Assembly (NCBI RefSeq): GCF_900078705.1
Contig: NZ_FKIF01000002.1
Coordinates: 496,001 to 560,000, forward strand
Source of the DNA: Bordetella ansorpii
Lineage (GTDB): Bacteria; Pseudomonadota; Gammaproteobacteria; Burkholderiales; Burkholderiaceae_B
Reading direction: 5' to 3'
Length of the DNA stretch: 64,000 nt
Positions 1-64,000 of the stretch are shown here, piece by piece; within the stretch, counting starts at the first letter, position 1, and every line of letters begins with the position of its first letter. The translations under genes were made by a program, and so were the position numbers. Below the pieces are notes generated by a model. It made no database searches, had not been told where the DNA came from, and saw only the letters and a list, made by a program, of their open reading frames with translations.

Positions 1-329
1 CAGAGCGGGCGGATCATCGAAATTTGTTTCAAATAGTCGGGTGTGCTTCTGCCGGTAACGAGGCGGCAAAATACAAGAACCGGCGGGTTTATTGCGACCG
101 GGCAGAATGCCCCCGCGCGGCGTCCTGGTCCTCGGCCGCCTCCGCCGAGCCAGTGGCATGCTCGTCATTCCGGGCATGCGGGGGCCGTTTCGTGGCGGGC
201 AGGGCGCACCGTTTTTCGGTGGCATGTCACGATTCGGTCAGATTGGCTTTCTAGACTGGCTGCCTTTGCACGCTCGGGGGTGGTGCGCGATGCGCGGCGC
301 CTTCTGACCGGCACCCGTCTTTCGACCCA
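1..329. other. Intergenic region upstream of the surface-signalling genes
   Basis: No convincing gene. The small open frames here overlap each other on one strand and match no family I recognise. The stretch contains the Pho-box-like promoter at 224-257, listed separately. The gene to the left lies outside the window. Confidence 0.6.
224..257 (+). promoter_or_regulatory. Candidate Pho box with -10 element for the STN/sigma/anti-sigma operon
   Basis: Two 7-base half sites, ATGTCAC (224-230) and CGGTCAG (235-241), are separated by 4 bases, so their GTCA cores repeat every 11 bases as in the PhoB consensus CTGTCAT-N4-CTGTCAT; 10 of 14 consensus positions match. Ten bases further on is TAGACT (252-257), a fair -10, with no good -35. 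This is the layout of PhoB-activated promoters, where the Pho box takes the place of the -35. Seen: half sites and spacing. Inferred: PhoB binding. Confidence 0.45.
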
Positions 330-1022
330 ATGATTTCCTCATGGTACCGACACCCGCCGCGCGTCGTGCTTGGGATGATGGCGGCCGTCATGTCGTGCGC
401 CATGCTTTGCGTCGTCCTGGCTCCCGATGCTTGCGCGCAGATGCAGGTCCCAGCCGCGCAGGACTTCGACATACCCCGTCAACCGCTTCAGGCGGCCCTG
501 GAGCAGTACGGCATTCGCACCGGACAGGCGTTGCTTTACGAGACCCGCATCCTGGCCGGGCGCTTTTCTTCGCCCGTGGTCGGCCGGTATACCCCGGACG
601 CCGCCTTGCACCGACTGATCGAAGGTACCGGTGTGCGTGCCGACTATGTCAGCGCGCACGCCTTCGTGCTCTCGCTCGATGCCGCGGCGCCGCGCGCGGC
701 CGCCCGGGTTCCGGCCGGCAAGGCGCGCTACTACGGCCTGCTGCAAGCAGGGATAGAGCAGGCACTGTGCGCAGACCCCGCCACCGCGCCCGGCGCCTAT
801 CGCGTGGGCATGCGGTTCTGGCTGGATGGCGCCGGCGTGATGCAGCGGTTCGAAATGGCAGGAACGACCGGCGATGTCGTTCTCGACGAGAAGATCGTGG
901 TCCGGCTGCGAGGGTTCAGCGTGGGCGAGCCGCCGCCATCCGGCGTGCGCCAGCCCCTGACGGTGTTGATCGAGCCTGGGGACCGCGCCACCACGGGCGA
1001 TTGCGCGGCCCGGCTGAACTAA
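330..1022 (+). CDS. VreA-like periplasmic signalling protein (STN domain plus TonB-like domain)
   Basis: 230 aa. A signal peptide of about 36 residues with a hydrophobic core (12-32) ends at ACA-Q. An STN (secretin/TonB short N-terminal) domain spans about residues 46-116; in cell-surface signalling this domain normally sits on a TonB-dependent receptor and touches the FecR-type anti-sigma factor. There is no beta-barrel. Instead residues ~131-215 (RYYGLLQAGIEQAL..., YRVGMRFWLDGAG, VRLRGFSVGEPPP) resemble a TonB C-terminal domain. The same architecture is known in Pseudomonas VreA of the PUMA3 system. The gene lies 13 bases upstream of an ECF sigma gene and is probably cotranscribed with it from the Pho-box-like promoter. 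Start at ATG 330 gives a good signal peptide but has only a weak ribosome site. Function by architecture and context. Confidence 0.7.
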   Translation: MISSWYRHPPRVVLGMMAAVMSCAMLCVVLAPDACAQMQVPAAQDFDIPRQPLQAALEQYGIRTGQALLYETRILAGRFSSPVVGRYTPDAALHRLIEGTGVRADYVSAHAFVLSLDAAAPRAAARVPAGKARYYGLLQAGIEQALCADPATAPGAYRVGMRFWLDGAGVMQRFEMAGTTGDVVLDEKIVVRLRGFSVGEPPPSGVRQPLTVLIEPGDRATTGDCAARLN

Positions 1023-1035
1023 CCAGGCGAAGACG

Positions 1036-1548
1036 ATGAGCACCTATACGCTGGCGGAACTGCGGCATTTCCTGACCGACCGCTACGACGCGCTGAAGCG
1101 CCGCCTGGCCTACCAGTTGGGTAGCGAAGAGCGTGCCGGCGATGCGCTGCATGACACCTGGGTGAGACTGAACGGTCGCGATGACATGCCGCCCGTCGAC
1201 AACCCGCAGGCCTTCGTGCTGCGCATGGCCGTCAACTCGGCGGTCGACCGCTGGCGCAAGGACACCCGGCTGGTCAGTGCGTCGGAAATCGACGATCTGC
1301 TGCAGCTGGACGATGCCGAACTCGGACCGCGCCACAGCCTCGAAGCCCAGTTCGAACTGCAGCAATTGCTGCGCGTCCTGGACGAGCTGCCGGAGCGGCG
1401 GCGGCAGATATTCCTTGCCATACGCATCGATGGCGTGACGCGGAAAGAACTGTCCAAGCAATACGGCATTTCGCAACGCGCCATCGAGGCCGAATTGCGC
1501 CGCGCGCACGACTATTGCGCGCAACGGCTGGACAGGGGAGGGGTGTGA
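1036..1548 (+). CDS. FecI/VreI-type ECF RNA polymerase sigma factor
   Basis: 170 aa, the usual size for the family. Residues ~8-75 form sigma region 2 (DALHDTWVRL, then NPQAFVLRMAVNSAVDRWRK, as in FecI-group proteins). Residues ~112-165 form region 4 with a helix-turn-helix (DGVTRKELSKQYGISQRAIE). It should direct core RNA polymerase to its target promoter when released by the anti-sigma factor. It follows the STN gene by 13 bases and its stop TGA (1546-1548) shares the A with the start ATG of the FecR-type gene, so the two are translationally coupled. The likely target is the large adhesin gene downstream. Confidence 0.88.
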   Translation: MSTYTLAELRHFLTDRYDALKRRLAYQLGSEERAGDALHDTWVRLNGRDDMPPVDNPQAFVLRMAVNSAVDRWRKDTRLVSASEIDDLLQLDDAELGPRHSLEAQFELQQLLRVLDELPERRRQIFLAIRIDGVTRKELSKQYGISQRAIEAELRRAHDYCAQRLDRGGV

Positions 1549-2492
1549 TGCAAGATCCCATCCTCGACAAGCAGGCGCGCGACTGGCTGCGCCACCTGAC
1601 GTCCGGGCAGGCCACCGGCCGGGACGTGAAGCAGTTCGAACAGTGGCGCGACGCCAGCGCCGAGCACCGGGCGGCCTGGAACAGCGCGCGCCGGACCTGG
1701 CGCGACCTGGGCGACCTGGGACGCGCCTGGCGCGAGCGCCGGCCCGCCGAGCAGCCGCGCCGTTCGCGGCGCAGGCTGATTCTGGGCGCGGGGCTGGCGG
1801 CGGGCGGCGCCGCGGCCACCGCGCTGGCGATGTTCCCGCCGATGGCGCTCTGGCCGTCGCTGCGCGAATGGGGCGCGGACTATCGCACGGCGGTCGGCGA
1901 GCAGCGCCGGCTCGCGCTGGCCGGCGACGTGCATGTCGTCATGAACACGCGCACCAGCCTGTCGGCCTGGCTCGAGGCCGGGCAGCAGCGCATCGAGCTG
2001 CTGGAAGGCGAGGCCGCCTTCGAGTGCAAGGATGGGGACCGGTCGCTGGAGATCCTGGCGGGCGATGGCAGCATCCGGGCCGGCCTGGCCAGCCTGGACG
2101 TGCGGCGGCTGGGCGGCAGCGTCTGGGTGACCTGCCTGGACGGCCAGGCCGAGGTGCTTCACGGTGGGCGGCGGCTCACGCTGGGACCCCGGCAGCAAGT
2201 GCGCTACAACGGGCAAGACATGCTGCCCATCGTCGCCGTCGCGAACCCCTCGGCGGCCGCCTCCTGGCGCAATGGCGTCGTGGTGATCGACAACCTGCCG
2301 TTGCCCGACGCCATCGACGAGATCAACCGCTATCGACCAGGCCGGGTGGTCCTGGTCAACGACAGGCTGGCCGGACGCCGCCTGAGCGGGCGATTTCCCA
2401 TCGGCGACCTCGACGTGGCGCTGGTCCAGATCGAACGCCTGTTGGGCGCGACCCTGCGGTACGGACCTGCCGGATTGGTGCTGATTGCCTGA
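1548..2492 (+). CDS. FecR/VreR-type anti-sigma factor
   Basis: 314 aa. Start chosen at ATG 1548, which overlaps the sigma factor stop (TGATG); an upstream in-frame start would run back into the sigma gene. The N-terminal cytoplasmic part (~1-70, DWLRHLTSGQATGRDVKQFE, a DUF4880-like sigma-binding domain) is followed by an arginine cluster (RRSRRR, 71-76) and one membrane segment (~77-98). The periplasmic FecR domain follows (DYRTAVGEQRRLALAGDVHV), with a C-terminal STN-like fold (DNLPLPDAIDEINRYRPGRV...). It should hold the sigma factor at the inner membrane until the STN protein signals. Confidence 0.88.
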   Translation: MQDPILDKQARDWLRHLTSGQATGRDVKQFEQWRDASAEHRAAWNSARRTWRDLGDLGRAWRERRPAEQPRRSRRRLILGAGLAAGGAAATALAMFPPMALWPSLREWGADYRTAVGEQRRLALAGDVHVVMNTRTSLSAWLEAGQQRIELLEGEAAFECKDGDRSLEILAGDGSIRAGLASLDVRRLGGSVWVTCLDGQAEVLHGGRRLTLGPRQQVRYNGQDMLPIVAVANPSAAASWRNGVVVIDNLPLPDAIDEINRYRPGRVVLVNDRLAGRRLSGRFPIGDLDVALVQIERLLGATLRYGPAGLVLIA

Positions 2493-2512
2493 GCGATGCG
2501 TTGCGCCACGCG

Positions 2513-2541
2513 GGAAATGTATCAAGCCATAAAAATTTAAT
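2513..2541 (+). promoter_or_regulatory. Candidate FecI-type promoter of the large adhesin gene
   Basis: GGAAAT (2513-2518) equals the -35 of the E. coli fecA promoter recognised by FecI. Seventeen bases later begins TTTAAT (2536-2541), within an A/T-rich run (2529-2541) that stands out in this GC-rich DNA. It lies about 100 bases before the adhesin start. The -10 does not match the fecA -10, so this is a weak call resting on the -35 and position. Confidence 0.3.
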
Positions 2542-2643
2542 CAGGGACGAGCTTCCGGATGCCGGGCGCCCGCGCGTCTATGCGGGGTAACGGTCTTGCT
2601 TCGCGGCGGGGCCGATGGCCCAAGTTTTTCCGGAACCCCTTCC

Positions 2644-5600
2644 ATGCCCGTTCGTCCTGTGTCCCGCGCCGCCGTCCCGGTCTTCTCCTTGCAGCCCACG
2701 GCGCTGCATGCCGCCCTGGCGGCGTTGCTGCTGGCCGGCGGCCTGAGTTCTCCCATCGAGGCCCATGCCGCCGGCGCCTGGTGGGCGGTGCAGGGGGCCG
2801 GCCGGGAAAACGTCTCCGGCGCCGCGGGCCTCAATGCCGCGCGGGCCCGGCAGCGGGCCCAGGCCGCGTCCACGCAGTCGGCGAATCAGCGGCTGGCCGC
2901 CGAGCAGGCCGGGAGAATGGTCGCCAACGCGGGCCGCACGGCGCAGGTGATCGCCGCCGAGATGGCGCGCCAGCAGCGCGAGCGCGACAAGATGCTGGCC
3001 GGCGCCTCGTCCATTCCGGATGGCGTGACGCCCGGGGGCCTGCAGCAGGACCTGGCCGCGGGATGGGACGGCGCAGAGCAGACATTGCGCGTGCTGCAAG
3101 CGCAGGGCCGCACCGAAGTCGCCATCAGGCAGGACAAGGCCAAGGCCATCCTGAACTGGAAGACCTTCAACGTCGGCAGAAACACCACGGTGCATTTCGA
3201 CCAGAGCGCGGGCACGGATGCCAGGACGGGGCGCAATGACTGGGCGGTGCTCAACCGCATCACCGATCCCAGCGGCAGACCCAGCGAGATCGCGGGCCAG
3301 ATCAAGGCCGAAGGCAGTGTGTATCTCATCAACCGGAACGGCATCGTCTTCACCGGAACCAGCCAGATCAACACCCGCAGCCTGGTGGCCTCCAGCCTGA
3401 AGCTGACGGACGAGCAGTTCAGGGCGGGCCTGAATGTACGGCTCGGGGCGAACACGGGCGATCCCGGCTACTGGAGCGGCCTGGAGATCGCGGTCGGCAT
3501 TCCCACCTTCGGCGAAAACCCCACGAACTTGCCGGCCGACTCGTCCGTCCAGTTCGCCGACATGGGGCCTGCGTTCGATCCGGGCGCGGCGCCGGGCGAT
3601 GTCAAGGTGCAGGCCGGCGCGCAGATCAAGGCGCAGGGCGGCCATGTGCTGCTGTTCGCGCCCAAGGTGAGCAATGCCGGCAGCATCCGCACGCCGGACG
3701 GCCAGACCTTGATGGCCGCGGGCGAGAACGTCTGGCTGGAAGCCAAGGCGAACGATCCCACCGTGCGCGGCTTCGATGCCGTGGTCTCGTCGGTGCGGCC
3801 CTGGGCCTTCCCGGCCAGGTTCCTGGTCGAGCCGCGCACGGACCCCGCCTTCCAGCAGTATCTGATCGGACGAATCGTGTCCGACATCATGCCGCGGATG
3901 GAGCAGCGCGCGGCAGAGGTCGGTTACAGCGTGCTCAACACCGGCATCGTGCAGGCCGATCATGGCGACATCACGCTGGTATCGCGCGAGATCAACCAGA
4001 ACGGCGTGCTGCAGGCCAGCACGGCGCTGAACAACCGGGCGGGCTCCATCCGCCTGCGTGCGTGGGGCCAGGGCGTCTACAACATCGACAACAACCTCGC
4101 CGCCTCTGCCTCGCATCTGGTGGCGTGGTCGGGGGGCGCGCTGACCCTGGGCCCGGACAGCATCACCCAGGTCGTCAACGATTGGCAGGACGCCACGCAG
4201 ATCGAAAGCAGCGCGCTGGCGAACCGCTATCAGCCCGGCCGCATCGAGCTCTACGGCAAATCCATCGACGTGCAGGCCCGCGCCCAGGTCACCGCCGCGG
4301 CGGGCGAGATCGACATCCAGGCCCAGGCCAATCCCGCGGCCCTGCTGCGCCACCTTCAATTCGGCGACGGCAGCCGTGTTCTCGTCGGAGAGAACGCCAC
4401 CATCAGCACCGCCGGCCTGCTGGAGATGCCGGTGGACATGGCCTCCAACTTCGTCGAGGCCGAACTGCGCATCAATGAATTGCGCGACTCTCATCAGCAG
4501 TCGGGCACCTGGCTTTACGGCAGAAAAGTCATCGTGGACCGGCGCAAGTCGGGCACCCTCGATGGCCTGATGGGGGGCGTGGAATGGGTGACCGACGGCT
4601 CGGGCAAGGTGGTCAAGGGCGCCTGGATCGGCACGCCGCTGGCGGACGTGACGGGTTGGGTCGGCAATGGCCTGGTCACCCTGTCCGAATTGGCGGCCCG
4701 GGGCGGCAGCATCACGATCCAGTCCAACGGCTCGATGATCACGCGGCCGGGCTCCATTCTGGACGTCTCCGGCGGTTCGGTGCGATACAGCGACGGCTGG
4801 AATACCGAGACCCTGCTGCGCGGCGCGGACGGGCGCCTGTACCCGATGTCGTCCGCTCCGGCGGACATGATCTACGTCGGTATCGCGGGCCAGTATCAGG
4901 CGATGCACGCGCGCTGGGGCGTCACGCGCACTTTCCTGAATCCCGTGTTGCCCGCACGGCGCTGGGAGCGTGGCTACGCCGAAGGGCGAGAGGCGGGCTC
5001 GATCGAAATCCTGGCCGGCAGCGCCTTCATTCTGGAAGGCGAGATGAAAGGCTCGGTGCAGCCGGGCGACCGCGCGCAGGAACTGGCCGACCTGCCCCAG
5101 GCCGGCCGGTTGCTGATCGGCTCCAACCGGGCGCAGGAAGGTCTGTGGACCCTGGGCAAGGTCATCATCGGCAATACGCCTACGCTGTTGCCCGAAGACT
5201 TCACCATCGACAGCCCGCTGGGCAAGGATGCCTTCCTGACCGAGGAGGAAGGCCAGTCCGCGGGCACCGCCGCGGGCGCGGGCCGGACCACCTGGCTGTC
5301 GGCCGCTTCGCTCAGCCATTCCGGCATGGGCTCCATCGAATTGAACCTGACCACCGGTTTCAACCTGGAAGAAGGCGCCGTGGTGAACCTGGCGCCGGGC
5401 GCCCGCTTCGTGGCCCAGGTCTATGACGGCTCGGGCAACCCCGGCGATTTCGACATCCAGGGCAGCCTCATCGCACCGGGCGGCAGCATCACCCTGAGCG
5501 CGGGCGGGGTCGCGGACAGCGTGCTGCGGCTGGGCGCGAACAGCGTGCTGAGCACGGCGGGCCAGTGGATAAACGACACCGCCAGCGGCGGCGCCACGCT

Positions 5601-8600
5601 GGGCCGCGCCATCCACGGCGGCGGCATCGTGCTGGGCACGCCCGTGAAAGAAGGCCTGGGCACGGTGTACGGCAAGGTGGACGTGGCGGCGGGCGCGGTG
5701 GTGGACGTATCCGGCGGCGGCTGGCTGCCCGACGCCGGCCCGGACGGCCGTGGCGGCAAGATGCGGGCCGGCAACGGCGGTAGCGCCAGCCTGATGGCGT
5801 TCGACAGCGCCGCGCTCGATACGCTGGACCTGCGAGGCTGGTCGGGGGGCAACGCCTCCCGGCTCAGCATCATGGCCACCAGCGATGTGCAACTGGGCGG
5901 CGCGGCGCCCGGGGGGGAAGCGGTCCCCGGCGCCACGGAAACCCTGCATCTGCCCGAGACCCTGTTCAGCGAGCGCGGCTTCGGCACGATCAGCGTCCGC
6001 TCGCTCGGCGGGGATGTCGTGGTCGCGCAGGGGGCGCAAGTCCGCGTCCTGCCCTCGGTGTGGGACATGTCGGCGCCGCTGGCGTGGCGGGCGCTGCCCA
6101 GCGGCCAATCCCTGGGCAGCGTGCTGGCCCCCGTGGCGCTCGATGCCTTGCCCGGAGACGTCCGCGCCGCGCGCGCGCCCGGCGGCGTGTCGCTGGCCAC
6201 CGGCGTCTCCGGTGGAAGCATCCGCATCGAGGCGGGCTCCCTCGTGCAGGTGGAACCCGGGGGCTCCGTGTCCCTGGATGCGGGCGGATCCGGGCAAGCC
6301 ACCATCGCGGGCCGCATCGTCGCGCCGGCGGGCACGGTGGACATCCGGGCCATCACCTCGTTGACGCTGGCCGAGGGGGCGGAACTGCTGCTGCCCGGCG
6401 TGGCGCAAGTTTTCTACGATCCGGTGACGCAGTTGCAGCGGGGCAAGGTTCTCGCGGGCGGCACGGTCTCGCTGACGGCGGGTTCGCTCGACGCGCGGGC
6501 AGGCTCGTCGATCGACGTATCCGGCGCCAGCGGCACAGTGGAATACTGGGCTCGCGAAGCGGGCGTGCTTGGCCCCAACCGGCGCGCGGCGCAGCAACTG
6601 GGCAGCGATGGCGGCGAGGTGGCGGTCACGGTGTCGGCGGGCGGCGCCTTCAACACCACGCTGCGCGCCCACGGCGGCGATGCGCTGGCGGCGGGCGGCT
6701 CCCTGTCCATCGTGGACACCAGCTCGGCCGGCAGCCCGTCCGGGGACCTGGTGACGCCTGACATCGGGTCGTTCCTTTTTTACCGGACACCCGCCGGAAT
6801 GACCGGTACGCACACGTTCGACGGCGTACAGTACACCCGCGTCATCGGCACGAGCGCCAACCTCGACGTGTTCGACGAGTACGTCGGCGACGTCAGGATG
6901 GCCAGCGCAATGCGCACGGCGATCAACGGCACATTGCCGGCGCTGGTTTCCAGCAGCAACGGGATGGTCATCGACGCGGGCGTGGCGGCGGCCAGCGGGT
7001 CCGGCCAGGGCATGGCGGCGTGGGAATACAACACGTCCATCGATCCGCGGGTGGTCGAGCTGCTCAACAAGTATTTCTGGAGCGGCACCGGGACGGCCTT
7101 GAGCCACAAGATCAACATCGGTCGCATCGCCACGTCGGACAGCACCCTGCACGTATCGGCGGCGTCGCTGCGGAACACGGGCATTTCCGCGCTGAGCCTG
7201 CAATCCACGCAGGTGGGGGTGCAGGTTTCCAGCGGCGTGGATCTGAATGTCGAGGGCCGCTTGCGCATCACCGCGCCGGTCATCAAGAGCGACGGCAAGG
7301 GCGGTACGGCACGCCTGCACGCCCACGCGCTGCAGCTGAGGCCCCTGGCAGGCACGGTCGGCGCCGCCGCGGTCAATGCGGGAGAACTGATCCTGTCGGC
7401 CAGCCAGGTCCTCGACATCGCGGGCAGCAGCGTGAAGGGCGATGCCTCGCAATCGGTCAACGTGAATCTGCGGGGATTCGAGCGCACCGTGCTGGAGACC
7501 GGCGACCTGCGCTTCGTGGCGGGGTTGTACAGCGAAGGGGGCGCTGACTACGACGACGCCAATCTGCGGGCCACGCTGGACGTGGATGGGGCATTGGAAA
7601 TCCGGGCCGCGCAGGTCTATCCGGGCACGGCGGTCACGGCGCGGATCGTGTCGGGCCAGTCCATCACGGTGCGCGGCAACGGCAACGCCGAGGCGCCGCT
7701 GTCGGCCGGCGGCAGCCTGACGCTGAGCGCGCCCGTGATCGAGCAGACGGGCGTGCTGCGGGCGCCCTTCGGCCAGATCGTGCTGGACGCCAGCGACCGC
7801 CTGGTGCTGGGCGATGCCAGCCTGACCTCGGTCTCCGGCGCGGGCCTGGGCGTGCTCTACGGCACGCTGCGCAATGCCGAATACTGGCTGGATCCGGCCA
7901 ACCCGCAGGGCCGCAGCCGAACCCATCCCAGCGACGCCAATGTCCTGGACGAGAACCGCTATCTGTCGTCGCTGCCCGAGAAGCGCGTGTCCCTGCAGGC
8001 GCCGGACATCAGCATGGCCGCGGGGGCGGTGGTGGATATCGCGGGCGGCGGCGAGCTGTACGCCTGGGAGCACGTGCCGGGCTCGGGCGGCTCGCACGAC
8101 GCGCTGACGCTGCCGGGCATGTACGCGGTGCTGCCGCGCTATAGCGGGCTGTCGCCCGAGGTGTCCGCTGGCGGGGACGCCGCGGGCCGCAAGGTATGGC
8201 TGGCCGGCGGTGGCCTGGAGGCGGGCTGGTACACGCTGCTGCCGGCGCGTTATGCCATGCTGCCTGGCGCCTTTGCGGTGCAGGCCACGGGACAGGCCAT
8301 GCCGGCGGGCGCCGCGTCGTCAGCAGACGTGGCCCGCCTGCGCGAAGGCTCGGTGCTCGTGGCCGGCCGGATGCACGACTCCATCAGCGGCGCGCAGGAT
8401 GCCACCTCGTCGGTCTGGCGCGTGTCCCCGGGCGATCTGGTGCGCAAGGTCAGCGAATTCAACGAGGCCCAGGGCAACGCCTTCTTCGCCTCGGACGCCT
8501 TCAAGCTGACGCAGTACCGCCTGACGGGACAGGACGTCGTCACCCCGCGGTTGCCGCGCGACGGCGGCGCGGTGGTCTTCAAGGCCGCCAGCTCCCTGGT

Positions 8601-11600
8601 TCTGGATGGCCAGTTGCGCGCGCAGCCTGGCGAGGGCGGCCGTGGCAGCCTGGTGGACATCTCCGCCGACAGGATCGCCATCGTGGGCGCCGGCCAGGAC
8701 GGCAGCGATCTGCGTGCCGCCGGCTACCTGGTCGTGGACGCGGGCAGCCTGACGCGCTTCGGCGCGGGCAGCCTGCTGGTGGGCGGCACGCGCACGGGCG
8801 ACGCGCAGGGCCTGCAAGTGGACGTTGCCGCCAGCGACGTCGTGCTGCGCAACTCGGCGGACTCCGCGTTGAGCGGTCCCGAAGTGATCCTGGCCGCCAC
8901 GAATCTGGTGTCGATCGAATCGGGCAGCGTCCTGCGCGCGGACGGCCAGGCTTCCGGCGAGGACACGGCACTGGTGCTCAAGCCGCAGGCGGCGGCCCAG
9001 TGGAACGACAACAACACGCCGAACGACACCAACGACGATTACATCGTCACGCCTTCCAAGGACTGGGGCGCCTTGGTGCGCGTGAGCAGCGGCACGGCGG
9101 TGCGGGCGTTGCGCCAGAACGTGGACACCACGACGGGCGGGCAGGTGCGCATCGGCGCGGGCGCCCGGCTGGACGGTGGCGCGGCATTGCTGATCGATGC
9201 CACCAACACGACAGAGATGGCGGCGGGCGCCCAGCTCTCCGGCACGGCCCTGTCGGTGGCCGCGGGCCGCATCGGCATTGGCGGGGGCTCCGCCGGCCTG
9301 GTGCTGGACGCCGACGCGCTGGCCCAGTTGTCGCGGACGCAGGCGTTGACGCTGCACAGCTACAGCAGCCTGGATTTTTATCGCGCTCTGGACATGCGCA
9401 ATCTGGCTCAGGTCGTGCTCGATGCCGCGGCGCTGCACGGTGTCGGCGCCGGCGCCGTGCAGGTGCAGGCCACCCGCCTGACGCTGCAGAACACCGGGGC
9501 GCAGGCCGCTGGCGCCGGCGTGGGCAGCGGCCGCCTGGAACTGACGGCCGACGAGTTGGTGCTGGGCGCCGGCAACAAGTCCATATCCGGGTTCGGCCAC
9601 GTGCTGCTGGCGGGGCGTCAGCGCATCGTGGGCGAAGGCAGCGGCGGCCTGGATGCCGGCGCCGCGCTGCTGACGCTGGGCGCGCCGGTGCTGCAGGGCG
9701 GCGCCGGGGCCGACCAGACGCTGCGCACGCAAGGCCAACTGGTGCTGCAGCGCACGGCGGACATGGACGCCACCGCCATCACGGAGCTGGGCGCGCGCAG
9801 CCTGGGCGCTCGCCTGAGTCTCTCCGGCCAGGGCGTCACCGTCGCCTTGCCGGTGCTGGCACTGGGCGGCAGCGTCTCGGTGGATGCCGGCACGGGCGAC
9901 CTGGCGGTCACGGAGCAAGGCAGCCTGCGCGTGGGCGGCCTTGAACAAGTGTTCTTCGACGTGCCTCAATACGTGGATGCCGGCCAGATCAGCCTGGCCA
10001 CCCGTGGCGGCTCGATCGACCTGGCGCCGGGAAGCCTGCTGGACCTGTCGGCCCATCGGAATGGCGGCGACGCCGGCAACCTGACGGTCGACGCCTCGGC
10101 CGGCGGGCGAGTGAACTTCGGCGGCACGTTGCAGGCGCGTTCGGGCGCGGCCGCGGGCAGCGGGAGCGGCGGCCGCTTCGCGCTGGCCATCGATCAGCTG
10201 GCCGATTTCGGCACCTTGGCGCAGATGCTCAACCAGACGGGCTTCAGCCAGTCGCGGCAATTCCGCATCCGCGAAGGGGACCTGGTCATCTCGGGCGCCA
10301 CGCAGGTGGCGGACTTCGAAGTCATCACCGATCGCGGCTCGATTACCGTCGACGGCACGGCGCATGTCGACGCCAGCGCCACCTACGGCGGCAGCATCCG
10401 CCTGGTGGGCGGGGGCGGCCTGGCCATGCGGGGCGGCGCGATGCTGGCTGCCCGCGCCACCGACACCATCGACGGCGTGGGCGGAGGCCGCATCACCCTG
10501 GAGGCCATCAACGGCAGCCTGCAACTGGCTGGCGGCACGCTGGACCTCAGCGGCGGTGAGGGCGGCAGGCTGCGGCTGCGGGCGCAGCGCAATGCGGGCA
10601 ACGACGGCGTGAACGTCACGGCGTTGGGGGCCTCCGTACAGGGCGCCCGTTTCGCCGTGCTGGAAGGTGTGCGCAGCTACGCCAGCACGGATGGCACCGT
10701 GGAATCCGTCAAGGCCCTGGCCATCGACCAGGCCAATGCCTTTGCGGGCAACCCCGGCATCCTGCCCGGCCTGGGGGGCAATGCGGGCGCCTACACCCTG
10801 GCGGCGGGTATCGACATCACCAGCGCCGGCGACCTGACCCTGGGCAGCGATTGGAACCTGAATGGCGACTTCGGCGCGGCGCACCGGGAAGGCACGCTGA
10901 CGCTGCGCGCGGCGGGCAACCTCAACCTCGATGGCCACCTGAGCGATGGCTTCGATGCGGCGGGGCGCGAGGGCCGGCTGACCGGCGCCGCGTCGTGGAA
11001 CCTGCGCCTGGTGGCGGGCGCGGACCTGGCCTCGGTCGATGCGCTGGCCGTGCAGTCGCCAGGCGCGCTGGCGGCCGATGCCGGCACGCTGCGCGTGGGC
11101 ACGGCCGATGTCACGCCGGGTAGTGGCGGCGCGGGCAAGCTGGTGCGCACCGGCACGGGCGACCTGACCGTACGCGCCGGGCGCGACGTGATACTGGCGC
11201 ACAAGGAATCCGTGCTGTACACGGCGGGGCGGGCCGAAGCGGACCCGACGCTGGGCGGGGGCTTCAGCACCGCAAGCAGCGGCGCCCAGTACGGCGCCGA
11301 CGGCGGCCACGTCGACATCGCGGCGCAAGGCAGCGTGCGGGCGCCCATCGTCCAGGGGTCGCGATCGGATCAGATCCTGACCGAATGGCTGTTCCGCCAG
11401 GGGCGCTATGGCGGCGACGCTTCCAGCCCCACCGGTTACTACGATGCGTACCAGATCGGCAATCCGTGGGACATTCCACCGAGCATGTCCGCCCAGGGCC
11501 AGCAACCGAGCTGGTGGGTGAACTACGCGAGTTTCGAGCAGGGGCTGGGCGCGCTCGGCGGCGGCAACGTGCGGCTTGCCGCGGGCGGCGATCTGGTCAA

Positions 11601-14337
11601 CCTGGTCGTGGCCTTGCCCAGCACCATGCGCGTGACGGGCGGGCGCGCCGCCAGCGATGCGGCGGCCGCCATCGTCAGCCGCAATGGGGGGCAACTGCGT
11701 GTCACGGCGGGGGGCACCCTGAAGGCGGGCCAATACTACGTGGGCCGCGGCGCGGGATATATCGAGGCCGGGGCAAGCGGCGCCGGCTATACGCTGACCG
11801 GCACGTCGACCACATGGCCCTTCTCCGCGTATCGCTACGACATCGCGCCCGTGCTGGCGCTGTCCGACGCCACGCTCACGTTCAAGACGCTGGGCGATCT
11901 GGTCGTGCAGACCGTGATCGATCCCATGGAAATACGCCGTGCCTATGTCGATCAGGCCGACCGGGACGTCTCGGGCTCGGCCAGCCACGGGCTCTTCATG
12001 AGCAGCTACACCGAACGCAGCGCGCTGAAACTGGTGTCCACCGGTGGCAATGTGCGGCTTGAGAACCAGTCGGAATTCGTGGCGGGCAACACCACGGGCA
12101 ATACCACCCAGCTGGTCAGCGGCGTGACGGACACCAAGCTTCAGTCGGACAGGCTGGGCCTGTACCCGGCCAAGGTCAGCGTATCGGCCCTGGGCGGGAG
12201 CATCGAGGTGGGCGGGTTGCTGGCGATGGCGCCGGCGGCCACCAGCGACCTGTCCCTGCTGGCCGCCCAGGACCTGCGCTTCCTGCGCGGCAACGGTCCG
12301 CTGAGTACCGGCGCCATCGTCATGTCTCAGGCGACGCTGGACAGATGGCCGTCGGTACTCACGTCCTGGAACGGGCTCACGACGATGCTCAGCGGCGGGT
12401 CGGCGTTCGGGACCCCGCTGAAGGGCCCCTATCTGTCGAATACGTTCCTGACGAATGTGCTGAACGGAACGGTGTTCGACAATCCCGATACCTTGCCCAT
12501 GCAGGTGCATGACTTCGCGCCCAGCCGCCTGTATGCGGCCAGCGGTTCCATCACCGACCTGAATCTGATCGCGTCGGAGTCGGTACGCGTGCAGGCCGGC
12601 ACCGACATCCGCAACGTCGAATTGAGCGGTCGCAACCTGCGCGCCACCGACACCACTTTGCTGGCGGCGGGCAACGACATCCTGGCGATCGAGAACAGGC
12701 CCCTGTCGCACCCCTACACGCCGTATGGCGGCAGCGCGCAGACCTATTACTACGACCGGGGCAGCCGCGCCGCGCTGCAAGGGCCGGGGGAACTGCTGCT
12801 GCTGGCCGGGCGCGACATCCAGGGCAACAACCTGTCGCTGTATTCGAACGCCAACCGCTATTGGGACTACGTCGGGGCAATGCCGCGCGTCGAGGAGCCG
12901 AACGCCATCAAGGCGCTGCCCGAGACCGGCGCGAACATCACCTTGATGGCCGGCATGAATGCCGCGCCCAGTTACGCGACCTTCGAACAGGCCTATCTGG
13001 ACCCCGCCAACGTGGCCGCCATGCCCGCCTACCTGAAGACCACGCTGGCCGATGGAACGGTGGCGCCGCTGTACCTGACCGATGGGGTGGAAGTCCGCGG
13101 CGATCTGAACAAGCTCGGCCGCCGTGGCCTGGTCTCCTTCATGGAAGGCATGCTGGGGGCCGAAAAGGTCGCCAGCCTGACCGGTTCCGAGGACGGCAAG
13201 CTCACCGAGCAGCAGGCATGGGAGCACTATCAACGATTGCCCGCGCTGGTTCGCCAGCAGTTCCTGCGCCAGGTGTTCCTCTACGAATTGCGGCAGGGCG
13301 GCCGCGACCAGAACGACGTGGATGCGCAGAACGCGCCCGGCAACGGCGGCTACCGCCGGGGGTACGCGGCCATCGACACGCTGTTCCGCGGCGCGGCGGC
13401 CGAGGGCCAGCCCGTGCGCTACGCGCAGGACCTGCCGGACGATTGGCGCGGCAGTTGGACGGGGTCCGGCAATGTCGCCCTGACGCGGCTGGTGGCGCGC
13501 ACTCATCAAGGGGGCGACATAAACGTCTTCACCCCTGGGGGCGGCCTGCAGGCGGCGGCGCTGGGCGCGGCGGTGCCTGACGGCTACGGTCTGGTCACCT
13601 TGGCCTCGCCCGGGCAGATCAATGTGTACGCGGACCGGGACATCATCGTGAACCGGTCGCGCATCCTGTCCTTTGTGTCGCAGGCCGAGCCGCTGGGCAG
13701 CGATCAGGTGCTGTGGTCCACGCGGGGGGACATCGACGCGGGCCGGGGCGCCAAGACGGTGCGCGTCCCGCAGGCGCCGACCGTCTCCGCCGACCTGGAC
13801 GGCAACATCACCGTGGAGGAAAAGCGCGACATGAGCGGCGCCGGCATCGGCACCGTGGGCGAGGGCGACGTGGACCTGGTCGCCCCGGGGGGCACCGTGA
13901 ACGCCGGCGACGCGGGCATCCGCGTGGCGGGCAACTTCAACGTGGCCGCCTTGCGCGTGCTCAACGCGGCCAACATCCAGGTCGAGGGCGAGTCCAAGGG
14001 CGTGCCGGTCGCCGTGTCGGTCAATACCGGCGCGCTGACCAGCGCCAGCGCGGCGGCCAGCAGCGCGGCCACGGCGGCGCAGGACTCGGTGTCGCGCGCT
14101 CGCGACAGGACGCGGCAGGCGCTTCCGTCCATCGTGACCGTGCAGGTCCTGGGCTTCGGCATGGACGGCTCGGGCGCTGCCGCCGCCCAGCCGTCCGCCG
14201 GCCAGGCGCCGGCGCGGCGGGGCGACCCGTCTGGGCGGCCCGTCAGCTACCGCCCCGAGAGCGCCATCCAGGTGCTGGGCGATGGGGAATTGCCGGCCAG
14301 CCAGCGGGCCCGCCTGCCGGAGGCCCGCGACCGATAG
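2644..14337 (+). CDS. Giant filamentous-haemagglutinin-family exoprotein (TpsA/PdtA-like, DUF3739 type)
   Basis: 3897 aa. Start set at ATG 2644, which gives a signal peptide (~1-43, ending AHA-A); a TTG at 2596 in the same frame is the alternative. After the signal peptide comes an unusual Ala/Gln/Arg-rich, helix-prone stretch (~58-125). The secretion (TPS/haemagglutination activity) domain follows at ~160-290, with NWKTFNVG at 171-178 and NRNGI at 230-234 in place of the usual NPNG. The body is a long run of beta-helix repeats rich in Gly, Ala, Ser and Asp (phrases such as GGSIxL, AGAxVDVSGG). An Asn/Asp cluster (2121-2133) looks able to bind calcium. The C-terminal ~3690-3850 (GEGDVDLVAPGG, VNAGDAGIRVAGNFN) matches the DUF3739 family. 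It is likely exported by Sec and then by a TpsB pore; no tpsB is in the window. The upstream sigma/anti-sigma pair is its probable regulator. Confidence 0.88.
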   Translation: MPVRPVSRAAVPVFSLQPTALHAALAALLLAGGLSSPIEAHAAGAWWAVQGAGRENVSGAAGLNAARARQRAQAASTQSANQRLAAEQAGRMVANAGRTAQVIAAEMARQQRERDKMLAGASSIPDGVTPGGLQQDLAAGWDGAEQTLRVLQAQGRTEVAIRQDKAKAILNWKTFNVGRNTTVHFDQSAGTDARTGRNDWAVLNRITDPSGRPSEIAGQIKAEGSVYLINRNGIVFTGTSQINTRSLVASSLKLTDEQFRAGLNVRLGANTGDPGYWSGLEIAVGIPTFGENPTNLPADSSVQFADMGPAFDPGAAPGDVKVQAGAQIKAQGGHVLLFAPKVSNAGSIRTPDGQTLMAAGENVWLEAKANDPTVRGFDAVVSSVRPWAFPARFLVEPRTDPAFQQYLIGRIVSDIMPRMEQRAAEVGYSVLNTGIVQADHGDITLVSREINQNGVLQASTALNNRAGSIRLRAWGQGVYNIDNNLAASASHLVAWSGGALTLGPDSITQVVNDWQDATQIESSALANRYQPGRIELYGKSIDVQARAQVTAAAGEIDIQAQANPAALLRHLQFGDGSRVLVGENATISTAGLLEMPVDMASNFVEAELRINELRDSHQQSGTWLYGRKVIVDRRKSGTLDGLMGGVEWVTDGSGKVVKGAWIGTPLADVTGWVGNGLVTLSELAARGGSITIQSNGSMITRPGSILDVSGGSVRYSDGWNTETLLRGADGRLYPMSSAPADMIYVGIAGQYQAMHARWGVTRTFLNPVLPARRWERGYAEGREAGSIEILAGSAFILEGEMKGSVQPGDRAQELADLPQAGRLLIGSNRAQEGLWTLGKVIIGNTPTLLPEDFTIDSPLGKDAFLTEEEGQSAGTAAGAGRTTWLSAASLSHSGMGSIELNLTTGFNLEEGAVVNLAPGARFVAQVYDGSGNPGDFDIQGSLIAPGGSITLSAGGVADSVLRLGANSVLSTAGQWINDTASGGATLGRAIHGGGIVLGTPVKEGLGTVYGKVDVAAGAVVDVSGGGWLPDAGPDGRGGKMRAGNGGSASLMAFDSAALDTLDLRGWSGGNASRLSIMATSDVQLGGAAPGGEAVPGATETLHLPETLFSERGFGTISVRSLGGDVVVAQGAQVRVLPSVWDMSAPLAWRALPSGQSLGSVLAPVALDALPGDVRAARAPGGVSLATGVSGGSIRIEAGSLVQVEPGGSVSLDAGGSGQATIAGRIVAPAGTVDIRAITSLTLAEGAELLLPGVAQVFYDPVTQLQRGKVLAGGTVSLTAGSLDARAGSSIDVSGASGTVEYWAREAGVLGPNRRAAQQLGSDGGEVAVTVSAGGAFNTTLRAHGGDALAAGGSLSIVDTSSAGSPSGDLVTPDIGSFLFYRTPAGMTGTHTFDGVQYTRVIGTSANLDVFDEYVGDVRMASAMRTAINGTLPALVSSSNGMVIDAGVAAASGSGQGMAAWEYNTSIDPRVVELLNKYFWSGTGTALSHKINIGRIATSDSTLHVSAASLRNTGISALSLQSTQVGVQVSSGVDLNVEGRLRITAPVIKSDGKGGTARLHAHALQLRPLAGTVGAAAVNAGELILSASQVLDIAGSSVKGDASQSVNVNLRGFERTVLETGDLRFVAGLYSEGGADYDDANLRATLDVDGALEIRAAQVYPGTAVTARIVSGQSITVRGNGNAEAPLSAGGSLTLSAPVIEQTGVLRAPFGQIVLDASDRLVLGDASLTSVSGAGLGVLYGTLRNAEYWLDPANPQGRSRTHPSDANVLDENRYLSSLPEKRVSLQAPDISMAAGAVVDIAGGGELYAWEHVPGSGGSHDALTLPGMYAVLPRYSGLSPEVSAGGDAAGRKVWLAGGGLEAGWYTLLPARYAMLPGAFAVQATGQAMPAGAASSADVARLREGSVLVAGRMHDSISGAQDATSSVWRVSPGDLVRKVSEFNEAQGNAFFASDAFKLTQYRLTGQDVVTPRLPRDGGAVVFKAASSLVLDGQLRAQPGEGGRGSLVDISADRIAIVGAGQDGSDLRAAGYLVVDAGSLTRFGAGSLLVGGTRTGDAQGLQVDVAASDVVLRNSADSALSGPEVILAATNLVSIESGSVLRADGQASGEDTALVLKPQAAAQWNDNNTPNDTNDDYIVTPSKDWGALVRVSSGTAVRALRQNVDTTTGGQVRIGAGARLDGGAALLIDATNTTEMAAGAQLSGTALSVAAGRIGIGGGSAGLVLDADALAQLSRTQALTLHSYSSLDFYRALDMRNLAQVVLDAAALHGVGAGAVQVQATRLTLQNTGAQAAGAGVGSGRLELTADELVLGAGNKSISGFGHVLLAGRQRIVGEGSGGLDAGAALLTLGAPVLQGGAGADQTLRTQGQLVLQRTADMDATAITELGARSLGARLSLSGQGVTVALPVLALGGSVSVDAGTGDLAVTEQGSLRVGGLEQVFFDVPQYVDAGQISLATRGGSIDLAPGSLLDLSAHRNGGDAGNLTVDASAGGRVNFGGTLQARSGAAAGSGSGGRFALAIDQLADFGTLAQMLNQTGFSQSRQFRIREGDLVISGATQVADFEVITDRGSITVDGTAHVDASATYGGSIRLVGGGGLAMRGGAMLAARATDTIDGVGGGRITLEAINGSLQLAGGTLDLSGGEGGRLRLRAQRNAGNDGVNVTALGASVQGARFAVLEGVRSYASTDGTVESVKALAIDQANAFAGNPGILPGLGGNAGAYTLAAGIDITSAGDLTLGSDWNLNGDFGAAHREGTLTLRAAGNLNLDGHLSDGFDAAGREGRLTGAASWNLRLVAGADLASVDALAVQSPGALAADAGTLRVGTADVTPGSGGAGKLVRTGTGDLTVRAGRDVILAHKESVLYTAGRAEADPTLGGGFSTASSGAQYGADGGHVDIAAQGSVRAPIVQGSRSDQILTEWLFRQGRYGGDASSPTGYYDAYQIGNPWDIPPSMSAQGQQPSWWVNYASFEQGLGALGGGNVRLAAGGDLVNLVVALPSTMRVTGGRAASDAAAAIVSRNGGQLRVTAGGTLKAGQYYVGRGAGYIEAGASGAGYTLTGTSTTWPFSAYRYDIAPVLALSDATLTFKTLGDLVVQTVIDPMEIRRAYVDQADRDVSGSASHGLFMSSYTERSALKLVSTGGNVRLENQSEFVAGNTTGNTTQLVSGVTDTKLQSDRLGLYPAKVSVSALGGSIEVGGLLAMAPAATSDLSLLAAQDLRFLRGNGPLSTGAIVMSQATLDRWPSVLTSWNGLTTMLSGGSAFGTPLKGPYLSNTFLTNVLNGTVFDNPDTLPMQVHDFAPSRLYAASGSITDLNLIASESVRVQAGTDIRNVELSGRNLRATDTTLLAAGNDILAIENRPLSHPYTPYGGSAQTYYYDRGSRAALQGPGELLLLAGRDIQGNNLSLYSNANRYWDYVGAMPRVEEPNAIKALPETGANITLMAGMNAAPSYATFEQAYLDPANVAAMPAYLKTTLADGTVAPLYLTDGVEVRGDLNKLGRRGLVSFMEGMLGAEKVASLTGSEDGKLTEQQAWEHYQRLPALVRQQFLRQVFLYELRQGGRDQNDVDAQNAPGNGGYRRGYAAIDTLFRGAAAEGQPVRYAQDLPDDWRGSWTGSGNVALTRLVARTHQGGDINVFTPGGGLQAAALGAAVPDGYGLVTLASPGQINVYADRDIIVNRSRILSFVSQAEPLGSDQVLWSTRGDIDAGRGAKTVRVPQAPTVSADLDGNITVEEKRDMSGAGIGTVGEGDVDLVAPGGTVNAGDAGIRVAGNFNVAALRVLNAANIQVEGESKGVPVAVSVNTGALTSASAAASSAATAAQDSVSRARDRTRQALPSIVTVQVLGFGMDGSGAAAAQPSAGQAPARRGDPSGRPVSYRPESAIQVLGDGELPASQRARLPEARDR

Positions 14338-14362
14338 GCGTGCCCGGAGGGGAAAAGGGGCC

Positions 14363-14380
14363 GTGTCGAAAAATCGACAC
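14363..14380. terminator. Short inverted repeat after the adhesin gene, possible weak terminator
   Basis: Arms GTGTCGA and TCGACAC with a loop of 4 A, 25 bases after the adhesin stop. No T-run follows, so it may be a processing or rho-assisted site, or an operator of the rplC promoter 27 bases on, rather than a true intrinsic terminator. Confidence 0.3.
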
Positions 14381-14406
14381 GAAATCAGCGCGTTAGTGGT
14401 ATCGCC

Positions 14407-14436
14407 TTGCCATCTGGCTTTTTCCCATGCTAGCAT
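14407..14436 (+). promoter_or_regulatory. Candidate sigma-70 promoter for the rplC operon
   Basis: TTGCCA (14407-14412) and TAGCAT (14431-14436) are separated by 18 bases. Transcription from here would give a leader of roughly 195 bases before rplC. The call rests on the match, on position and on the absence of rpsJ upstream. Confidence 0.45.
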
Positions 14437-14531
14437 TCGAGACTTGCCATTTTTGGCATAGCCGCTCATGGTCCGTCCATACGGCCCTTTCCGTCAGGCC
14501 CGCACACCTCAGCGGGCACGACGGATCGGCT

Positions 14532-14557
14532 GGCGGGATCCGGTCTTCGGATCCGCC
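14532..14557 (+). promoter_or_regulatory. Leader hairpin upstream of rplC
   Basis: Ten-base-pair stem with one bulged G: arms GGCGG-G-ATCCG and CGGATCCGCC around a GTCTT loop. No T-run follows, so it is not an intrinsic terminator. A second, smaller hairpin (CCCGAC 14606-14611 with GTCGGG 14620-14625) ends just before the rplC ribosome-binding GGAG. In E. coli the S10 operon leader mediates L4 autoregulation; whether this leader does so here is inference. Confidence 0.45.
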
Positions 14558-14638
14558 GGAATCATCACTTTGTAGGGCAAAAGCCTTTACCTTTGCCTGA
14601 TTAGCCCCGACCAATCGCAGTCGGGAATGGAGAAAACG

Positions 14639-15328
14639 ATGTCGAATCCGACACCCACGCCGGCCGCCCATCGGCTGGGCCTGGTGGGCCGCAAGGTCGG
14701 CATGACCCGCATTTTCACGGAAGATGGTGAATCCATCCCCGTGACCGTGCTGGACGTGTCCAACAACCGCGTGGCTCAGGTCAAGTCGCCTGAAGTCGAC
14801 GGCTATGCAGCCGTTCAGCTGGCCTATGGCACTCGCCGCGCTTCGCGCGTCGCGAAGGCCCAGACCGGCCACTACGCAAAAGCCGGCATCGAAGCCGGCA
14901 GCATCCTCAAAGAGTTCCGCCTGGATCCCACCCGCGCCGCCGAGTTCACGGCCGGCGCCGTGGTTGCCGTGGAATCCGTGTTCGAAGCCGGCCAACAGGT
15001 CGACGTGACGGGCACCACCATCGGTAAGGGCTTCGCCGGTACCATCAAGCGCCACCACTTCGGTTCGCAGCGCGCGTCGCACGGTAACTCCCGTTCGCAC
15101 CGCGTTCCCGGCTCGATCGGTCAAGCGCAGGATCCCGGTCGCATTTTCCCCGGCAAGCGCATGGCCGGCCACCTGGGTGACGTTACCCGCACCGTCCAGA
15201 ACCTGGACGTGGTGCGCGTCGACGCCGAGCGCGGCCTGCTGCTGGTCAAGGGCGCCGTCCCCGGTTCCGCCGGCGGCGATGTCATTGTGCGTCCGGCCAT
15301 CAAGGCGCCGGCCAAGAAGGGGGCGTAA
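14639..15328 (+). CDS. rplC: 50S ribosomal protein L3
   Basis: 229 aa. Binds 23S rRNA early in 50S assembly. The core [20 protein letters not shown] and the later loop with [14 protein letters not shown] are classic L3. Start at ATG 14639 because GGAG (14629-14632) is well spaced for it; an in-frame ATG at 14627 overlaps that ribosome site. First gene of the S10-type block here, with rpsJ missing in front. Confidence 0.97.
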
Positions 15329-15333
15329 GCACC

Positions 15334-15951
15334 ATGGATCTCAAGCTCCTGAATGACCAAGGTCAGGCCGCGACGTTCAGCGCGCCCGACACCGTCTTCG
15401 GTCGCGATTACAACGAAGCGCTGGTTCACCAGATCGTCGTGGCCTACCAGGCCAACGCACGCAGCGGTAACCGTGCCCAGAAGGATCGTACCGAAGTCAA
15501 GCACTCCACCAAGAAGCCCTGGCGCCAGAAGGGTACCGGCCGCGCTCGCGCCGGTATGACCTCGTCGCCGCTGTGGCGTGGGGGTGGTCGCACCTTCCCG
15601 AATTCGCCTGAAGAAAACTTCAGCCAGAAGGTCAACAAGAAGATGTACCGCGCCGGGATCCGCTCGATCCTGTCGCAGTTGGCTCGTGAAGACCGCATCG
15701 CCGTCGTCGAGACGTTCTCGCTCGAATCGCCCAAGACCAAGCTCGCCGCTGACAAGCTGAAGTCGCTGGGTCTGGATTCGGTCCTGATCATCACCGACTC
15801 CGTCGATGAAAATATTTACCTCGCCACGCGCAACCTGCCGCACGTTGCCGTGATCGAGCCCCGTTATGCCGATCCGTTGTCGCTGATCCACTACAAGAAA
15901 GTGCTGATCACCAAGCCGGCCATCGCTCAACTCGAGGAGATGCTGGGATGA
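15334..15951 (+). CDS. rplD: 50S ribosomal protein L4
   Basis: 205 aa. Lines the peptide exit tunnel; in E. coli it also represses its own operon by transcription attenuation and translation inhibition. The basic internal loop ([20 protein letters not shown]) is the tunnel extension. It starts 5 bases after rplC and its end overlaps the rplW start by 4 bases (ATGA). Confidence 0.97.
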
Positions 15952-16244
15952 ACGCCGAACGCTTGATGCAAGTCATTCTCGCGCCGGTCGTGACCGAAAA
16001 GGCCACGTTCGTCGCCGAGAAGTATCAGCAAGTCGCTTTCCGTGTCGTGGCTGACGCTACCAAGCCGGAAATCAAGGCTGCCGTCGAACTGCTGTTCAAG
16101 GTGCAGGTCGAGTCCGTGCAGGTCCTCAACCGTAAGGGCAAAGTCAAGCGCTTCGGCCGTTTCACCGGTCGTCGCCGCGGCGAGCGCAAGGCTTATGTCT
16201 CGCTCGTCGAAGGCCAGGAAATCGACTTTGCGGAGGTGAAGTAA
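15948..16244 (+). CDS. rplW: 50S ribosomal protein L23
   Basis: 98 aa. Located at the tunnel exit, where it docks trigger factor and [17 protein letters not shown] at the N-terminus and [16 protein letters not shown] are diagnostic. Overlaps rplD by ATGA and abuts rplB directly. Confidence 0.97.
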
Positions 16245-17072
16245 ATGGCCCTCGTTAAAGTAAAACCGACTTCGGCCGGCCGTCGTGGCATGGTCAAGGT
16301 GGTCAACGCTTCGCTGCACAAGGGTGCACCGTTCGCCGCGCTGACCGAAAAGCAGATCCGTGGTTCGGGCCGTAACAACAACGGTCACATCACGATCCGC
16401 CACAAGGGCGGCGGTCACAAGCAGCACTACCGTCTCGTCGATTTCCGTCGCAACAAGGACGGCATCCCGGCGAAGGTCGAGCGTCTCGAATACGACCCCA
16501 ACCGTACCGCGCACATCGCACTGCTGTGCTATGCCGACGGCGAGCGTCGCTACATCATCGCTCCGCGTGGCCTGGAAGTGGGCGCAACGGTGCTGTCGGG
16601 CGTCGAAGCCCCGATCCGCGCCGGCAACACCCTGCCGATCCGCAACATTCCGGTCGGTACCACGATCCACTGCGTCGAGATGATCCCCGGCAAGGGCGCC
16701 CAGATGGTGCGTTCGGCGGGTGCATCCGCGGTGCTGCTGGCTCGCGAAGGCACGTACGCCCAGGTCCGCCTGCGCTCCGGTGAAGTGCGCCGCGTGCACA
16801 TCGAGTGCCGCGCCACCATCGGCGAAGTGGGTAACGAAGAACACAGCCTGCGCCAGATCGGTAAGGCCGGTGCGATGCGTTGGCGCGGTGTGCGTCCGAC
16901 GGTTCGCGGCGTTGCCATGAACCCGGTCGACCACCCGCACGGTGGTGGTGAGGGCCGTACCGGTGAAGCTCGCGAGCCGGTCAGCCCGTGGGGTACCCCG
17001 GCGAAGGGTTTCAAGACCCGTCGCAACAAGCGGACGAACAACATGATCGTCCAACGGCGCAAGCGCAAGTAA
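16245..17072 (+). CDS. rplB: 50S ribosomal protein L2
   Basis: 275 aa, full length. Needed for subunit joining and peptidyl transfer. [20 protein letters not shown], the [10 protein letters not shown] segment and the C-terminal [11 protein letters not shown] loop, whose histidine lies near the catalytic centre, are all present. Starts on the base after the rplW stop. Confidence 0.97.
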
Positions 17073-17084
17073 GAGGCGAACACT

Positions 17085-17360
17085 ATGTCACGTTCGATCA
17101 AGAAGGGCCCGTTCGTCGATGCCCACCTCATCAAGAAGGTGGACACTGCCGTCGCGGTCAAAGACAAGAAGCCGATCAAGACCTGGTCGCGCCGTTCCAC
17201 GATCCTGCCCGAGTTCATCGGTCTGACGATTGCCGTGCACAACGGCAAGCAACACGTTCCCGTGTACGTCAACGAGAACATGGTTGGCCACAAGCTCGGC
17301 GAATTCGCGCTGACCCGTACGTTCAAGGGTCACGCCGCCGACAAGAAGGCGAAGAGGTAA
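17085..17360 (+). CDS. rpsS: 30S ribosomal protein S19
   Basis: 91 aa. Binds S13 and the head of 16S r[18 protein letters not shown] and [19 protein letters not shown] are typical. Lies 12 bases after rplB and 3 before rplV. Confidence 0.97.
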
Positions 17361-17363
17361 GCG

Positions 17364-17693
17364 ATGGAAACTACTGCCATTATCCGTGGGGTTCACATCT
17401 CCGCTCAGAAGACGCGTCTGGTCGCGGATCTGATCCGCGGCAAGTCGGTCGCTCAGGCGCTGAACATCCTCACGTTTTCCCCGAAGAAGGCTGCCGGCAT
17501 CCTGAAGAAGGCTGTCGAGTCCGCCATCGCCAACGCCGAGCACAACGACGGCGCCGACATCGACGAGCTGAAGGTCACGACGATTTTCGTGGACAAGGCT
17601 CAATCGATGAAGCGCTTCTCGGCTCGCGCCAAGGGCCGCGGCAACCGCATCGAGAAGCAGACCTGCCACATCACGGTCAAGGTCGGAGCCTAA
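17364..17693 (+). CDS. rplV: 50S ribosomal protein L22
   Basis: 109 aa. Contacts all six domains of 23S rRNA; its beta-hairpin narrows the exit tunnel. [17 protein letters not shown] and the hairpin segment with [17 protein letters not shown] identify it. Confidence 0.97.
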
Positions 17694-17702
17694 GGAGTCA
17701 AG

Positions 17703-18503
17703 ATGGGTCAGAAAATTCACCCCACTGGGTTCCGTCTCGCGGTCACCCGTAACTGGTCGTCGCGTTGGTACGCCGACGACAAGGCCTTCGGCGGCATGCT
17801 GGCCGAAGACATCCGCGTTCGCGAATACCTGAAGAAGAAGCTCAAGAGCGCTTCCGTCGGTCGCGTCGTCATCGAGCGTCCCGCCAAGAACGCCCGTATC
17901 ACCGTCTACTCGGCTCGTCCGGGCGTGGTGATCGGCAAGCGCGGCGAAGACATCGAAAGCCTGAAGAGCGATCTGCAGCGTCTGATGGGCGTGCCCGTGC
18001 ACGTCAACATCGAGGAAATCCGCAAGCCGGAAACCGACGCTCAGCTGATCGCCGACTCGATCTCGCAGCAGCTCGAAAAGCGCATCATGTTCCGCCGCGC
18101 CATGAAGCGCGCCATGCAGAACGCCATGCGTCTGGGCGCCCAGGGCATCAAGATCATGAGCTCGGGCCGTCTGAACGGTATCGAAATCGCGCGTACCGAG
18201 TGGTATCGCGAAGGCCGTGTGCCGCTGCACACGCTGAAGGCGAACATCGACTACGGCACCTCCGAAGCCCACACCACCTACGGTGTGATCGGCATCAAGG
18301 TCTGGGTCTACAAGGGCGACATGCTGGCCAACGGCGAGCTGCCCCCGGAAACCGCCGCTCCGCGTGAAGAAGAGCGCCGTCCGCGCCGTGCCCCCCGTGG
18401 CGATCGTCCCGATGGCGCCCGTGCGGGCCGTCCTGGTGGCGGTGGCCGTGGTCGTGGTGGTCCCCGCAAGGCGGACGCTGCTCCGGCGCCTGAAGGAGAA
18501 TAA
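17703..18503 (+). CDS. rpsC: 30S ribosomal protein S3
   Basis: 266 aa, longer than the ~233 aa of E. coli S3. The KH RNA-binding domain ([15 protein letters not shown]) and the C-terminal S3 domain ([18 protein letters not shown]) are intact. The extra length is a low-complexity tail after residue ~222, rich in Arg and Gly ([12 protein letters not shown]) and ending in an Ala/Pro/Glu run. Forms the mRNA entry site with S4 and S5. Confidence 0.97.
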
Positions 18504-18505
18504 CC

Positions 18506-18922
18506 ATGCTGCAACCTACTCGCAGAAAATATCGCAAAGAGCAGAAAGGCCGCAATACGGGCCTGGCTACCCGCGGCGCTGCGGTTTCCTTCGGCGAATT
18601 CGGCCTGAAGGCAACCGGCCGTGGCCGTCTGACCGCGCGTCAGATCGAAGCCGCCCGTCGTGCCATCAACCGTCACATCAAGCGTGGCGGCCGTATCTGG
18701 ATCCGTATCTTCCCCGACAAGCCGATCTCGCAAAAGCCGGCTGAAGTCCGGATGGGTAACGGTAAGGGTAACCCGGAGTACTGGGTCGCCGAGATCCAGC
18801 CCGGTAAGGTGCTGTACGAAATGGAAGGGGTCAGCGAAGAGCTGGCGCGCGAGGCGTTCCGCCTGGCTGCCGCCAAGCTGCCGATCTCCACGACGTTCGT
18901 TGCGCGTCATATCGGTTCTTAA
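18506..18922 (+). CDS. rplP: 50S ribosomal protein L16
   Basis: 138 aa. Helps position tRNA at the A site. [17 protein letters not shown] and [20 protein letters not shown] are diagnostic. Two bases after rpsC. Confidence 0.97.
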
Positions 18923-18931
18923 GGAGTCCAC

Positions 18932-19123
18932 ATGAAAGCCAGCGAACTCCGTTCGAAGGATGCCGCCGAGCTCGGCAAAGAGCTCGAAAGCCTGCTGAAG
19001 GCCCAATTCGGCCTGCGTATGCAGAAGGCCACGCAGCAGCTTGCCAACCACCGCCAGCTGCGTAACGTCCGCCGCGACATCGCGCGCGTCCGTACGCTGC
19101 TGACCGAGAAGGCAGGGAAGTGA
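18932..19123 (+). CDS. rpmC: 50S ribosomal protein L29
   Basis: 63 aa helical protein near the tunnel exit. [19 protein letters not shown] and the [17 protein letters not shown] segment match the family. Followed two bases later by rpsQ. Confidence 0.96.
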
Positions 19124-19125
19124 TA

Positions 19126-19407
19126 ATGAGCGAAACCCAAAACACCCAAGTTGCCAAGCGTCAACGTACGCTGGTCGGCAAGATCGTCAGCAACAAGATG
19201 GACAAGACCGTCGTCGTTCTGGTTGAACGCCGCGTCAAGCACCCCATCTACGGCAAGATCATCATGCGTTCGGCCAAGTACAAGGCGCACGACGAAACCA
19301 ACCAGTACAACGAAGGCGATACGGTCGAAATCGCCGAAGGCCGCCCGCTCTCGCGCTCCAAGGCGTGGTCGGTGGTGCGCCTGGTGGAAGCCGCCCGCAT
19401 CATCTGA
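19126..19407 (+). CDS. rpsQ: 30S ribosomal protein S17
   Basis: 93 aa OB-fold protein binding 16S rRNA early in assembly. [20 protein letters not shown] and [20 protein letters not shown] are typical. Start at ATG 19126, because a GTG at 19120 lies inside rpmC. Last gene of this block: two terminators follow instead of rplN. Confidence 0.96.
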
Positions 19408-19458
19408 TGCAGGCGTGACGGCGGGGCGGTCACGCCCCGCGGTTTCCCCGCGTACGTC

Positions 19459-19490
19459 AAAAGCCAGAGGCGCCAAGCTTCTGGCTTTTT
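19459..19490 (+). terminator. Intrinsic terminator 1 after rpsQ
   Basis: Perfect 10-base arms, AAAAGCCAGA (19459-19468) and TCTGGCTTTT (19480-19489), around an 11-base loop, with the T-run completing the tract at 19490. Fifty-two bases upstream is a GC-rich segment (19413-19440) that can fold two mutually exclusive ways: GCGTGAC with GTCACGC, or GCGGGGCG with CGCCCCGC. Confidence 0.88.
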
Positions 19491-19498
19491 CATTTGCC

Positions 19499-19540
19499 GA
19501 ATCCCTGTCCCGCCACGCGCGGGATGGGGATTCTTCTTTT
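19499..19540 (+). terminator. Intrinsic terminator 2 after rpsQ
   Basis: Fifteen-base arms (19499-19513 and 19519-19533; GAATCCCTGTCCCGC on the left) pair throughout as RNA, with two G-U wobbles, around a CACGC loop. TTCTTTT follows (19534-19540). Together with terminator 1 it should stop nearly all S10-block transcription before the effector genes. Confidence 0.85.
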
Positions 19541-19669
19541 CGGGGCCATGTTCCCCGCCAGCCGGACAGGGGGGTGGCCTGGTCGGCGGCCAACAGGCCC
19601 GGGAACCCGCCCAGGGTTTCGGTTACTCACAGGAAAGCGGCAACCCGTCCGCTGGAATGGAGAGCCCCG

Positions 19670-20110
19670 ATGAATTCGATTTCCGCGATCGCGCAGGCCA
19701 TCGCCGAAGGCGCGGCGGCCCTGGCCCCCGGCCAGGAAGTCCACATGCCCGTGGATGAACACCGCATGGTCCGGCTGTTGCGCCGCACCGTGCCGTCCAC
19801 GCTCGGACTGTCCGTGGCCACGCTGGCCGTGGGCCGCACCGAGGAACAGCAGGCTGCCGCCCGCGAGGCGTTGCTGCGCGTGGGCGCCGATAGCCGCTTC
19901 ACCCTGGCATTTGCCGGCGGACTGGACGACGAAGGCCGGGATTGCCTCCTGGCGGAACTGGCCGAGCCGGTCGACGCCGCCACGGTCGAGCTCCTGCTCG
20001 ATCGGATGCTCGAACGCTGCGCGGCGCCCGCGCAGCGTTTCGACACGCCCGCGTCGGACGACGTCTCCCTGTCGCCGATCGACATGGCCGCTCGCTGGTT
20101 GCGAGTCTGA
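19670..20110 (+). CDS. Unrecognised 146-aa protein, first gene of the effector unit
   Basis: I do not recognise this family. 146 aa, no signal peptide, no membrane segment. The middle (PSTLGLSVATLAVGRTEEQQ..., SRFTLAFAGGLDDEGRDCLL) suggests an alternating alpha/beta fold and the sequence is acidic overall. Start at ATG 19670 with GGAG ten bases or so upstream. It ends 25 bases before the chaperone-like gene on the same strand, so the three genes to 22387 probably form one unit. A second chaperone or an accessory of the effector is a guess from size, acidity and position. Confidence 0.6.
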   Translation: MNSISAIAQAIAEGAAALAPGQEVHMPVDEHRMVRLLRRTVPSTLGLSVATLAVGRTEEQQAAAREALLRVGADSRFTLAFAGGLDDEGRDCLLAELAEPVDAATVELLLDRMLERCAAPAQRFDTPASDDVSLSPIDMAARWLRV

Positions 20111-20135
20111 GCACCGCCTTCCAAAGGAAAGACAG

Positions 20136-20603
20136 ATGCCGCAATTCGACGATCCCGATTTCCAGCGCCTGGCCGCCAGCCTGGGCGACGTGGCTCCCAC
20201 GTCCGCACGCAGCTTCGACCTGGTGTTCGACGACAACCTCTGCGTGACCGTATCCAGGCACCCCAGGCGAGCGGATGTCTGCGTCGACGTCTGGTGCCAT
20301 GACGTCTCGGCGTACGTCGGCGCGCCGCGCCGCGCCCTGGTCGATACGCTGTTGCTGCTCAACCGCACCGCGCAGGCCGGACAGCCTTTCCGCGTGGGTC
20401 TGGACAGCCGCGATTTCATCGTCGTGCACGCCAGCCAGGCCATGGACCGCCTCGAGGGCGGGGCCTTCGGCGCCTGGTTGACCTGGATGCTCGATCAGGG
20501 CCGGCGCATCCGCGAACTGGTTCGCACCATTGGCTTCGAGAACGGTCGCCTGACCTATGAACTGGCCGCCGCGCCGGCGGCCGCGCCCCAAGGAGACGAG
20601 TAA
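20136..20603 (+). CDS. Probable class I type III secretion chaperone (CesT/SpcU-like)
   Basis: 155 aa, with no signal peptide. The size, the order helix (1-15), strands (SFDLVFDDNLCVTVSR, ADVCVDVWCHDVSAY), helix (RRALVDTLLLLNRTAQ), strands (FRVGLDSRDFIVVHAS) and C-terminal helix, and the net acidity fit the CesT/SpcU chaperone group. These bind an unfolded N-terminal segment of one cognate effector. Its stop TAA (20601-20603) overlaps the patatin start by one base (TAATG), so the two are translationally coupled, as expected for a chaperone and its effector. In Pseudomonas the spcU chaperone gene lies downstream of exoU; here the order is reversed. Family call by fold pattern and context, not by a signature motif. 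Confidence 0.6.
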   Translation: MPQFDDPDFQRLAASLGDVAPTSARSFDLVFDDNLCVTVSRHPRRADVCVDVWCHDVSAYVGAPRRALVDTLLLLNRTAQAGQPFRVGLDSRDFIVVHASQAMDRLEGGAFGAWLTWMLDQGRRIRELVRTIGFENGRLTYELAAAPAAAPQGDE

Positions 20604-22387
20604 TGGTCACCGCACCTTTAGGCAATGTAGGCCACCTGTCGGCGCAATGGAACGACGCGGTCCAGCGCAGCGGCGAGACCCCCAAGGGCTTCGCCAGACT
20701 GGCGGGCATCTTCAGCACGCCGACCAGCAGCGCCACGCAACTGGTCAACACGCGTGAAGCGTTCAAGGGCTTCTTCCAGGCCCAGGTATCGCAGCTGGGG
20801 GCAGGCGTGCCCGGACACAGCAAGGCGGGCTTCGAGGTCCGCGCCCAGGAACTGTGCGCCTCGATCCTGGAAAACTCGCTGGACACCGCCATGCAGGAAG
20901 CCATCGCACGCGGCGATGGCCGGGTGCCCGACAAGGTGCTGCGCGAGGCCGTGTCCAAGGCCAACGCCCGCGCCCAGGAAGCCTTGCAGGAATTGCAGAT
21001 CCACGCCTCGCACGCGAGGCTCACGGTGGATCGCCAGGTGGACATCCGCCCGCAGGTGGTGCCGCGCTTCGGCCCGGGCCAGGAAGTGGTCGGTTTCAAC
21101 GTGATCAGGCAGGCCCCGCAGATCGAGAACCTGGTGTTCCGCGGCGGCGGCGCCAAGGGCATCGGCAATCCGGAGGCCCTGGTCGAGATGCAGGGCGCCG
21201 GCATGCTCAGCGGCTTGAAGCACCTGGTAGGGACGTCCGCCGGCGCGCTGACCGCGGTGTGCCTGTCCTGCGGGCAGGACGCGCATGCCTTCCAGGAGTT
21301 CTCCGCCTCGGTCGACATGAACGAACTGAAGGGCAAGCCGGAAGACTTCGAGACGCGCTATCCCATGGTCAACGTGAGTTGGCGCACGGGGTTCCATGCG
21401 GGACGCGCGCTCGAATTGCTGGACCAGACGTCGGCCAGTGGCGTGTCCCAGCACCTGAACAAGCACTGGGACCCGGCCGCCATGCGAGACAAGCTCGCCA
21501 GCCTGGGCGGCGAGCAGGAGATCGACAGCGCCATCGAACGCCTGGACCAGTTGCGCACCCAGGACTTCGATGACGATCGCACGGGCCAGATGGTCACGTT
21601 CAAGGACCTGCACCTGATGCACCTGCTGGCGCCCGCGCAGTTCAAGGAACTGACGCTGACGGGTTGGGACAACACCAACAAGCGGGAGACCTATTTCAAC
21701 GCGCAGAACACGCCGGACATGCCGGTGGCCGTCGCGGGGCGCATCTCCATGAGCATCCCGGTGTACTTCCGCTCCGTGGATTTCGATCCGGGCGACGGCA
21801 GCGGCACGCGCTCGTTCACGGATGGCGGCGTGGGCAGCAACATGCCCACCGAAGTCATCACGGACGGCCTGCAGGGGCGGGCACTGGAAGAGGCGCGGGC
21901 GCGAACCGCCTTGATGACGTTCGACGAGAACGGCAAGGCCTATACCGTGCTGCACCAGGAACCCGAAGGACCCGCGACGGGATTCGGCGCCTGGGCCAAG
22001 GCCAAGGCATCCGGCAACGCCCAACTCTCCGAGACGGGGCACCAGGACAGGACCAAGATCCACGAGGCGGGCTCGAATGCCTTCGTGATCTTCCACGGGG
22101 ACATCGGCACGTTCGATCTGGACGCGTCGCCCGAGCGAGTGCGCAAGGCGCAGACGCTGTCGACCCTGAAGACCCTGGAACAGATCGAGCAGCGCCGGGA
22201 TCAGGCCTACGCGACCGAGTTCGACAGCGCGCAGGATTGCTTCGCCGTGCTGACCGACCACGAGAAGCAGGCGTTGCGGGACGGCGGCGAACCTCATCCC
22301 GGCAACTATCCGCCCCACTACGAGACCGATCCGATCTACCGCTTCGAATTCGAGCTGTACGAACTGGCGCACAACGCAGCGGGCTGA
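20603..22387 (+). CDS. ExoU-like patatin phospholipase, putative type III effector
   Basis: 594 aa, no signal peptide. The patatin domain has all catalytic elements: oxyanion loop GGGAKG (181-186), nucleophile elbow GTSAG (210-214, Ser212) and the dyad aspartate in DGG (407-409, Asp407). These are the elements of ExoU of Pseudomonas aeruginosa, a phospholipase A2 injected into host cells. Residues 1-175 precede the domain, are helix-rich and would hold a secretion signal and chaperone site. The ~160 residues after the dyad would match the ExoU regulatory/membrane-targeting region in place, though I see no motif there. It is coupled to the chaperone-like gene at 20136. From memory an ExoU-like effector (AxoU) is reported in Achromobacter; identity cannot be tested here. 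No type III apparatus genes are in the window. The alternative is a non-secreted patatin lipase. Confidence 0.78.
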   Translation: MVTAPLGNVGHLSAQWNDAVQRSGETPKGFARLAGIFSTPTSSATQLVNTREAFKGFFQAQVSQLGAGVPGHSKAGFEVRAQELCASILENSLDTAMQEAIARGDGRVPDKVLREAVSKANARAQEALQELQIHASHARLTVDRQVDIRPQVVPRFGPGQEVVGFNVIRQAPQIENLVFRGGGAKGIGNPEALVEMQGAGMLSGLKHLVGTSAGALTAVCLSCGQDAHAFQEFSASVDMNELKGKPEDFETRYPMVNVSWRTGFHAGRALELLDQTSASGVSQHLNKHWDPAAMRDKLASLGGEQEIDSAIERLDQLRTQDFDDDRTGQMVTFKDLHLMHLLAPAQFKELTLTGWDNTNKRETYFNAQNTPDMPVAVAGRISMSIPVYFRSVDFDPGDGSGTRSFTDGGVGSNMPTEVITDGLQGRALEEARARTALMTFDENGKAYTVLHQEPEGPATGFGAWAKAKASGNAQLSETGHQDRTKIHEAGSNAFVIFHGDIGTFDLDASPERVRKAQTLSTLKTLEQIEQRRDQAYATEFDSAQDCFAVLTDHEKQALRDGGEPHPGNYPPHYETDPIYRFEFELYELAHNAAG

Positions 22388-22466
22388 TACTGCGCCGATC
22401 GTTCCGCGAGGGCCGCCCGCCGGCGCAGGGGCGTGGTTTCCAGGCGGAACGGTCGGCGGTCTGTGC

Positions 22467-24584
22467 TCAGCCGGCCGGCGAGGCAGGGATCACCACCGCG
22501 TCCAAGGCCAGTGCGCCGTGAGGCAGGGCCAGCAGCGGATTGATCTCCAGGGACTTCAACCTGCCGCGCTGGGCATCCGCCAGTCGCGACAGCCGTACCA
22601 GGGCCTCGGCCAGGGCATCCAGATCGCATGGCGGCGCCCCGCGCGCGCCCCGCAGCACGGCATAGCCCTTGATCTCGCGGATCATCGCCAGCGCCTCGCC
22701 GTGCCCGAATGGCGCCAGGCGGAAGCTGACATCTTTCAGCACTTCGACGAAGACGCCGCCCAGGCCGAACATCACCACCGGGCCGAACACGGGGTCGTCG
22801 TGGATGCCGGCAATGCACTCGACACCGGCCGGCGCCATCGGCGCCACCAGCACGCCATCGACGCGCGCTTGCGGAGCATGCTGGCGTACCGAGGCCAGGA
22901 TGCTGGCATGGGCCTGGCGCACGGCGGCCTCGCCGGACAACTTCAGCTTCACGCCCCCCACGTCGCTCTTGTGCACGATGTCGGCGGATACGATCTTCAG
23001 CACGACCGGCGCGTCGATGTCCGCCGCCGCCGCCGCCGCCGCGCCATCGGCATCGCCGACCAGCGTGCACGGCGTCGCGGGCAATCCTGCCTCGCGCAGC
23101 AACGCCATGGCCTGCACTTCGTTGTAGGAGGGCAGCAGGGTCTGGCCCTGCGATGCGGGCGCCTCCGATGCCGGACGGCCCGCGTCGTCCGTCCGTTCGT
23201 GGGCCAGCCCCGCAAGCGAGGCAATCGTGCGCACCGCCGCGCTCGGATCCGCGAACACCAGGCAGCCCAACTGCTCCAGCTCGCGGCGGCGCGCCGGGGG
23301 AAACAGCGCGCAGATCGCCAGCGGCACGTCGGGCCGGCTGGCCTGCAACTGCCGCGCGAAGTTCTCGAAGGTCGGCCACAGCTTCTCCGACGAGCCCGCC
23401 GCCGCCAGGAAAACCGCCAGCGCGTCGTAGCGACCGTCGGACAGCATGTCTTGCGCCGTGCTCAACAGCACGCCGGGTTCCGAGACGGCCTGTCCCGTCA
23501 CGTCGACCGGGTTGCGGCCGCTGGCAAACGGCACCTGCGCAAGCAGGCGGGCCTGCGCGTCGGCGGCGGGTTCCGGCAATACCAGGCCGGCGTCCGCGGC
23601 CTCGTCGGCCATCAACGCCCCCACCCCGCCCGATATGGTGAAGATGCCCAGGCGATTGCCGCGAGGGGGCTGCTTCCAGGTGTCCAGCGCATAGCCCAGA
23701 TTGAAGAATTCCTCGATGGTGCGGGCGCGCAGCACACCGTATTGCCGGAACAGCGCGTCGTAGACGGCATCGTCACCCGCCAGCGCGGCCGTGTGCGAGG
23801 CCGCCGCCTGCGCGCCGGCCTGGGTGCGGCCGATCTTCGTCACCACCACGGGCTTGCCGGCCGCGCGGGCGGACGCAAACGCGGCGCGCAGTTTGTCGCC
23901 GTCGCGGCAGCCTTCCATGTACGCCATGATGACGCGCGTGTCCGCGTCATCGGCCAGCCAGGCGATGCAGTCGGCCACGTCGATGTCGGCCTCGTTGCCC
24001 GTGCTGATCCAGTGCGACAGGCCCAGGCCGCGCTCGCGCGCCATGCTGTAGGCATAGGCGCCGAAGGCGCCGCTCTGCGACACCATGCCGATACCGCCGG
24101 GCGCCACGGCGCCGTTGGCGGGGGCGGGCGAGAAGGTGGCGTACACGTGCTTGCGCACGTTCATGAAGCCCAGGCAGTTCGGACCCAGCAGGCGGATGCC
24201 GCGTTCGCGGGCGGCCTGCGTCAGCGCGGCCTGCTGCGCGCGGCCCGCGTCGCCGGTCTCCGAGAATCCGGAGGTGAAGATCACCGCGCCCGCGATCTGG
24301 CCGGGCCGCGCTTGGGCCAGGGCCTGCGCGGCGTGGACGGCGGGCACGGCGAGGATGGCCAGGTCAATGGCATCGTCCACCGCCGACAGGCCGGCGAACG
24401 CAGGCAGTCCCTGGATCTCACCGGCACGCGGATTGATGGGCACGATACGGCCTGCGTAGCCATACTGCCGCAACAGCGTGACCGGCATCGCGCCGATCTT
24501 GCCGGGCGTGGCCGAGGCGCCCACGATGGCGATGCTGCGCGGGTCGAACAGACGGGAAAGCGAGGCGTCCAGGTGTGTGGTCAT
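22467..24584 (-). CDS. Acyl-CoA synthetase (ADP-forming type), fused subunits
   Basis: 705 aa. Forms or cleaves an acyl-CoA with ATP/ADP, or acts as a related CoA ligase. Order: CoA-binding Rossmann domain (LFDPRSIAIVGASATPGKIG, ~11-30), succinyl-CoA-ligase-like domain (LGPNCLGFMN; VSQSGAFGAYAY; SHTAALAGDD with the probable phospho-histidine), then a C-terminal ATP-grasp domain (VVLKIVSADIVHKSDVGGVKL). Last gene of the minus-strand cluster 29017-22467 and 20 bases after the oxidoreductase gene, so probably in its operon. The substrate cannot be read from sequence. Confidence 0.85.
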   Translation of the reverse strand: MTTHLDASLSRLFDPRSIAIVGASATPGKIGAMPVTLLRQYGYAGRIVPINPRAGEIQGLPAFAGLSAVDDAIDLAILAVPAVHAAQALAQARPGQIAGAVIFTSGFSETGDAGRAQQAALTQAARERGIRLLGPNCLGFMNVRKHVYATFSPAPANGAVAPGGIGMVSQSGAFGAYAYSMARERGLGLSHWISTGNEADIDVADCIAWLADDADTRVIMAYMEGCRDGDKLRAAFASARAAGKPVVVTKIGRTQAGAQAAASHTAALAGDDAVYDALFRQYGVLRARTIEEFFNLGYALDTWKQPPRGNRLGIFTISGGVGALMADEAADAGLVLPEPAADAQARLLAQVPFASGRNPVDVTGQAVSEPGVLLSTAQDMLSDGRYDALAVFLAAAGSSEKLWPTFENFARQLQASRPDVPLAICALFPPARRRELEQLGCLVFADPSAAVRTIASLAGLAHERTDDAGRPASEAPASQGQTLLPSYNEVQAMALLREAGLPATPCTLVGDADGAAAAAAADIDAPVVLKIVSADIVHKSDVGGVKLKLSGEAAVRQAHASILASVRQHAPQARVDGVLVAPMAPAGVECIAGIHDDPVFGPVVMFGLGGVFVEVLKDVSFRLAPFGHGEALAMIREIKGYAVLRGARGAPPCDLDALAEALVRLSRLADAQRGRLKSLEINPLLALPHGALALDAVVIPASPAG

Positions 24585-24604
24585 GGTTGCTGCGGAATCG
24601 AGGC

Positions 24605-25600
24605 TCAGGAGAAACGCACCACGGTGCGGCCGGTGCTGGCGCGGCCGAGCATCGCGGCCAGGGCTTGCGGCAGTTCAGGGGGATCGATGACGCGCGCGAT
24701 GCGGTCCAGGCGCGCGGGCCGGTAATCGGCGGCCAGGCGCGGCCACACCTCGCGGCGCAGCGGCATGGGGCTGTTGGCGTTGATGCCCAGCAGCTTCACG
24801 CCGCGCAGGATGAAGGGAATGACGGAGCCGGGCAGGTCCGATCCGCCCGCGTTGCCGAACGACGCGGCCACGCCGTCGGGCTTCAGGCCGGCCAGGGCGT
24901 GCGCCAGCAGGGCGCCGCCCACGGAATCGATCACCCCGGACCAGCGCGCGCTGGCCAGCGGCTTCACGCCGGCGGACAGATCGGGAGGCGGGATGACCTG
25001 GGCCGCGCCCAGGGCGCGCAGATAGGGCTCGGCGTCGCCCTTGCCCGTCATGGCGCATACGCTGTAGCCGCGCTGGCCGAGGATGTCGATGGCGATGCCG
25101 GCCACGCCGCCCGTGGCGCCCGTCACCAGTACCTCGCCCTGGTCGGGCCGCAATCCGCAATGTTCCATCCAGTGCAGCGACAGGGCTGCCGTGTAGCCGG
25201 CCGCGCCCAGCACCGCCGCGTCGCGCAGGCTGATGCCGGCGGGCAGGGGCAACACCCATTCATGCCGTACGCGCGCATACTCGGCATAGCCGCCGTCGGC
25301 GTCCACGCCGATGCCGAAGCCATGCACCACCACCTCCTGTCCCGGCGCGAGCGAAGGGTCGGCGCAATGCACGATGGTGCCGCTCAGATCGATGCCGCCG
25401 ATGCGCGGGTACTCGCGCACGATGCGGCCCTGTCCGGCCTGGGCCAGCGCATCCTTGTAGTTCAGGCCGGCATATGCCACCTTGATCAACGTGTCGCCCG
25501 GCGACAACTGGTCTTCGGACAGCGTGTCGAAGCGGCCCACGGGGGGCGCGCCCTCGGCGCCAGCATGCAATCGGTAGGCTTTGAAACGCGAGATCGCCAT
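24605..25600 (-). CDS. Medium-chain dehydrogenase/reductase, YhdH/AcuI (acryloyl-CoA reductase) type
   Basis: 331 aa. NADPH-dependent quinone-oxidoreductase-like fold: N-terminal GroES-like domain (GLNYKDALAQAGQG; YPRIGGIDLSGTIV) and a Rossmann domain with VLVTGATGGVAGIAIDIL. The segments PRIGGIDLSG and SFGNAGGSDLPGSVIPFILR are typical of the YhdH/AcuI branch, which reduces acryloyl-CoA or related enoyl-CoA. No zinc-site cysteines, as usual in this branch. Sits between an acyl-CoA dehydrogenase and a CoA ligase, which supports a CoA-thioester substrate. Confidence 0.82.
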   Translation of the reverse strand: MAISRFKAYRLHAGAEGAPPVGRFDTLSEDQLSPGDTLIKVAYAGLNYKDALAQAGQGRIVREYPRIGGIDLSGTIVHCADPSLAPGQEVVVHGFGIGVDADGGYAEYARVRHEWVLPLPAGISLRDAAVLGAAGYTAALSLHWMEHCGLRPDQGEVLVTGATGGVAGIAIDILGQRGYSVCAMTGKGDAEPYLRALGAAQVIPPPDLSAGVKPLASARWSGVIDSVGGALLAHALAGLKPDGVAASFGNAGGSDLPGSVIPFILRGVKLLGINANSPMPLRREVWPRLAADYRPARLDRIARVIDPPELPQALAAMLGRASTGRTVVRFS

Positions 25601-25621
25601 ACGGTTCTCCAGATGCGGTAT

Positions 25622-26782
25622 TCAGGACAGGAAGCGCCGCGCCAGCGTGGCGCGATGCAGTTCGTTGGCGCCGTCGTAGATGCGGAACGGACGAAGCTCC
25701 TGCCAGATCATCGATACGGGCGTGTCCTCGGACAGGCCTGAAGCCCCCATCATCTGTACGGCGCGGTCGGCCACGCGGTTCACGGTTTCCGAGACGAATA
25801 CCTTGGCCATGGCGCTGTGCTGCTTCACGGGCAGGCCCGCGTCCAGGCGGTCGGCGCACTCCAGCGTCATCAGGCGGCTGGCGTGCAGTTCGATGTGCGA
25901 GTCGGCCACCATGGCCTGGATCTGCTGCAGGTCCGCCAGCCGGGCCCCGAACGATCTGCGTTCCCGCACGTAGGCCTGCGCGGTTTCCAGGGCGCGGCGC
26001 GCGCGCCCGATGTAGCGCATGCAGTGCAGCAGGCGCGCCGGCTCCAGGCGCAGCTGCGCGTGCTGCAGGCCGCGGCCCGCTTCGCCCAGCACGGCGTCGT
26101 CGGGCACTTCGCAGTCCTGCAGCAGAATCTCGGCGTGGCCGCCGATCTGATAGCCGGTGACCATGCCGATGTCGCGCACGACGCGATAACCCGGCGTGTC
26201 CCGGGGCACCAGGAACAGCGTGGCGCCGCCTTCGGTCCTGGCCAGCACCAGCGCGAAATCGGCTGCCACGCCGCCGCTGATGAATTGCTTGTGGCCGTTC
26301 AATACCCAGCCCGCGCCACGCCTGACCGCATGCGTGCGCAGCATGGATGGATCGGAACCCGCGCCCGGCGCCGGTTCCGTCATCGCGAAGCAGGCGCGCT
26401 GCTGGCCGCTGGCCAGCGGCGCCAGGAAGCGCCGCTTCTGCTCGGGCGTTCCCAGTTTCAGCAGGGTCAGCATGTTGGGCTGGTCGGGCGCCGCGCAATG
26501 CAGCGCCGCCGGACCCAGGAAGCCGCGGCCTGCTTCCTCCAGCACGCGCGCCAACGCCTTCCAGCCCAGGCCCATGCCGCCCCATTCGCCTGGCAACTGC
26601 GGGGCGAACAGGCCGGCCTGGCGGGCGCGCCCGTGCAACTGCGCCACGCTGCGGTCCAGCGCGGCCACGTCGCGGGCGATGGCCGGCGACTCGGCGGGAA
26701 TGGCGACCTCGTCGACGAAGCGGCGCACGCGTGCGCACAGTTCGTCCACGCAGGCATCTTCCTGTCGGCAGGAGACATGCAT
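25622..26782 (-). CDS. Acyl-CoA dehydrogenase family protein
   Basis: 386 aa flavoprotein that would oxidise an acyl-CoA at the alpha-beta bond and pass electrons to ETF. Start ATG 26782 has AGGAG seven bases upstream. The FAD/substrate segments CFAMTEPAPGAGSDPS and NGHKQFISGG are clear, as is the C-terminal helical part with RSFGARLADLQQIQAMVAD and IYDGANELHRATLARR. It lies 17 bases after the Bug receptor gene. The cluster holds a second family member at 27851, so the two may act on different intermediates or form one enzyme. Confidence 0.87.
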   Translation of the reverse strand: MHVSCRQEDACVDELCARVRRFVDEVAIPAESPAIARDVAALDRSVAQLHGRARQAGLFAPQLPGEWGGMGLGWKALARVLEEAGRGFLGPAALHCAAPDQPNMLTLLKLGTPEQKRRFLAPLASGQQRACFAMTEPAPGAGSDPSMLRTHAVRRGAGWVLNGHKQFISGGVAADFALVLARTEGGATLFLVPRDTPGYRVVRDIGMVTGYQIGGHAEILLQDCEVPDDAVLGEAGRGLQHAQLRLEPARLLHCMRYIGRARRALETAQAYVRERRSFGARLADLQQIQAMVADSHIELHASRLMTLECADRLDAGLPVKQHSAMAKVFVSETVNRVADRAVQMMGASGLSEDTPVSMIWQELRPFRIYDGANELHRATLARRFLS

Positions 26783-26799
26783 GGCGGTCTCCTGCGCCG

Positions 26800-27783
26800 C
26801 TACTGGATGCGGGCGCCGGTCGACTTCACCAGCTTGCCCCACCACGCGGTTTCTTCCCTGATCTGCCGCGCGAACTCGGCGGGCGTGCTGCCCAGCGGTT
26901 CGGCGCCGAGTTCCTGCAGCCGCTTGCGCAGCTGCGGATCCTGCAACGCCTGCACGGCCGCGGCATGCACGCGCTCGACGATCCTGGGATCGGTGCCGGC
27001 AGGCGCCATCAGGCCTTTCCAGGCCATCACCACGAAGCCCTTCTGGCCCGCTTCCTCGAACGTCGGAATTTCGGGGGCGGCGGTGGCGCGCTTGTCGCTC
27101 GGCACGGCCAGGGCGCGCACCGTGCCGGCCTTCACTTGCGGCAACAGCGCGGGCATGTTGTCGATCATGAAGTCGATGTGGCCGGCCACCAGGTCGGTCA
27201 TGGCCGGGCCGGTGCCCTTGTACGGCACATGCTCCATCTGCAGGCCGGCCCGCTGTTTCAACAATTCGCCGGCCAGGTGCGCGGGGGACCCGTTGCCGGG
27301 CGAGCCGAACGACAGTTTGCCCTGGTGCTGGCGCGCGTATTGCAGGAACTCGGGCAGCGTCTTGGCCGGCAACGATTTGGTCACGACCATCAGGTTGTGC
27401 TCGAGTTCCAGGCAGGTGATGGGCGCCAGGTCCTTGGCCGGATCGAACGGCATGCCCGTGTAGAGGCTGGGATTGATCACCGTGGGGCCGGCCGCCGCCA
27501 GCAGCAGCGTGTAGCCATCGGGCGTGGCGCGTGCCACGAAGTCGCCGCCGATGTTGCCGCCCGCGCCGGGCTTGTTCTCGACGATGATGGGCTGGCCCAG
27601 GATGGGGTGCAGCGCCTCGGCCATCAGGCGGCCCAGGATGTCCGCCGAGCCGCCCGGCGCGAAGGGCACGATCAGCCGGATGGGCTTGTCGGGATAGGCC
27701 GCCGTTGCCGCCAGCGGCAGCGCGGCGCATGCGGCGGCCGTCGCCGCGGCGGCCAGCCATTTGCACAGGGATCGGGATAGCAT
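26800..27783 (-). CDS. Bug-family periplasmic substrate-binding protein (tripartite tricarboxylate type)
   Basis: 327 aa. Signal peptide of ~28 residues ending ATA-A. YPDKPIRLIVPFAPGGSADILGR and IIVENKPGAGGNIGGDFVARATPDGYTLLL are the hallmarks of Bug receptors, very abundant in Bordetella and relatives, which bind carboxylates in the periplasm. No TctA/TctB membrane partners lie nearby, so it is an orphan receptor. A strong ribosome site (AAAGGAG) precedes ATG 27783. Its place between acyl-CoA dehydrogenases suggests its ligand is the acid degraded by this cluster. Confidence 0.93.
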   Translation of the reverse strand: MLSRSLCKWLAAAATAAACAALPLAATAAYPDKPIRLIVPFAPGGSADILGRLMAEALHPILGQPIIVENKPGAGGNIGGDFVARATPDGYTLLLAAAGPTVINPSLYTGMPFDPAKDLAPITCLELEHNLMVVTKSLPAKTLPEFLQYARQHQGKLSFGSPGNGSPAHLAGELLKQRAGLQMEHVPYKGTGPAMTDLVAGHIDFMIDNMPALLPQVKAGTVRALAVPSDKRATAAPEIPTFEEAGQKGFVVMAWKGLMAPAGTDPRIVERVHAAAVQALQDPQLRKRLQELGAEPLGSTPAEFARQIREETAWWGKLVKSTGARIQ

Positions 27784-27850
27784 GGAGTTCTCCTTTGGGG
27801 ATAGGGGCCCGCGGCTTCTATGGCCTGGGTCCCCGTTGAGGGCCGGGGCC

Positions 27851-29017
27851 CTAGCGGCCAGGCGCGTGGCCGGCTTGCGCCAGCGTGTGCCGTGCGATGG
27901 TCAGTTGATGGATCTGGCTGGTGCCTTCGTACAGGCGGAACAGGCGCACGTCGCGGTAGAACCGTTCGATGCCGTGGTCGGCGATATAGCCGTATCCGCC
28001 ATGCATCTGCACGCAGCGGTCGGCCACGCGGCCGCACATCTCCGAGGCGAAGTACTTGCAGATCGACGCGTTCAGCGTCACGTCCTGGCCGGCATCGCGT
28101 TCGCGCGCGGTCTGCAGCACCAGCGCGCGCGCCGCCTGGATCTCGGTCTGGCAATCGGCCAGCATCGCCTGCACCAGTTGGAAATCCATCAGCGGCTTGC
28201 CGAACTGCTGGCGCTCGGCCACGAAACGCATCGTGTCGTCCAGCATGCGGATGGCCGGGCCGATGCACAGCGCGGCCAGGTGGATGCGCTGCTTGTTCAG
28301 CACCTTCATCGCCGTCTTGAATCCCTGGCCTTCCTGGCCGCCGATGATGTTGGCGGCCGGCACGCGGCAGTTCTCGAAATGCACCGCGGATACCGGCGAT
28401 CCGGCCTGGCCCATCTTGTCGTAGGGCTGCGCCGTGGACAGTCCCGGCGTGCCGCGCTCGACGATGAAGGCCGTGATGCCCTTGGCGCCCGGCGCGTTCG
28501 GGTCGGTGCGCGCCATCACCGTGAACAGGCCGGCGATCGGCGCATTGGTGATGAAGCACTTCTCGCCGTTCAGCACGTAGCTGTCACCGTCGCGGACCGC
28601 GGTCGTGCGCAGCGCCGTCGCGTCCGAGCCCGCCTGCGGTTCGGTCAGCGCGAAGCAGCCTGTCAGTTCGCCGGACGCCAGCCTCGGCAGATAGCGCGCC
28701 TTCTGCGGCGCGGTGCCGTCCGCCACGAGCGCTTCGGAGCCGATGCCGGTATTGGTGCCGACCCGGGCACGAAACGCCACCGAGCATTGCGACAGCTCCA
28801 GCGCCGCCAGGATCAACTCCTCGGTGGTCATGCCCGCGCCGCCGTACTGCTCCGGGATCGAATAGCCGAACAGGCCCTGCGCCGCCATGGACGACACCAG
28901 GTCTTCAGGCACTTCGTCCCGCTGCGCGACCTCGGCCTCGCGCGGCACGAGCTGCCGCCGCACGAAGCGGCGCAGCGAATCGATGAACGTGGGAAAGCCT
29001 TCCGGATCGCGGATCAA
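27851..29017 (-). CDS. Acyl-CoA dehydrogenase
   Basis: 388 aa. Segments YGGAGMTTEELILAALELSQ, CFALTEPQAGSDATALRT, NGEKCFITNAPIAGLFTVMA and the C-terminal MHGGYGYIADHGIERFYRDV (FAD and quaternary contacts) are textbook for the family. The start is a TTG at 29017 with GGAG eight bases before it; no upstream ATG in frame fits. First gene of the minus-strand cluster, divergent from the IclR genes across 179 bases that should hold both promoters and the IclR operator. Confidence 0.9.
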   Translation of the reverse strand: MIRDPEGFPTFIDSLRRFVRRQLVPREAEVAQRDEVPEDLVSSMAAQGLFGYSIPEQYGGAGMTTEELILAALELSQCSVAFRARVGTNTGIGSEALVADGTAPQKARYLPRLASGELTGCFALTEPQAGSDATALRTTAVRDGDSYVLNGEKCFITNAPIAGLFTVMARTDPNAPGAKGITAFIVERGTPGLSTAQPYDKMGQAGSPVSAVHFENCRVPAANIIGGQEGQGFKTAMKVLNKQRIHLAALCIGPAIRMLDDTMRFVAERQQFGKPLMDFQLVQAMLADCQTEIQAARALVLQTARERDAGQDVTLNASICKYFASEMCGRVADRCVQMHGGYGYIADHGIERFYRDVRLFRLYEGTSQIHQLTIARHTLAQAGHAPGR

Positions 29018-29196
29018 GGTGTTGTCTCCATGCGGGGGCGGGCTGGGCGGGCGGGTAATCGCTCGCGGACCCGTCGTGTGAAATCAGGCTATCAAACAGG
29101 CCGGGGCGGCTGAGACAACTGTTTCGATATCTTGAACGTGCGTGTGCCGCCATCCTCGGGCGTGATCTATCATCGCCAGACACTCCGGACCGATCC

Positions 29197-29985
29197 ATGA
29201 CAGGCCATCGACATGCCGATCCCGCGTTCGCCACCACGCTGGCCCACGGGCTGCTGGTGTTGCAGACGTTCCGCCACGGCGAGCCCGCGCTGAGCAACCG
29301 CGAGCTGGCCGACCGCACGCAGCTGTCCAAGGCCACCATTTCGCGCCTGACCTACACGCTGATGCAGCGCGGCCTGCTGCGCTACGACAGCGGATCGCGC
29401 CGCTATCTGCTGGGGCCCGCGGTGCTGTCGCTGAGCTATCCGCTGCTGTCCAGCATCAAGGTCCGCCAACTGGCGCGGCCGCTGATGAAGCGCCTGGCCG
29501 ATGCCGCCGGCGGGTCCGCGTCGCTGGGCATGCATCACGACCTGCACATGGTCTACGTGGAAACCTGCCGCGGCCATGACGCCGTGGCCTTTCGCCCCGA
29601 CATCGGCGCCTTGCTGCCCCTGCTGCAATCTGCCATGGGCCGGGCCTGGCTGGCGCAGGCCGATCGCGCCGAGTCCGAGTCCTTGCTGGACGTCCTGCGG
29701 CGGCAGGACCCCGCTGCCTGGCGCCGCTACGCGCCGGCCTGGGAGCAGGCGCGGCGCGATTACGCCGAACACGGCTATTGCGTGGGGGAAGGGGACTGGC
29801 ATGCCGACGTGCACGCCGTGGCGATGCCCATGCGGCGCCCCATCGATGGCCAGGTCTTCGTCTTCAACTGCGGCGTGCCGGTGCGCCGCCTGCGCGCGGG
29901 CGAACTGCGCCACCGCATCGCGCCGCGGCTGCGCGCGCTGGTGACGCGCGTCGAATCCCTGGTCGCGCGGCAGGGGGGCGGATGA
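29197..29985 (+). CDS. IclR-family transcriptional regulator (first of two in tandem)
   Basis: 262 aa. N-terminal winged helix (LSNRELADRTQLSKATISRLTYTLMQRGLL) and C-terminal IclR effector-binding domain (HMVYVETCRGHDAVAFRPDIGALLP; a C-terminal FNCGVP). Divergent from the acyl-CoA dehydrogenase at 29017, so a likely local regulator of that cluster. Its stop overlaps the start of the next regulator by ATGA. Confidence 0.9.
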   Translation: MTGHRHADPAFATTLAHGLLVLQTFRHGEPALSNRELADRTQLSKATISRLTYTLMQRGLLRYDSGSRRYLLGPAVLSLSYPLLSSIKVRQLARPLMKRLADAAGGSASLGMHHDLHMVYVETCRGHDAVAFRPDIGALLPLLQSAMGRAWLAQADRAESESLLDVLRRQDPAAWRRYAPAWEQARRDYAEHGYCVGEGDWHADVHAVAMPMRRPIDGQVFVFNCGVPVRRLRAGELRHRIAPRLRALVTRVESLVARQGGG

Positions 29986-30755
29986 CGCGCGACGCCGATC
30001 CCGATTTCGCCACCACGCTGGCGCATGGCATCGATATCCTGGGCTGTTTCCGCGCGGAACAGCCGGAACTGGCCAACAAGGATTTCGCGCGGCTGACGGG
30101 GCTGTCCCGCAGCGCGGTCGCGCGGCTGACCCACACCCTGGTCGAACTGGGCTTCCTGCAGCGCGTCGGCGCACCCGTCCGCTACCGCCTGGGAGCGTCC
30201 GCGCTGGCGCTGAGCTACCCGCTGCTGGCCAGCATGCAGATCCGCCAGATGGCCCGTCCGCTGATGAAGCAACTGGCCGACCATGCGCGCGGCGCCGTGT
30301 CCCTGGTGGTGCGTGACCGCCTGCAGATGGTCTACGTGGAAACCGCCCGGTCGAACGAAGCCCTGCAGACCCGTCCGGACATCGGCGCGTCGCTGCCGAT
30401 GCTGTCCAGCGCGGCCGGAAAGGCCTGGCTGGCCCGGGCCACGGACGATGCGCGCGGCGCCGTGTTGAACCAGTTGCGCGTGGCGGATCCGGCGCACTAC
30501 GCCGCGCATTTCCCCAGCCTGGCCGCCGCGCGGCGCGATCTCGAGCGCAAGGGCTATTGCGGCAACAACATGGAATGGCGCCCCGACGCCTATGGATTCG
30601 CCGCGCCGCTGCGCCGCCCCTACCAGTCGCTGCTGTACGTCTTCAATTGCGGCGTGCCGTCCGGCGATGGGCCTTACCGCGAGCGAGCGGCCGATATCGG
30701 TCCCCGGCTGGTGGCGCTGGCGCGCGAGACCGAGGTGTCGCTGGGCATGTTCTGA
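29982..30755 (+). CDS. IclR-family transcriptional regulator (second of two in tandem)
   Basis: 257 aa. Start at ATG 29982, in the ATGA overlap with the previous gene. Winged helix DFARLTGLSRSAVARLTHTLVELGFL and effector domain with MVYVETARSNEALQTRPDIGASLP. Both proteins share the opening DPxFATTLAHG, YPLLxSxxxRQxARPLMKxLAD and FNCGVP, so they arose by tandem duplication and may work as a heteromer or sense two related acids. Confidence 0.9.
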   Translation: MTRDADPDFATTLAHGIDILGCFRAEQPELANKDFARLTGLSRSAVARLTHTLVELGFLQRVGAPVRYRLGASALALSYPLLASMQIRQMARPLMKQLADHARGAVSLVVRDRLQMVYVETARSNEALQTRPDIGASLPMLSSAAGKAWLARATDDARGAVLNQLRVADPAHYAAHFPSLAAARRDLERKGYCGNNMEWRPDAYGFAAPLRRPYQSLLYVFNCGVPSGDGPYRERAADIGPRLVALARETEVSLGMF

Positions 30756-31060
30756 CGGGCTGCTTGCGTCCACGGCGCGCGTCCTTCGTGCGCGTCGGCG
30801 GCAGCCTGCCCTTTCCTTGCAAAGAAATGGGGATGGGTAAAAAAAGCCATCAACCGTTTCAGGTGACCGGCGCCGCCGGCGGCCCGGCAAAGCAAGCGGC
30901 TTTTCATGGCGCGCCATGGGCGGAGGGCGGGCTTTCGCCAAGGTACGGATACCGGGGAGGGAACAGCGGTTTCAGACAGTCACAAAAATGTCTTGTTAGC
31001 CCGCATTATGGAATGGGGACATACTTGCCAAACCTCCGAACCCGGTCGTAGGCTTGTTAC
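30756..31060. other. Intergenic region between the second iclR gene and the hydroxylase gene
   Basis: 305 bases without a supported gene. AAAAGCC (30842-30848) can pair with GGCTTTT (30898-30904) around a GC-rich loop that contains GCCGCCGGCGGC, a possible weak terminator for the iclR pair. A promoter for the next gene must lie in the right half, but I see no strong match. Confidence 0.5.
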
Positions 31061-31834
31061 ATGCCTGCTATCACCACTCCCCCCGCCCCGAGCGCCCCGT
31101 CAAAATCCGGCGTGCTCTCCCGTGCTCTCTTTCGCCTGGTCGAATGGCTCCATCGCCGGATCGCCAACGCCTCGGAAGTGGGCGACCATCCGATCTTCGA
31201 CAACGCGTCGTTCCCGTGGGTCGGCGATCTCGAATCCCGCGCGCCGGGCATCGGCGCCGAGTTGCGCAGCTTGCTCGAAGACCGCAAGCGGTTGCCGGCC
31301 TTCCACGAGCTGTCCCCCGATGTGGGGATGATCACCGCCGACGACCAGTGGAAGACCTTCGTCTTCATGGCCTATGGCATGCGGTCGCAGCGCAACCTGG
31401 ACCGTTGCCCCGCAACCGCCGAGGCGTTGAAGACCATCCCGGGATTGCGCACGGCGTTTTTCTCCATCCTTGAGCCGGGCAAGCGGATTCCGCTGCACAA
31501 GGGACCCTACAACGGCGTGCTGCGCCTGCACCTGGCGCTGGTCGTGCCTGAACCCCGCGAGCGCTGCTGGATCGAGGTCGATGGCCAGCGCTACGTATGG
31601 CAGGAGGGCAAGGCCGTCGTGTTCGACGACCTGTATCCCCATCAGGTGCACAACGATACCGACGGTGTTCGCGCCGTGCTGTTCGTGGATTTCGAGCGCC
31701 CATGCCGGGCTCCCGTGCGCTGGCTGAACAAGGCCATCCTGGCGGTGGCCCCGTTCACCGACGAACTGCGCCGCGGCAAGGCCAACCACGAAGCCTGGGA
31801 AAAGAGCTACTACGACGGTTCCAAGAAACCGTGA
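31061..31834 (+). CDS. Aspartyl/asparaginyl beta-hydroxylase family dioxygenase, LpxO-like
   Basis: 257 aa. An Fe(II)/2-oxoglutarate dioxygenase; LpxO members hydroxylate an acyl chain of lipid A. His146 in HKGPYNGVLRLHLAL and His197 in YPHQVHND are the probable iron ligands, and Arg155 and Arg204 the probable 2-oxoglutarate contacts. DDQWKTFVFMAYG is a conserved family segment. The basic, hydrophobic N-terminal part (VLSRALFRLVEWLHRRI, 18-34) may anchor it to the inner membrane. It stands alone, 457 bases before rplN. Family is firm; the lipid A substrate is inferred. Confidence 0.82.
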   Translation: MPAITTPPAPSAPSKSGVLSRALFRLVEWLHRRIANASEVGDHPIFDNASFPWVGDLESRAPGIGAELRSLLEDRKRLPAFHELSPDVGMITADDQWKTFVFMAYGMRSQRNLDRCPATAEALKTIPGLRTAFFSILEPGKRIPLHKGPYNGVLRLHLALVVPEPRERCWIEVDGQRYVWQEGKAVVFDDLYPHQVHNDTDGVRAVLFVDFERPCRAPVRWLNKAILAVAPFTDELRRGKANHEAWEKSYYDGSKKP

Positions 31835-31909
31835 CGCATGAGGCGGGGCGGTGCAAGGCCGGACCCCGCCGCCGTTACCCGGCGTAACCCGCTGGAAACA
31901 TGGGCAAAC

Positions 31910-31933
31910 AGGGCAAAAACCACACTTTGCCCT
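31910..31933 (+). terminator. Hairpin after the hydroxylase gene, possible terminator
   Basis: Arms AGGGCAAA (31910-31917) and TTTGCCCT (31926-31933) with an 8-base loop, followed only by TTGCC, so a weak intrinsic terminator at best. A second GC stem (GGCGGGG 31843-31849 with CCCCGCC 31864-31870) lies just after the stop codon. Confidence 0.4.
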
Positions 31934-31949
31934 TTGCCGCAAATTGTGC

Positions 31950-31978
31950 TTGCGCTCGTCTCTTTGCCGGGCTAGAAT
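31950..31978 (+). promoter_or_regulatory. Sigma-70 promoter of the spc operon (rplN onward)
   Basis: TTGCGC (31950-31955), a 17-base spacer and TAGAAT (31973-31978). This is the best promoter match seen in the window, and it is placed where the spc genes need their own promoter because the upstream S10 block is terminated after rpsQ. Confidence 0.7.
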
Positions 31979-32063
31979 TACCAGCTTTCCCGAATTGTCT
32001 TTCGGGGCCATGGCAAACAAGCGATGGCTGCGGGGCAAGTTGAGAAAAAAGCAGGTAAGTAAA

Positions 32064-32091
32064 ACAGCAAGACCAAGACAGCAAGACCAAG
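32064..32091 (+). repeat. 14-base tandem repeat in the rplN leader
   Basis: Two exact head-to-tail copies of ACAGCAAGACCAAG (32064-32077 and 32078-32091), about 85 bases after the predicted transcription start. Function unknown. Confidence 0.75.
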
Positions 32092-32291
32092 CAGGAACAC
32101 CGGTGTCCTTCTTGTCAGGCCAGGCCCGCAATTTTCATTGCGTCGGCGTGGCCAGATGGCAGGGCCCGCAGGATTTCAACCCAGGGTCGCCGCGTCCGCG
32201 TGGCGGACCTGACGGGACCAAAACTGGCAGGAAATGCGCGCCCTCCGGCAAGGAAGGCGAAGTTTCCAGTTAAGTTGGAACAGGAAAAATC

Positions 32292-32660
32292 ATGATCCAA
32301 ATGCAGACCACGCTGGACGTGGCCGACAATACTGGTGCGCGTCACGTCATGTGCATCAAGGTGCTCGGCGGCTCCAAGCGCCGTTATGCCGGCATCGGCG
32401 ACGTCATCAAAGTCAGCGTCAAGGATGCGGCCCCCCGCGGCCGTGTCAAAAAGGGCGAAATCTACAACGCCGTGGTGGTTCGCACCGCCAAGGGCGTGCG
32501 CCGCAAGGACGGCTCGCTGATTCGCTTCGGCGGCAATGCCGCTGTGTTGCTCAACGCCAAGCTGGAGCCCATCGGCACCCGCATCTTCGGACCCGTTACG
32601 CGTGAACTGCGTACCGAGAAGTTCATGAAGATCGTGTCGTTGGCCCCGGAAGTGCTGTAA
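32292..32660 (+). CDS. rplN: 50S ribosomal protein L14
   Basis: 122 aa. Lies at the subunit interface (bridge B8). [20 protein letters not shown] and the C-terminal [20 protein letters not shown] are diagnostic. First gene of the spc operon, with its own promoter here. Confidence 0.97.
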
Positions 32661-32670
32661 GGAGCCCGCG

Positions 32671-33003
32671 ATGGAAAAGATCCGTAAAGGCGACGAAGTC
32701 ATCGTCCTGACCGGCCGCGACAAGACCCGTCGCGGCACTGTGCTGGCCCGCGTCGATGCCGACCACGTTCTGGTCGAAGGCATCAATGTGGTGAAGAAGC
32801 ACGCCAAGCCGAACCCCATGGCCGGCAACCCCGGCGGCATCATCGAAAAGACGATGCCCATTCACATCTCGAACGTGGCGCTGTTCAATCCCGCCACGGG
32901 CAAGGCTGATCGCGTGGGCATCAAGGAAGAGGACGGCCGCAAGGTGCGCGTGTTCCGTTCCAATGGCGCCGTGGTCGGCGCCAAGGCCGCAGCTAAGGCT
33001 TAA
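32671..33003 (+). CDS. rplX: 50S ribosomal protein L24
   Basis: 110 aa. One of the two assembly initiators of the 50S subunit. KOW motif at the N-terminus ([20 protein letters not shown]), then [14 protein letters not shown]. Ten bases after rplN. Confidence 0.97.
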
Positions 33004-33015
33004 GGGGGCGAAGAC

Positions 33016-33555
33016 ATGTCTCGTTTGCAAGCGTTTTACAAAGACAAGGTCGTCGGCGACCTGACCGAAAAGTTCGGCTACAAGAGCCCGATGCAAGTGC
33101 CGCGCATCACCAAGATCACCCTGAACATGGGTGTCTCGGAAGCTGTGTCGGACAAGAAGGTCATCGAGCACGCCGTGGGCGACCTGACCAAGATCGCCGG
33201 CCAGAAGCCGGTCGTGACCAAGACCCGCAAGGCTATCGCAGGTTTCAAGATCCGCGAAAACTACCCGATCGGTTGCATGGTCACGCTGCGCGGTCAGCGC
33301 ATGTACGAATTCCTGGATCGCCTGGTGGCGGTCGCGCTGCCTCGCGTGCGTGACTTCCGTGGTATCTCGGGTCGTGCGTTCGACGGTCGTGGCAACTACA
33401 ACATCGGGGTGAAAGAGCAGATCATTTTCCCCGAGATCGAATACGACAAGATCGACGCGCTGCGTGGGCTGAACATCAGCATCACGACTTCCGCCAAGAC
33501 CGACGAAGAAGCCAAGGCGCTGTTGACCGCCTTCAGCTTCCCGTTCCGCAACTAA
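33016..33555 (+). CDS. rplE: 50S ribosomal protein L5
   Basis: 179 aa. Binds 5S rRNA and the P-site tRNA elbow. [20 protein letters not shown] and [20 protein letters not shown] identify it. Confidence 0.97.
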
Positions 33556-33567
33556 GGGGCTGATGAC

Positions 33568-33873
33568 GTGGCTAAACTCTCCCTCATCAATCGCGACATC
33601 AAGCGCGCCAAGCTGGCTGACAAATTTGCAGCCAAGCGCGCCGAACTGAAGTCGATCATCGACGACCAGTCGAAGACCGACGAAGAACGTTACCAGGCTC
33701 GCCTGAAGCTGCAACAACTGCCGCGCAACGCCAACCCGACCCGCCAGCGCAACCGCTGCGTGGTCACGGGTCGTCCGCGTGGGGTGTTCCGCAAGTTTGG
33801 CCTGACCCGCCACAAACTGCGTGAAATGGCCATGAAGGGTGAAATCCCCGGCATGACCAAGGCCAGCTGGTAG
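33568..33873 (+). CDS. rpsN: 30S ribosomal protein S14
   Basis: 101 aa, the long zinc-free form (a single Cys, no CxxC pairs). [20 protein letters not shown] is the signature. Starts with GTG 33568. Confidence 0.96.
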
Positions 33874-33883
33874 GAGAAAAAAT

Positions 33884-34279
33884 ATGAGCATGAGCGATCC
33901 CATCGCCGATATGCTGACCCGCATTCGCAATGCGCAGCAAGTGGACAAGGCCACGGTGGCCATGCCTTCCTCGAAGCTGAAAGTGGCCATCGCCACCGTG
34001 CTGCAAGACGAGGGTTACATCGACGGCTTCCAGATCAAGGGCGACCAGGCCAAGCCTGAGCTCGAGATCACCCTGAAGTACTACGCCGGCCGCCCGGTCA
34101 TCGAGCGCATCGAGCGCGTCTCGCGCCCCGGTCTGCGTATCTACAAGGGCCGCAGCAACATTCCTCAGGTCATGAACGGCCTGGGCGTGGCTATCGTGTC
34201 GACCTCGCGCGGCGTGATGACCGATCGCAAGGCCCGCGCCAACGGCGTCGGCGGCGAAGTGCTGTGCTACGTGGCCTAA
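33884..34279 (+). CDS. rpsH: 30S ribosomal protein S8
   Basis: 131 aa. Binds helix 21 of 16S rRNA; in E. coli it represses the spc operon by binding a 16S-like fold in rplE m[21 protein letters not shown] at the start and [20 protein letters not shown] at the end are typical. Confidence 0.97.
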
Positions 34280-34291
34280 GGAGAAATTCTC

Positions 34292-34825
34292 ATGTCACGT
34301 ATCGCTAAATACCCCGTCGAACTGCCCAAGGGCGTCGAAGCCACGATCGGTGCCGGTGAAATCGTCGTCAAGGGCCCGCTGGGTTCGCTGACGCAAGCGC
34401 TCACCGGTGAAGTCGGTATCCGCCAGGAAGACGGCAAGCTGAGCTTTGCCGCCCTGAACGATTCCCGCCAGGCCAAGGCCATGTCGGGTACCGTGCGGGC
34501 GCTGGTCGCGAACATGGTCACCGGCGTCAGCAAGGGCTTCGAGCGCAAGCTGAACCTGGTTGGCGTGGGTTACCGCGCCTCCGTGCAGGGCAATGCCGTG
34601 AAGCTGCAACTGGGCTTTTCGCACGACGTGCTGCACGATCTGCCCGCTGGCATCAAGGCTGAATGCCCGACCCAGACGGAAATCGTCATCAAGGGCTCCA
34701 ACAAGCAAGTCGTCGGTCAGGTGGCCGCTGAGATCCGAGCATACCGCTCGCCCGAACCCTACAAGGGCAAGGGTGTGCGTTATTCGGACGAGCGCGTCGT
34801 CATCAAAGAAACCAAGAAGAAATAA
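34292..34825 (+). CDS. rplF: 50S ribosomal protein L6
   Basis: 177 aa with two homologous domains. Near the GTPase-associated centre. The C-terminal signature segment [20 protein letters not shown] is present. Confidence 0.97.
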
Positions 34826-34846
34826 CGGCGCACGCAAGGACGAATC

Positions 34847-35209
34847 ATGGACAAGAAACTTTCCCGTTTGCGTCGTGCGGTTCCGACCCGCCGGAAGATC
34901 ACCGAGCTGCGCGTTCATCGCCTCTCGATTTTCCGCTCGAACCTGCACATCTACGCCAACATCATCTCGCCCGAGGGCGATCGCGTGCTGGTCAGCGCTT
35001 CCACGCTGGAAGCCGAAGTGCGTGCGCAACTGGGTGGCTCGGGTGCCGGTGGCAACACCGCCGCCGCCGCCCTGGTGGGCAAGCGCGTTGCCGAAAAGGC
35101 CAAGGCCGCCGGCATCGAGCTGGTTGCCTTCGATCGCTCGGGCTTTCGTTATCATGGCCGCGTCAAGGCGCTGGCCGATGCCGCGCGTGAAGCCGGCCTG
35201 AAGTTCTAA
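34847..35209 (+). CDS. rplR: 50S ribosomal protein L18
   Basis: 120 aa. Carries 5S rRNA into the 50S subunit with L5. [20 protein letters not shown] and [20 protein letters not shown] are diagnostic. Confidence 0.97.
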
Positions 35210-35224
35210 GCGAGGATCTGTCAA

Positions 35225-35746
35225 ATGGCTAAAGTACAAGGCAAGAACGCCGCGGAAAAAGAGAACGACGACGGTCTTCGCGAAAAGATGATCGCGGTCA
35301 ACCGCGTCAGCAAGGTCGTGAAGGGTGGTCGCACCATGAGCTTCGCCGCGCTGACCGTGGTGGGCGATGGCGATGGCCGCATCGGCATGGGCAAGGGCAA
35401 GGCGCGTGAAGTGCCGGTCTCGGTCCAGAAGGCGATGGAACAGGCCCGTCGCGGCATGTTCAAGGTTGCTCTGAAGAACGGCACGCTGCATCACACCGTG
35501 GTCGGCAAGCACGGCGCCTCGACGGTGCTGATCTCGCCCGCTCCGGACGGTACCGGCGTCATCGCCGGCGGCCCGATGCGCGCTATCTTCGACGTGATGG
35601 GCGTGCGTAACGTGGTTGCCAAGAGCCTGGGCTCCAGCAACCCCTACAACATGGTCCGCGCTACGCTGAACGGCCTGCGCGCCTCGCTGACCCCGGCTGA
35701 AGTCGCGGCCAAGCGCGGCAAGACCGTTGAAGAGATCCTGGGGTAA
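35225..35746 (+). CDS. rpsE: 30S ribosomal protein S5
   Basis: 173 aa. Part of the mRNA entry helicase and fidelity centre. Double-stranded RNA-binding domain ([20 protein letters not shown]) and the [11 protein letters not shown]-like loop ([11 protein letters not shown]) are present. Confidence 0.97.
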
Positions 35747-35749
35747 ATC

Positions 35750-35938
35750 ATGTCTCAGCAGAAACAGCTCAAAGTCACGCTCGTGCGCTCCGTGATCGGC
35801 ACCAAGCAATCCCACCGCGACACCGTTCGCGGCCTGGGCTTGGGCAAGGTCAACAGCAGCCGCGTGCTGATCGACACCCCCGAGGTCCGCGGGATGATCC
35901 GCAAGGTGGATTATCTCGTCTCGGTCTCGGAAGTCTAA
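35750..35938 (+). CDS. rpmD: 50S ribosomal protein L30
   Basis: 62 aa. [20 protein letters not shown] followed by [11 protein letters not shown] is the L30 signature. Three bases after rpsE. Confidence 0.96.
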
Positions 35939-35947
35939 GGAATCGAG

Positions 35948-36388
35948 ATGTCTGATATTCAACTCAATTCGCTGAAGCCCGCCGAGGGCAGCAAGCACGC
36001 CCGCCGCCGCGTCGGCCGTGGCATCGGCTCCGGTCTGGGCAAGACCGCCGGCCGTGGCCACAAGGGCCAGAAGTCGCGTTCGGGCGGCTTCCACAAGGTC
36101 GGTTTCGAAGGCGGTCAGATGCCGCTGCAGCGTCGCCTGCCCAAGCGTGGTTTCACGCCCCTGGGTCAGCACCTGTACGCCGAAGTCCGTCTGTCCGACC
36201 TGCAGGCCCTGGAAGTCGAGGAAGTCGACGTCCAGGCCCTGAAGGCCGCCGGCGTGGTTGGCCAGCAAGTGCGTTATGCCAAGGTCATCAAGTCGGGCGA
36301 ACTGTCGCGCAAGGTTACCCTGCGCGGCATCACCGCGACGGTCGGCGCTCGCGCCGCCATCGAAGCCGCTGGCGGCTCGCTTGCTTGA
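35948..36388 (+). CDS. rplO: 50S ribosomal protein L15
   Basis: 146 aa late-assembly protein with the long basic Gly-rich N-terminal arm ([20 protein letters not shown]). The C-terminal globular part ends [14 protein letters not shown]. Immediately precedes secY, as usual. Confidence 0.97.
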
Positions 36389-36402
36389 ACTTGAGGTGAC
36401 GT

Positions 36403-37728
36403 GTGGCTAAAGCACAGGCACTGGGCAAGACGGGAGCGCGGTACGGCGATCTGAAACGCCGTCTCGTGTTCCTGGTGCTCGCCCTGGTTGTATATCGTCT
36501 GGGCACGCATATTCCCGTTCCGGGCATCAACCCGGATGCGCTGGCAGACCTGTTCCGCCAGAACCAGGGCGGTATCCTGGGCCTGTTCAACATGTTCTCG
36601 GGCGGGGCGCTGTCGCGCTTCTCGATCTTCGCCCTGGGGATCATGCCGTACATTTCCGCCTCGATCATCATGCAACTGATGTCCGTGGTGGTGCCGTCTC
36701 TCGAAGCCCTCAAGAAAGAGGGCGAGGCCGGCCGGCGCAAGATCACCCAGTACACCCGCTACGGCACTGTCGTGCTGGCGCTGGTGCAGGCGGTCGGGAT
36801 CTCGATTGCGCTGGAATCGCAGCCTGGCCTGGTGACGGACCCGGGGCTCGTCTTCCGCTTCACGACCGTGATCACGCTGGTCACCGGCACCATGTTCGTC
36901 ATGTGGCTGGGCGAGCAGATCACCGAGCGTGGACTGGGTAACGGGATCTCGATCCTGATCTTCGCCGGTATCGTCGCGGGCTTGCCCACGGCACTGGCCG
37001 GATTGCTGGATCTGGTGCGTACCAGCTCGATGTCGGTGCCGTCGGCGCTGTTCATCGTGGCCCTGATCGTTCTGGTGACTGCCTTCGTGGTGTTCGTCGA
37101 ACGTGGCCAGCGCAAGATCACCGTGAACTACGCCAAGCGCCAGGTCGGCAACAAGGTGTATGGCGGGCAAAGCTCGCACCTGCCGCTGAAGCTGAACATG
37201 GCCGGGGTGATTCCGCCGATCTTCGCGTCGTCGATCATTCTGTTCCCGGCCACGATCAGCAGTTGGTTCTCCAACAGCAGCGGCATGACCTGGCTGCGCG
37301 ACCTGGCTGTGGCGCTCGAACCGCGCCAGCCGCTGTACGTCACGCTTTACTCGGTCGCCATTATTTTCTTCTGCTTCTTCTACACGGCCCTGGTGTTCAA
37401 CAGCCGTGAGACCGCAGATAACCTGAAGAAGAGCGGTGCGTTCGTCCCCGGTATTCGTCCCGGTGAACAGACGGCTCGCTACATCGACAAGATCCTGATG
37501 CGCCTGACACTGGCGGGCGCCCTCTACATCACGTTGGTGTGCCTGCTGCCCGAGTTCCTGGTGATGCGCTGGAATGTCCCGTTCTACTTCGGTGGTACGT
37601 CCCTGTTGATTATTGTTGTTGTAACGATGGACTTCATGGCTCAGGTTCAGGCCTACATGATGTCTCACCAATACGATTCGCTGCTCAAGAAGTCCAACTT
37701 CAAGGGCGCGGGAATGCCGATGCGGTAA
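36403..37728 (+). CDS. secY: Preprotein translocase channel subunit SecY
   Basis: 441 aa, ten membrane segments. Core of the SecYEG channel in the inner membrane. Starts with GTG 36403. The plug/TM2 region ([14 protein letters not shown]), the cytoplasmic loop with [19 protein letters not shown] and the C4/C5 loop contacts ([19 protein letters not shown]) for ribosome and SecA are all seen. Confidence 0.97.
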
Positions 37729-37733
37729 GCACA

Positions 37734-37952
37734 ATGTCCAAGGACGACGTCATTCAGATGCAAGGCGAGGTTCTCGAGAACCTCCCCAACGCGACTTTTC
37801 GCGTCAAGCTTGAAAATGGCCATGTAGTGTTGGGCCACATTTCCGGCAAGATGCGCATGCATTACATCCGGATTCTGCCGGGCGACAAGGTCACAGTGGA
37901 GCTCACGCCCTATGACCTGACTCGAGCCAGGATCGTATTCCGCTCGAAGTAA
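37734..37952 (+). CDS. infA: Translation initiation factor IF-1
   Basis: 72 aa OB-fold protein that blocks the A site during initiation. [20 protein letters not shown] and [19 protein letters not shown] are typical. ATG 37734 is chosen 5 bases after the secY stop; a longer frame would overlap secY. infA between secY and rpmJ is normal in betaproteobacteria. Confidence 0.95.
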
Positions 37953-37988
37953 GAGCCCCCCCGGTTTTCGGAAAATTAGGAGTCATCC

Positions 37989-38102
37989 ATGAAAGTAATG
38001 GCCTCGGTCAAGCGGATCTGCCGCAACTGCAAAGTCATCAAACGTCACGGCGTCGTGCGCGTCATCTGCACTGACCCGCGTCATAAGCAGCGTCAAGGCT
38101 GA
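37989..38102 (+). CDS. rpmJ: 50S ribosomal protein L36
   Basis: 37 aa. [20 protein letters not shown] with Cys11, Cys14, Cys27 and His32 forming the zinc site, so this is the zinc-binding form. Ribosome site AGGAG eight bases before the ATG. Between infA and rpsM as expected. Confidence 0.95.
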
Positions 38103-38157
38103 GCCGGTCGACACCGGACAGTACCCACGCTAAGAACGGATATATCAAGGAACAGTC

Positions 38158-38523
38158 ATGGCCCGTATTGCTGGCATTAACATTCCGCCGCAACAGCACG
38201 CCGAGATCGGCCTGACCGCCATTTTTGGCATCGGCCGCACCCGCGCTCGCAAGATTTGCGAAGCTGCTGGCGTCCCCGTTGACAAGAAGGTCAAGGATCT
38301 GAACGACGCCGAGCTGGAGCGCATCCGCGAACACGTTGGCGTGTTCACGGTGGAAGGCGACCTGCGTCGTGAAGTGCAGCTGTCGATCAAGCGTCTGATC
38401 GACCTGGGAACCTATCGCGGCATGCGCCACAAGCGCGGCCTGCCCGTGCGCGGCCAGCGCACCCGCACCAACGCCCGCACCCGCAAGGGCCCGCGTCGCG
38501 CAGCGGCTTCCCTGAAGAAATAA
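38158..38523 (+). CDS. rpsM: 30S ribosomal protein S13
   Basis: 121 aa. Head protein forming intersubunit bridges B1a/b. [20 protein letters not shown] and the basic C-terminus [17 protein letters not shown] are diagnostic. First gene of the alpha operon section. Confidence 0.97.
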
Positions 38524-38538
38524 TCGAGGAACTGGATA

Positions 38539-38940
38539 ATGGCGAAAGCTTCCACCAGCGGCGCTTCGCGCGTGCGCAAAAAGGTCAAGAAGAACGTCTC
38601 GGACGGCATCGCGCACGTCCACGCGTCCTTCAACAACACCATCATCACCATCACCGATCGCCAGGGCAATGCCCTGTCGTGGGCGACGTCGGGCGGCGCT
38701 GGCTTCAAGGGCTCGCGCAAGTCGACCCCGTTCGCCGCGCAGGTTGCCGCCGAAACGGCTGGCCGCGTCGCGATGGAATACGGCATCAAGACCCTCGAAG
38801 TGCGTATCAAGGGTCCTGGTCCTGGCCGTGAATCGTCGGTGCGCGCGCTCAATGCGCTGGGCATCAAGATCTCCAGCATCGCTGACATCACGCCCGTTCC
38901 GCACAACGGCTGCCGTCCGCCGAAGCGTCGTCGTATCTAA
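38539..38940 (+). CDS. rpsK: 30S ribosomal protein S11
   Basis: 133 aa, at the platform near the Shine-Dalgarno helix. [20 protein letters not shown] and the C-terminal [18 protein letters not shown] are typical. Confidence 0.97.
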
Positions 38941-38951
38941 AGGGAATCCAC

Positions 38952-39575
38952 ATGGCACGTTATATTGGACCCAAGTGCAAGCTCTCGCGCCGCGAGGGTA
39001 CTGACCTGTTCCTCAAGAGCGCCCGCCGCTCGCTGGATTCCAAGTGCAAGCTGGACTCCAAGCCTGGCCAGCACGGTCGCACCTCCGGTGCCCGTACGTC
39101 GGACTACGGCCTGCAGCTGCGCGAGAAGCAGAAGCTCAAGCGCATGTACGGCGTTCTGGAAAAGCAGTTCCGCAAGTACTTCGCCGAAGCCGACCGCGTC
39201 CGTGGCAACACGGGCGAGAAGCTGATCCAGCTGCTGGAATCGCGTCTGGACAACGTCGTCTACCGCATGGGCTTCGGCTCGACCCGCGCCGAGGCGCGTC
39301 AGCTGGTCAGCCACCGCGCGATTCAGCTGAACGGCCACACCGCCGACATCGCCTCGATGCTGGTCAAGGCAGGCGACGTCATCAGCATCCGCGAGAAGTC
39401 GAAGACGCAAGCCCGCATCAAGGAATCGCTCGATCTGGCCACCAGCATCGGCATGCCCCAGTGGGTCGAAGTCGACACCGCCAAGATGTCCGGCGTGTTC
39501 AAGTCGGCTCCCGATCGCGCTGATGTCGCCCGCGACATCAACGAATCGATGGTCGTCGAACTGTACTCGCGTTAA
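38952..39575 (+). CDS. rpsD: 30S ribosomal protein S4
   Basis: 207 aa. Nucleates 30S assembly and, in E. coli, represses the alpha operon. [20 protein letters not shown] and the S4 RNA-binding domain [20 protein letters not shown] are clear. Confidence 0.97.
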
Positions 39576-39776
39576 TTCCGCGACGGCCAGCCGGCGCATG
39601 GCGCTGGCGGCCGGTACGAAACGCACCGCCGTCATGGCCCGCTACCGCCTTTTTGGGTGGGGCGGGCCTTGCGGTTGTGTGAAGCACGGCGCGGCGCCAA
39701 GCCCGCAAACTTTTTCCCTACTTCCATCAGCCTTATCGGTGTAACGAGCCGAGGGTATTGAAAAGGAACTCAGTAC

Positions 39777-40763
39777 ATGTCCACTCAAGGTTTCCTGAAG
39801 CCGCGCTCCATCGAAGTCGAACCGGTCGGCACGCATCACGCCAAGATCGTGATGGAGCCGTTCGAGCGCGGTTACGGCCACACGCTGGGCAACGCCCTGC
39901 GCCGCATCCTGCTGTCGTCGATGACCGGCTACGCGCCCACCGAAGTGCAGATGACGGGCGTCGTGCATGAATACTCGACCATTCCCGGCGTGCGCGAAGA
40001 CGTGGTCGACATCCTGCTGAACCTGAAGGGCGTGGTGTTCAAGCTGCACAATCGCGACGAAGTCACCCTGGTCCTGCGCAAGAACGGCGCTGGCGTGGTG
40101 GTGGCTGGCGATATCGAGCTGCCGCACGACGTCGAGATCATCAACCCCGACCACGCCATCTGCAATCTGACCGACGCTGGCAAGCTCGAGATGCAGATCA
40201 AGGTCGAGAAGGGCCGCGGCTACGTGCCGGGCAACGTGCGCGCGCTGTCGGAAGACCGCACCCACACCATCGGCCGCATCGTGCTGGACGCGTCGTTCAG
40301 CCCCGTGCGTCGCGTCAGCTACGCGGTGGAAAGCGCCCGTGTGGAACAGCGTACCGACCTGGACAAGCTGGTTCTGGACGTCGAAACCAACGGCGTGATC
40401 TCGCCCGAGGAAGCCGTGCGCCAGTCGGCCCGCATCCTGATGGACCAGATCTCCGTGTTCGCCGCCCTGGAAGGCGCGGGCGATTCGTACGAAGCCCCGG
40501 TCCGCGGCACGCCGCAGATCGATCCGGTGCTGCTGCGCCCGGTCGACGACCTGGAACTGACCGTGCGTTCGGCCAACTGCCTGAAGGCCGAGAACATCTA
40601 CTACATCGGCGACCTGATCCAGCGTACCGAGAACGAACTGCTCAAGACCCCGAACCTGGGTCGCAAGTCGCTCAACGAGATCAAGGAAGTGCTGGCCGCA
40701 CGCGGCCTGACGCTGGGCATGAAGCTCGAAAACTGGCCCCCGCTGGGTCTCGAGCGCCCCTGA
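39777..40763 (+). CDS. rpoA: DNA-directed RNA polymerase subunit alpha
   Basis: 328 aa. N-terminal dimerisation domain ([20 protein letters not shown]) and C-terminal domain that contacts UP elements and activators ([33 protein letters not shown]). A 201-base gap from rpsD contains a GC stem (GCCAGC 39586-39591 with GCTGGC 39603-39608) and no gene. AAGGAA precedes the ATG. Confidence 0.97.
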
Positions 40764-40788
40764 GCGTTGTAAGCGTCCCACAGGCGAC

Positions 40789-40813
40789 GGCGCACGATGT
40801 GTTATCGTGCGCC
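40789..40813 (+). promoter_or_regulatory. Hairpin between rpoA and rplQ
   Basis: Perfect 10-base stem, GGCGCACGAT (40789-40798) with ATCGTGCGCC (40804-40813), loop GTGTT. No T-run follows, so it is more likely a processing or stability element in the 189-base rpoA-rplQ gap than a terminator. Confidence 0.5.
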
Positions 40814-40952
40814 CCGCCTCGGGCAATCAAGTTTTTCGCAGTGCCTCTCTCCACCGGACCGCGACTTGGGTTTCAACGTGAACCCGGCCGATAGAAGAAC
40901 CGGATAACCACGAAGACGGAAACGTCCTCACCTAGATTCAAAGGAAATCATC

Positions 40953-41348
40953 ATGCGTCACGGTAATGGCCTTCGCAAACTCAATCGCACCAGCAGCCAC
41001 CGTCTTGCCATGTTCCGCAACATGGCCGTTTCGCTGATCACTCACGAAGCGATCAAGACCACCCTGCCGAAGGCGAAAGAACTGCGCCGCGTCGTCGAAC
41101 CCCTGATCACGCTGGGCAAAGAGCCCACCCTGGCCAACAAGCGCCTGGCGTTCGCCCGCCTGCGCGATCGCGATGCCGTGGTGAAGCTGTTTGCCGACAT
41201 CGGCCCGCGCTACGCGGCCCGTAACGGCGGCTACACCCGCATCCTGAAGATGGGTTTCCGTCAAGGCGACAACGCTCCCATGGCTTTCATGGAACTGGTC
41301 GACCGTCCGGAATTCGATGCTTCGGAAACCGAAGGCGACGCCGAGTAA
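40953..41348 (+). CDS. rplQ: 50S ribosomal protein L17
   Basis: 131 aa. [20 protein letters not shown] and [20 protein letters not shown] are the family signature. Last gene of the alpha operon; terminator 38 bases downstream. Confidence 0.97.
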
Positions 41349-41386
41349 ATCGGCTGCGCATCGGCAGCGTCGTATGCTGAAAGTGG

Positions 41387-41413
41387 AACGGGCCTTCGGG
41401 CCCGTTTTGCTTT
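41387..41413 (+). terminator. Intrinsic terminator of the alpha operon
   Basis: Perfect 8-base stem AACGGGCC (41387-41394) and GGCCCGTT (41399-41406) with a TTCG tetraloop, then a T-rich tail TTGCTTTTG. Lies between convergent rplQ and the HIT gene. Confidence 0.92.
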
Positions 41414-41478
41414 TGCGGCGTCGGTTTCGGCAACGATGCCTTGCGCGCATTGCCAATGCGGCCGGATGGCGGTCCGGT

Positions 41479-41922
41479 TCAGCCAGCGTGGTCCGACGAG
41501 GCTTCGCGCAGCGCTTCTGCCGTCTCCGCCAGCACCCGCGCATCCGCCTGCGGCGGCATGATGAACGTCAGGTCGCGCTGTTGGATGTATTGGGTGGACG
41601 TCACGTCCTGAGGGTCGTGCATGGGAATCACGTGCGCGTGGGCGTGCGCGACGTGGATGCCGGTGTAGGCGAAGGCCACGCGCGGCACGCCGTACAACTG
41701 CTTCATGCGGCGCGCCAGGCGCTGGCCCAGGGCGAGCGCACGCGCCGCGGCTTCGGGTGGCAGATCCTCGAAATACGGGTGATGCGCCTTCGGGATGATC
41801 AGCACGTGGCCCGGGCGTACCGGGTGGATGTCCAGGAACGCCAGCAAGGTGTCGTCCTCGTGCACGACGTGGGCGGGGATATCGTGCCGCGCGATGCGGC
41901 AGAACAGGCAATCGTCCGACAT
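41479..41922 (-). CDS. HIT-family nucleotide-binding protein
   Basis: 147 aa. Histidine-triad hydrolase/transferase of nucleoside phosphoramidates and related substrates. The triad HVAHAHAHVIP, the N-terminal zinc-type CLFCRIA (Cys5, Cys8) and VRPGHVLIIPKAHHPYFEDL are clear. Start at ATG 41922 (MSDDC). Substrate unknown. Divergent from cutA over 84 bases. Confidence 0.9.
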   Translation of the reverse strand: MSDDCLFCRIARHDIPAHVVHEDDTLLAFLDIHPVRPGHVLIIPKAHHPYFEDLPPEAAARALALGQRLARRMKQLYGVPRVAFAYTGIHVAHAHAHVIPMHDPQDVTSTQYIQQRDLTFIMPPQADARVLAETAEALREASSDHAG

Positions 41923-42006
41923 GGGGGATATCTCCGGGCAAGGGTGGGCCGAATCGATAAAATACTCCCGGCGGTCCGTCGTGGACCGATTTTTCCGGAG
42001 CTCCGC

Positions 42007-42348
42007 ATGATGCGCGACGACGATCCGGTGCTGGTCCTCAGCAATGCGCCCGACACGCTGCTGGCCAAGCGCATCGCCCACGTGCTGGTCGAGGACGGCC
42101 TGGCTGCCTGTGTGAACCTTGGCGTGCCCGCGCTGTCCGTATATCGCTGGCAGGGCGAGATCGAGGGCGCCGAGGAAATCCCGCTCACCATCAAGACCAC
42201 CTGGGCCCGCCAGCAGGACGTGGTGCGGGCGCTGGCGCGGCTGCACCCCTACGAGGTGCCCGAAATCATCGTGGTGCCCGTCGTGGGCGGCTTGGCCTCG
42301 TATCTGGACTGGATACGCGAGCAGACCCGCCCCACGGGCGCGCAATAA
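42007..42348 (+). CDS. cutA: Divalent-cation tolerance protein CutA
   Basis: 113 aa, trimeric ferredoxin-like fold. LVEDGLAACVNLGVPALSVY, WQGEIEGAEEIPLTIKTT and HPYEVPEIIVVPV are family hallmarks. Linked to copper tolerance and to c-type cytochrome/disulfide genes in several bacteria. Nine bases upstream of dsbD, the classical cutA-dsbD pair. Confidence 0.94.
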   Translation: MMRDDDPVLVLSNAPDTLLAKRIAHVLVEDGLAACVNLGVPALSVYRWQGEIEGAEEIPLTIKTTWARQQDVVRALARLHPYEVPEIIVVPVVGGLASYLDWIREQTRPTGAQ

Positions 42349-42357
42349 GAGAACGCC

Positions 42358-44316
42358 ATGCGGCAGCAAGCAGTGGTTTCCATCGGCCCATCCCGTGCAG
42401 CCTGGCTGCGCGCCTGGGTGTTCCCGTGCCTGCTGGCGCTGTGCGCGCTGCTGGCCGGCCGCCATGCCACCGCCGCCACCGAGGCCGACTTCCTCGACCC
42501 CGAGAAGGCTTTCGCCTTCAGCGCCACGATGACGGCGCCCGATACCCTGGAATTGCGCTACAAGGTCGCCCCGGGCTATTACATGTACCGCGAGCGCTTC
42601 GCGCTGGCCGCCGATCCGGCCCAGCCCGCGGTGCTGGGCGATCCCATCTATCCCCAGGGCGAGGTCAAGCACGATCCCACCTTCGACAAGGAGATGGAGG
42701 TCTATCACCGCGACCTGGCCATCCGGGTGCCGCTGGCGGCGGGCGCGCAGGGGCCGCTGACCATCACGGTCACCAGCCAGGGCTGCGCGGATGCCGGCTT
42801 GTGCTATCCGCCCATGGATCATGCCGTGAAGCTGGTCGCGGCGGGCGCTGGCTACGCCATCGAAGGCCAGCGGGCGCCGGCGTCCCCTCCGGGGCAGGGC
42901 AGTGGACTGAGCCTGGCCTCTTCCACGCAAGCCGGTGCGTCCTCGGCTCAGGGCCCCGGCGCCACGGCCCCGGCCGACACCCGCCTGGGGTCCCTGCTGC
43001 AGGCCGGCGACGTCGGCCTGGCGGGCGCGCTCGGCGGCCTGGGCTGGCTCAAGACGGCGGGCGTGTTCCTGTTGCTGGGCCTGCTGCTGGCGTTCACGCC
43101 GTGCGTGCTGCCCATGATTCCCATCCTGTCCTCGGTGGTGCTGGGGGGCGCGCAGCGGCCCTCGCGCTGGCGTGGGCTGGGCCTGGCGGCAGCCTATGTG
43201 CTGGGCATGTCGGTGGTGTACACGGCCCTGGGCGTGGCCGCGGGCCTCAGCGGGGCAGGTCTTGCCGCCTGGCTGCAGACACCGTGGGTGCTGGGCCTGT
43301 TCGCGTTGCTGCTGGCCGTGCTGGCCCTGGCGATGTTCGACGCCTTCACGTTCCAGATGCCGTCGGGCGTGCAGGCCAGGCTGGCCGAGCGATCGAACCG
43401 GATTCCTGGCGGCCGTGTCACGGGCGCGGTGCTGATGGGCGCCGTGTCGGCCCTGATCGTGGGCCCGTGCGTGGCCGCGCCGCTGGCCGGCGCGCTGCTG
43501 TACATCTCGCAGACGGGCGACGTGCTGCTGGGCGGCTCGGCGCTGTTCGCGCTGGCCTGGGGCATGGGCGTTCCGCTGCTGCTGGTCGGCGCGTCGGCGG
43601 GCACCCTGCTACCGCGCACGGGCCCTTGGATGGAAGGCGTCAAGCGACTGTTCGGCCTATTGCTGCTGGCCACGGCCTGGTGGATGGTGATCCCCATCGT
43701 GCCCACCTGGGCGCAGATGCTGGGCTGGGCTTTCCTGGCCATCGTGGGCGCGGTCATGCTGCGGGCGTTCGATGCCTTGCCGCAGGGCGCCGGCGCCGCG
43801 CGCATGTTCGGCAAGGGCCTGGGCCTGCTGCTGGCCCTGGCGGCCGCGGCGTGGCTGGTCGGCGCGGTCAGCGGCGGCCGCGACGTGCTGCAGCCGTTGG
43901 CCCACCTGGCCGCGCGCGAGTCCTCGGGCGCACTGGCCACGTCGGGCACCGCGCCCGAGGCCAGGTTCCAGCGCGTGCGCAGCAACGCCGAGCTGGATGC
44001 GCTGCTGGCCAGCAGCACCCGGCCGGTCATGCTGGATTTCTATGCCGACTGGTGCATCTCGTGTAAAGAAATGGAGCGCTTCACCTTCACCGATCCCCAG
44101 GTGGCCGCGCGCATGGCCGGCATGGTGCTGGTGCAGGCCGACGTCACGCAGAACAACGCCGACGATCGCGCGCTGCTCAAGCGCTTCAGGCTGTTCGGCC
44201 CGCCGGGCATCATGTTCTTCGCACCGGGCGGCCGCGAGCTGACCGACGTCCGCGTCATCGGCTTCCAGGATGCACGCCGCTTTGCCGCGACGCTGGAGAA
44301 AGTCAGCGCGCGTTGA
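42358..44316 (+). CDS. dsbD: Thiol:disulfide interchange protein DsbD
   Basis: 652 aa. Passes electrons from cytoplasmic thioredoxin to periplasmic DsbC and the cytochrome c thiols. Signal peptide (~1-40), N-terminal alpha domain with the cysteine segment CADAGLCYPPMDHAV, eight-segment membrane domain with Cys in FTPCVLPMIPIL and VGPCVAAPLAG, and a C-terminal thioredoxin domain with FYADWCISCKEME. All three cysteine pairs are present. Probably cotranscribed with cutA. Confidence 0.95.
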   Translation: MRQQAVVSIGPSRAAWLRAWVFPCLLALCALLAGRHATAATEADFLDPEKAFAFSATMTAPDTLELRYKVAPGYYMYRERFALAADPAQPAVLGDPIYPQGEVKHDPTFDKEMEVYHRDLAIRVPLAAGAQGPLTITVTSQGCADAGLCYPPMDHAVKLVAAGAGYAIEGQRAPASPPGQGSGLSLASSTQAGASSAQGPGATAPADTRLGSLLQAGDVGLAGALGGLGWLKTAGVFLLLGLLLAFTPCVLPMIPILSSVVLGGAQRPSRWRGLGLAAAYVLGMSVVYTALGVAAGLSGAGLAAWLQTPWVLGLFALLLAVLALAMFDAFTFQMPSGVQARLAERSNRIPGGRVTGAVLMGAVSALIVGPCVAAPLAGALLYISQTGDVLLGGSALFALAWGMGVPLLLVGASAGTLLPRTGPWMEGVKRLFGLLLLATAWWMVIPIVPTWAQMLGWAFLAIVGAVMLRAFDALPQGAGAARMFGKGLGLLLALAAAAWLVGAVSGGRDVLQPLAHLAARESSGALATSGTAPEARFQRVRSNAELDALLASSTRPVMLDFYADWCISCKEMERFTFTDPQVAARMAGMVLVQADVTQNNADDRALLKRFRLFGPPGIMFFAPGGRELTDVRVIGFQDARRFAATLEKVSAR

Positions 44317-44392
44317 GGCGTTGGCGGTGCATCGGCTGCCACGTGGCGGCTTCATCCCGTATCCGCCGCCATGCACCCGGCATCAATGAAAA

Positions 44393-44428
44393 ACGGCCGG
44401 TGTGGAAGCGTTCTTCCACACCGGCCGT
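44393..44428. terminator. Terminator between convergent dsbD and hemB
   Basis: Perfect 16-base stem (44393-44408 with 44413-44428; left arm ACGGCCGGTGTGGAAG) around a CGTT loop. On the minus strand it is followed by TTTTT, so it ends hemB transcription well; on the plus strand it is followed only by CTTG, a weaker stop for dsbD. Confidence 0.9.
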
Positions 44429-44450
44429 CTTGCATGTGCCCGTGTAGCGG

Positions 44451-46138
<1,688 letters not shown>

Positions 46139-46371
46139 AGGTCCCCGCACGAGGGATCGGCAAATTCGTCCGCGATTCTTGGTCAGTAGTATCTGAGTCA
46201 AAACGGGACTGAGTAAAGAGGGGCGGGAGGCCGGAGACGACACGTAAGCCATCGATCATGGCCATCAGGCCATGCGCGTGGCGTACGCGGCGTGGAAGCA
46301 GTAGGCGTGCGGGCAGGCGTAGGCGCGGTGTTCATCGTGCCTTGATCGATACCGATCGTCGAGGTTTACAC

Positions 46372-47073
46372 ATGAAGCATGTGCTGTCCCGGATGTTGGT
46401 AGCAAGTGGGCTGATGCTGGTCGCATCGGCATACACCGTCAGTTCCGCAGCGGAAGCGGGCGCCGGACCATCGAAACCCGATGCCGCGAAGGGCGAACAG
46501 CTGTTCACCCAGGGGGATGCCGCGCGAGGCATCATCGCCTGTGTGACCTGTCACGGGCCGGGGGGCAACAGCTCGCTGCCGGCCAATCCCAATATCGCTG
46601 CCCAGCCGCACGAGTATCTGGTCAAGCAGCTCACCGACTTCAAGGCCAAGGAAGGCGCCAAGGCGCCCGCGCGCAATGGCGCGGGGGGCAATCCCTCGCC
46701 CATGACGGCCATCGTCCAGTCGATGACGCCCCAGGACATGCAGAACGTGGCCTTGTATCTGGCTGCGCAGCCTCTGAAGCAGCCTGCCACCGCGGGGCAG
46801 AAAGACCTGGTCGAACTGGGCCGCAAGATCTGGCGCGGCGGCCTGCCCGATCGCGGCGTGCCGGCCTGCGCGGCCTGCCACAGCGCCAACGGCGCCGGCA
46901 TTCCCGGCCAGTATCCGCGCCTGTCGGGCCAGTTTCCCGCCTACCTGGAAGAACAGCTGAAGCTGTTCCGCAGCGGCGACCGCAAGAGCAGCGTTCCCAT
47001 GCATGACATCGCGGATCGCATGACAGATGCCGATATCAAGGCTGTCGCCGACTACGCCGCCGGCCTGCGCTAA
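46372..47073 (+). CDS. Dihaem cytochrome c (c4 family)
   Basis: 233 aa. Signal peptide of ~26 residues ending SSA-A. Two haem sites, CVTCH and CAACH, one in each half of an internally duplicated protein, with LSGQFPAYLEEQLKLFRSGD near the end. A periplasmic electron carrier that feeds terminal oxidases. Start ATG 46372 follows GAGG. Placed directly before the cytochrome c maturation genes. The upstream gap to engB (46139-46371) carries TATAAT at 46117-46122 near its edge but no matching -35. Confidence 0.93.
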   Translation: MKHVLSRMLVASGLMLVASAYTVSSAAEAGAGPSKPDAAKGEQLFTQGDAARGIIACVTCHGPGGNSSLPANPNIAAQPHEYLVKQLTDFKAKEGAKAPARNGAGGNPSPMTAIVQSMTPQDMQNVALYLAAQPLKQPATAGQKDLVELGRKIWRGGLPDRGVPACAACHSANGAGIPGQYPRLSGQFPAYLEEQLKLFRSGDRKSSVPMHDIADRMTDADIKAVADYAAGLR

Positions 47074-47171
47074 CATAGCGCCTGCCGGCCGTACCCCGGC
47101 AGGGGTGCTGTGTTGCGGCCGCCATTGAAACACTCGCGCACGGAACTCAAATCCGTGTCGCACTGTCCATG

Positions 47172-47201
47172 AAGGGGAGCCGCGGCGCCGCGGCTCCCCT
47201 T
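47172..47201 (+). terminator. Perfect 30-base palindrome, probable terminator of the cytochrome c4 gene
   Basis: Bases 47172-47186 are the exact reverse complement of 47187-47201 (left arm AAGGGGAGCCGCGGC). It is followed by TTCTC and lies 98 bases after the cytochrome stop, but only six bases before the ccs1 ATG. As RNA it would be a very stable hairpin. Confidence 0.75.
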
Positions 47202-47207
47202 TCTCAC

Positions 47208-49289
47208 ATGAATTCAACCTTGCCCCCCCGATCCCGCTCTTCGCTGCGCAGTCTGCCCGGCGACCTGGTCGAGCTGCTGAGCTCGATGCGTTTTGCCGTC
47301 AGCCTGCTGATGTTCATCTGTGTGGCGAGCATCGTCGGGACGGTGCTGGCGCAGAATCGTCCCTCCAATACCTACGTCGACCAGTTCGGTCCGTTCTGGT
47401 ACGAGGTGTTCGACAAATTCTCCATCTGGCACGTCTACAACAGCTGGTGGTTCCTGGTGATCATGGCGTTCCTGGTGGTGTCCACCTCGATCTGCCTGAT
47501 CCGCAACGCGCCCAGGATGCTGCGCGATGCCCGTTCGTTCCGCGAGCACGTGCGCGCCAGCAGCCTGCGCGCCTTCCCGCATCGCGTCGAGGCCGAGCAA
47601 CCCGTGCCGGTGGACCAGGCCGCCGCCGACGTGCGCGCCAAGCTGGGCCAGCTGGGCTATGCCGTGCGCGAGCGCCGCGACGGCGACGGCGTGATGCTGG
47701 CCGCCAAGAAGGGCAGCGCCAACCGCCTGGGCTACATCTTCGCCCACGCGGCCATGGTCATCATCTGTATTGGCGGGCTGCTGGACAGCGAGCTGGCCGT
47801 GCGCCTGCAGGTCATGCTGGGCGGCAAGCATCCCATCACCGACAACATGCTGATCGCCGACGTTCCGCCCAGCGGACGCCTGTCGGTGGACAACCCCAGC
47901 TTCCGCGCCAGCGTGCTGGTGCCCGAGGGCAGCCAGGTCGGCACCGCCGTGGTCATGGTGGGCGATGGCGCGTTGGTGCAGCCGTTGCCGTTTGCGTTGA
48001 AGCTGAAGAAATTCATCGTGGATTACTACTCCACGGGCATGCCCAGCCGCTTCGCCAGCGAGGTCGAGGTGCTCGATCCCGACAACGGCAAGTCGTTCGA
48101 CGCCACCATCGAGGTCAATGAGCCGTTGCGCTACAAGGGCGTCACCGTCTACCAGTCCAGCTTCGACGATGGCGGCAGTTCCGTGCAGCTCACCGGCTAT
48201 CCGCTGGTGGGCGCCGATGCCGGCACGTTCCAGTTGGACGGCACGGTGGGCAAGCAGTCCGAGGTCACCGCCACGGGTACGCAGGGCAAGCCGTATTCCA
48301 TGCAGGTGGACATCACCGCGCTGCGTCCCATCAACGTCGAGGACCTGACCTCGGGCCGGCCCGACGCCTCGCGCGCGGCCATGAGCCTGGGCGACCACGT
48401 GGCGTCGGTGTCGGGCAGCGCGGCCGGCAAGAAGAACGAGAACCTGCACAACGTCGGTCCCAGCATCGAATACCGCCTGATCGACGACGCCGGCCAGGCC
48501 CATGAGTTCCGCAACTACATGCTGCCGGTCACGCTGGATGGCGCGCAGGTGCTGCTGGCGGGGGTGCGCAACAGTCCTGCCGAGCCCTATCGCTACCTGC
48601 GCATCCCGACCGACGAGAACGGCTCCGTGGCCGAATTCATGCGCCTGCGCGCCGCGCTGAACGACCCGGTGGCGCGCCGCGAGGCCGCGCGCCGCTTCGC
48701 CCGGCGCAATGCGCCGCCGGGCTCCGATCCGGCGCCGCTGCAGACCGCCGCCGAACGCGCGCTGGAGACCTTCTCGCGCGGCGGCCTGCAGGCCATCGCC
48801 GATTTCCTGCAGACCAACACACCGCCCGCCGAGCTCGAACGCGCGGCCGACGTGGTGGTGCGCCTGCTGGGCGCCAGCGTGGCCGAGCTGCGTACGATCA
48901 CGCGCCAGCGGGCCAACCTGCCGCCCGTCACCGAAGACGAAGCGCAGGCGCAGTGGTCGCGCCTGGCAGTGGCCGCGCTGTCCGACCTGTCCGTCTATCC
49001 CGCGCCGGCCTTCTTCGCGCTCAGCGACTTCAAGCACGTGCAGGCCAGCGTGTTCCAGGTCAGCCGCACGCCCGGCAAGACCACGGTCTATATCGGCTGC
49101 CTGCTGCTGATCCTGGGTGTCTTCTCCATGTTCTACATCCGCGACCGGCGCGTCTGGGCCTGGGTGCGTCCGTCCGCCAATGGCGGCAGCGACGTCCTGG
49201 CAGCCATGACGTCCCAACGGCGTACACTCGATTTCAACCAGGAATTCGAGCGCTTGCGCCAGGCTCTGACGCCGCAAACCAGGTCCTGA
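47208..49289 (+). CDS. ccs1: Cytochrome c biogenesis protein Ccs1/ResB
   Basis: 693 aa. With CcsA it carries haem out and attaches it to apocytochrome c (System II). Start set at ATG 47208; an earlier in-frame ATG at 47169 would put the palindrome inside the gene. Membrane segments near the N-terminus (MRFAVSLLMFICVASIVGTV; WWFLVIMAFLVVSTSICLI), a third at ~LGYIFAHAAMVIICIGGLL, a large periplasmic domain, and a last segment TTVYIGCLLLILGVFSMFYI. No clear ribosome site precedes it. ccsA follows after 8 bases. Confidence 0.92.
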   Translation: MNSTLPPRSRSSLRSLPGDLVELLSSMRFAVSLLMFICVASIVGTVLAQNRPSNTYVDQFGPFWYEVFDKFSIWHVYNSWWFLVIMAFLVVSTSICLIRNAPRMLRDARSFREHVRASSLRAFPHRVEAEQPVPVDQAAADVRAKLGQLGYAVRERRDGDGVMLAAKKGSANRLGYIFAHAAMVIICIGGLLDSELAVRLQVMLGGKHPITDNMLIADVPPSGRLSVDNPSFRASVLVPEGSQVGTAVVMVGDGALVQPLPFALKLKKFIVDYYSTGMPSRFASEVEVLDPDNGKSFDATIEVNEPLRYKGVTVYQSSFDDGGSSVQLTGYPLVGADAGTFQLDGTVGKQSEVTATGTQGKPYSMQVDITALRPINVEDLTSGRPDASRAAMSLGDHVASVSGSAAGKKNENLHNVGPSIEYRLIDDAGQAHEFRNYMLPVTLDGAQVLLAGVRNSPAEPYRYLRIPTDENGSVAEFMRLRAALNDPVARREAARRFARRNAPPGSDPAPLQTAAERALETFSRGGLQAIADFLQTNTPPAELERAADVVVRLLGASVAELRTITRQRANLPPVTEDEAQAQWSRLAVAALSDLSVYPAPAFFALSDFKHVQASVFQVSRTPGKTTVYIGCLLLILGVFSMFYIRDRRVWAWVRPSANGGSDVLAAMTSQRRTLDFNQEFERLRQALTPQTRS

Positions 49290-49297
49290 GGCTTTTC

Positions 49298-50635
49298 ATG
49301 TCCACCACCACCACTTCTCCCTCGCAGGCGGCCTGGCCGCAAGGCGTTTCGGCCACGGGCGACAGCCGCGAGCGCCGCGGCCGTCCCGACTGGACCGACG
49401 CCGTCTTCTTCCTGTTGCTGGCCGTCGGCGCGGGCTTCGCGATCAGCCGCTTCGGCCATGCCATGGATTACTACGAGACGGTGATCCTGTGCGGCCTGGT
49501 GCCCGCGCTGACCTGGCTGGGGTGGCTGTGGCGGCCGCTGCGCGTCCTGATGCTCGCCTGTGCGCTGGCGGCCGGCCTGGCGCTGATGCTCTACCAGAAC
49601 GACCTGGCGCGCGCCGAGCACGTATTCTTCCTGAAGTACCTGTTCTCGTCGCAATCCGCCGTGCTGTGGATGTGCGCGCTCTTCATGCTGGCCACCGTGT
49701 GCTACTGGGGCGGCATCGTCAGTCCCACCAGCGCCTGGCTGGGCACTGCACTGACCTGGGGCGCCGTCTTCGCCGGCCTGACCGGCCTGCTGGTGCGCTG
49801 GCGCGAAAGCCACCTGATGGGGCCCGACCTGGGCCACATCCCGGTCAGCAACCTGTACGAAGTGTTCGTGCTGTTCTCGCTGATCACGGCGCTGTTCTAC
49901 CTGTACTACGAACGCAAGTACGCCACGCGCGCGCTGGGCGGCTTCGTGCTGCTGGTCATCTCGTCGGCCATCGTGTTCCTGCTTTGGTACTCGTTCACGC
50001 GTGACGCCGGCCAGATCCAGCCGCTGGTGCCGGCCCTGAAAAGCTGGTGGATGAAGCTGCACGTGCCGGCCAACTTCATCGGCTACGGCACCTTCTCGCT
50101 GGCCGCCATGGTGGGCTTCGCCTATCTGATCAAGCAGCATGGCGAAACCGCGTCCTGGGCCAAGCTGGCGCCGCTGTTCGTGCTGGGGGTGCTCTTGTGC
50201 GCCGAGCCCATGGTATTTCGCACCGATGGCCTGTCGGCCACCTGGATGATCTACGGCGGCGTGGGCGTGGTCATCACCGGCCTGATCCTGGCCGCAAGGC
50301 GTCCCATTGCCCGCGCGCTGCCGTCGCTCGAAGTGCTGGACGACATCATGTACCGCGCCATCGCGGTGGGTTTCGCCTTCTTCACCGTGGCCACCGTGCT
50401 GGGCGCCCTGTGGGCCGCCGATGCCTGGGGCGCCTACTGGCAATGGGATCCCAAGGAAACCTGGGCCCTGATCGTCTGGCTGAACTACGCCGCCTGGCTG
50501 CACATGCGCCTGATCAAGGGTCTGCGCGGCGGCATGGCCGCGTACTGGGCCCTGGTGGGGCTGCTGATCACCGGCTTCGCCTTCCTGGGGGTGAACATGT
50601 TCCTGTCGGGCCTGCACTCGTACGGCGAGCTGTAG
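49298..50635 (+). CDS. ccsA: Cytochrome c biogenesis protein CcsA/CcsB (System II, WWD domain)
   Basis: 445 aa multi-pass membrane protein. The haem-handling WWD-type motif WGAYWQWDPKETWALIVW is intact, and conserved histidines are in KLHVPANFIGY and the last loop (LSGLHSYGEL). Works with the product of the gene just upstream. The naming of this subunit (CcsA, CcsB or ResC) varies between genomes. Confidence 0.94.
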   Translation: MSTTTTSPSQAAWPQGVSATGDSRERRGRPDWTDAVFFLLLAVGAGFAISRFGHAMDYYETVILCGLVPALTWLGWLWRPLRVLMLACALAAGLALMLYQNDLARAEHVFFLKYLFSSQSAVLWMCALFMLATVCYWGGIVSPTSAWLGTALTWGAVFAGLTGLLVRWRESHLMGPDLGHIPVSNLYEVFVLFSLITALFYLYYERKYATRALGGFVLLVISSAIVFLLWYSFTRDAGQIQPLVPALKSWWMKLHVPANFIGYGTFSLAAMVGFAYLIKQHGETASWAKLAPLFVLGVLLCAEPMVFRTDGLSATWMIYGGVGVVITGLILAARRPIARALPSLEVLDDIMYRAIAVGFAFFTVATVLGALWAADAWGAYWQWDPKETWALIVWLNYAAWLHMRLIKGLRGGMAAYWALVGLLITGFAFLGVNMFLSGLHSYGEL

Positions 50636-50655
50636 GCGCGCGGGCGAGGCATTGG

Positions 50656-50961
50656 TCAGCGCGCGAAGGCGCGCCGCAGGCGCTCGGCCTCCGCCTTGTT
50701 CAGCCGCTGCGCTTCCTGTTCGGCGTAGCGGCTTTCGCCGGGTTCGTACGAGCCCTCGAAGATGCAAGTGCGCCGGTTCTTGCGGCAATTGGCCTCTTCC
50801 CGCGCGGCTTTCGCGCCGTCGGCCTTGCTGGCTTCGCTACTGGCCGGGGTATCGCCGTCGTTCTGCGACGACGCGTCCTTGCCGGTCGTCGAGCAACCGG
50901 CCATGGCCGCGGCCAGGACCAGCATCGCGCCGCCTCGGTTCAACCGTTGAATCGCAGACAA
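50656..50961 (-). CDS. Small lipoprotein of unknown function
   Basis: 101 aa. Signal peptide II with lipobox MAGC (Cys23), then a Ser/Asp/Lys-rich linker and a charged C-terminal helix (AEQEAQRLNKAEAERLRRAF). Two further cysteines (NCRKNRRTCIF) could pair. Family not recognised. Convergent with ccsA, 21 bases apart. Confidence 0.8.
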   Translation of the reverse strand: MSAIQRLNRGGAMLVLAAAMAGCSTTGKDASSQNDGDTPASSEASKADGAKAAREEANCRKNRRTCIFEGSYEPGESRYAEQEAQRLNKAEAERLRRAFAR

Positions 50962-51031
50962 GTTCTTTTCCGCCCCGCAGACATGCCCAGGTCGTTCTTT
51001 ATAGCAAACCTGGCCAGGGGCAGGCGATCGA

Positions 51032-52327
51032 TCAGGGCAGCGTCGTTTCGCCGCGCATCAGGTCCTCGATGGTTTCACGCTGGCGAACCACGTAGTACTT
51101 GGCGCCGTCGACCATCACCTCGGCCGGGCGGCCGCGCGAGTTGTAGTTGCTGGCCATCACCATGCCGTAGGCGCCCGCGGATTCCAGCGCCAGCACATCG
51201 CCTTCCTCCACGTGCAGCTGGCGTTGGCGTGCCAGCCAGTCGCCGCTTTCGCACACCGGGCCGACCACGTCGTATTCCTGCGTGGCGCCCGGGCGCGGCG
51301 TCACGGCGCGCAGGCCGTGATACGCCTCGTACAGGGACGGGCGCAGCAGGTCGTTCATGGCGGCGTCGACGATGGCGAAGTTGCGCGCGTCGGAGTGCTT
51401 CAGGAACTGCACGGTGGTCAGCAGCAGGCCCGCATTGCCGACCAGCGAGCGGCCGGGTTCCAGCATCAGGTGCAGGTGGCCGTAGCCGCGCGCCTGCAGG
51501 CGGTCGAACACGCGGTCCAGCAATGCCTTGGGCGATGGCGGAACTTCATCCGTATAGCGGATGCCCAGGCCGCCGCCCAGGTCCAGGTGCTCGATGGTGA
51601 TGCCGGCGCTGGCCAACTGGTCGATCAGGTCGAGCAGCTTTTCCAGCGCATCGAAGTAGGGGCTGATGTCGGTGAGCTGCGAGCCGATGTGGCAGTCGAC
51701 GCCGACCACTTTCAGGCCCGGCAGGGAGGCCGCCAGGCGATAGGCGTCCAATGCGGCCTCGATGGCGATGCCGAACTTGTTTTCCTTCAGGCCGGTGGAG
51801 ATGTAGGGGTGCGTCTGGGCATCCACGTCGGGATTGACGCGCAGCGACACCGGCGCCACCTTGCCCATTTCATGGGCGACCCGCGACAGGCGGCGCAATT
51901 CAGCCTGCGATTCGACGTTGAAGCACTTCACGCCGGCTTCGATGGCCATGCGCATTTCCCAGGCCTGCTTGCCCACGCCCGAGAACACCACGCGCGATGG
52001 ATCGCCGCCCACGGCCAGCACGCGCTGCAATTCGCCGCCCGAGACGATGTCGAACCCGGCCCCCATGCGCGCGAATTCCTTCAGCACGGCCAGGTTGGAG
52101 TTGGCCTTCATGCCGAAGCACACCAGCACCGGACGGCCGCCGATGGCGTCGCGGTACGATTGCCAGGCGGCGGCCAGCGCGGCGCGGGAATAGACATACA
52201 ACGGAGTGCCCAGTTCGGCCGCCAGCGTGTCCAGCGCCACGTCTTCTGCGTGCAGCACGCCGCCGCGGTAATGGAAATGCGGATGGCCAGCCAGTTCGGG
52301 CTGGTTTACGGGGGCGGACGAAGTCAT
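51032..52327 (-). CDS. lysA: Diaminopimelate decarboxylase
   Basis: 431 aa. PLP enzyme making L-lysine from meso-diaminopimelate. PLP lysine Lys74 in [25 protein letters not shown], the phosphate loop [10 protein letters not shown] and the active-site CESGDWLA are all there. ATG 52327 overlaps the lptM stop (ATGA). Confidence 0.96.
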
Positions 52328-52533
52328 TGGGAGGTGCTGTTGGAAGGAAGCTGGGGGATGCTGTTGCCGGGCCGATTCATGGGGGAAGCCTGCTGGTTGG
52401 CTCTGCCCGCGCCTTTCGAGCCATCTCCGGGCATGTACAGTGGGCCCTTGAAACCGCAAGCGGCCAGCATGCCGGCCGCTGCCAGGGTGGCTACAATGCG
52501 TAGAGCCTTGCGGCTGCATGCCAGTGGGGACAC
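52324..52533 (-). CDS. lptM: LPS translocon maturation chaperone LptM (YifL-type lipoprotein)
   Basis: 69 aa. Lipobox LAAC followed by GFKGPLYMPG, the diagnostic CGxKGPLYxP motif. In E. coli LptM helps LptD form correct disulfides. Start is GTG 52533, with GGAG (from 52544 down) well spaced; no ATG fits. Coupled to lysA, the usual neighbour. Confidence 0.88.
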   Translation of the reverse strand: MSPLACSRKALRIVATLAAAGMLAACGFKGPLYMPGDGSKGAGRANQQASPMNRPGNSIPQLPSNSTSQ

Positions 52534-52564
52534 AGAAGACTCCGTAAATCGTGCAGATGGAATT

Positions 52565-52894
52565 ATGACCGAAACCGAATTTCTTGCATTGATCGACCAG
52601 GTGCTGGACAGCATCGAGAGCCAGTCCGACGACTGGGCCGCCACGCTCGACATCGACGTCGAAGCCAGCCGCAGCGGCAATGTCCTGACCTTGGTATTCG
52701 AGGACGGCACGCATGTCGTCGTCAACTCGCAGGCCGCCATGCAGGAACTGTGGGTGGCCGCGCGCACCGGCGGCTTCCATTATCGATACGACGGCCAGCA
52801 ATGGAACGACACCCGTGGCGGTCCTCCGCTGTCCGAGGCCTTGTCGCAGATCTGTTCCCTGGCCGCCGGCCAGCCCGTGACGGTGCGCGTGTAA
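52565..52894 (+). CDS. cyaY: Frataxin-like iron-binding protein CyaY
   Basis: 109 aa. Modulates Fe-S cluster assembly by IscS. MTETEFLALIDQVLDSIES (acidic helix), WAATLDIDVEASRSGNVLTL and QAAMQELWVAARTGGFHY are typical. Only 31 bases separate it from the divergent lptM start, so promoters must overlap the coding regions. Confidence 0.95.
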   Translation: MTETEFLALIDQVLDSIESQSDDWAATLDIDVEASRSGNVLTLVFEDGTHVVVNSQAAMQELWVAARTGGFHYRYDGQQWNDTRGGPPLSEALSQICSLAAGQPVTVRV

Positions 52895-52937
52895 ACGCGC
52901 CCTGCAAGCCTGGCGCGCATCGCGCCGCGCGCCAGAC

Positions 52938-53021
52938 AAACGGGCCGCCCATTGAACTGACCCCCGAAAGTTGGACGTAGATCCAACCTTCGGGGGTCAG
53001 TTCACATCAGGGCGGCCGTTT
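52938..53021. terminator. Bidirectional terminator of cyaY and mrcA, interrupted by a mini-element
   Basis: Outer stem: AAAC (52938-52941), one bulged G, GGCCGCCC (52943-52950), pairing with GGGCGGCC (53010-53017) and GTTT (53018-53021), with A's on the left and T's on the right as in bidirectional terminators. Removing the 52-base element and one CAT copy leaves the stem with a simple ATCA loop. Placed between convergent genes. Confidence 0.85.
52953..53004. mobile_element. 52-base palindromic mini-element with IS-like ends
   Basis: Two 23-base arms (52953-52975 and 52982-53004) are inverted repeats with one mismatch, around a CGTAGA centre. The arms begin TGAACTGACCCCCGAA, which resembles ends of IS3-family elements as I remember them. 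A CAT triplet flanks it on both sides (52950-52952 and 53005-53007), which looks like a 3-base target duplication. It codes for nothing. The family assignment is unverified. Confidence 0.65.
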
Positions 53022-53024
53022 TGC

Positions 53025-55472
53025 TCAGAAGGGAATGTTCTGCGACCAGGTCTGGCCGCCGCGGGCCCCGGGGGCGGCGCGGATCTCGCTGTCGTCGCGC
53101 AGGCCGTTCAGGAAGTCGCCCAGCGAGTCGCCTTGCTGCGCGACGGGGGCCGAGACCAGGCCCAGCGACGCCACGGCCTGGCCCGGCGGATATTCTGAGA
53201 AATAGTATTCGCCACCGTCCACCAGCAGGCCTTCCGGACGCTGGCGCTGCTTCTCTTCGGGCACGCCCTTCAGCATCTCCTGCATGTACTCCAGCCAGAT
53301 CGGCATGGCCACGCCGCCGCCGGTTTCGCGCGAGCCCAGCGAGCGCGGCTGGTCGTAGCCCAGCCACGCGGTGCCCACCAGCGCCGGCGTGTAGCCCGAG
53401 AACCAGGCGTCGACGGATTCGTTGGTGGTGCCGGTCTTGCCGGCCACGTCGCTGCGCTTGAGTGTGGCGCGCGCCCGCGCCGCCGTGCCGCTGGTGGCCA
53501 CGCCCCGCAGCATGTCATCGGTGACGAAGGCCGTGCGCGGATCGATGGCGCGGATCGACGGGTCGCCCGCGGTGACCGGCTTGGACTGCATCAGCACCTT
53601 GCCCGAGCTGTCGGTGACACGGTCGATGAGGTAGGGCGTGACGCGATAGCCGCCGTTGGCGAACACGGCATAGGCGCCGGCCAGCTGCAGCGGCGTCACC
53701 GAGCCCGCGCCCAGCGCCAGCGGCAGCACGGCCGGCTGGCGGTTCTTGTCGAAGCCGAAGCGGGTCAGGTATTCCTGGGCGTACTGCGGGCCGATGGCCT
53801 GCAGGATACGGATGGACACCATGTTCTTGGACTTGTACAGGCCCTGCCGCATCGTCAGCATGGGTTCGTACTGGTTGCCGTAGTTCTTCGGATGCCAGGG
53901 CTTGGAGCCCGTCTGCGCGGCCGTCAGTTCGAACGGCTGGTCGGAAATCTGCGTCGCCGGCGTCAGGCCGCGTTCGAGCGAGGCGGCGTAGATGAAAGGC
54001 TTGATGTTCGAGCCCGGCTGGCGCCAGGCCTGCGTGACGCGGTTGAAGTTGCCGCGGAAGAAGTCGAAGCCGCCCACCAGGGCGCGGATCGCGCCGTCCC
54101 GCGGCACCATCGACACGAAGGCTGCCTGCACGCCCGGGAAGTTGATGACTTCCCAGGCGCCGTCGTACTTGTGGATGTAGACCACCGAACCGCGCTTGAT
54201 GCGCACGTCCGGCTTGGCCTTGTCGCCCAGCGCGCGCGCCACCACGGACAAGGCCTTCTTGTCGTTGATGGTGATGATCTCGCGCGAACTGCGCGCGACC
54301 TTGATCTCGGTCGGGCTGGCGGACAGCACCACGGCGGTCAGCAGATCGCCGCTGTCGGCATACTTGTCGTAGACGCCGTCCAGGAATTCGTCCAGCGTGG
54401 CGGGATTGTTCTCGACGCCCGCAGGCATGTCGAGCTGGTCCTCGGGGCCGGGGTAGGGGGCGCGGCGCGTGTATTCCAGCACGCCGTCCCGCACCGCGTT
54501 GTAGGCCACTTCCTGGTCCTTGGACACCACCGTCGTGTAGATGTTGATGCCGCGCGAATACAGGTTGTCCTGGTACACGTTGTACAGCAGTTGGCGAGCC
54601 AGCTCCGCCACGTATTCGCCATGGATGCCGTACACGCCGCCGGCCGAGGCTTCCATCGACTTGAACACCAGTTGCTGCGCGGTGGCGGTCTTGTATTCGG
54701 GTTCGGTCAGGTAGCCCAGCGAGTACATGCGATTGAGCACGTAGCGCTGGCGCAGTTCGGCGCGCGGGCGGTTCGACAGCGGATTGAAGCGCGACGGCGC
54801 CTTGGGGATGCCGGCCAGCATGGCGGCTTCGGCCGGCGTGACCTCGGACAGCGGCTTGCCGAAATACGTGCGCGACGCGGCGGCGAAGCCATAGGCGCGA
54901 TGACCCAGGTAGATCTGGTTCATGTACAGCTCGAGGATCTGGTCCTTGGTGAGCTGCGATTCGATCTTGAAGGTGAGCAGCAGTTCGTAGAACTTGCGCG
55001 AATAGGTCTTCTCGGACGACAGGTAGAAGTTGCGCGCCACCTGCATGGTGATGGTGCTGGCCCCCTGCGACTTCGAACCGCTCATGATGTTGGTCAGGCC
55101 CGCGCGCGCCACGCCGGCCCAGTCGACGCCGCCGTGCTGGTAGAAGCGGTCGTCTTCGGCGGCCAGCACCGCCGACTTCATCACGTCGGGGATTTCATTG
55201 AAGCGCAGCACGTTGCGGCGTTCCTCGCCGAACTCGCCGATCAGGACCTTGTCTGCCGTATAGACGCGCAGCGGGACGCGGGGCCGGTAATCGGTCATCG
55301 CGTGCAGGTCGGGCAGGTTGGGCCAGGCCAGCGCCAGGGCCATGCCGGCCAGCAATGCGCCGCACAGCCCCAGGCCGCCCAGCAGAATGCCGGTCTTGAC
55401 GAAGAACCGCAAAATCGGCGAGCCGCTGGAGACGGGCTGGTCCTGCTTCGAAGAATTCTGGCGCTTGCTCAT
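53025..55472 (-). CDS. mrcA: Penicillin-binding protein 1A (class A, bifunctional)
   Basis: 815 aa. Builds peptidoglycan strands and cross-links them. One membrane anchor (~26-49), glycosyltransferase domain with catalytic Glu106 (AAEDDRFYQHGGVD) and QGASTITMQVARN (136-148). Transpeptidase domain with nucleophile Ser488 in SNIK (488-491), SKNM, and KTGT (679-682). Divergent from aroK over 114 bases. Confidence 0.95.
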   Translation of the reverse strand: MSKRQNSSKQDQPVSSGSPILRFFVKTGILLGGLGLCGALLAGMALALAWPNLPDLHAMTDYRPRVPLRVYTADKVLIGEFGEERRNVLRFNEIPDVMKSAVLAAEDDRFYQHGGVDWAGVARAGLTNIMSGSKSQGASTITMQVARNFYLSSEKTYSRKFYELLLTFKIESQLTKDQILELYMNQIYLGHRAYGFAAASRTYFGKPLSEVTPAEAAMLAGIPKAPSRFNPLSNRPRAELRQRYVLNRMYSLGYLTEPEYKTATAQQLVFKSMEASAGGVYGIHGEYVAELARQLLYNVYQDNLYSRGINIYTTVVSKDQEVAYNAVRDGVLEYTRRAPYPGPEDQLDMPAGVENNPATLDEFLDGVYDKYADSGDLLTAVVLSASPTEIKVARSSREIITINDKKALSVVARALGDKAKPDVRIKRGSVVYIHKYDGAWEVINFPGVQAAFVSMVPRDGAIRALVGGFDFFRGNFNRVTQAWRQPGSNIKPFIYAASLERGLTPATQISDQPFELTAAQTGSKPWHPKNYGNQYEPMLTMRQGLYKSKNMVSIRILQAIGPQYAQEYLTRFGFDKNRQPAVLPLALGAGSVTPLQLAGAYAVFANGGYRVTPYLIDRVTDSSGKVLMQSKPVTAGDPSIRAIDPRTAFVTDDMLRGVATSGTAARARATLKRSDVAGKTGTTNESVDAWFSGYTPALVGTAWLGYDQPRSLGSRETGGGVAMPIWLEYMQEMLKGVPEEKQRQRPEGLLVDGGEYYFSEYPPGQAVASLGLVSAPVAQQGDSLGDFLNGLRDDSEIRAAPGARGGQTWSQNIPF

Positions 55473-55586
55473 CGCGGCGATTTTACGGTGATCTTTGGGT
55501 ATGGCTCAGACCCGCATTCCGGTTTCTGTAACAAAATAGTTCCAGTGTGGTAAGCGGGCAACTGGCGGCAATGGGATAATGCCGGC

Positions 55587-56222
55587 ATGAATGTTTTTGC
55601 GAATCCTTGCGCGCCCCTGCAGGCCGCCGCCACGCCCGATGCCGAGTGCGTCGGCGCGCGCGCGCTGCCCTGCGGCGAGCCGCTCGCCAGTCTGCCGTAC
55701 GATCTGCCCATCTTCCTGGTGGGCATGATGGGCGCCGGCAAGACCACCATCGGGCGTGGATTGGCACGCGCGCTGGGCCGTGAATTCGTCGACCTGGACC
55801 ATGAACTGGAGGCACGTTGCGGCGTGCGTGTGCCGGTCATCTTCGAGATCGAGGGCGAGGCGGGTTTTCGCCGGCGCGAGGCGAGCGCGCTGCAAGAGTG
55901 TACCCAACGGCGGGCAATCGTACTTGCCACGGGCGGGGGCGCCATCCTGGCCGAGGAAAACCGCAGGCTGTTGCGCGAACGCGGCGTGGTGCTCTATCTG
56001 CGTGCAAGCGTGGATGAACTGTACCGCCGCACCTGCCGCGACCGCAATCGTCCGTTGCTGGCCACCGCCGATCCGCGCGGCACGCTGCGCCAGTTGTTGA
56101 CCCTGCGCGAACCGCTGTATCACGAGGTGGCGCACCTGGTGGTCGAGACCGGCTGCGCGCCGGTGGCCTCGCTGGTGAAGTCGCTGATTCCCAAGCTGCA
56201 AGCCTACGAGGCACAAGAATGA
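55587..56222 (+). CDS. aroK: Shikimate kinase
   Basis: 211 aa. Phosphorylates shikimate in chorismate synthesis. P-loop GMMGAGKT (46-53), shikimate-binding DLDHELE and GEAGFRRREA, ATGGGAILAEENR. The first ~40 residues are an extension beyond the usual ~175 aa enzyme; the ATG at 55587 may therefore be upstream of the true start, but I see no better one. Overlaps aroB by 4 bases. Confidence 0.93.
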   Translation: MNVFANPCAPLQAAATPDAECVGARALPCGEPLASLPYDLPIFLVGMMGAGKTTIGRGLARALGREFVDLDHELEARCGVRVPVIFEIEGEAGFRRREASALQECTQRRAIVLATGGGAILAEENRRLLRERGVVLYLRASVDELYRRTCRDRNRPLLATADPRGTLRQLLTLREPLYHEVAHLVVETGCAPVASLVKSLIPKLQAYEAQE

Positions 56223-57298
56223 CCGTGGTCGTCGACGTCGACACCCCTGGCGGGCGCTATCCCATCCACATCGGCGCCGGCCGGCTCGACATGCTGGACG
56301 CCAGCGTTCCGGCCGATGCCACGTCCATCGTCGTCGTCACCAACCCCACGGTCGGCGCCCTGTATGCCGAGCGCGCCCTGGCCGCCCTGCAACGCACCGG
56401 CAAGCGCGTGCTGCGCATCGACCTGCCCGACGGCGAGGTCTACAAGGACTGGCAGACGCTCAACCTCATCTTCGACGGCCTGCTCGAGAACCGCTGCGAT
56501 CGCCGCGCCCTGCTGGTGGCGCTGGGCGGGGGCGTGATCGGCGACATGGTCGGCTTCTCCGCCTCCGTGTACATGCGCGGCGTGCGTTTCCTGCAAGTGC
56601 CCACCACGCTGCTGGCGCAGGTCGATTCGTCGGTGGGCGGCAAGACGGCCGTCAACCACCCGCTGGGCAAGAACATGATCGGCGCGTTCCACCAGCCCGT
56701 CGCCGTCGAGATCGACACCGGCGTGTTGCGCACGCTGCCTGATCGCGAAATCTCCGCCGGCCTGGCCGAAGTCATCAAGTACGGCCTGATCCTCGATTCC
56801 GAATTCTGGAACTGGTGCGAGGCCAATGCCTGCGCATTGCGCGCCTTGCAGCCCGAGGCCGTGTCGCATGCCATCCGCCGGTCGTGCGAGTTGAAGGCTC
56901 AGGTGGTGGGCAAGGACGAGCGCGAGTCCGGCCTGCGCGCCATCCTCAACCTGGGCCATACCTTCGGGCACGCCATCGAGTCCGGCATGGGCTATGGCGA
57001 ATGGCTGCATGGCGAGGCCGTGGGCTGCGGCATGGTGCAGGCCGCCGAGCTGTCGGCGCGCGTGACCGGCTTTCCGGCGGCCGACGTGCAGCGCGTGCGC
57101 GCGCTGGTGGCCGGTATCGGCTGTCCGGTGGTGGCGCCCGACCTGGGCGACGACCGCTGGCTGGCGCTGATGCAGGTCGACAAGAAAACCGAAGGCGGCG
57201 AAATCAAGTTCGTGCTGATGCCGCGCATCGGCGAGGCCTGCACCCGTACCGCGCCCGAAGCGGCCGTGCGCGATGTGTTGCGGCACACGGTGGCTTGA
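56219..57298 (+). CDS. aroB: 3-dehydroquinate synthase
   Basis: 359 aa. NAD- and metal-dependent second step of the shikimate pathway. LPDGEVYKDWQTL, ALGGGVIGDMVGFSASVYMR, SSVGGKTAVNHPLGKNMIGA and the metal-site histidines in NLGHTFGHAIE are all present. Coupled to aroK by an ATGA overlap. Confidence 0.96.
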   Translation: MTVVVDVDTPGGRYPIHIGAGRLDMLDASVPADATSIVVVTNPTVGALYAERALAALQRTGKRVLRIDLPDGEVYKDWQTLNLIFDGLLENRCDRRALLVALGGGVIGDMVGFSASVYMRGVRFLQVPTTLLAQVDSSVGGKTAVNHPLGKNMIGAFHQPVAVEIDTGVLRTLPDREISAGLAEVIKYGLILDSEFWNWCEANACALRALQPEAVSHAIRRSCELKAQVVGKDERESGLRAILNLGHTFGHAIESGMGYGEWLHGEAVGCGMVQAAELSARVTGFPAADVQRVRALVAGIGCPVVAPDLGDDRWLALMQVDKKTEGGEIKFVLMPRIGEACTRTAPEAAVRDVLRHTVA

Positions 57299-57405
57299 TC
57301 TGCCGGCCGCCCCAGGGATGAATTCCTCCACGGGGTGGCGGCGCGCGCCGCAAGCAGGCACCATGCATGCTTCGAAGGCATCATGAATCGGGAGTCGGAT
57401 CGTCG

Positions 57406-58533
57406 ATGACAACACTGGCCGCCTACGCTTGCCACCCCCATCTTTCGCGTGGCCGGGCGCACGATGAGACGCCCGCCAGCAACCGTACCGAGTTCCAGCG
57501 CGACCGCGACCGCATCGTGCATTGCACGGCGTTCCGCCGGCTCGAATACAAGACGCAGGTCTTCGTCAATCACGAAGGCGACCTGTTCCGTACCCGCCTC
57601 ACGCACAGTCTGGAAGTCGCGCAGATCGCGCGCACGCTGGCGCGCAGCCTGGGCCTGTCCGAAGACCTGATCGAAGCCATCGCCTTGTCGCATGACCTGG
57701 GCCACACACCCTTCGGTCACGCCGGGCAGGATGAATTGAACGCCTGCATGCGCGAACTGGCGCCCGCGGCCGGCGGCTTCGAGCACAATCTGCAAAGCCT
57801 GCGCGTGGTTGACGAGTTGGAAGAACGCTACGCCGACTTCAACGGCCTGAATCTGTGCTTCGAAACGCGCGAGGGCATCCTCAAGCATTGCTCCGTGGCG
57901 CATGCGCGTCAGCTGGGCGACGTCGGGCTGCGCTTCCTGGAGCGCACGCAGCCTTCGCTCGAAGCCCAGGTGGCCAACCTGGCCGACGAGGTGGCCTACA
58001 ACAACCACGACATCGACGACGGCCTGCGTTCAGGCCTGATCACTGTCGAGCAATTGCAGCAGATCCGCATCTTCGCGAGGCATCACGCCGAGGTGATGCA
58101 GCGCTATCCGCAATTGGCGCCGCGCCGCGCCGTAGCGGAAACCATCCGGCGCATGATCAATACGTTGATCACCGACTTGACCGCAACTACCTTGTCCATG
58201 ATCCGCGAGCACGCGCCCGACAGCGTCGACGCCGTCCGCCGCGCGCCGCCGTTGGCGGGATTTTCAGCGGCCGTGCGGGAAGAGGCCGACGAGCTCAAGC
58301 AATTTCTTTTCCGCAACCTGTATCGCCATTATCAGGTGGTGCGCATGACCACCAAGGCGCGGCGCATCGTCCGTGAGCTTTATGCCGCATTTTTGCAGGA
58401 TCCTCGCCTGCTGCCGCCCGATTATCGGCGCGACGACGATACGGCGCAGGCACGGGCGATCGCCGATTACATCGCCGGCATGACCGATCGTTATGCCATT
58501 CGCGAACATCGCCGTTTGTTCGAAATGAGCTAA
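57406..58533 (+). CDS. dgt: Deoxyguanosinetriphosphate triphosphohydrolase-like protein
   Basis: 375 aa HD-domain enzyme releasing triphosphate from dNTPs. HD metal residues His67 (RLTHSLEV), His96-Asp97 and nearby His100/His105 ([13 protein letters not shown]), later [10 protein letters not shown]. Start ATG 57406 has GGGAG upstream; an ATG at 57367 has none. Follows aroB as in related genomes, with a 107-base gap. Confidence 0.92.
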
Positions 58534-58624
58534 TTGACGAGTCTTGACAGGGGTATCCCCCAAACGGGGGATGCGAGCGTAAGACTAAACGCATTAAGAT
58601 TACCTTGCACATTCGCCGTGCTTG

Positions 58625-58684
58625 CCCGCCCGCCGGGATGCCAAATGGGGCACCATGACATCCTTGGCCGGGCGGGGCCTTTTC
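58625..58684 (+). terminator. Probable terminator after dgt
   Basis: CCCGCCCGCC (58625-58634) pairs with GGCCGGGCGGG (58666-58676, one bulge). An inner stem GGATG (58636-58640) / CATCC (58659-58663) extends it, and GCCTTTT follows. It lies 92 bases after the dgt stop, facing the end of the convergent LuxR-type gene. Confidence 0.65.
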
Positions 58685-58781
58685 CTCCCCCAAATATTCC
58701 CGCCAGATAATCGCTAAGTGATTACTCGCTTATGCGCGAATATCGCTGTCCGGATGCAACGCAGTATATCACGCCTTTGTT

Positions 58782-59849
58782 TCAGGCGGGTCCTTGCAGC
58801 AGCGAGGCCAGGCGCAGCAACTCCGCCTGGCGATGCGTCCCCGTCTTGTGCAGCATCGACTTGGTCTGCGTGCGCGCCGTTTCCATGGCGACGCCGAGGG
58901 TGTCGGCCGCCTGCGTGAGCGTCTGTCCCACCATCAGGCAGTCCAGCAGGCGGCATTCGGCCTGGCTGAAATGGAACAGGTCTTTCAACACGTCGTGCGG
59001 CACGGGGGTTCGCAGGCGATCCGGATGAATCACCACCAGCGCGAGCGGGCCGTCGGGCAGGCCGTGCGCGTGCGCCGAGGGCGCCGGCAACGCCACCGCA
59101 TAGCCTCCTTCGTCAGGCAGGCGATGGCCGGCCGCGCGCGCGGCGCCCAGCTTTCCGGTGGCCGTGGCCAGCAGGCGGCGCCATTCGGCGCTATCGCGCA
59201 ATTTGCCCACATGCCGGGCATGCCAATGCTGGGCCGCGCGGTTGCCGGACAGCAGCCGGCCGCTTGCGTCCAGCAACAGGATGGGGGTGGAGAAGGCTTC
59301 CAGCGCCGCCAGGCTCCAGGCCATCTGGCGTTCCAGCGAGCGCAGCTTCAGGCGAAGCTCGATGGCGCGTTGCAGATGCGGCACCAGGCGCTTGAGCGTT
59401 TCTTCGTGCTGGACATCGAAAGGGCCGCGTTCGCGCTCGCGCTGGAACGACACAATGTGGTCCGTGCCCTGCTGGTGCAAGGGAAACGCCATCATCAGCG
59501 ATCCCACGCCGTGCCGGTGCAGGAAGTCGTTGTAGAAGGGCGTATCGCGCATCGAGGTGGTGGCGTCGCGCTGGTCCAGGAACGATCCGCCAGCGGATAT
59601 GCGGTGTGAAACCGCATTGAGGATGTCCTGCTCGTGATAGTGCGCCTCGTATTCGGCGACCATGGCCGGGTCATTACCCGCGACTTCGTCCACGATGATG
59701 CGGCCCGTATCCTGATGGCGCGCCAGAAAGGCGCCGCGGTCGGTATCCAGGGCACGGGCGGCCAGATGCAGGGCTTCCTGCCAGCGGGAGGCATTCGTCA
59801 CGCCCTCGTACAAGGCGCCGGCGATGCGTAACTCGTGTTCGGGATCCAT
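58782..59849 (-). CDS. LuxR-family transcriptional regulator
   Basis: 355 aa. The C-terminal LuxR-type helix-turn-helix (FSQAECRLLDCLMVGQTLTQ..., LGVAMETARTQTKSML) is clear. The N-terminal ~280 residues form an undefined sensor region with no phospho-acceptor domain and no match to an autoinducer domain that I recognise. Start at ATG 59849 (MDPEHELRIAGALYEGV); a longer frame to 59942 is possible. Ligand and targets unknown. Confidence 0.82.
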   Translation of the reverse strand: MDPEHELRIAGALYEGVTNASRWQEALHLAARALDTDRGAFLARHQDTGRIIVDEVAGNDPAMVAEYEAHYHEQDILNAVSHRISAGGSFLDQRDATTSMRDTPFYNDFLHRHGVGSLMMAFPLHQQGTDHIVSFQRERERGPFDVQHEETLKRLVPHLQRAIELRLKLRSLERQMAWSLAALEAFSTPILLLDASGRLLSGNRAAQHWHARHVGKLRDSAEWRRLLATATGKLGAARAAGHRLPDEGGYAVALPAPSAHAHGLPDGPLALVVIHPDRLRTPVPHDVLKDLFHFSQAECRLLDCLMVGQTLTQAADTLGVAMETARTQTKSMLHKTGTHRQAELLRLASLLQGPA

Positions 59850-59987
59850 AGGGGATCGAGGGCTAGCGGGACGGGGCGCGCCTTGTGAGCGCGCTGGATT
59901 CCTGATGTTATACCACCGCTCAATTTCTGACTTATGGCGCAAATTCAGGACATTTGTCCCGCAAGAATGACGCGGTCGGGCTTTTAT

Positions 59988-60647
59988 TCAACGTTGCGTG
60001 CGATAGGGCTCGTCTTCCGGCACGAAATTCGCTTCGGCGCGAGCCTCTTTCGTCCATTCCTGCATGGCGGGCAAGGCCAGCACGGCGTCCATGTATTCGC
60101 GAACCGAGCCCACGACCGGCACGCCGTAGGTGACGAAGCGCGAAACGACCGGGGCATAGAAGGCATCGACGATGCCGAAGCGTCCGAACAGGAACGGGCC
60201 GCCGGCGCCGAATTCGGCGCGGGTGTCCTGCCAGATGGCCTGGATGCGCGAGATGTCCTGCTGCGCCTCGCTGATGTCGATACCGGCCAAGTGCGCTTCC
60301 ACGTTCATCGGCAGCACATTCCGCAGCTGCGTGAAGCCGCTGTGCATCTGCGCCGCCAGCGAACGGGCGCGGGCCCGGGCGCGCGGATCGGCGGGCCATA
60401 GCTGCGCCTGGGGATTGCGTTCGGCCGCGTATTCGCAGATGGCCAGCGAGTCCCATACCGCGAAATCGCCATCCAGCAGCACCGGCACCAGGCCGGCGGG
60501 CGACACTTTCTCGAGGGCGCGCGCAAACTCGTCGGTGAACAGGCCCACCTTCTGCTCCTTGAAGGCGATGCCGCCGGCACGCAGCGCCAGCCATGCGCGC
60601 AACGACCAGGACGAGTAGTTCTTGTTGGCGATGATCAGGGTGTACAT
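59988..60647 (-). CDS. Glutathione S-transferase family protein
   Basis: 219 aa. N-terminal thioredoxin-like domain (MYTLIIANKNYSSWSLRAWL, catalytic Ser region; GLVPVLLDGDFAVWDSLAIC) and a C-terminal helical domain (GRFGIVDAFYAPVVSRF). A cytosolic detoxification or redox enzyme of the GST superfamily. Substrate not readable. Confidence 0.88.
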   Translation of the reverse strand: MYTLIIANKNYSSWSLRAWLALRAGGIAFKEQKVGLFTDEFARALEKVSPAGLVPVLLDGDFAVWDSLAICEYAAERNPQAQLWPADPRARARARSLAAQMHSGFTQLRNVLPMNVEAHLAGIDISEAQQDISRIQAIWQDTRAEFGAGGPFLFGRFGIVDAFYAPVVSRFVTYGVPVVGSVREYMDAVLALPAMQEWTKEARAEANFVPEDEPYRTQR

Positions 60648-60700
60648 GGGAAGGTCTCGAAGCCGAGGAACCTCTCCAGTGTACGCCCGGCAGCGCGGTT

Positions 60701-63580
<2,880 letters not shown>

Positions 63581-63865
63581 TCAAGCAAGTTTAAGCAGTT
63601 TCAAAGGCCAACTTGGTACTATAGCGCGCCGGACCTGCCCGCGTTCGGGGGCCATCCCGACGGGTTCATTTGGCGGATCGTTTTCGTGGGCGGATGGCCG
63701 GCGGTTGCGCCGGGTCCCGCCGGCGCGCCTGCCAGGCCCGGTTTCCCGTGTGCTGCCTGCGGCTCGCCGGTCCTGCCGTCCGTTGTCCCGTTCGTTGTCT
63801 CAACAAGGCCTGGGCGCGCATGACGCGCGGCGCCGCAGGCCTCCCGCCCTAACCAGAATTCCCGC

Positions 63866-64000
63866 ATGCCGGCCAACCCCAAGTTGAAATTGACACCCTC
63901 CGAGCGCCGCGCCAGCGTGGCGCTGGCGGGCCTGTTTGCCTGTCGGATGCTGGGGTTGTTCCTGCTGTTGCCCGTGTTCGCCGTGGCGGCGCGCGGATTG
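63866..64000 (+). CDS. MFS transporter, N-terminal fragment (runs off the window)
   Basis: 45 codons from ATG 63866. [20 protein letters not shown] then a hydrophobic first membrane helix ([20 protein letters not shown]), as in major facilitator family exporters. uvrA divergent from an MFS gene is the order I expect in Bordetella/Achromobacter. Cut by the window end. Confidence 0.75.

Follow-up and report, generated by a model that had tools for sequence, protein, structure and literature searches.

The closest described counterpart of the locus analysed here is the PUMA3 system of Pseudomonas aeruginosa which, in the available parts of the papers on it, works with PdtA/PdtB and ExbB2-ExbD2-TonB4 (PMC2729926, PMC4971064, PMC7035377). 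The vreA and pdtA promoters are described there as carrying pho boxes and needing them, and pdtA as being under the joint action of PhoB and VreI (PMC4971064). According to the available text of Llamas et al. 2009, PUMA3 clusters followed by tpsA occur four times each in two bacteria, and the repeated clusters known from that work are those of Rhodopseudomonas palustris and Janthinobacterium (PMC2729926). Bordetella ansorpii itself is reported, in the accessible portion of PMC5045587, to be without BvgAS and fhaB and to possess different haemagglutinins, which are more like those found in other Beta- and Gammaproteobacteria, e.g. Pseudomonas.

The window (the whole stretch of 64,000 nucleotides that was analysed, on contig C2 of the 6.2-Mb B. 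ansorpii genome G000) carries a cassette of vreA-like, vreI-like, vreR-like and tpsA genes, the three regulator genes being co-directional on the + strand (Table 1). The initial annotation had proposed a PUMA3-like circuit in which an STN plus TonB-like protein without a barrel, an ECF sigma factor and a FecR-type anti-sigma factor precede a giant TpsA. These assignments were borne out by a TolA/TonB-like C-terminal domain in the first protein, by matches to Sigma70_r2/r4_2, FecR and DUF4880 in the two regulators, and by a TPS domain and DUF3739 within 3,897 residues of exoprotein. The STN match in the VreA-like protein is weak (21.7 bits against a Pfam cut-off of 28.4); residues 17-119 match the NCBIfam FecA model at 2.5e-10, far under the model's own cut-off, and a putative signal peptide was judged by eye. 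For vreR the open reading frame list gives a TTG start at 1515, while ATG 1548 yields 314 aa and overlaps the sigma factor stop codon. The PupR signalling domain was matched by a profile of ten VreR paralogues (6ovk_R, E 5.9e-36). The start of tpsA is more likely ATG 2644 than TTG 2596, which would give 3,913 aa; the TPS domain occupies residues 168-281 (PF05860, 75.3 bits against a cut-off of 33.5) and DUF3739 residues 3701-3805. The sister genome, B. ansorpii SMC-8986T (G011, L034), carries the same gene run with a VreR 90% identical to that of the window. Mis-called or chance reading frames were ruled out by the family or fold support for each gene and by this run in the sister genome.

Table 1. 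Coordinates of features in the window and at other loci of the genomes compared.
Feature	Position	Strand	Description
S10 operon split by vgrG-PAAR group and vreAIR-tpsA cassette	window 1-14639; L009:10827-17824		between rpsJ and rplC
Extra stretch, approximate ends	62..14422	+	missing in G004, whose rpsJ-vgrG-rplC region otherwise matches
Pho box 5' of vreA	224..241	+	ATGTCAC-GATT-CGGTCAG; score 10.35; motif, predicted PhoB site
vreA-like gene	330..1022	+	230 aa; STN domain, TolA/TonB-like C-terminal domain, no barrel
vreI-like ECF sigma factor, FecI type	1036..1548	+	170 aa; Sigma70_r2 and r4_2 above cut-off
vreR-like anti-sigma factor	1548..2492	+	DUF4880 and FecR; FecR/PupR type
Candidate sigma-dependent tpsA promoter	2528..2581	+	boxes picked by eye, except A-rich element found de novo
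A-rich element of candidate promoter	2528	+	de novo two-box search
TTCCGG box of candidate promoter	2553-2558	+	by eye
CGTCTAT box of candidate promoter	2575-2581	+	by eye
tpsA	2644..14337	+	exoprotein with TPS domain and C-terminal DUF3739; 3,897 aa from ATG 2644
Hub locus L031	C1:394-410 kb		tpsB, DUF2341/LamG, exbB, exbD, tonB, Porin_5, unknown, YbjN-like, PpiC
Extra ECF sigma genes	L012:1775-2389; L013:2637-3158; L014:16726-17331; L016:16954-17574		after tpsA
Extra ECF sigma gene	L024:7103-7921		5' of vreA
Extra ECF sigma gene	L049:5498-6019		after tpsA

Likeness to PUMA3 was judged by domain architecture and gene order against the published descriptions of the P. aeruginosa system. The window cassette shares with it the barrel-less VreA (STN plus TolA/TonB-like domain), the vreAIR order, a tpsA gene downstream and a pho box 5' of vreA, and on this architecture the proposed PUMA3-like circuit stands. 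It differs in that the trio lies directly before tpsA, that G000 has ten trios, and that type II secretion, phosphatase and tpsB genes are absent alongside the window copy. With FecA/FecI/FecR and PupB/PupI/PupR the cassette has in common the STN domain, a FecI-type sigma factor and an anti-sigma factor with PupR-like domains, but plug and barrel are missing and the neighbour encodes an exoprotein, not an iron receptor. Like FHA (fhaB/fhaC) of classical Bordetella, TpsA is a giant TPS exoprotein, but an FhaC-type gene is absent alongside the window tpsA.

A search with VreR over contigs of GTDB species gave at least 544 confirmed relatives, of which the best 80 were examined; these lean to close matches, and five of them are loci of G011 or of Bordetella genomosp. 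13 (G004). In 79 of these best 80 of at least 544 loci a vreA stands ahead of the sigma/anti-sigma pair, and 63 have a TPS domain no more than 3 kb after vreR; of the 17 others, seven reach a contig end within 2.3 kb and ten do not. Hosts among the best 80 of at least 544 include Bradyrhizobium, Bordetella, Achromobacter and Luteimonas, and so span Alpha-, Beta- and Gammaproteobacteria. Because the gene order recurs across these hosts, that of the window is an ordinary representative of a widely distributed family of cassettes. The comparison of synteny that the initial annotation had suggested thus returned the trio followed by a TPS domain in most of the loci examined, and the compaction that it had taken as special to this locus is neither special nor, given the clusters reported in 2009 (PMC2729926, available text), new. 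The absence of a TonB-dependent receptor holds, but as a trait of PUMA3 itself rather than as a change specific to this locus. The same recurrence makes it very improbable that the trio is an ordinary iron-type FecI/FecR remnant with a truncated receptor, standing by chance beside tpsA and controlling something else. Its sigma and anti-sigma factors do match FecI/FecR-type families, and STN-bearing full-size receptors are common in these genomes, but a coincidence would have to extend to 63 of the best 80 loci (of at least 544) and to nine of the 11 DUF3739 genes of G000; moreover, a TolA/TonB-like domain replaces plug and barrel in VreA, and pho boxes stand 5' of vreA.

G000 holds 14 genes with a TPS domain, 11 of them with DUF3739, and 18 FecR-domain genes. 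There are ten complete vreA-vreI-vreR trios, vreA being present at all ten VreR-type loci, and nine of them (L011-L019, L017 being the window) sit directly before a DUF3739 tpsA; nine of the 11 DUF3739 tpsA genes are thus immediately preceded by a trio. The tenth trio (L024, on contig C6) is surrounded by type II secretion genes and adjoins transposase-like DUF772 genes and phosphate-binding-like genes, a setting that it shares with PUMA3 of P. aeruginosa. One of the two trio-less DUF3739 genes (L020) adjoins this C6 type II secretion/trio cluster, the other (L021) genes resembling, by eye, gspE, gspF and a phosphate-binding protein; the three TPS genes without DUF3739 each have a TpsB gene alongside. 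Within the genus, DUF3739 was counted 13 times in G011, 11 in G000, twice in G004 and once in G005, with zero in 11 of 15 genomes. Unlike the clusters of R. palustris and Janthinobacterium, those of G000 comprise nine trio-tpsA cassettes, with no trio seen in the locus that carries the matching tpsB, and a second ECF sigma gene directly follows tpsA in four of the nine; at the C6 trio such a gene stands 5' of vreA. The four-gene cassette is of an already known kind; it is the large repertoire around the window copy that is unusual. In the accessible literature a repertoire of many trios sharing one TpsB was not found besides the 2009 paper, and no paper was found that treats DUF3739 by name.

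Seven of the ten trios have a counterpart in G011 at 75-100% VreR identity, and that of L024 has one at 85% in G004; for L012 and L018 no counterpart above 60% VreR identity was found among the trios compared. Median whole-protein identity among the ten paralogues is 33% for VreA, 40% for VreI and 41% for VreR, and by domain 42% for the VreA STN, 35% for the VreA C-terminal domain and 31% for the cytoplasmic part of VreR. There is no clear sign that VreA is the fastest-evolving specificity part, since the cytoplasmic part of VreR diverges more. Elsewhere in G000 a vreA-like stretch (L114:9542-11059, C6:252,560) stands alone, no gene for a sigma factor, anti-sigma factor or TpsA being called next to it; it may be a relic of a lost cassette, because a similar vreA in G011 (C14, L127) belongs to a complete one. 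At another G011 locus (L128, C28:135 kb) vreA apparently falls into two reading frames, with vreI, vreR and the start of tpsA still present.

Pho boxes were scored on the gene strand over the 330 bp before vreA, at p<0.05, with a model of two CTGTCAT-like repeats 11 bp apart, which we take to be the consensus. The structure of the pho box has been described for P. aeruginosa (PMC4971064, available text). The window box, which begins at 224, the first coordinate given in the initial annotation, came out at p 0.005-0.007 when its 330 bp were shuffled for comparison, and a pho box also stands 5' of vreA in the sister genome (L115). Of the non-redundant trios of G000, G011, G004, G005 and G017, 14 of 18 passed the threshold, as did 50 of 76 trios from named loci (drawn from the best 80 of at least 544); among control genes of G000 the count was seven of 143 (Mann-Whitney p 1e-8 for trios against controls, 2e-4 when G000 is taken by itself, and 3e-26 for the trios from named loci). 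Within G000 alone six of the ten trios passed and the other four were not significant. An earlier count of 20/25 and 54/81, against 15/171 controls, was partly redundant, with both members of orthologous pairs counted and some controls entered more than once; its controls also took in at least one gene from a trio.

The vreR-tpsA gap of the window, unlike the corresponding P. aeruginosa promoter, has no significant pho box (p 0.39), and a pho box at the window tpsA promoter is therefore not supported; eight of 23 such gaps have one at p<0.05, in two cases on the opposite strand. When 82 vreR-tpsA gaps, which include near-identical relatives and are not independent, were searched de novo for a two-box motif, a common A-rich element (approximately CAYAAAAA) emerged with a log-likelihood of 317 against 113-125 in six shuffled sets, a margin that is only indicative, as 25 restarts were used for the real gaps and ten per shuffled set. 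In several gaps this element is, by eye, the centre of a pho-like box, TGTCAY-AAAA-NTTCAY. The candidate -10 elements look alike by eye (CGT type) in many gaps and all ten sigma factors belong to one family, which raises the question of whether the switches are private at all: the ten sigma factors could cross-activate, and the repertoire be expressed together. We regard this as possible, if short of an even chance, because the VreI paralogues are only 28-55% identical to one another and the candidate -35 elements appear by eye to be of at least two types.

No ShlB-family (TpsB) gene was found on contig C2, which carries the window. G000 has five such genes, one of them of the clade that co-occurs with DUF3739; among the other four, the copy on C7 has no adjoining TPS gene. 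The gene of the matching clade lies on contig C1, unlinked to the window, in an ExbBD/TonB/porin cluster of PUMA3 type (the hub). The genes pstC, pstA and pstB are found about 5 kb upstream of the hub, with five called genes between, and the region ahead of the hub tpsB scores only marginally for a pho box (p 0.05). With PA0692-PA0699, as described in the available text of PMC2729926 and PMC7035377, the hub shares its nameable genes in the same order (tpsB, exbB, exbD, tonB, porin, PpiC) when the DUF2341/LamG gene, an extra relative to P. aeruginosa, is left out. Among 200 genomes of the order, DUF3739 occurs in 23, the hub TpsB clade in 24 and both in 22 (Fisher p 6e-26), the clade being delimited at E <= 1e-85, a threshold set after seeing the score gap to 5e-71. 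Each of the 22 DUF3739 genomes besides G000 has a single copy; of the 21 with the TpsB as well, 18 carry both genes on a single contig, no more than about 24 kb apart, and the remaining three have them on separate contigs of fragmented assemblies. Since the single copies are linked elsewhere, one DUF3739 gene to one TpsB is usual and eleven to one is the exception. Three of the 200 genomes have a full-length VreA (E <= 1e-25). The trio cassettes of G000 probably share the hub TpsB as their exit. Sequence similarity links the C-terminal domain of VreA to the TonB of the hub (E 1.4e-9) and to a solitary TonB-like protein next to the hub (E 6e-10), which suggests that this domain may touch the same outer-membrane partner as the hub TonB. 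A small protein near the hub cluster (L031:9694-10155) consists of hardly more than a TonB C-terminal domain.

Taken together, the window most probably holds a PUMA3-family cassette in which one private sigma/anti-sigma switch is coupled to one giant two-partner-secretion protein, licensed by PhoB and using a shared exit. Gene order, folds, the pho box motif, hub content and co-occurrence are seen directly, and from them we infer the regulatory and export steps. Under phosphate starvation PhoB would bind at 224-241, as the motif predicts, and the vreA-vreI-vreR operon would be transcribed. VreR in the inner membrane would hold VreI, its PupR-like periplasmic domain docking the STN of VreA, by homology to the solved PupR complex. 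A periplasmic or surface cue would relieve VreR, and VreI would then transcribe tpsA from the 2492-2644 gap, the sigma factor thus presumably driving the adjoining adhesin. TpsA would leave through the single TpsB of the matching clade on C1, as genome content and co-occurrence indicate. Because the arrangement recurs in nine trio-tpsA cassettes, they may give the cell a set of adhesins under one phosphate licence, each with a switch of its own; the sequence evidence suggests that the nine cassettes have one export machine in common and are themselves turned on by phosphate scarcity. The cassettes suggest how bacteria of the B. ansorpii type, reported without BvgAS and FHA, may control surface proteins.

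The least secure element of this scheme is VreA. The protein was found dispensable for VreI activation in P. aeruginosa (PMC7035377, available text), and because of this its docking to VreR may not be needed; yet the gene is kept almost everywhere among the loci examined. Phosphate alone could then be the signal, with PhoB expressing the operon, basal VreI leaking past VreR, VreA a bystander and no private cue. In the accessible accounts VreA is dispensable in vitro and for virulence in zebrafish embryos (PMC7035377), and binding of VreI to the pdtA promoter needs PhoB (PMC4971064). We nevertheless think this reading unlikely, as vreA is kept before the sigma and anti-sigma genes in 79 of the best 80 loci (of at least 544) and in ten of ten in G000, and VreR retains its PupR-like domain. 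Within the favoured scheme of cue-relieved private switches, a more speculative idea, to which we give still less weight, is that VreA, with its C-terminal domain similar to the TonB of the exit cluster, senses the condition of the outer-membrane exit or of the cargo passing through it, the nine cassettes having spread as units into new sites, one of them the S10 operon, and all using a single TonB-linked exit; if so, each adhesin would report its own export. Ten diverged trios and nine matched exoproteins make a system for testing the privacy of the switches and what VreA reads, a test that single-copy PUMA3 of P. aeruginosa, where VreA is seemingly dispensable, cannot offer.

The cassette stands within the S10 ribosomal protein operon. 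The alignment with G004 breaks off at L017:2061 (window 61) and picks up again at L017:16423 (window 14423), with about 0.13-0.15 kb of the G004 site unaligned to G000, and the extra 14.4-kb stretch contains the pho box, the trio and tpsA. Among the 14 genus genomes in which both genes were found, 11 have 0.31-0.51 kb between rpsJ and rplC; the distance is 5.1 kb in G004, which has the vgrG-PAAR group without the cassette, and 20.2-20.3 kb in G000 and G011, which have both. The same gene order in G011 rules out an assembly artefact. No transposase was called within the extra stretch, and a search for terminal repeats gave only short chance matches. The simplest order is that the vgrG group arrived first and the cassette second; alternatively, the cassette may have been lost from G004. 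Judging from this one site, the cassette may travel whole, control region included.

The ribosomal cluster is split a second time at window 19408-32291, where about 12.9 kb of unrelated genes lie between rpsQ-like and rplN-like genes, as they do in G011 (L116). Inside this second split (window 19670-22387), two small genes without a Pfam match are followed by a gene for a 594-aa patatin-like phospholipase, a set-up that by eye resembles a secreted effector with its chaperone. Two further genes without a Pfam match, between vgrG and PAAR (L009:12890-14165), are possibly a T6SS adaptor and its cargo.
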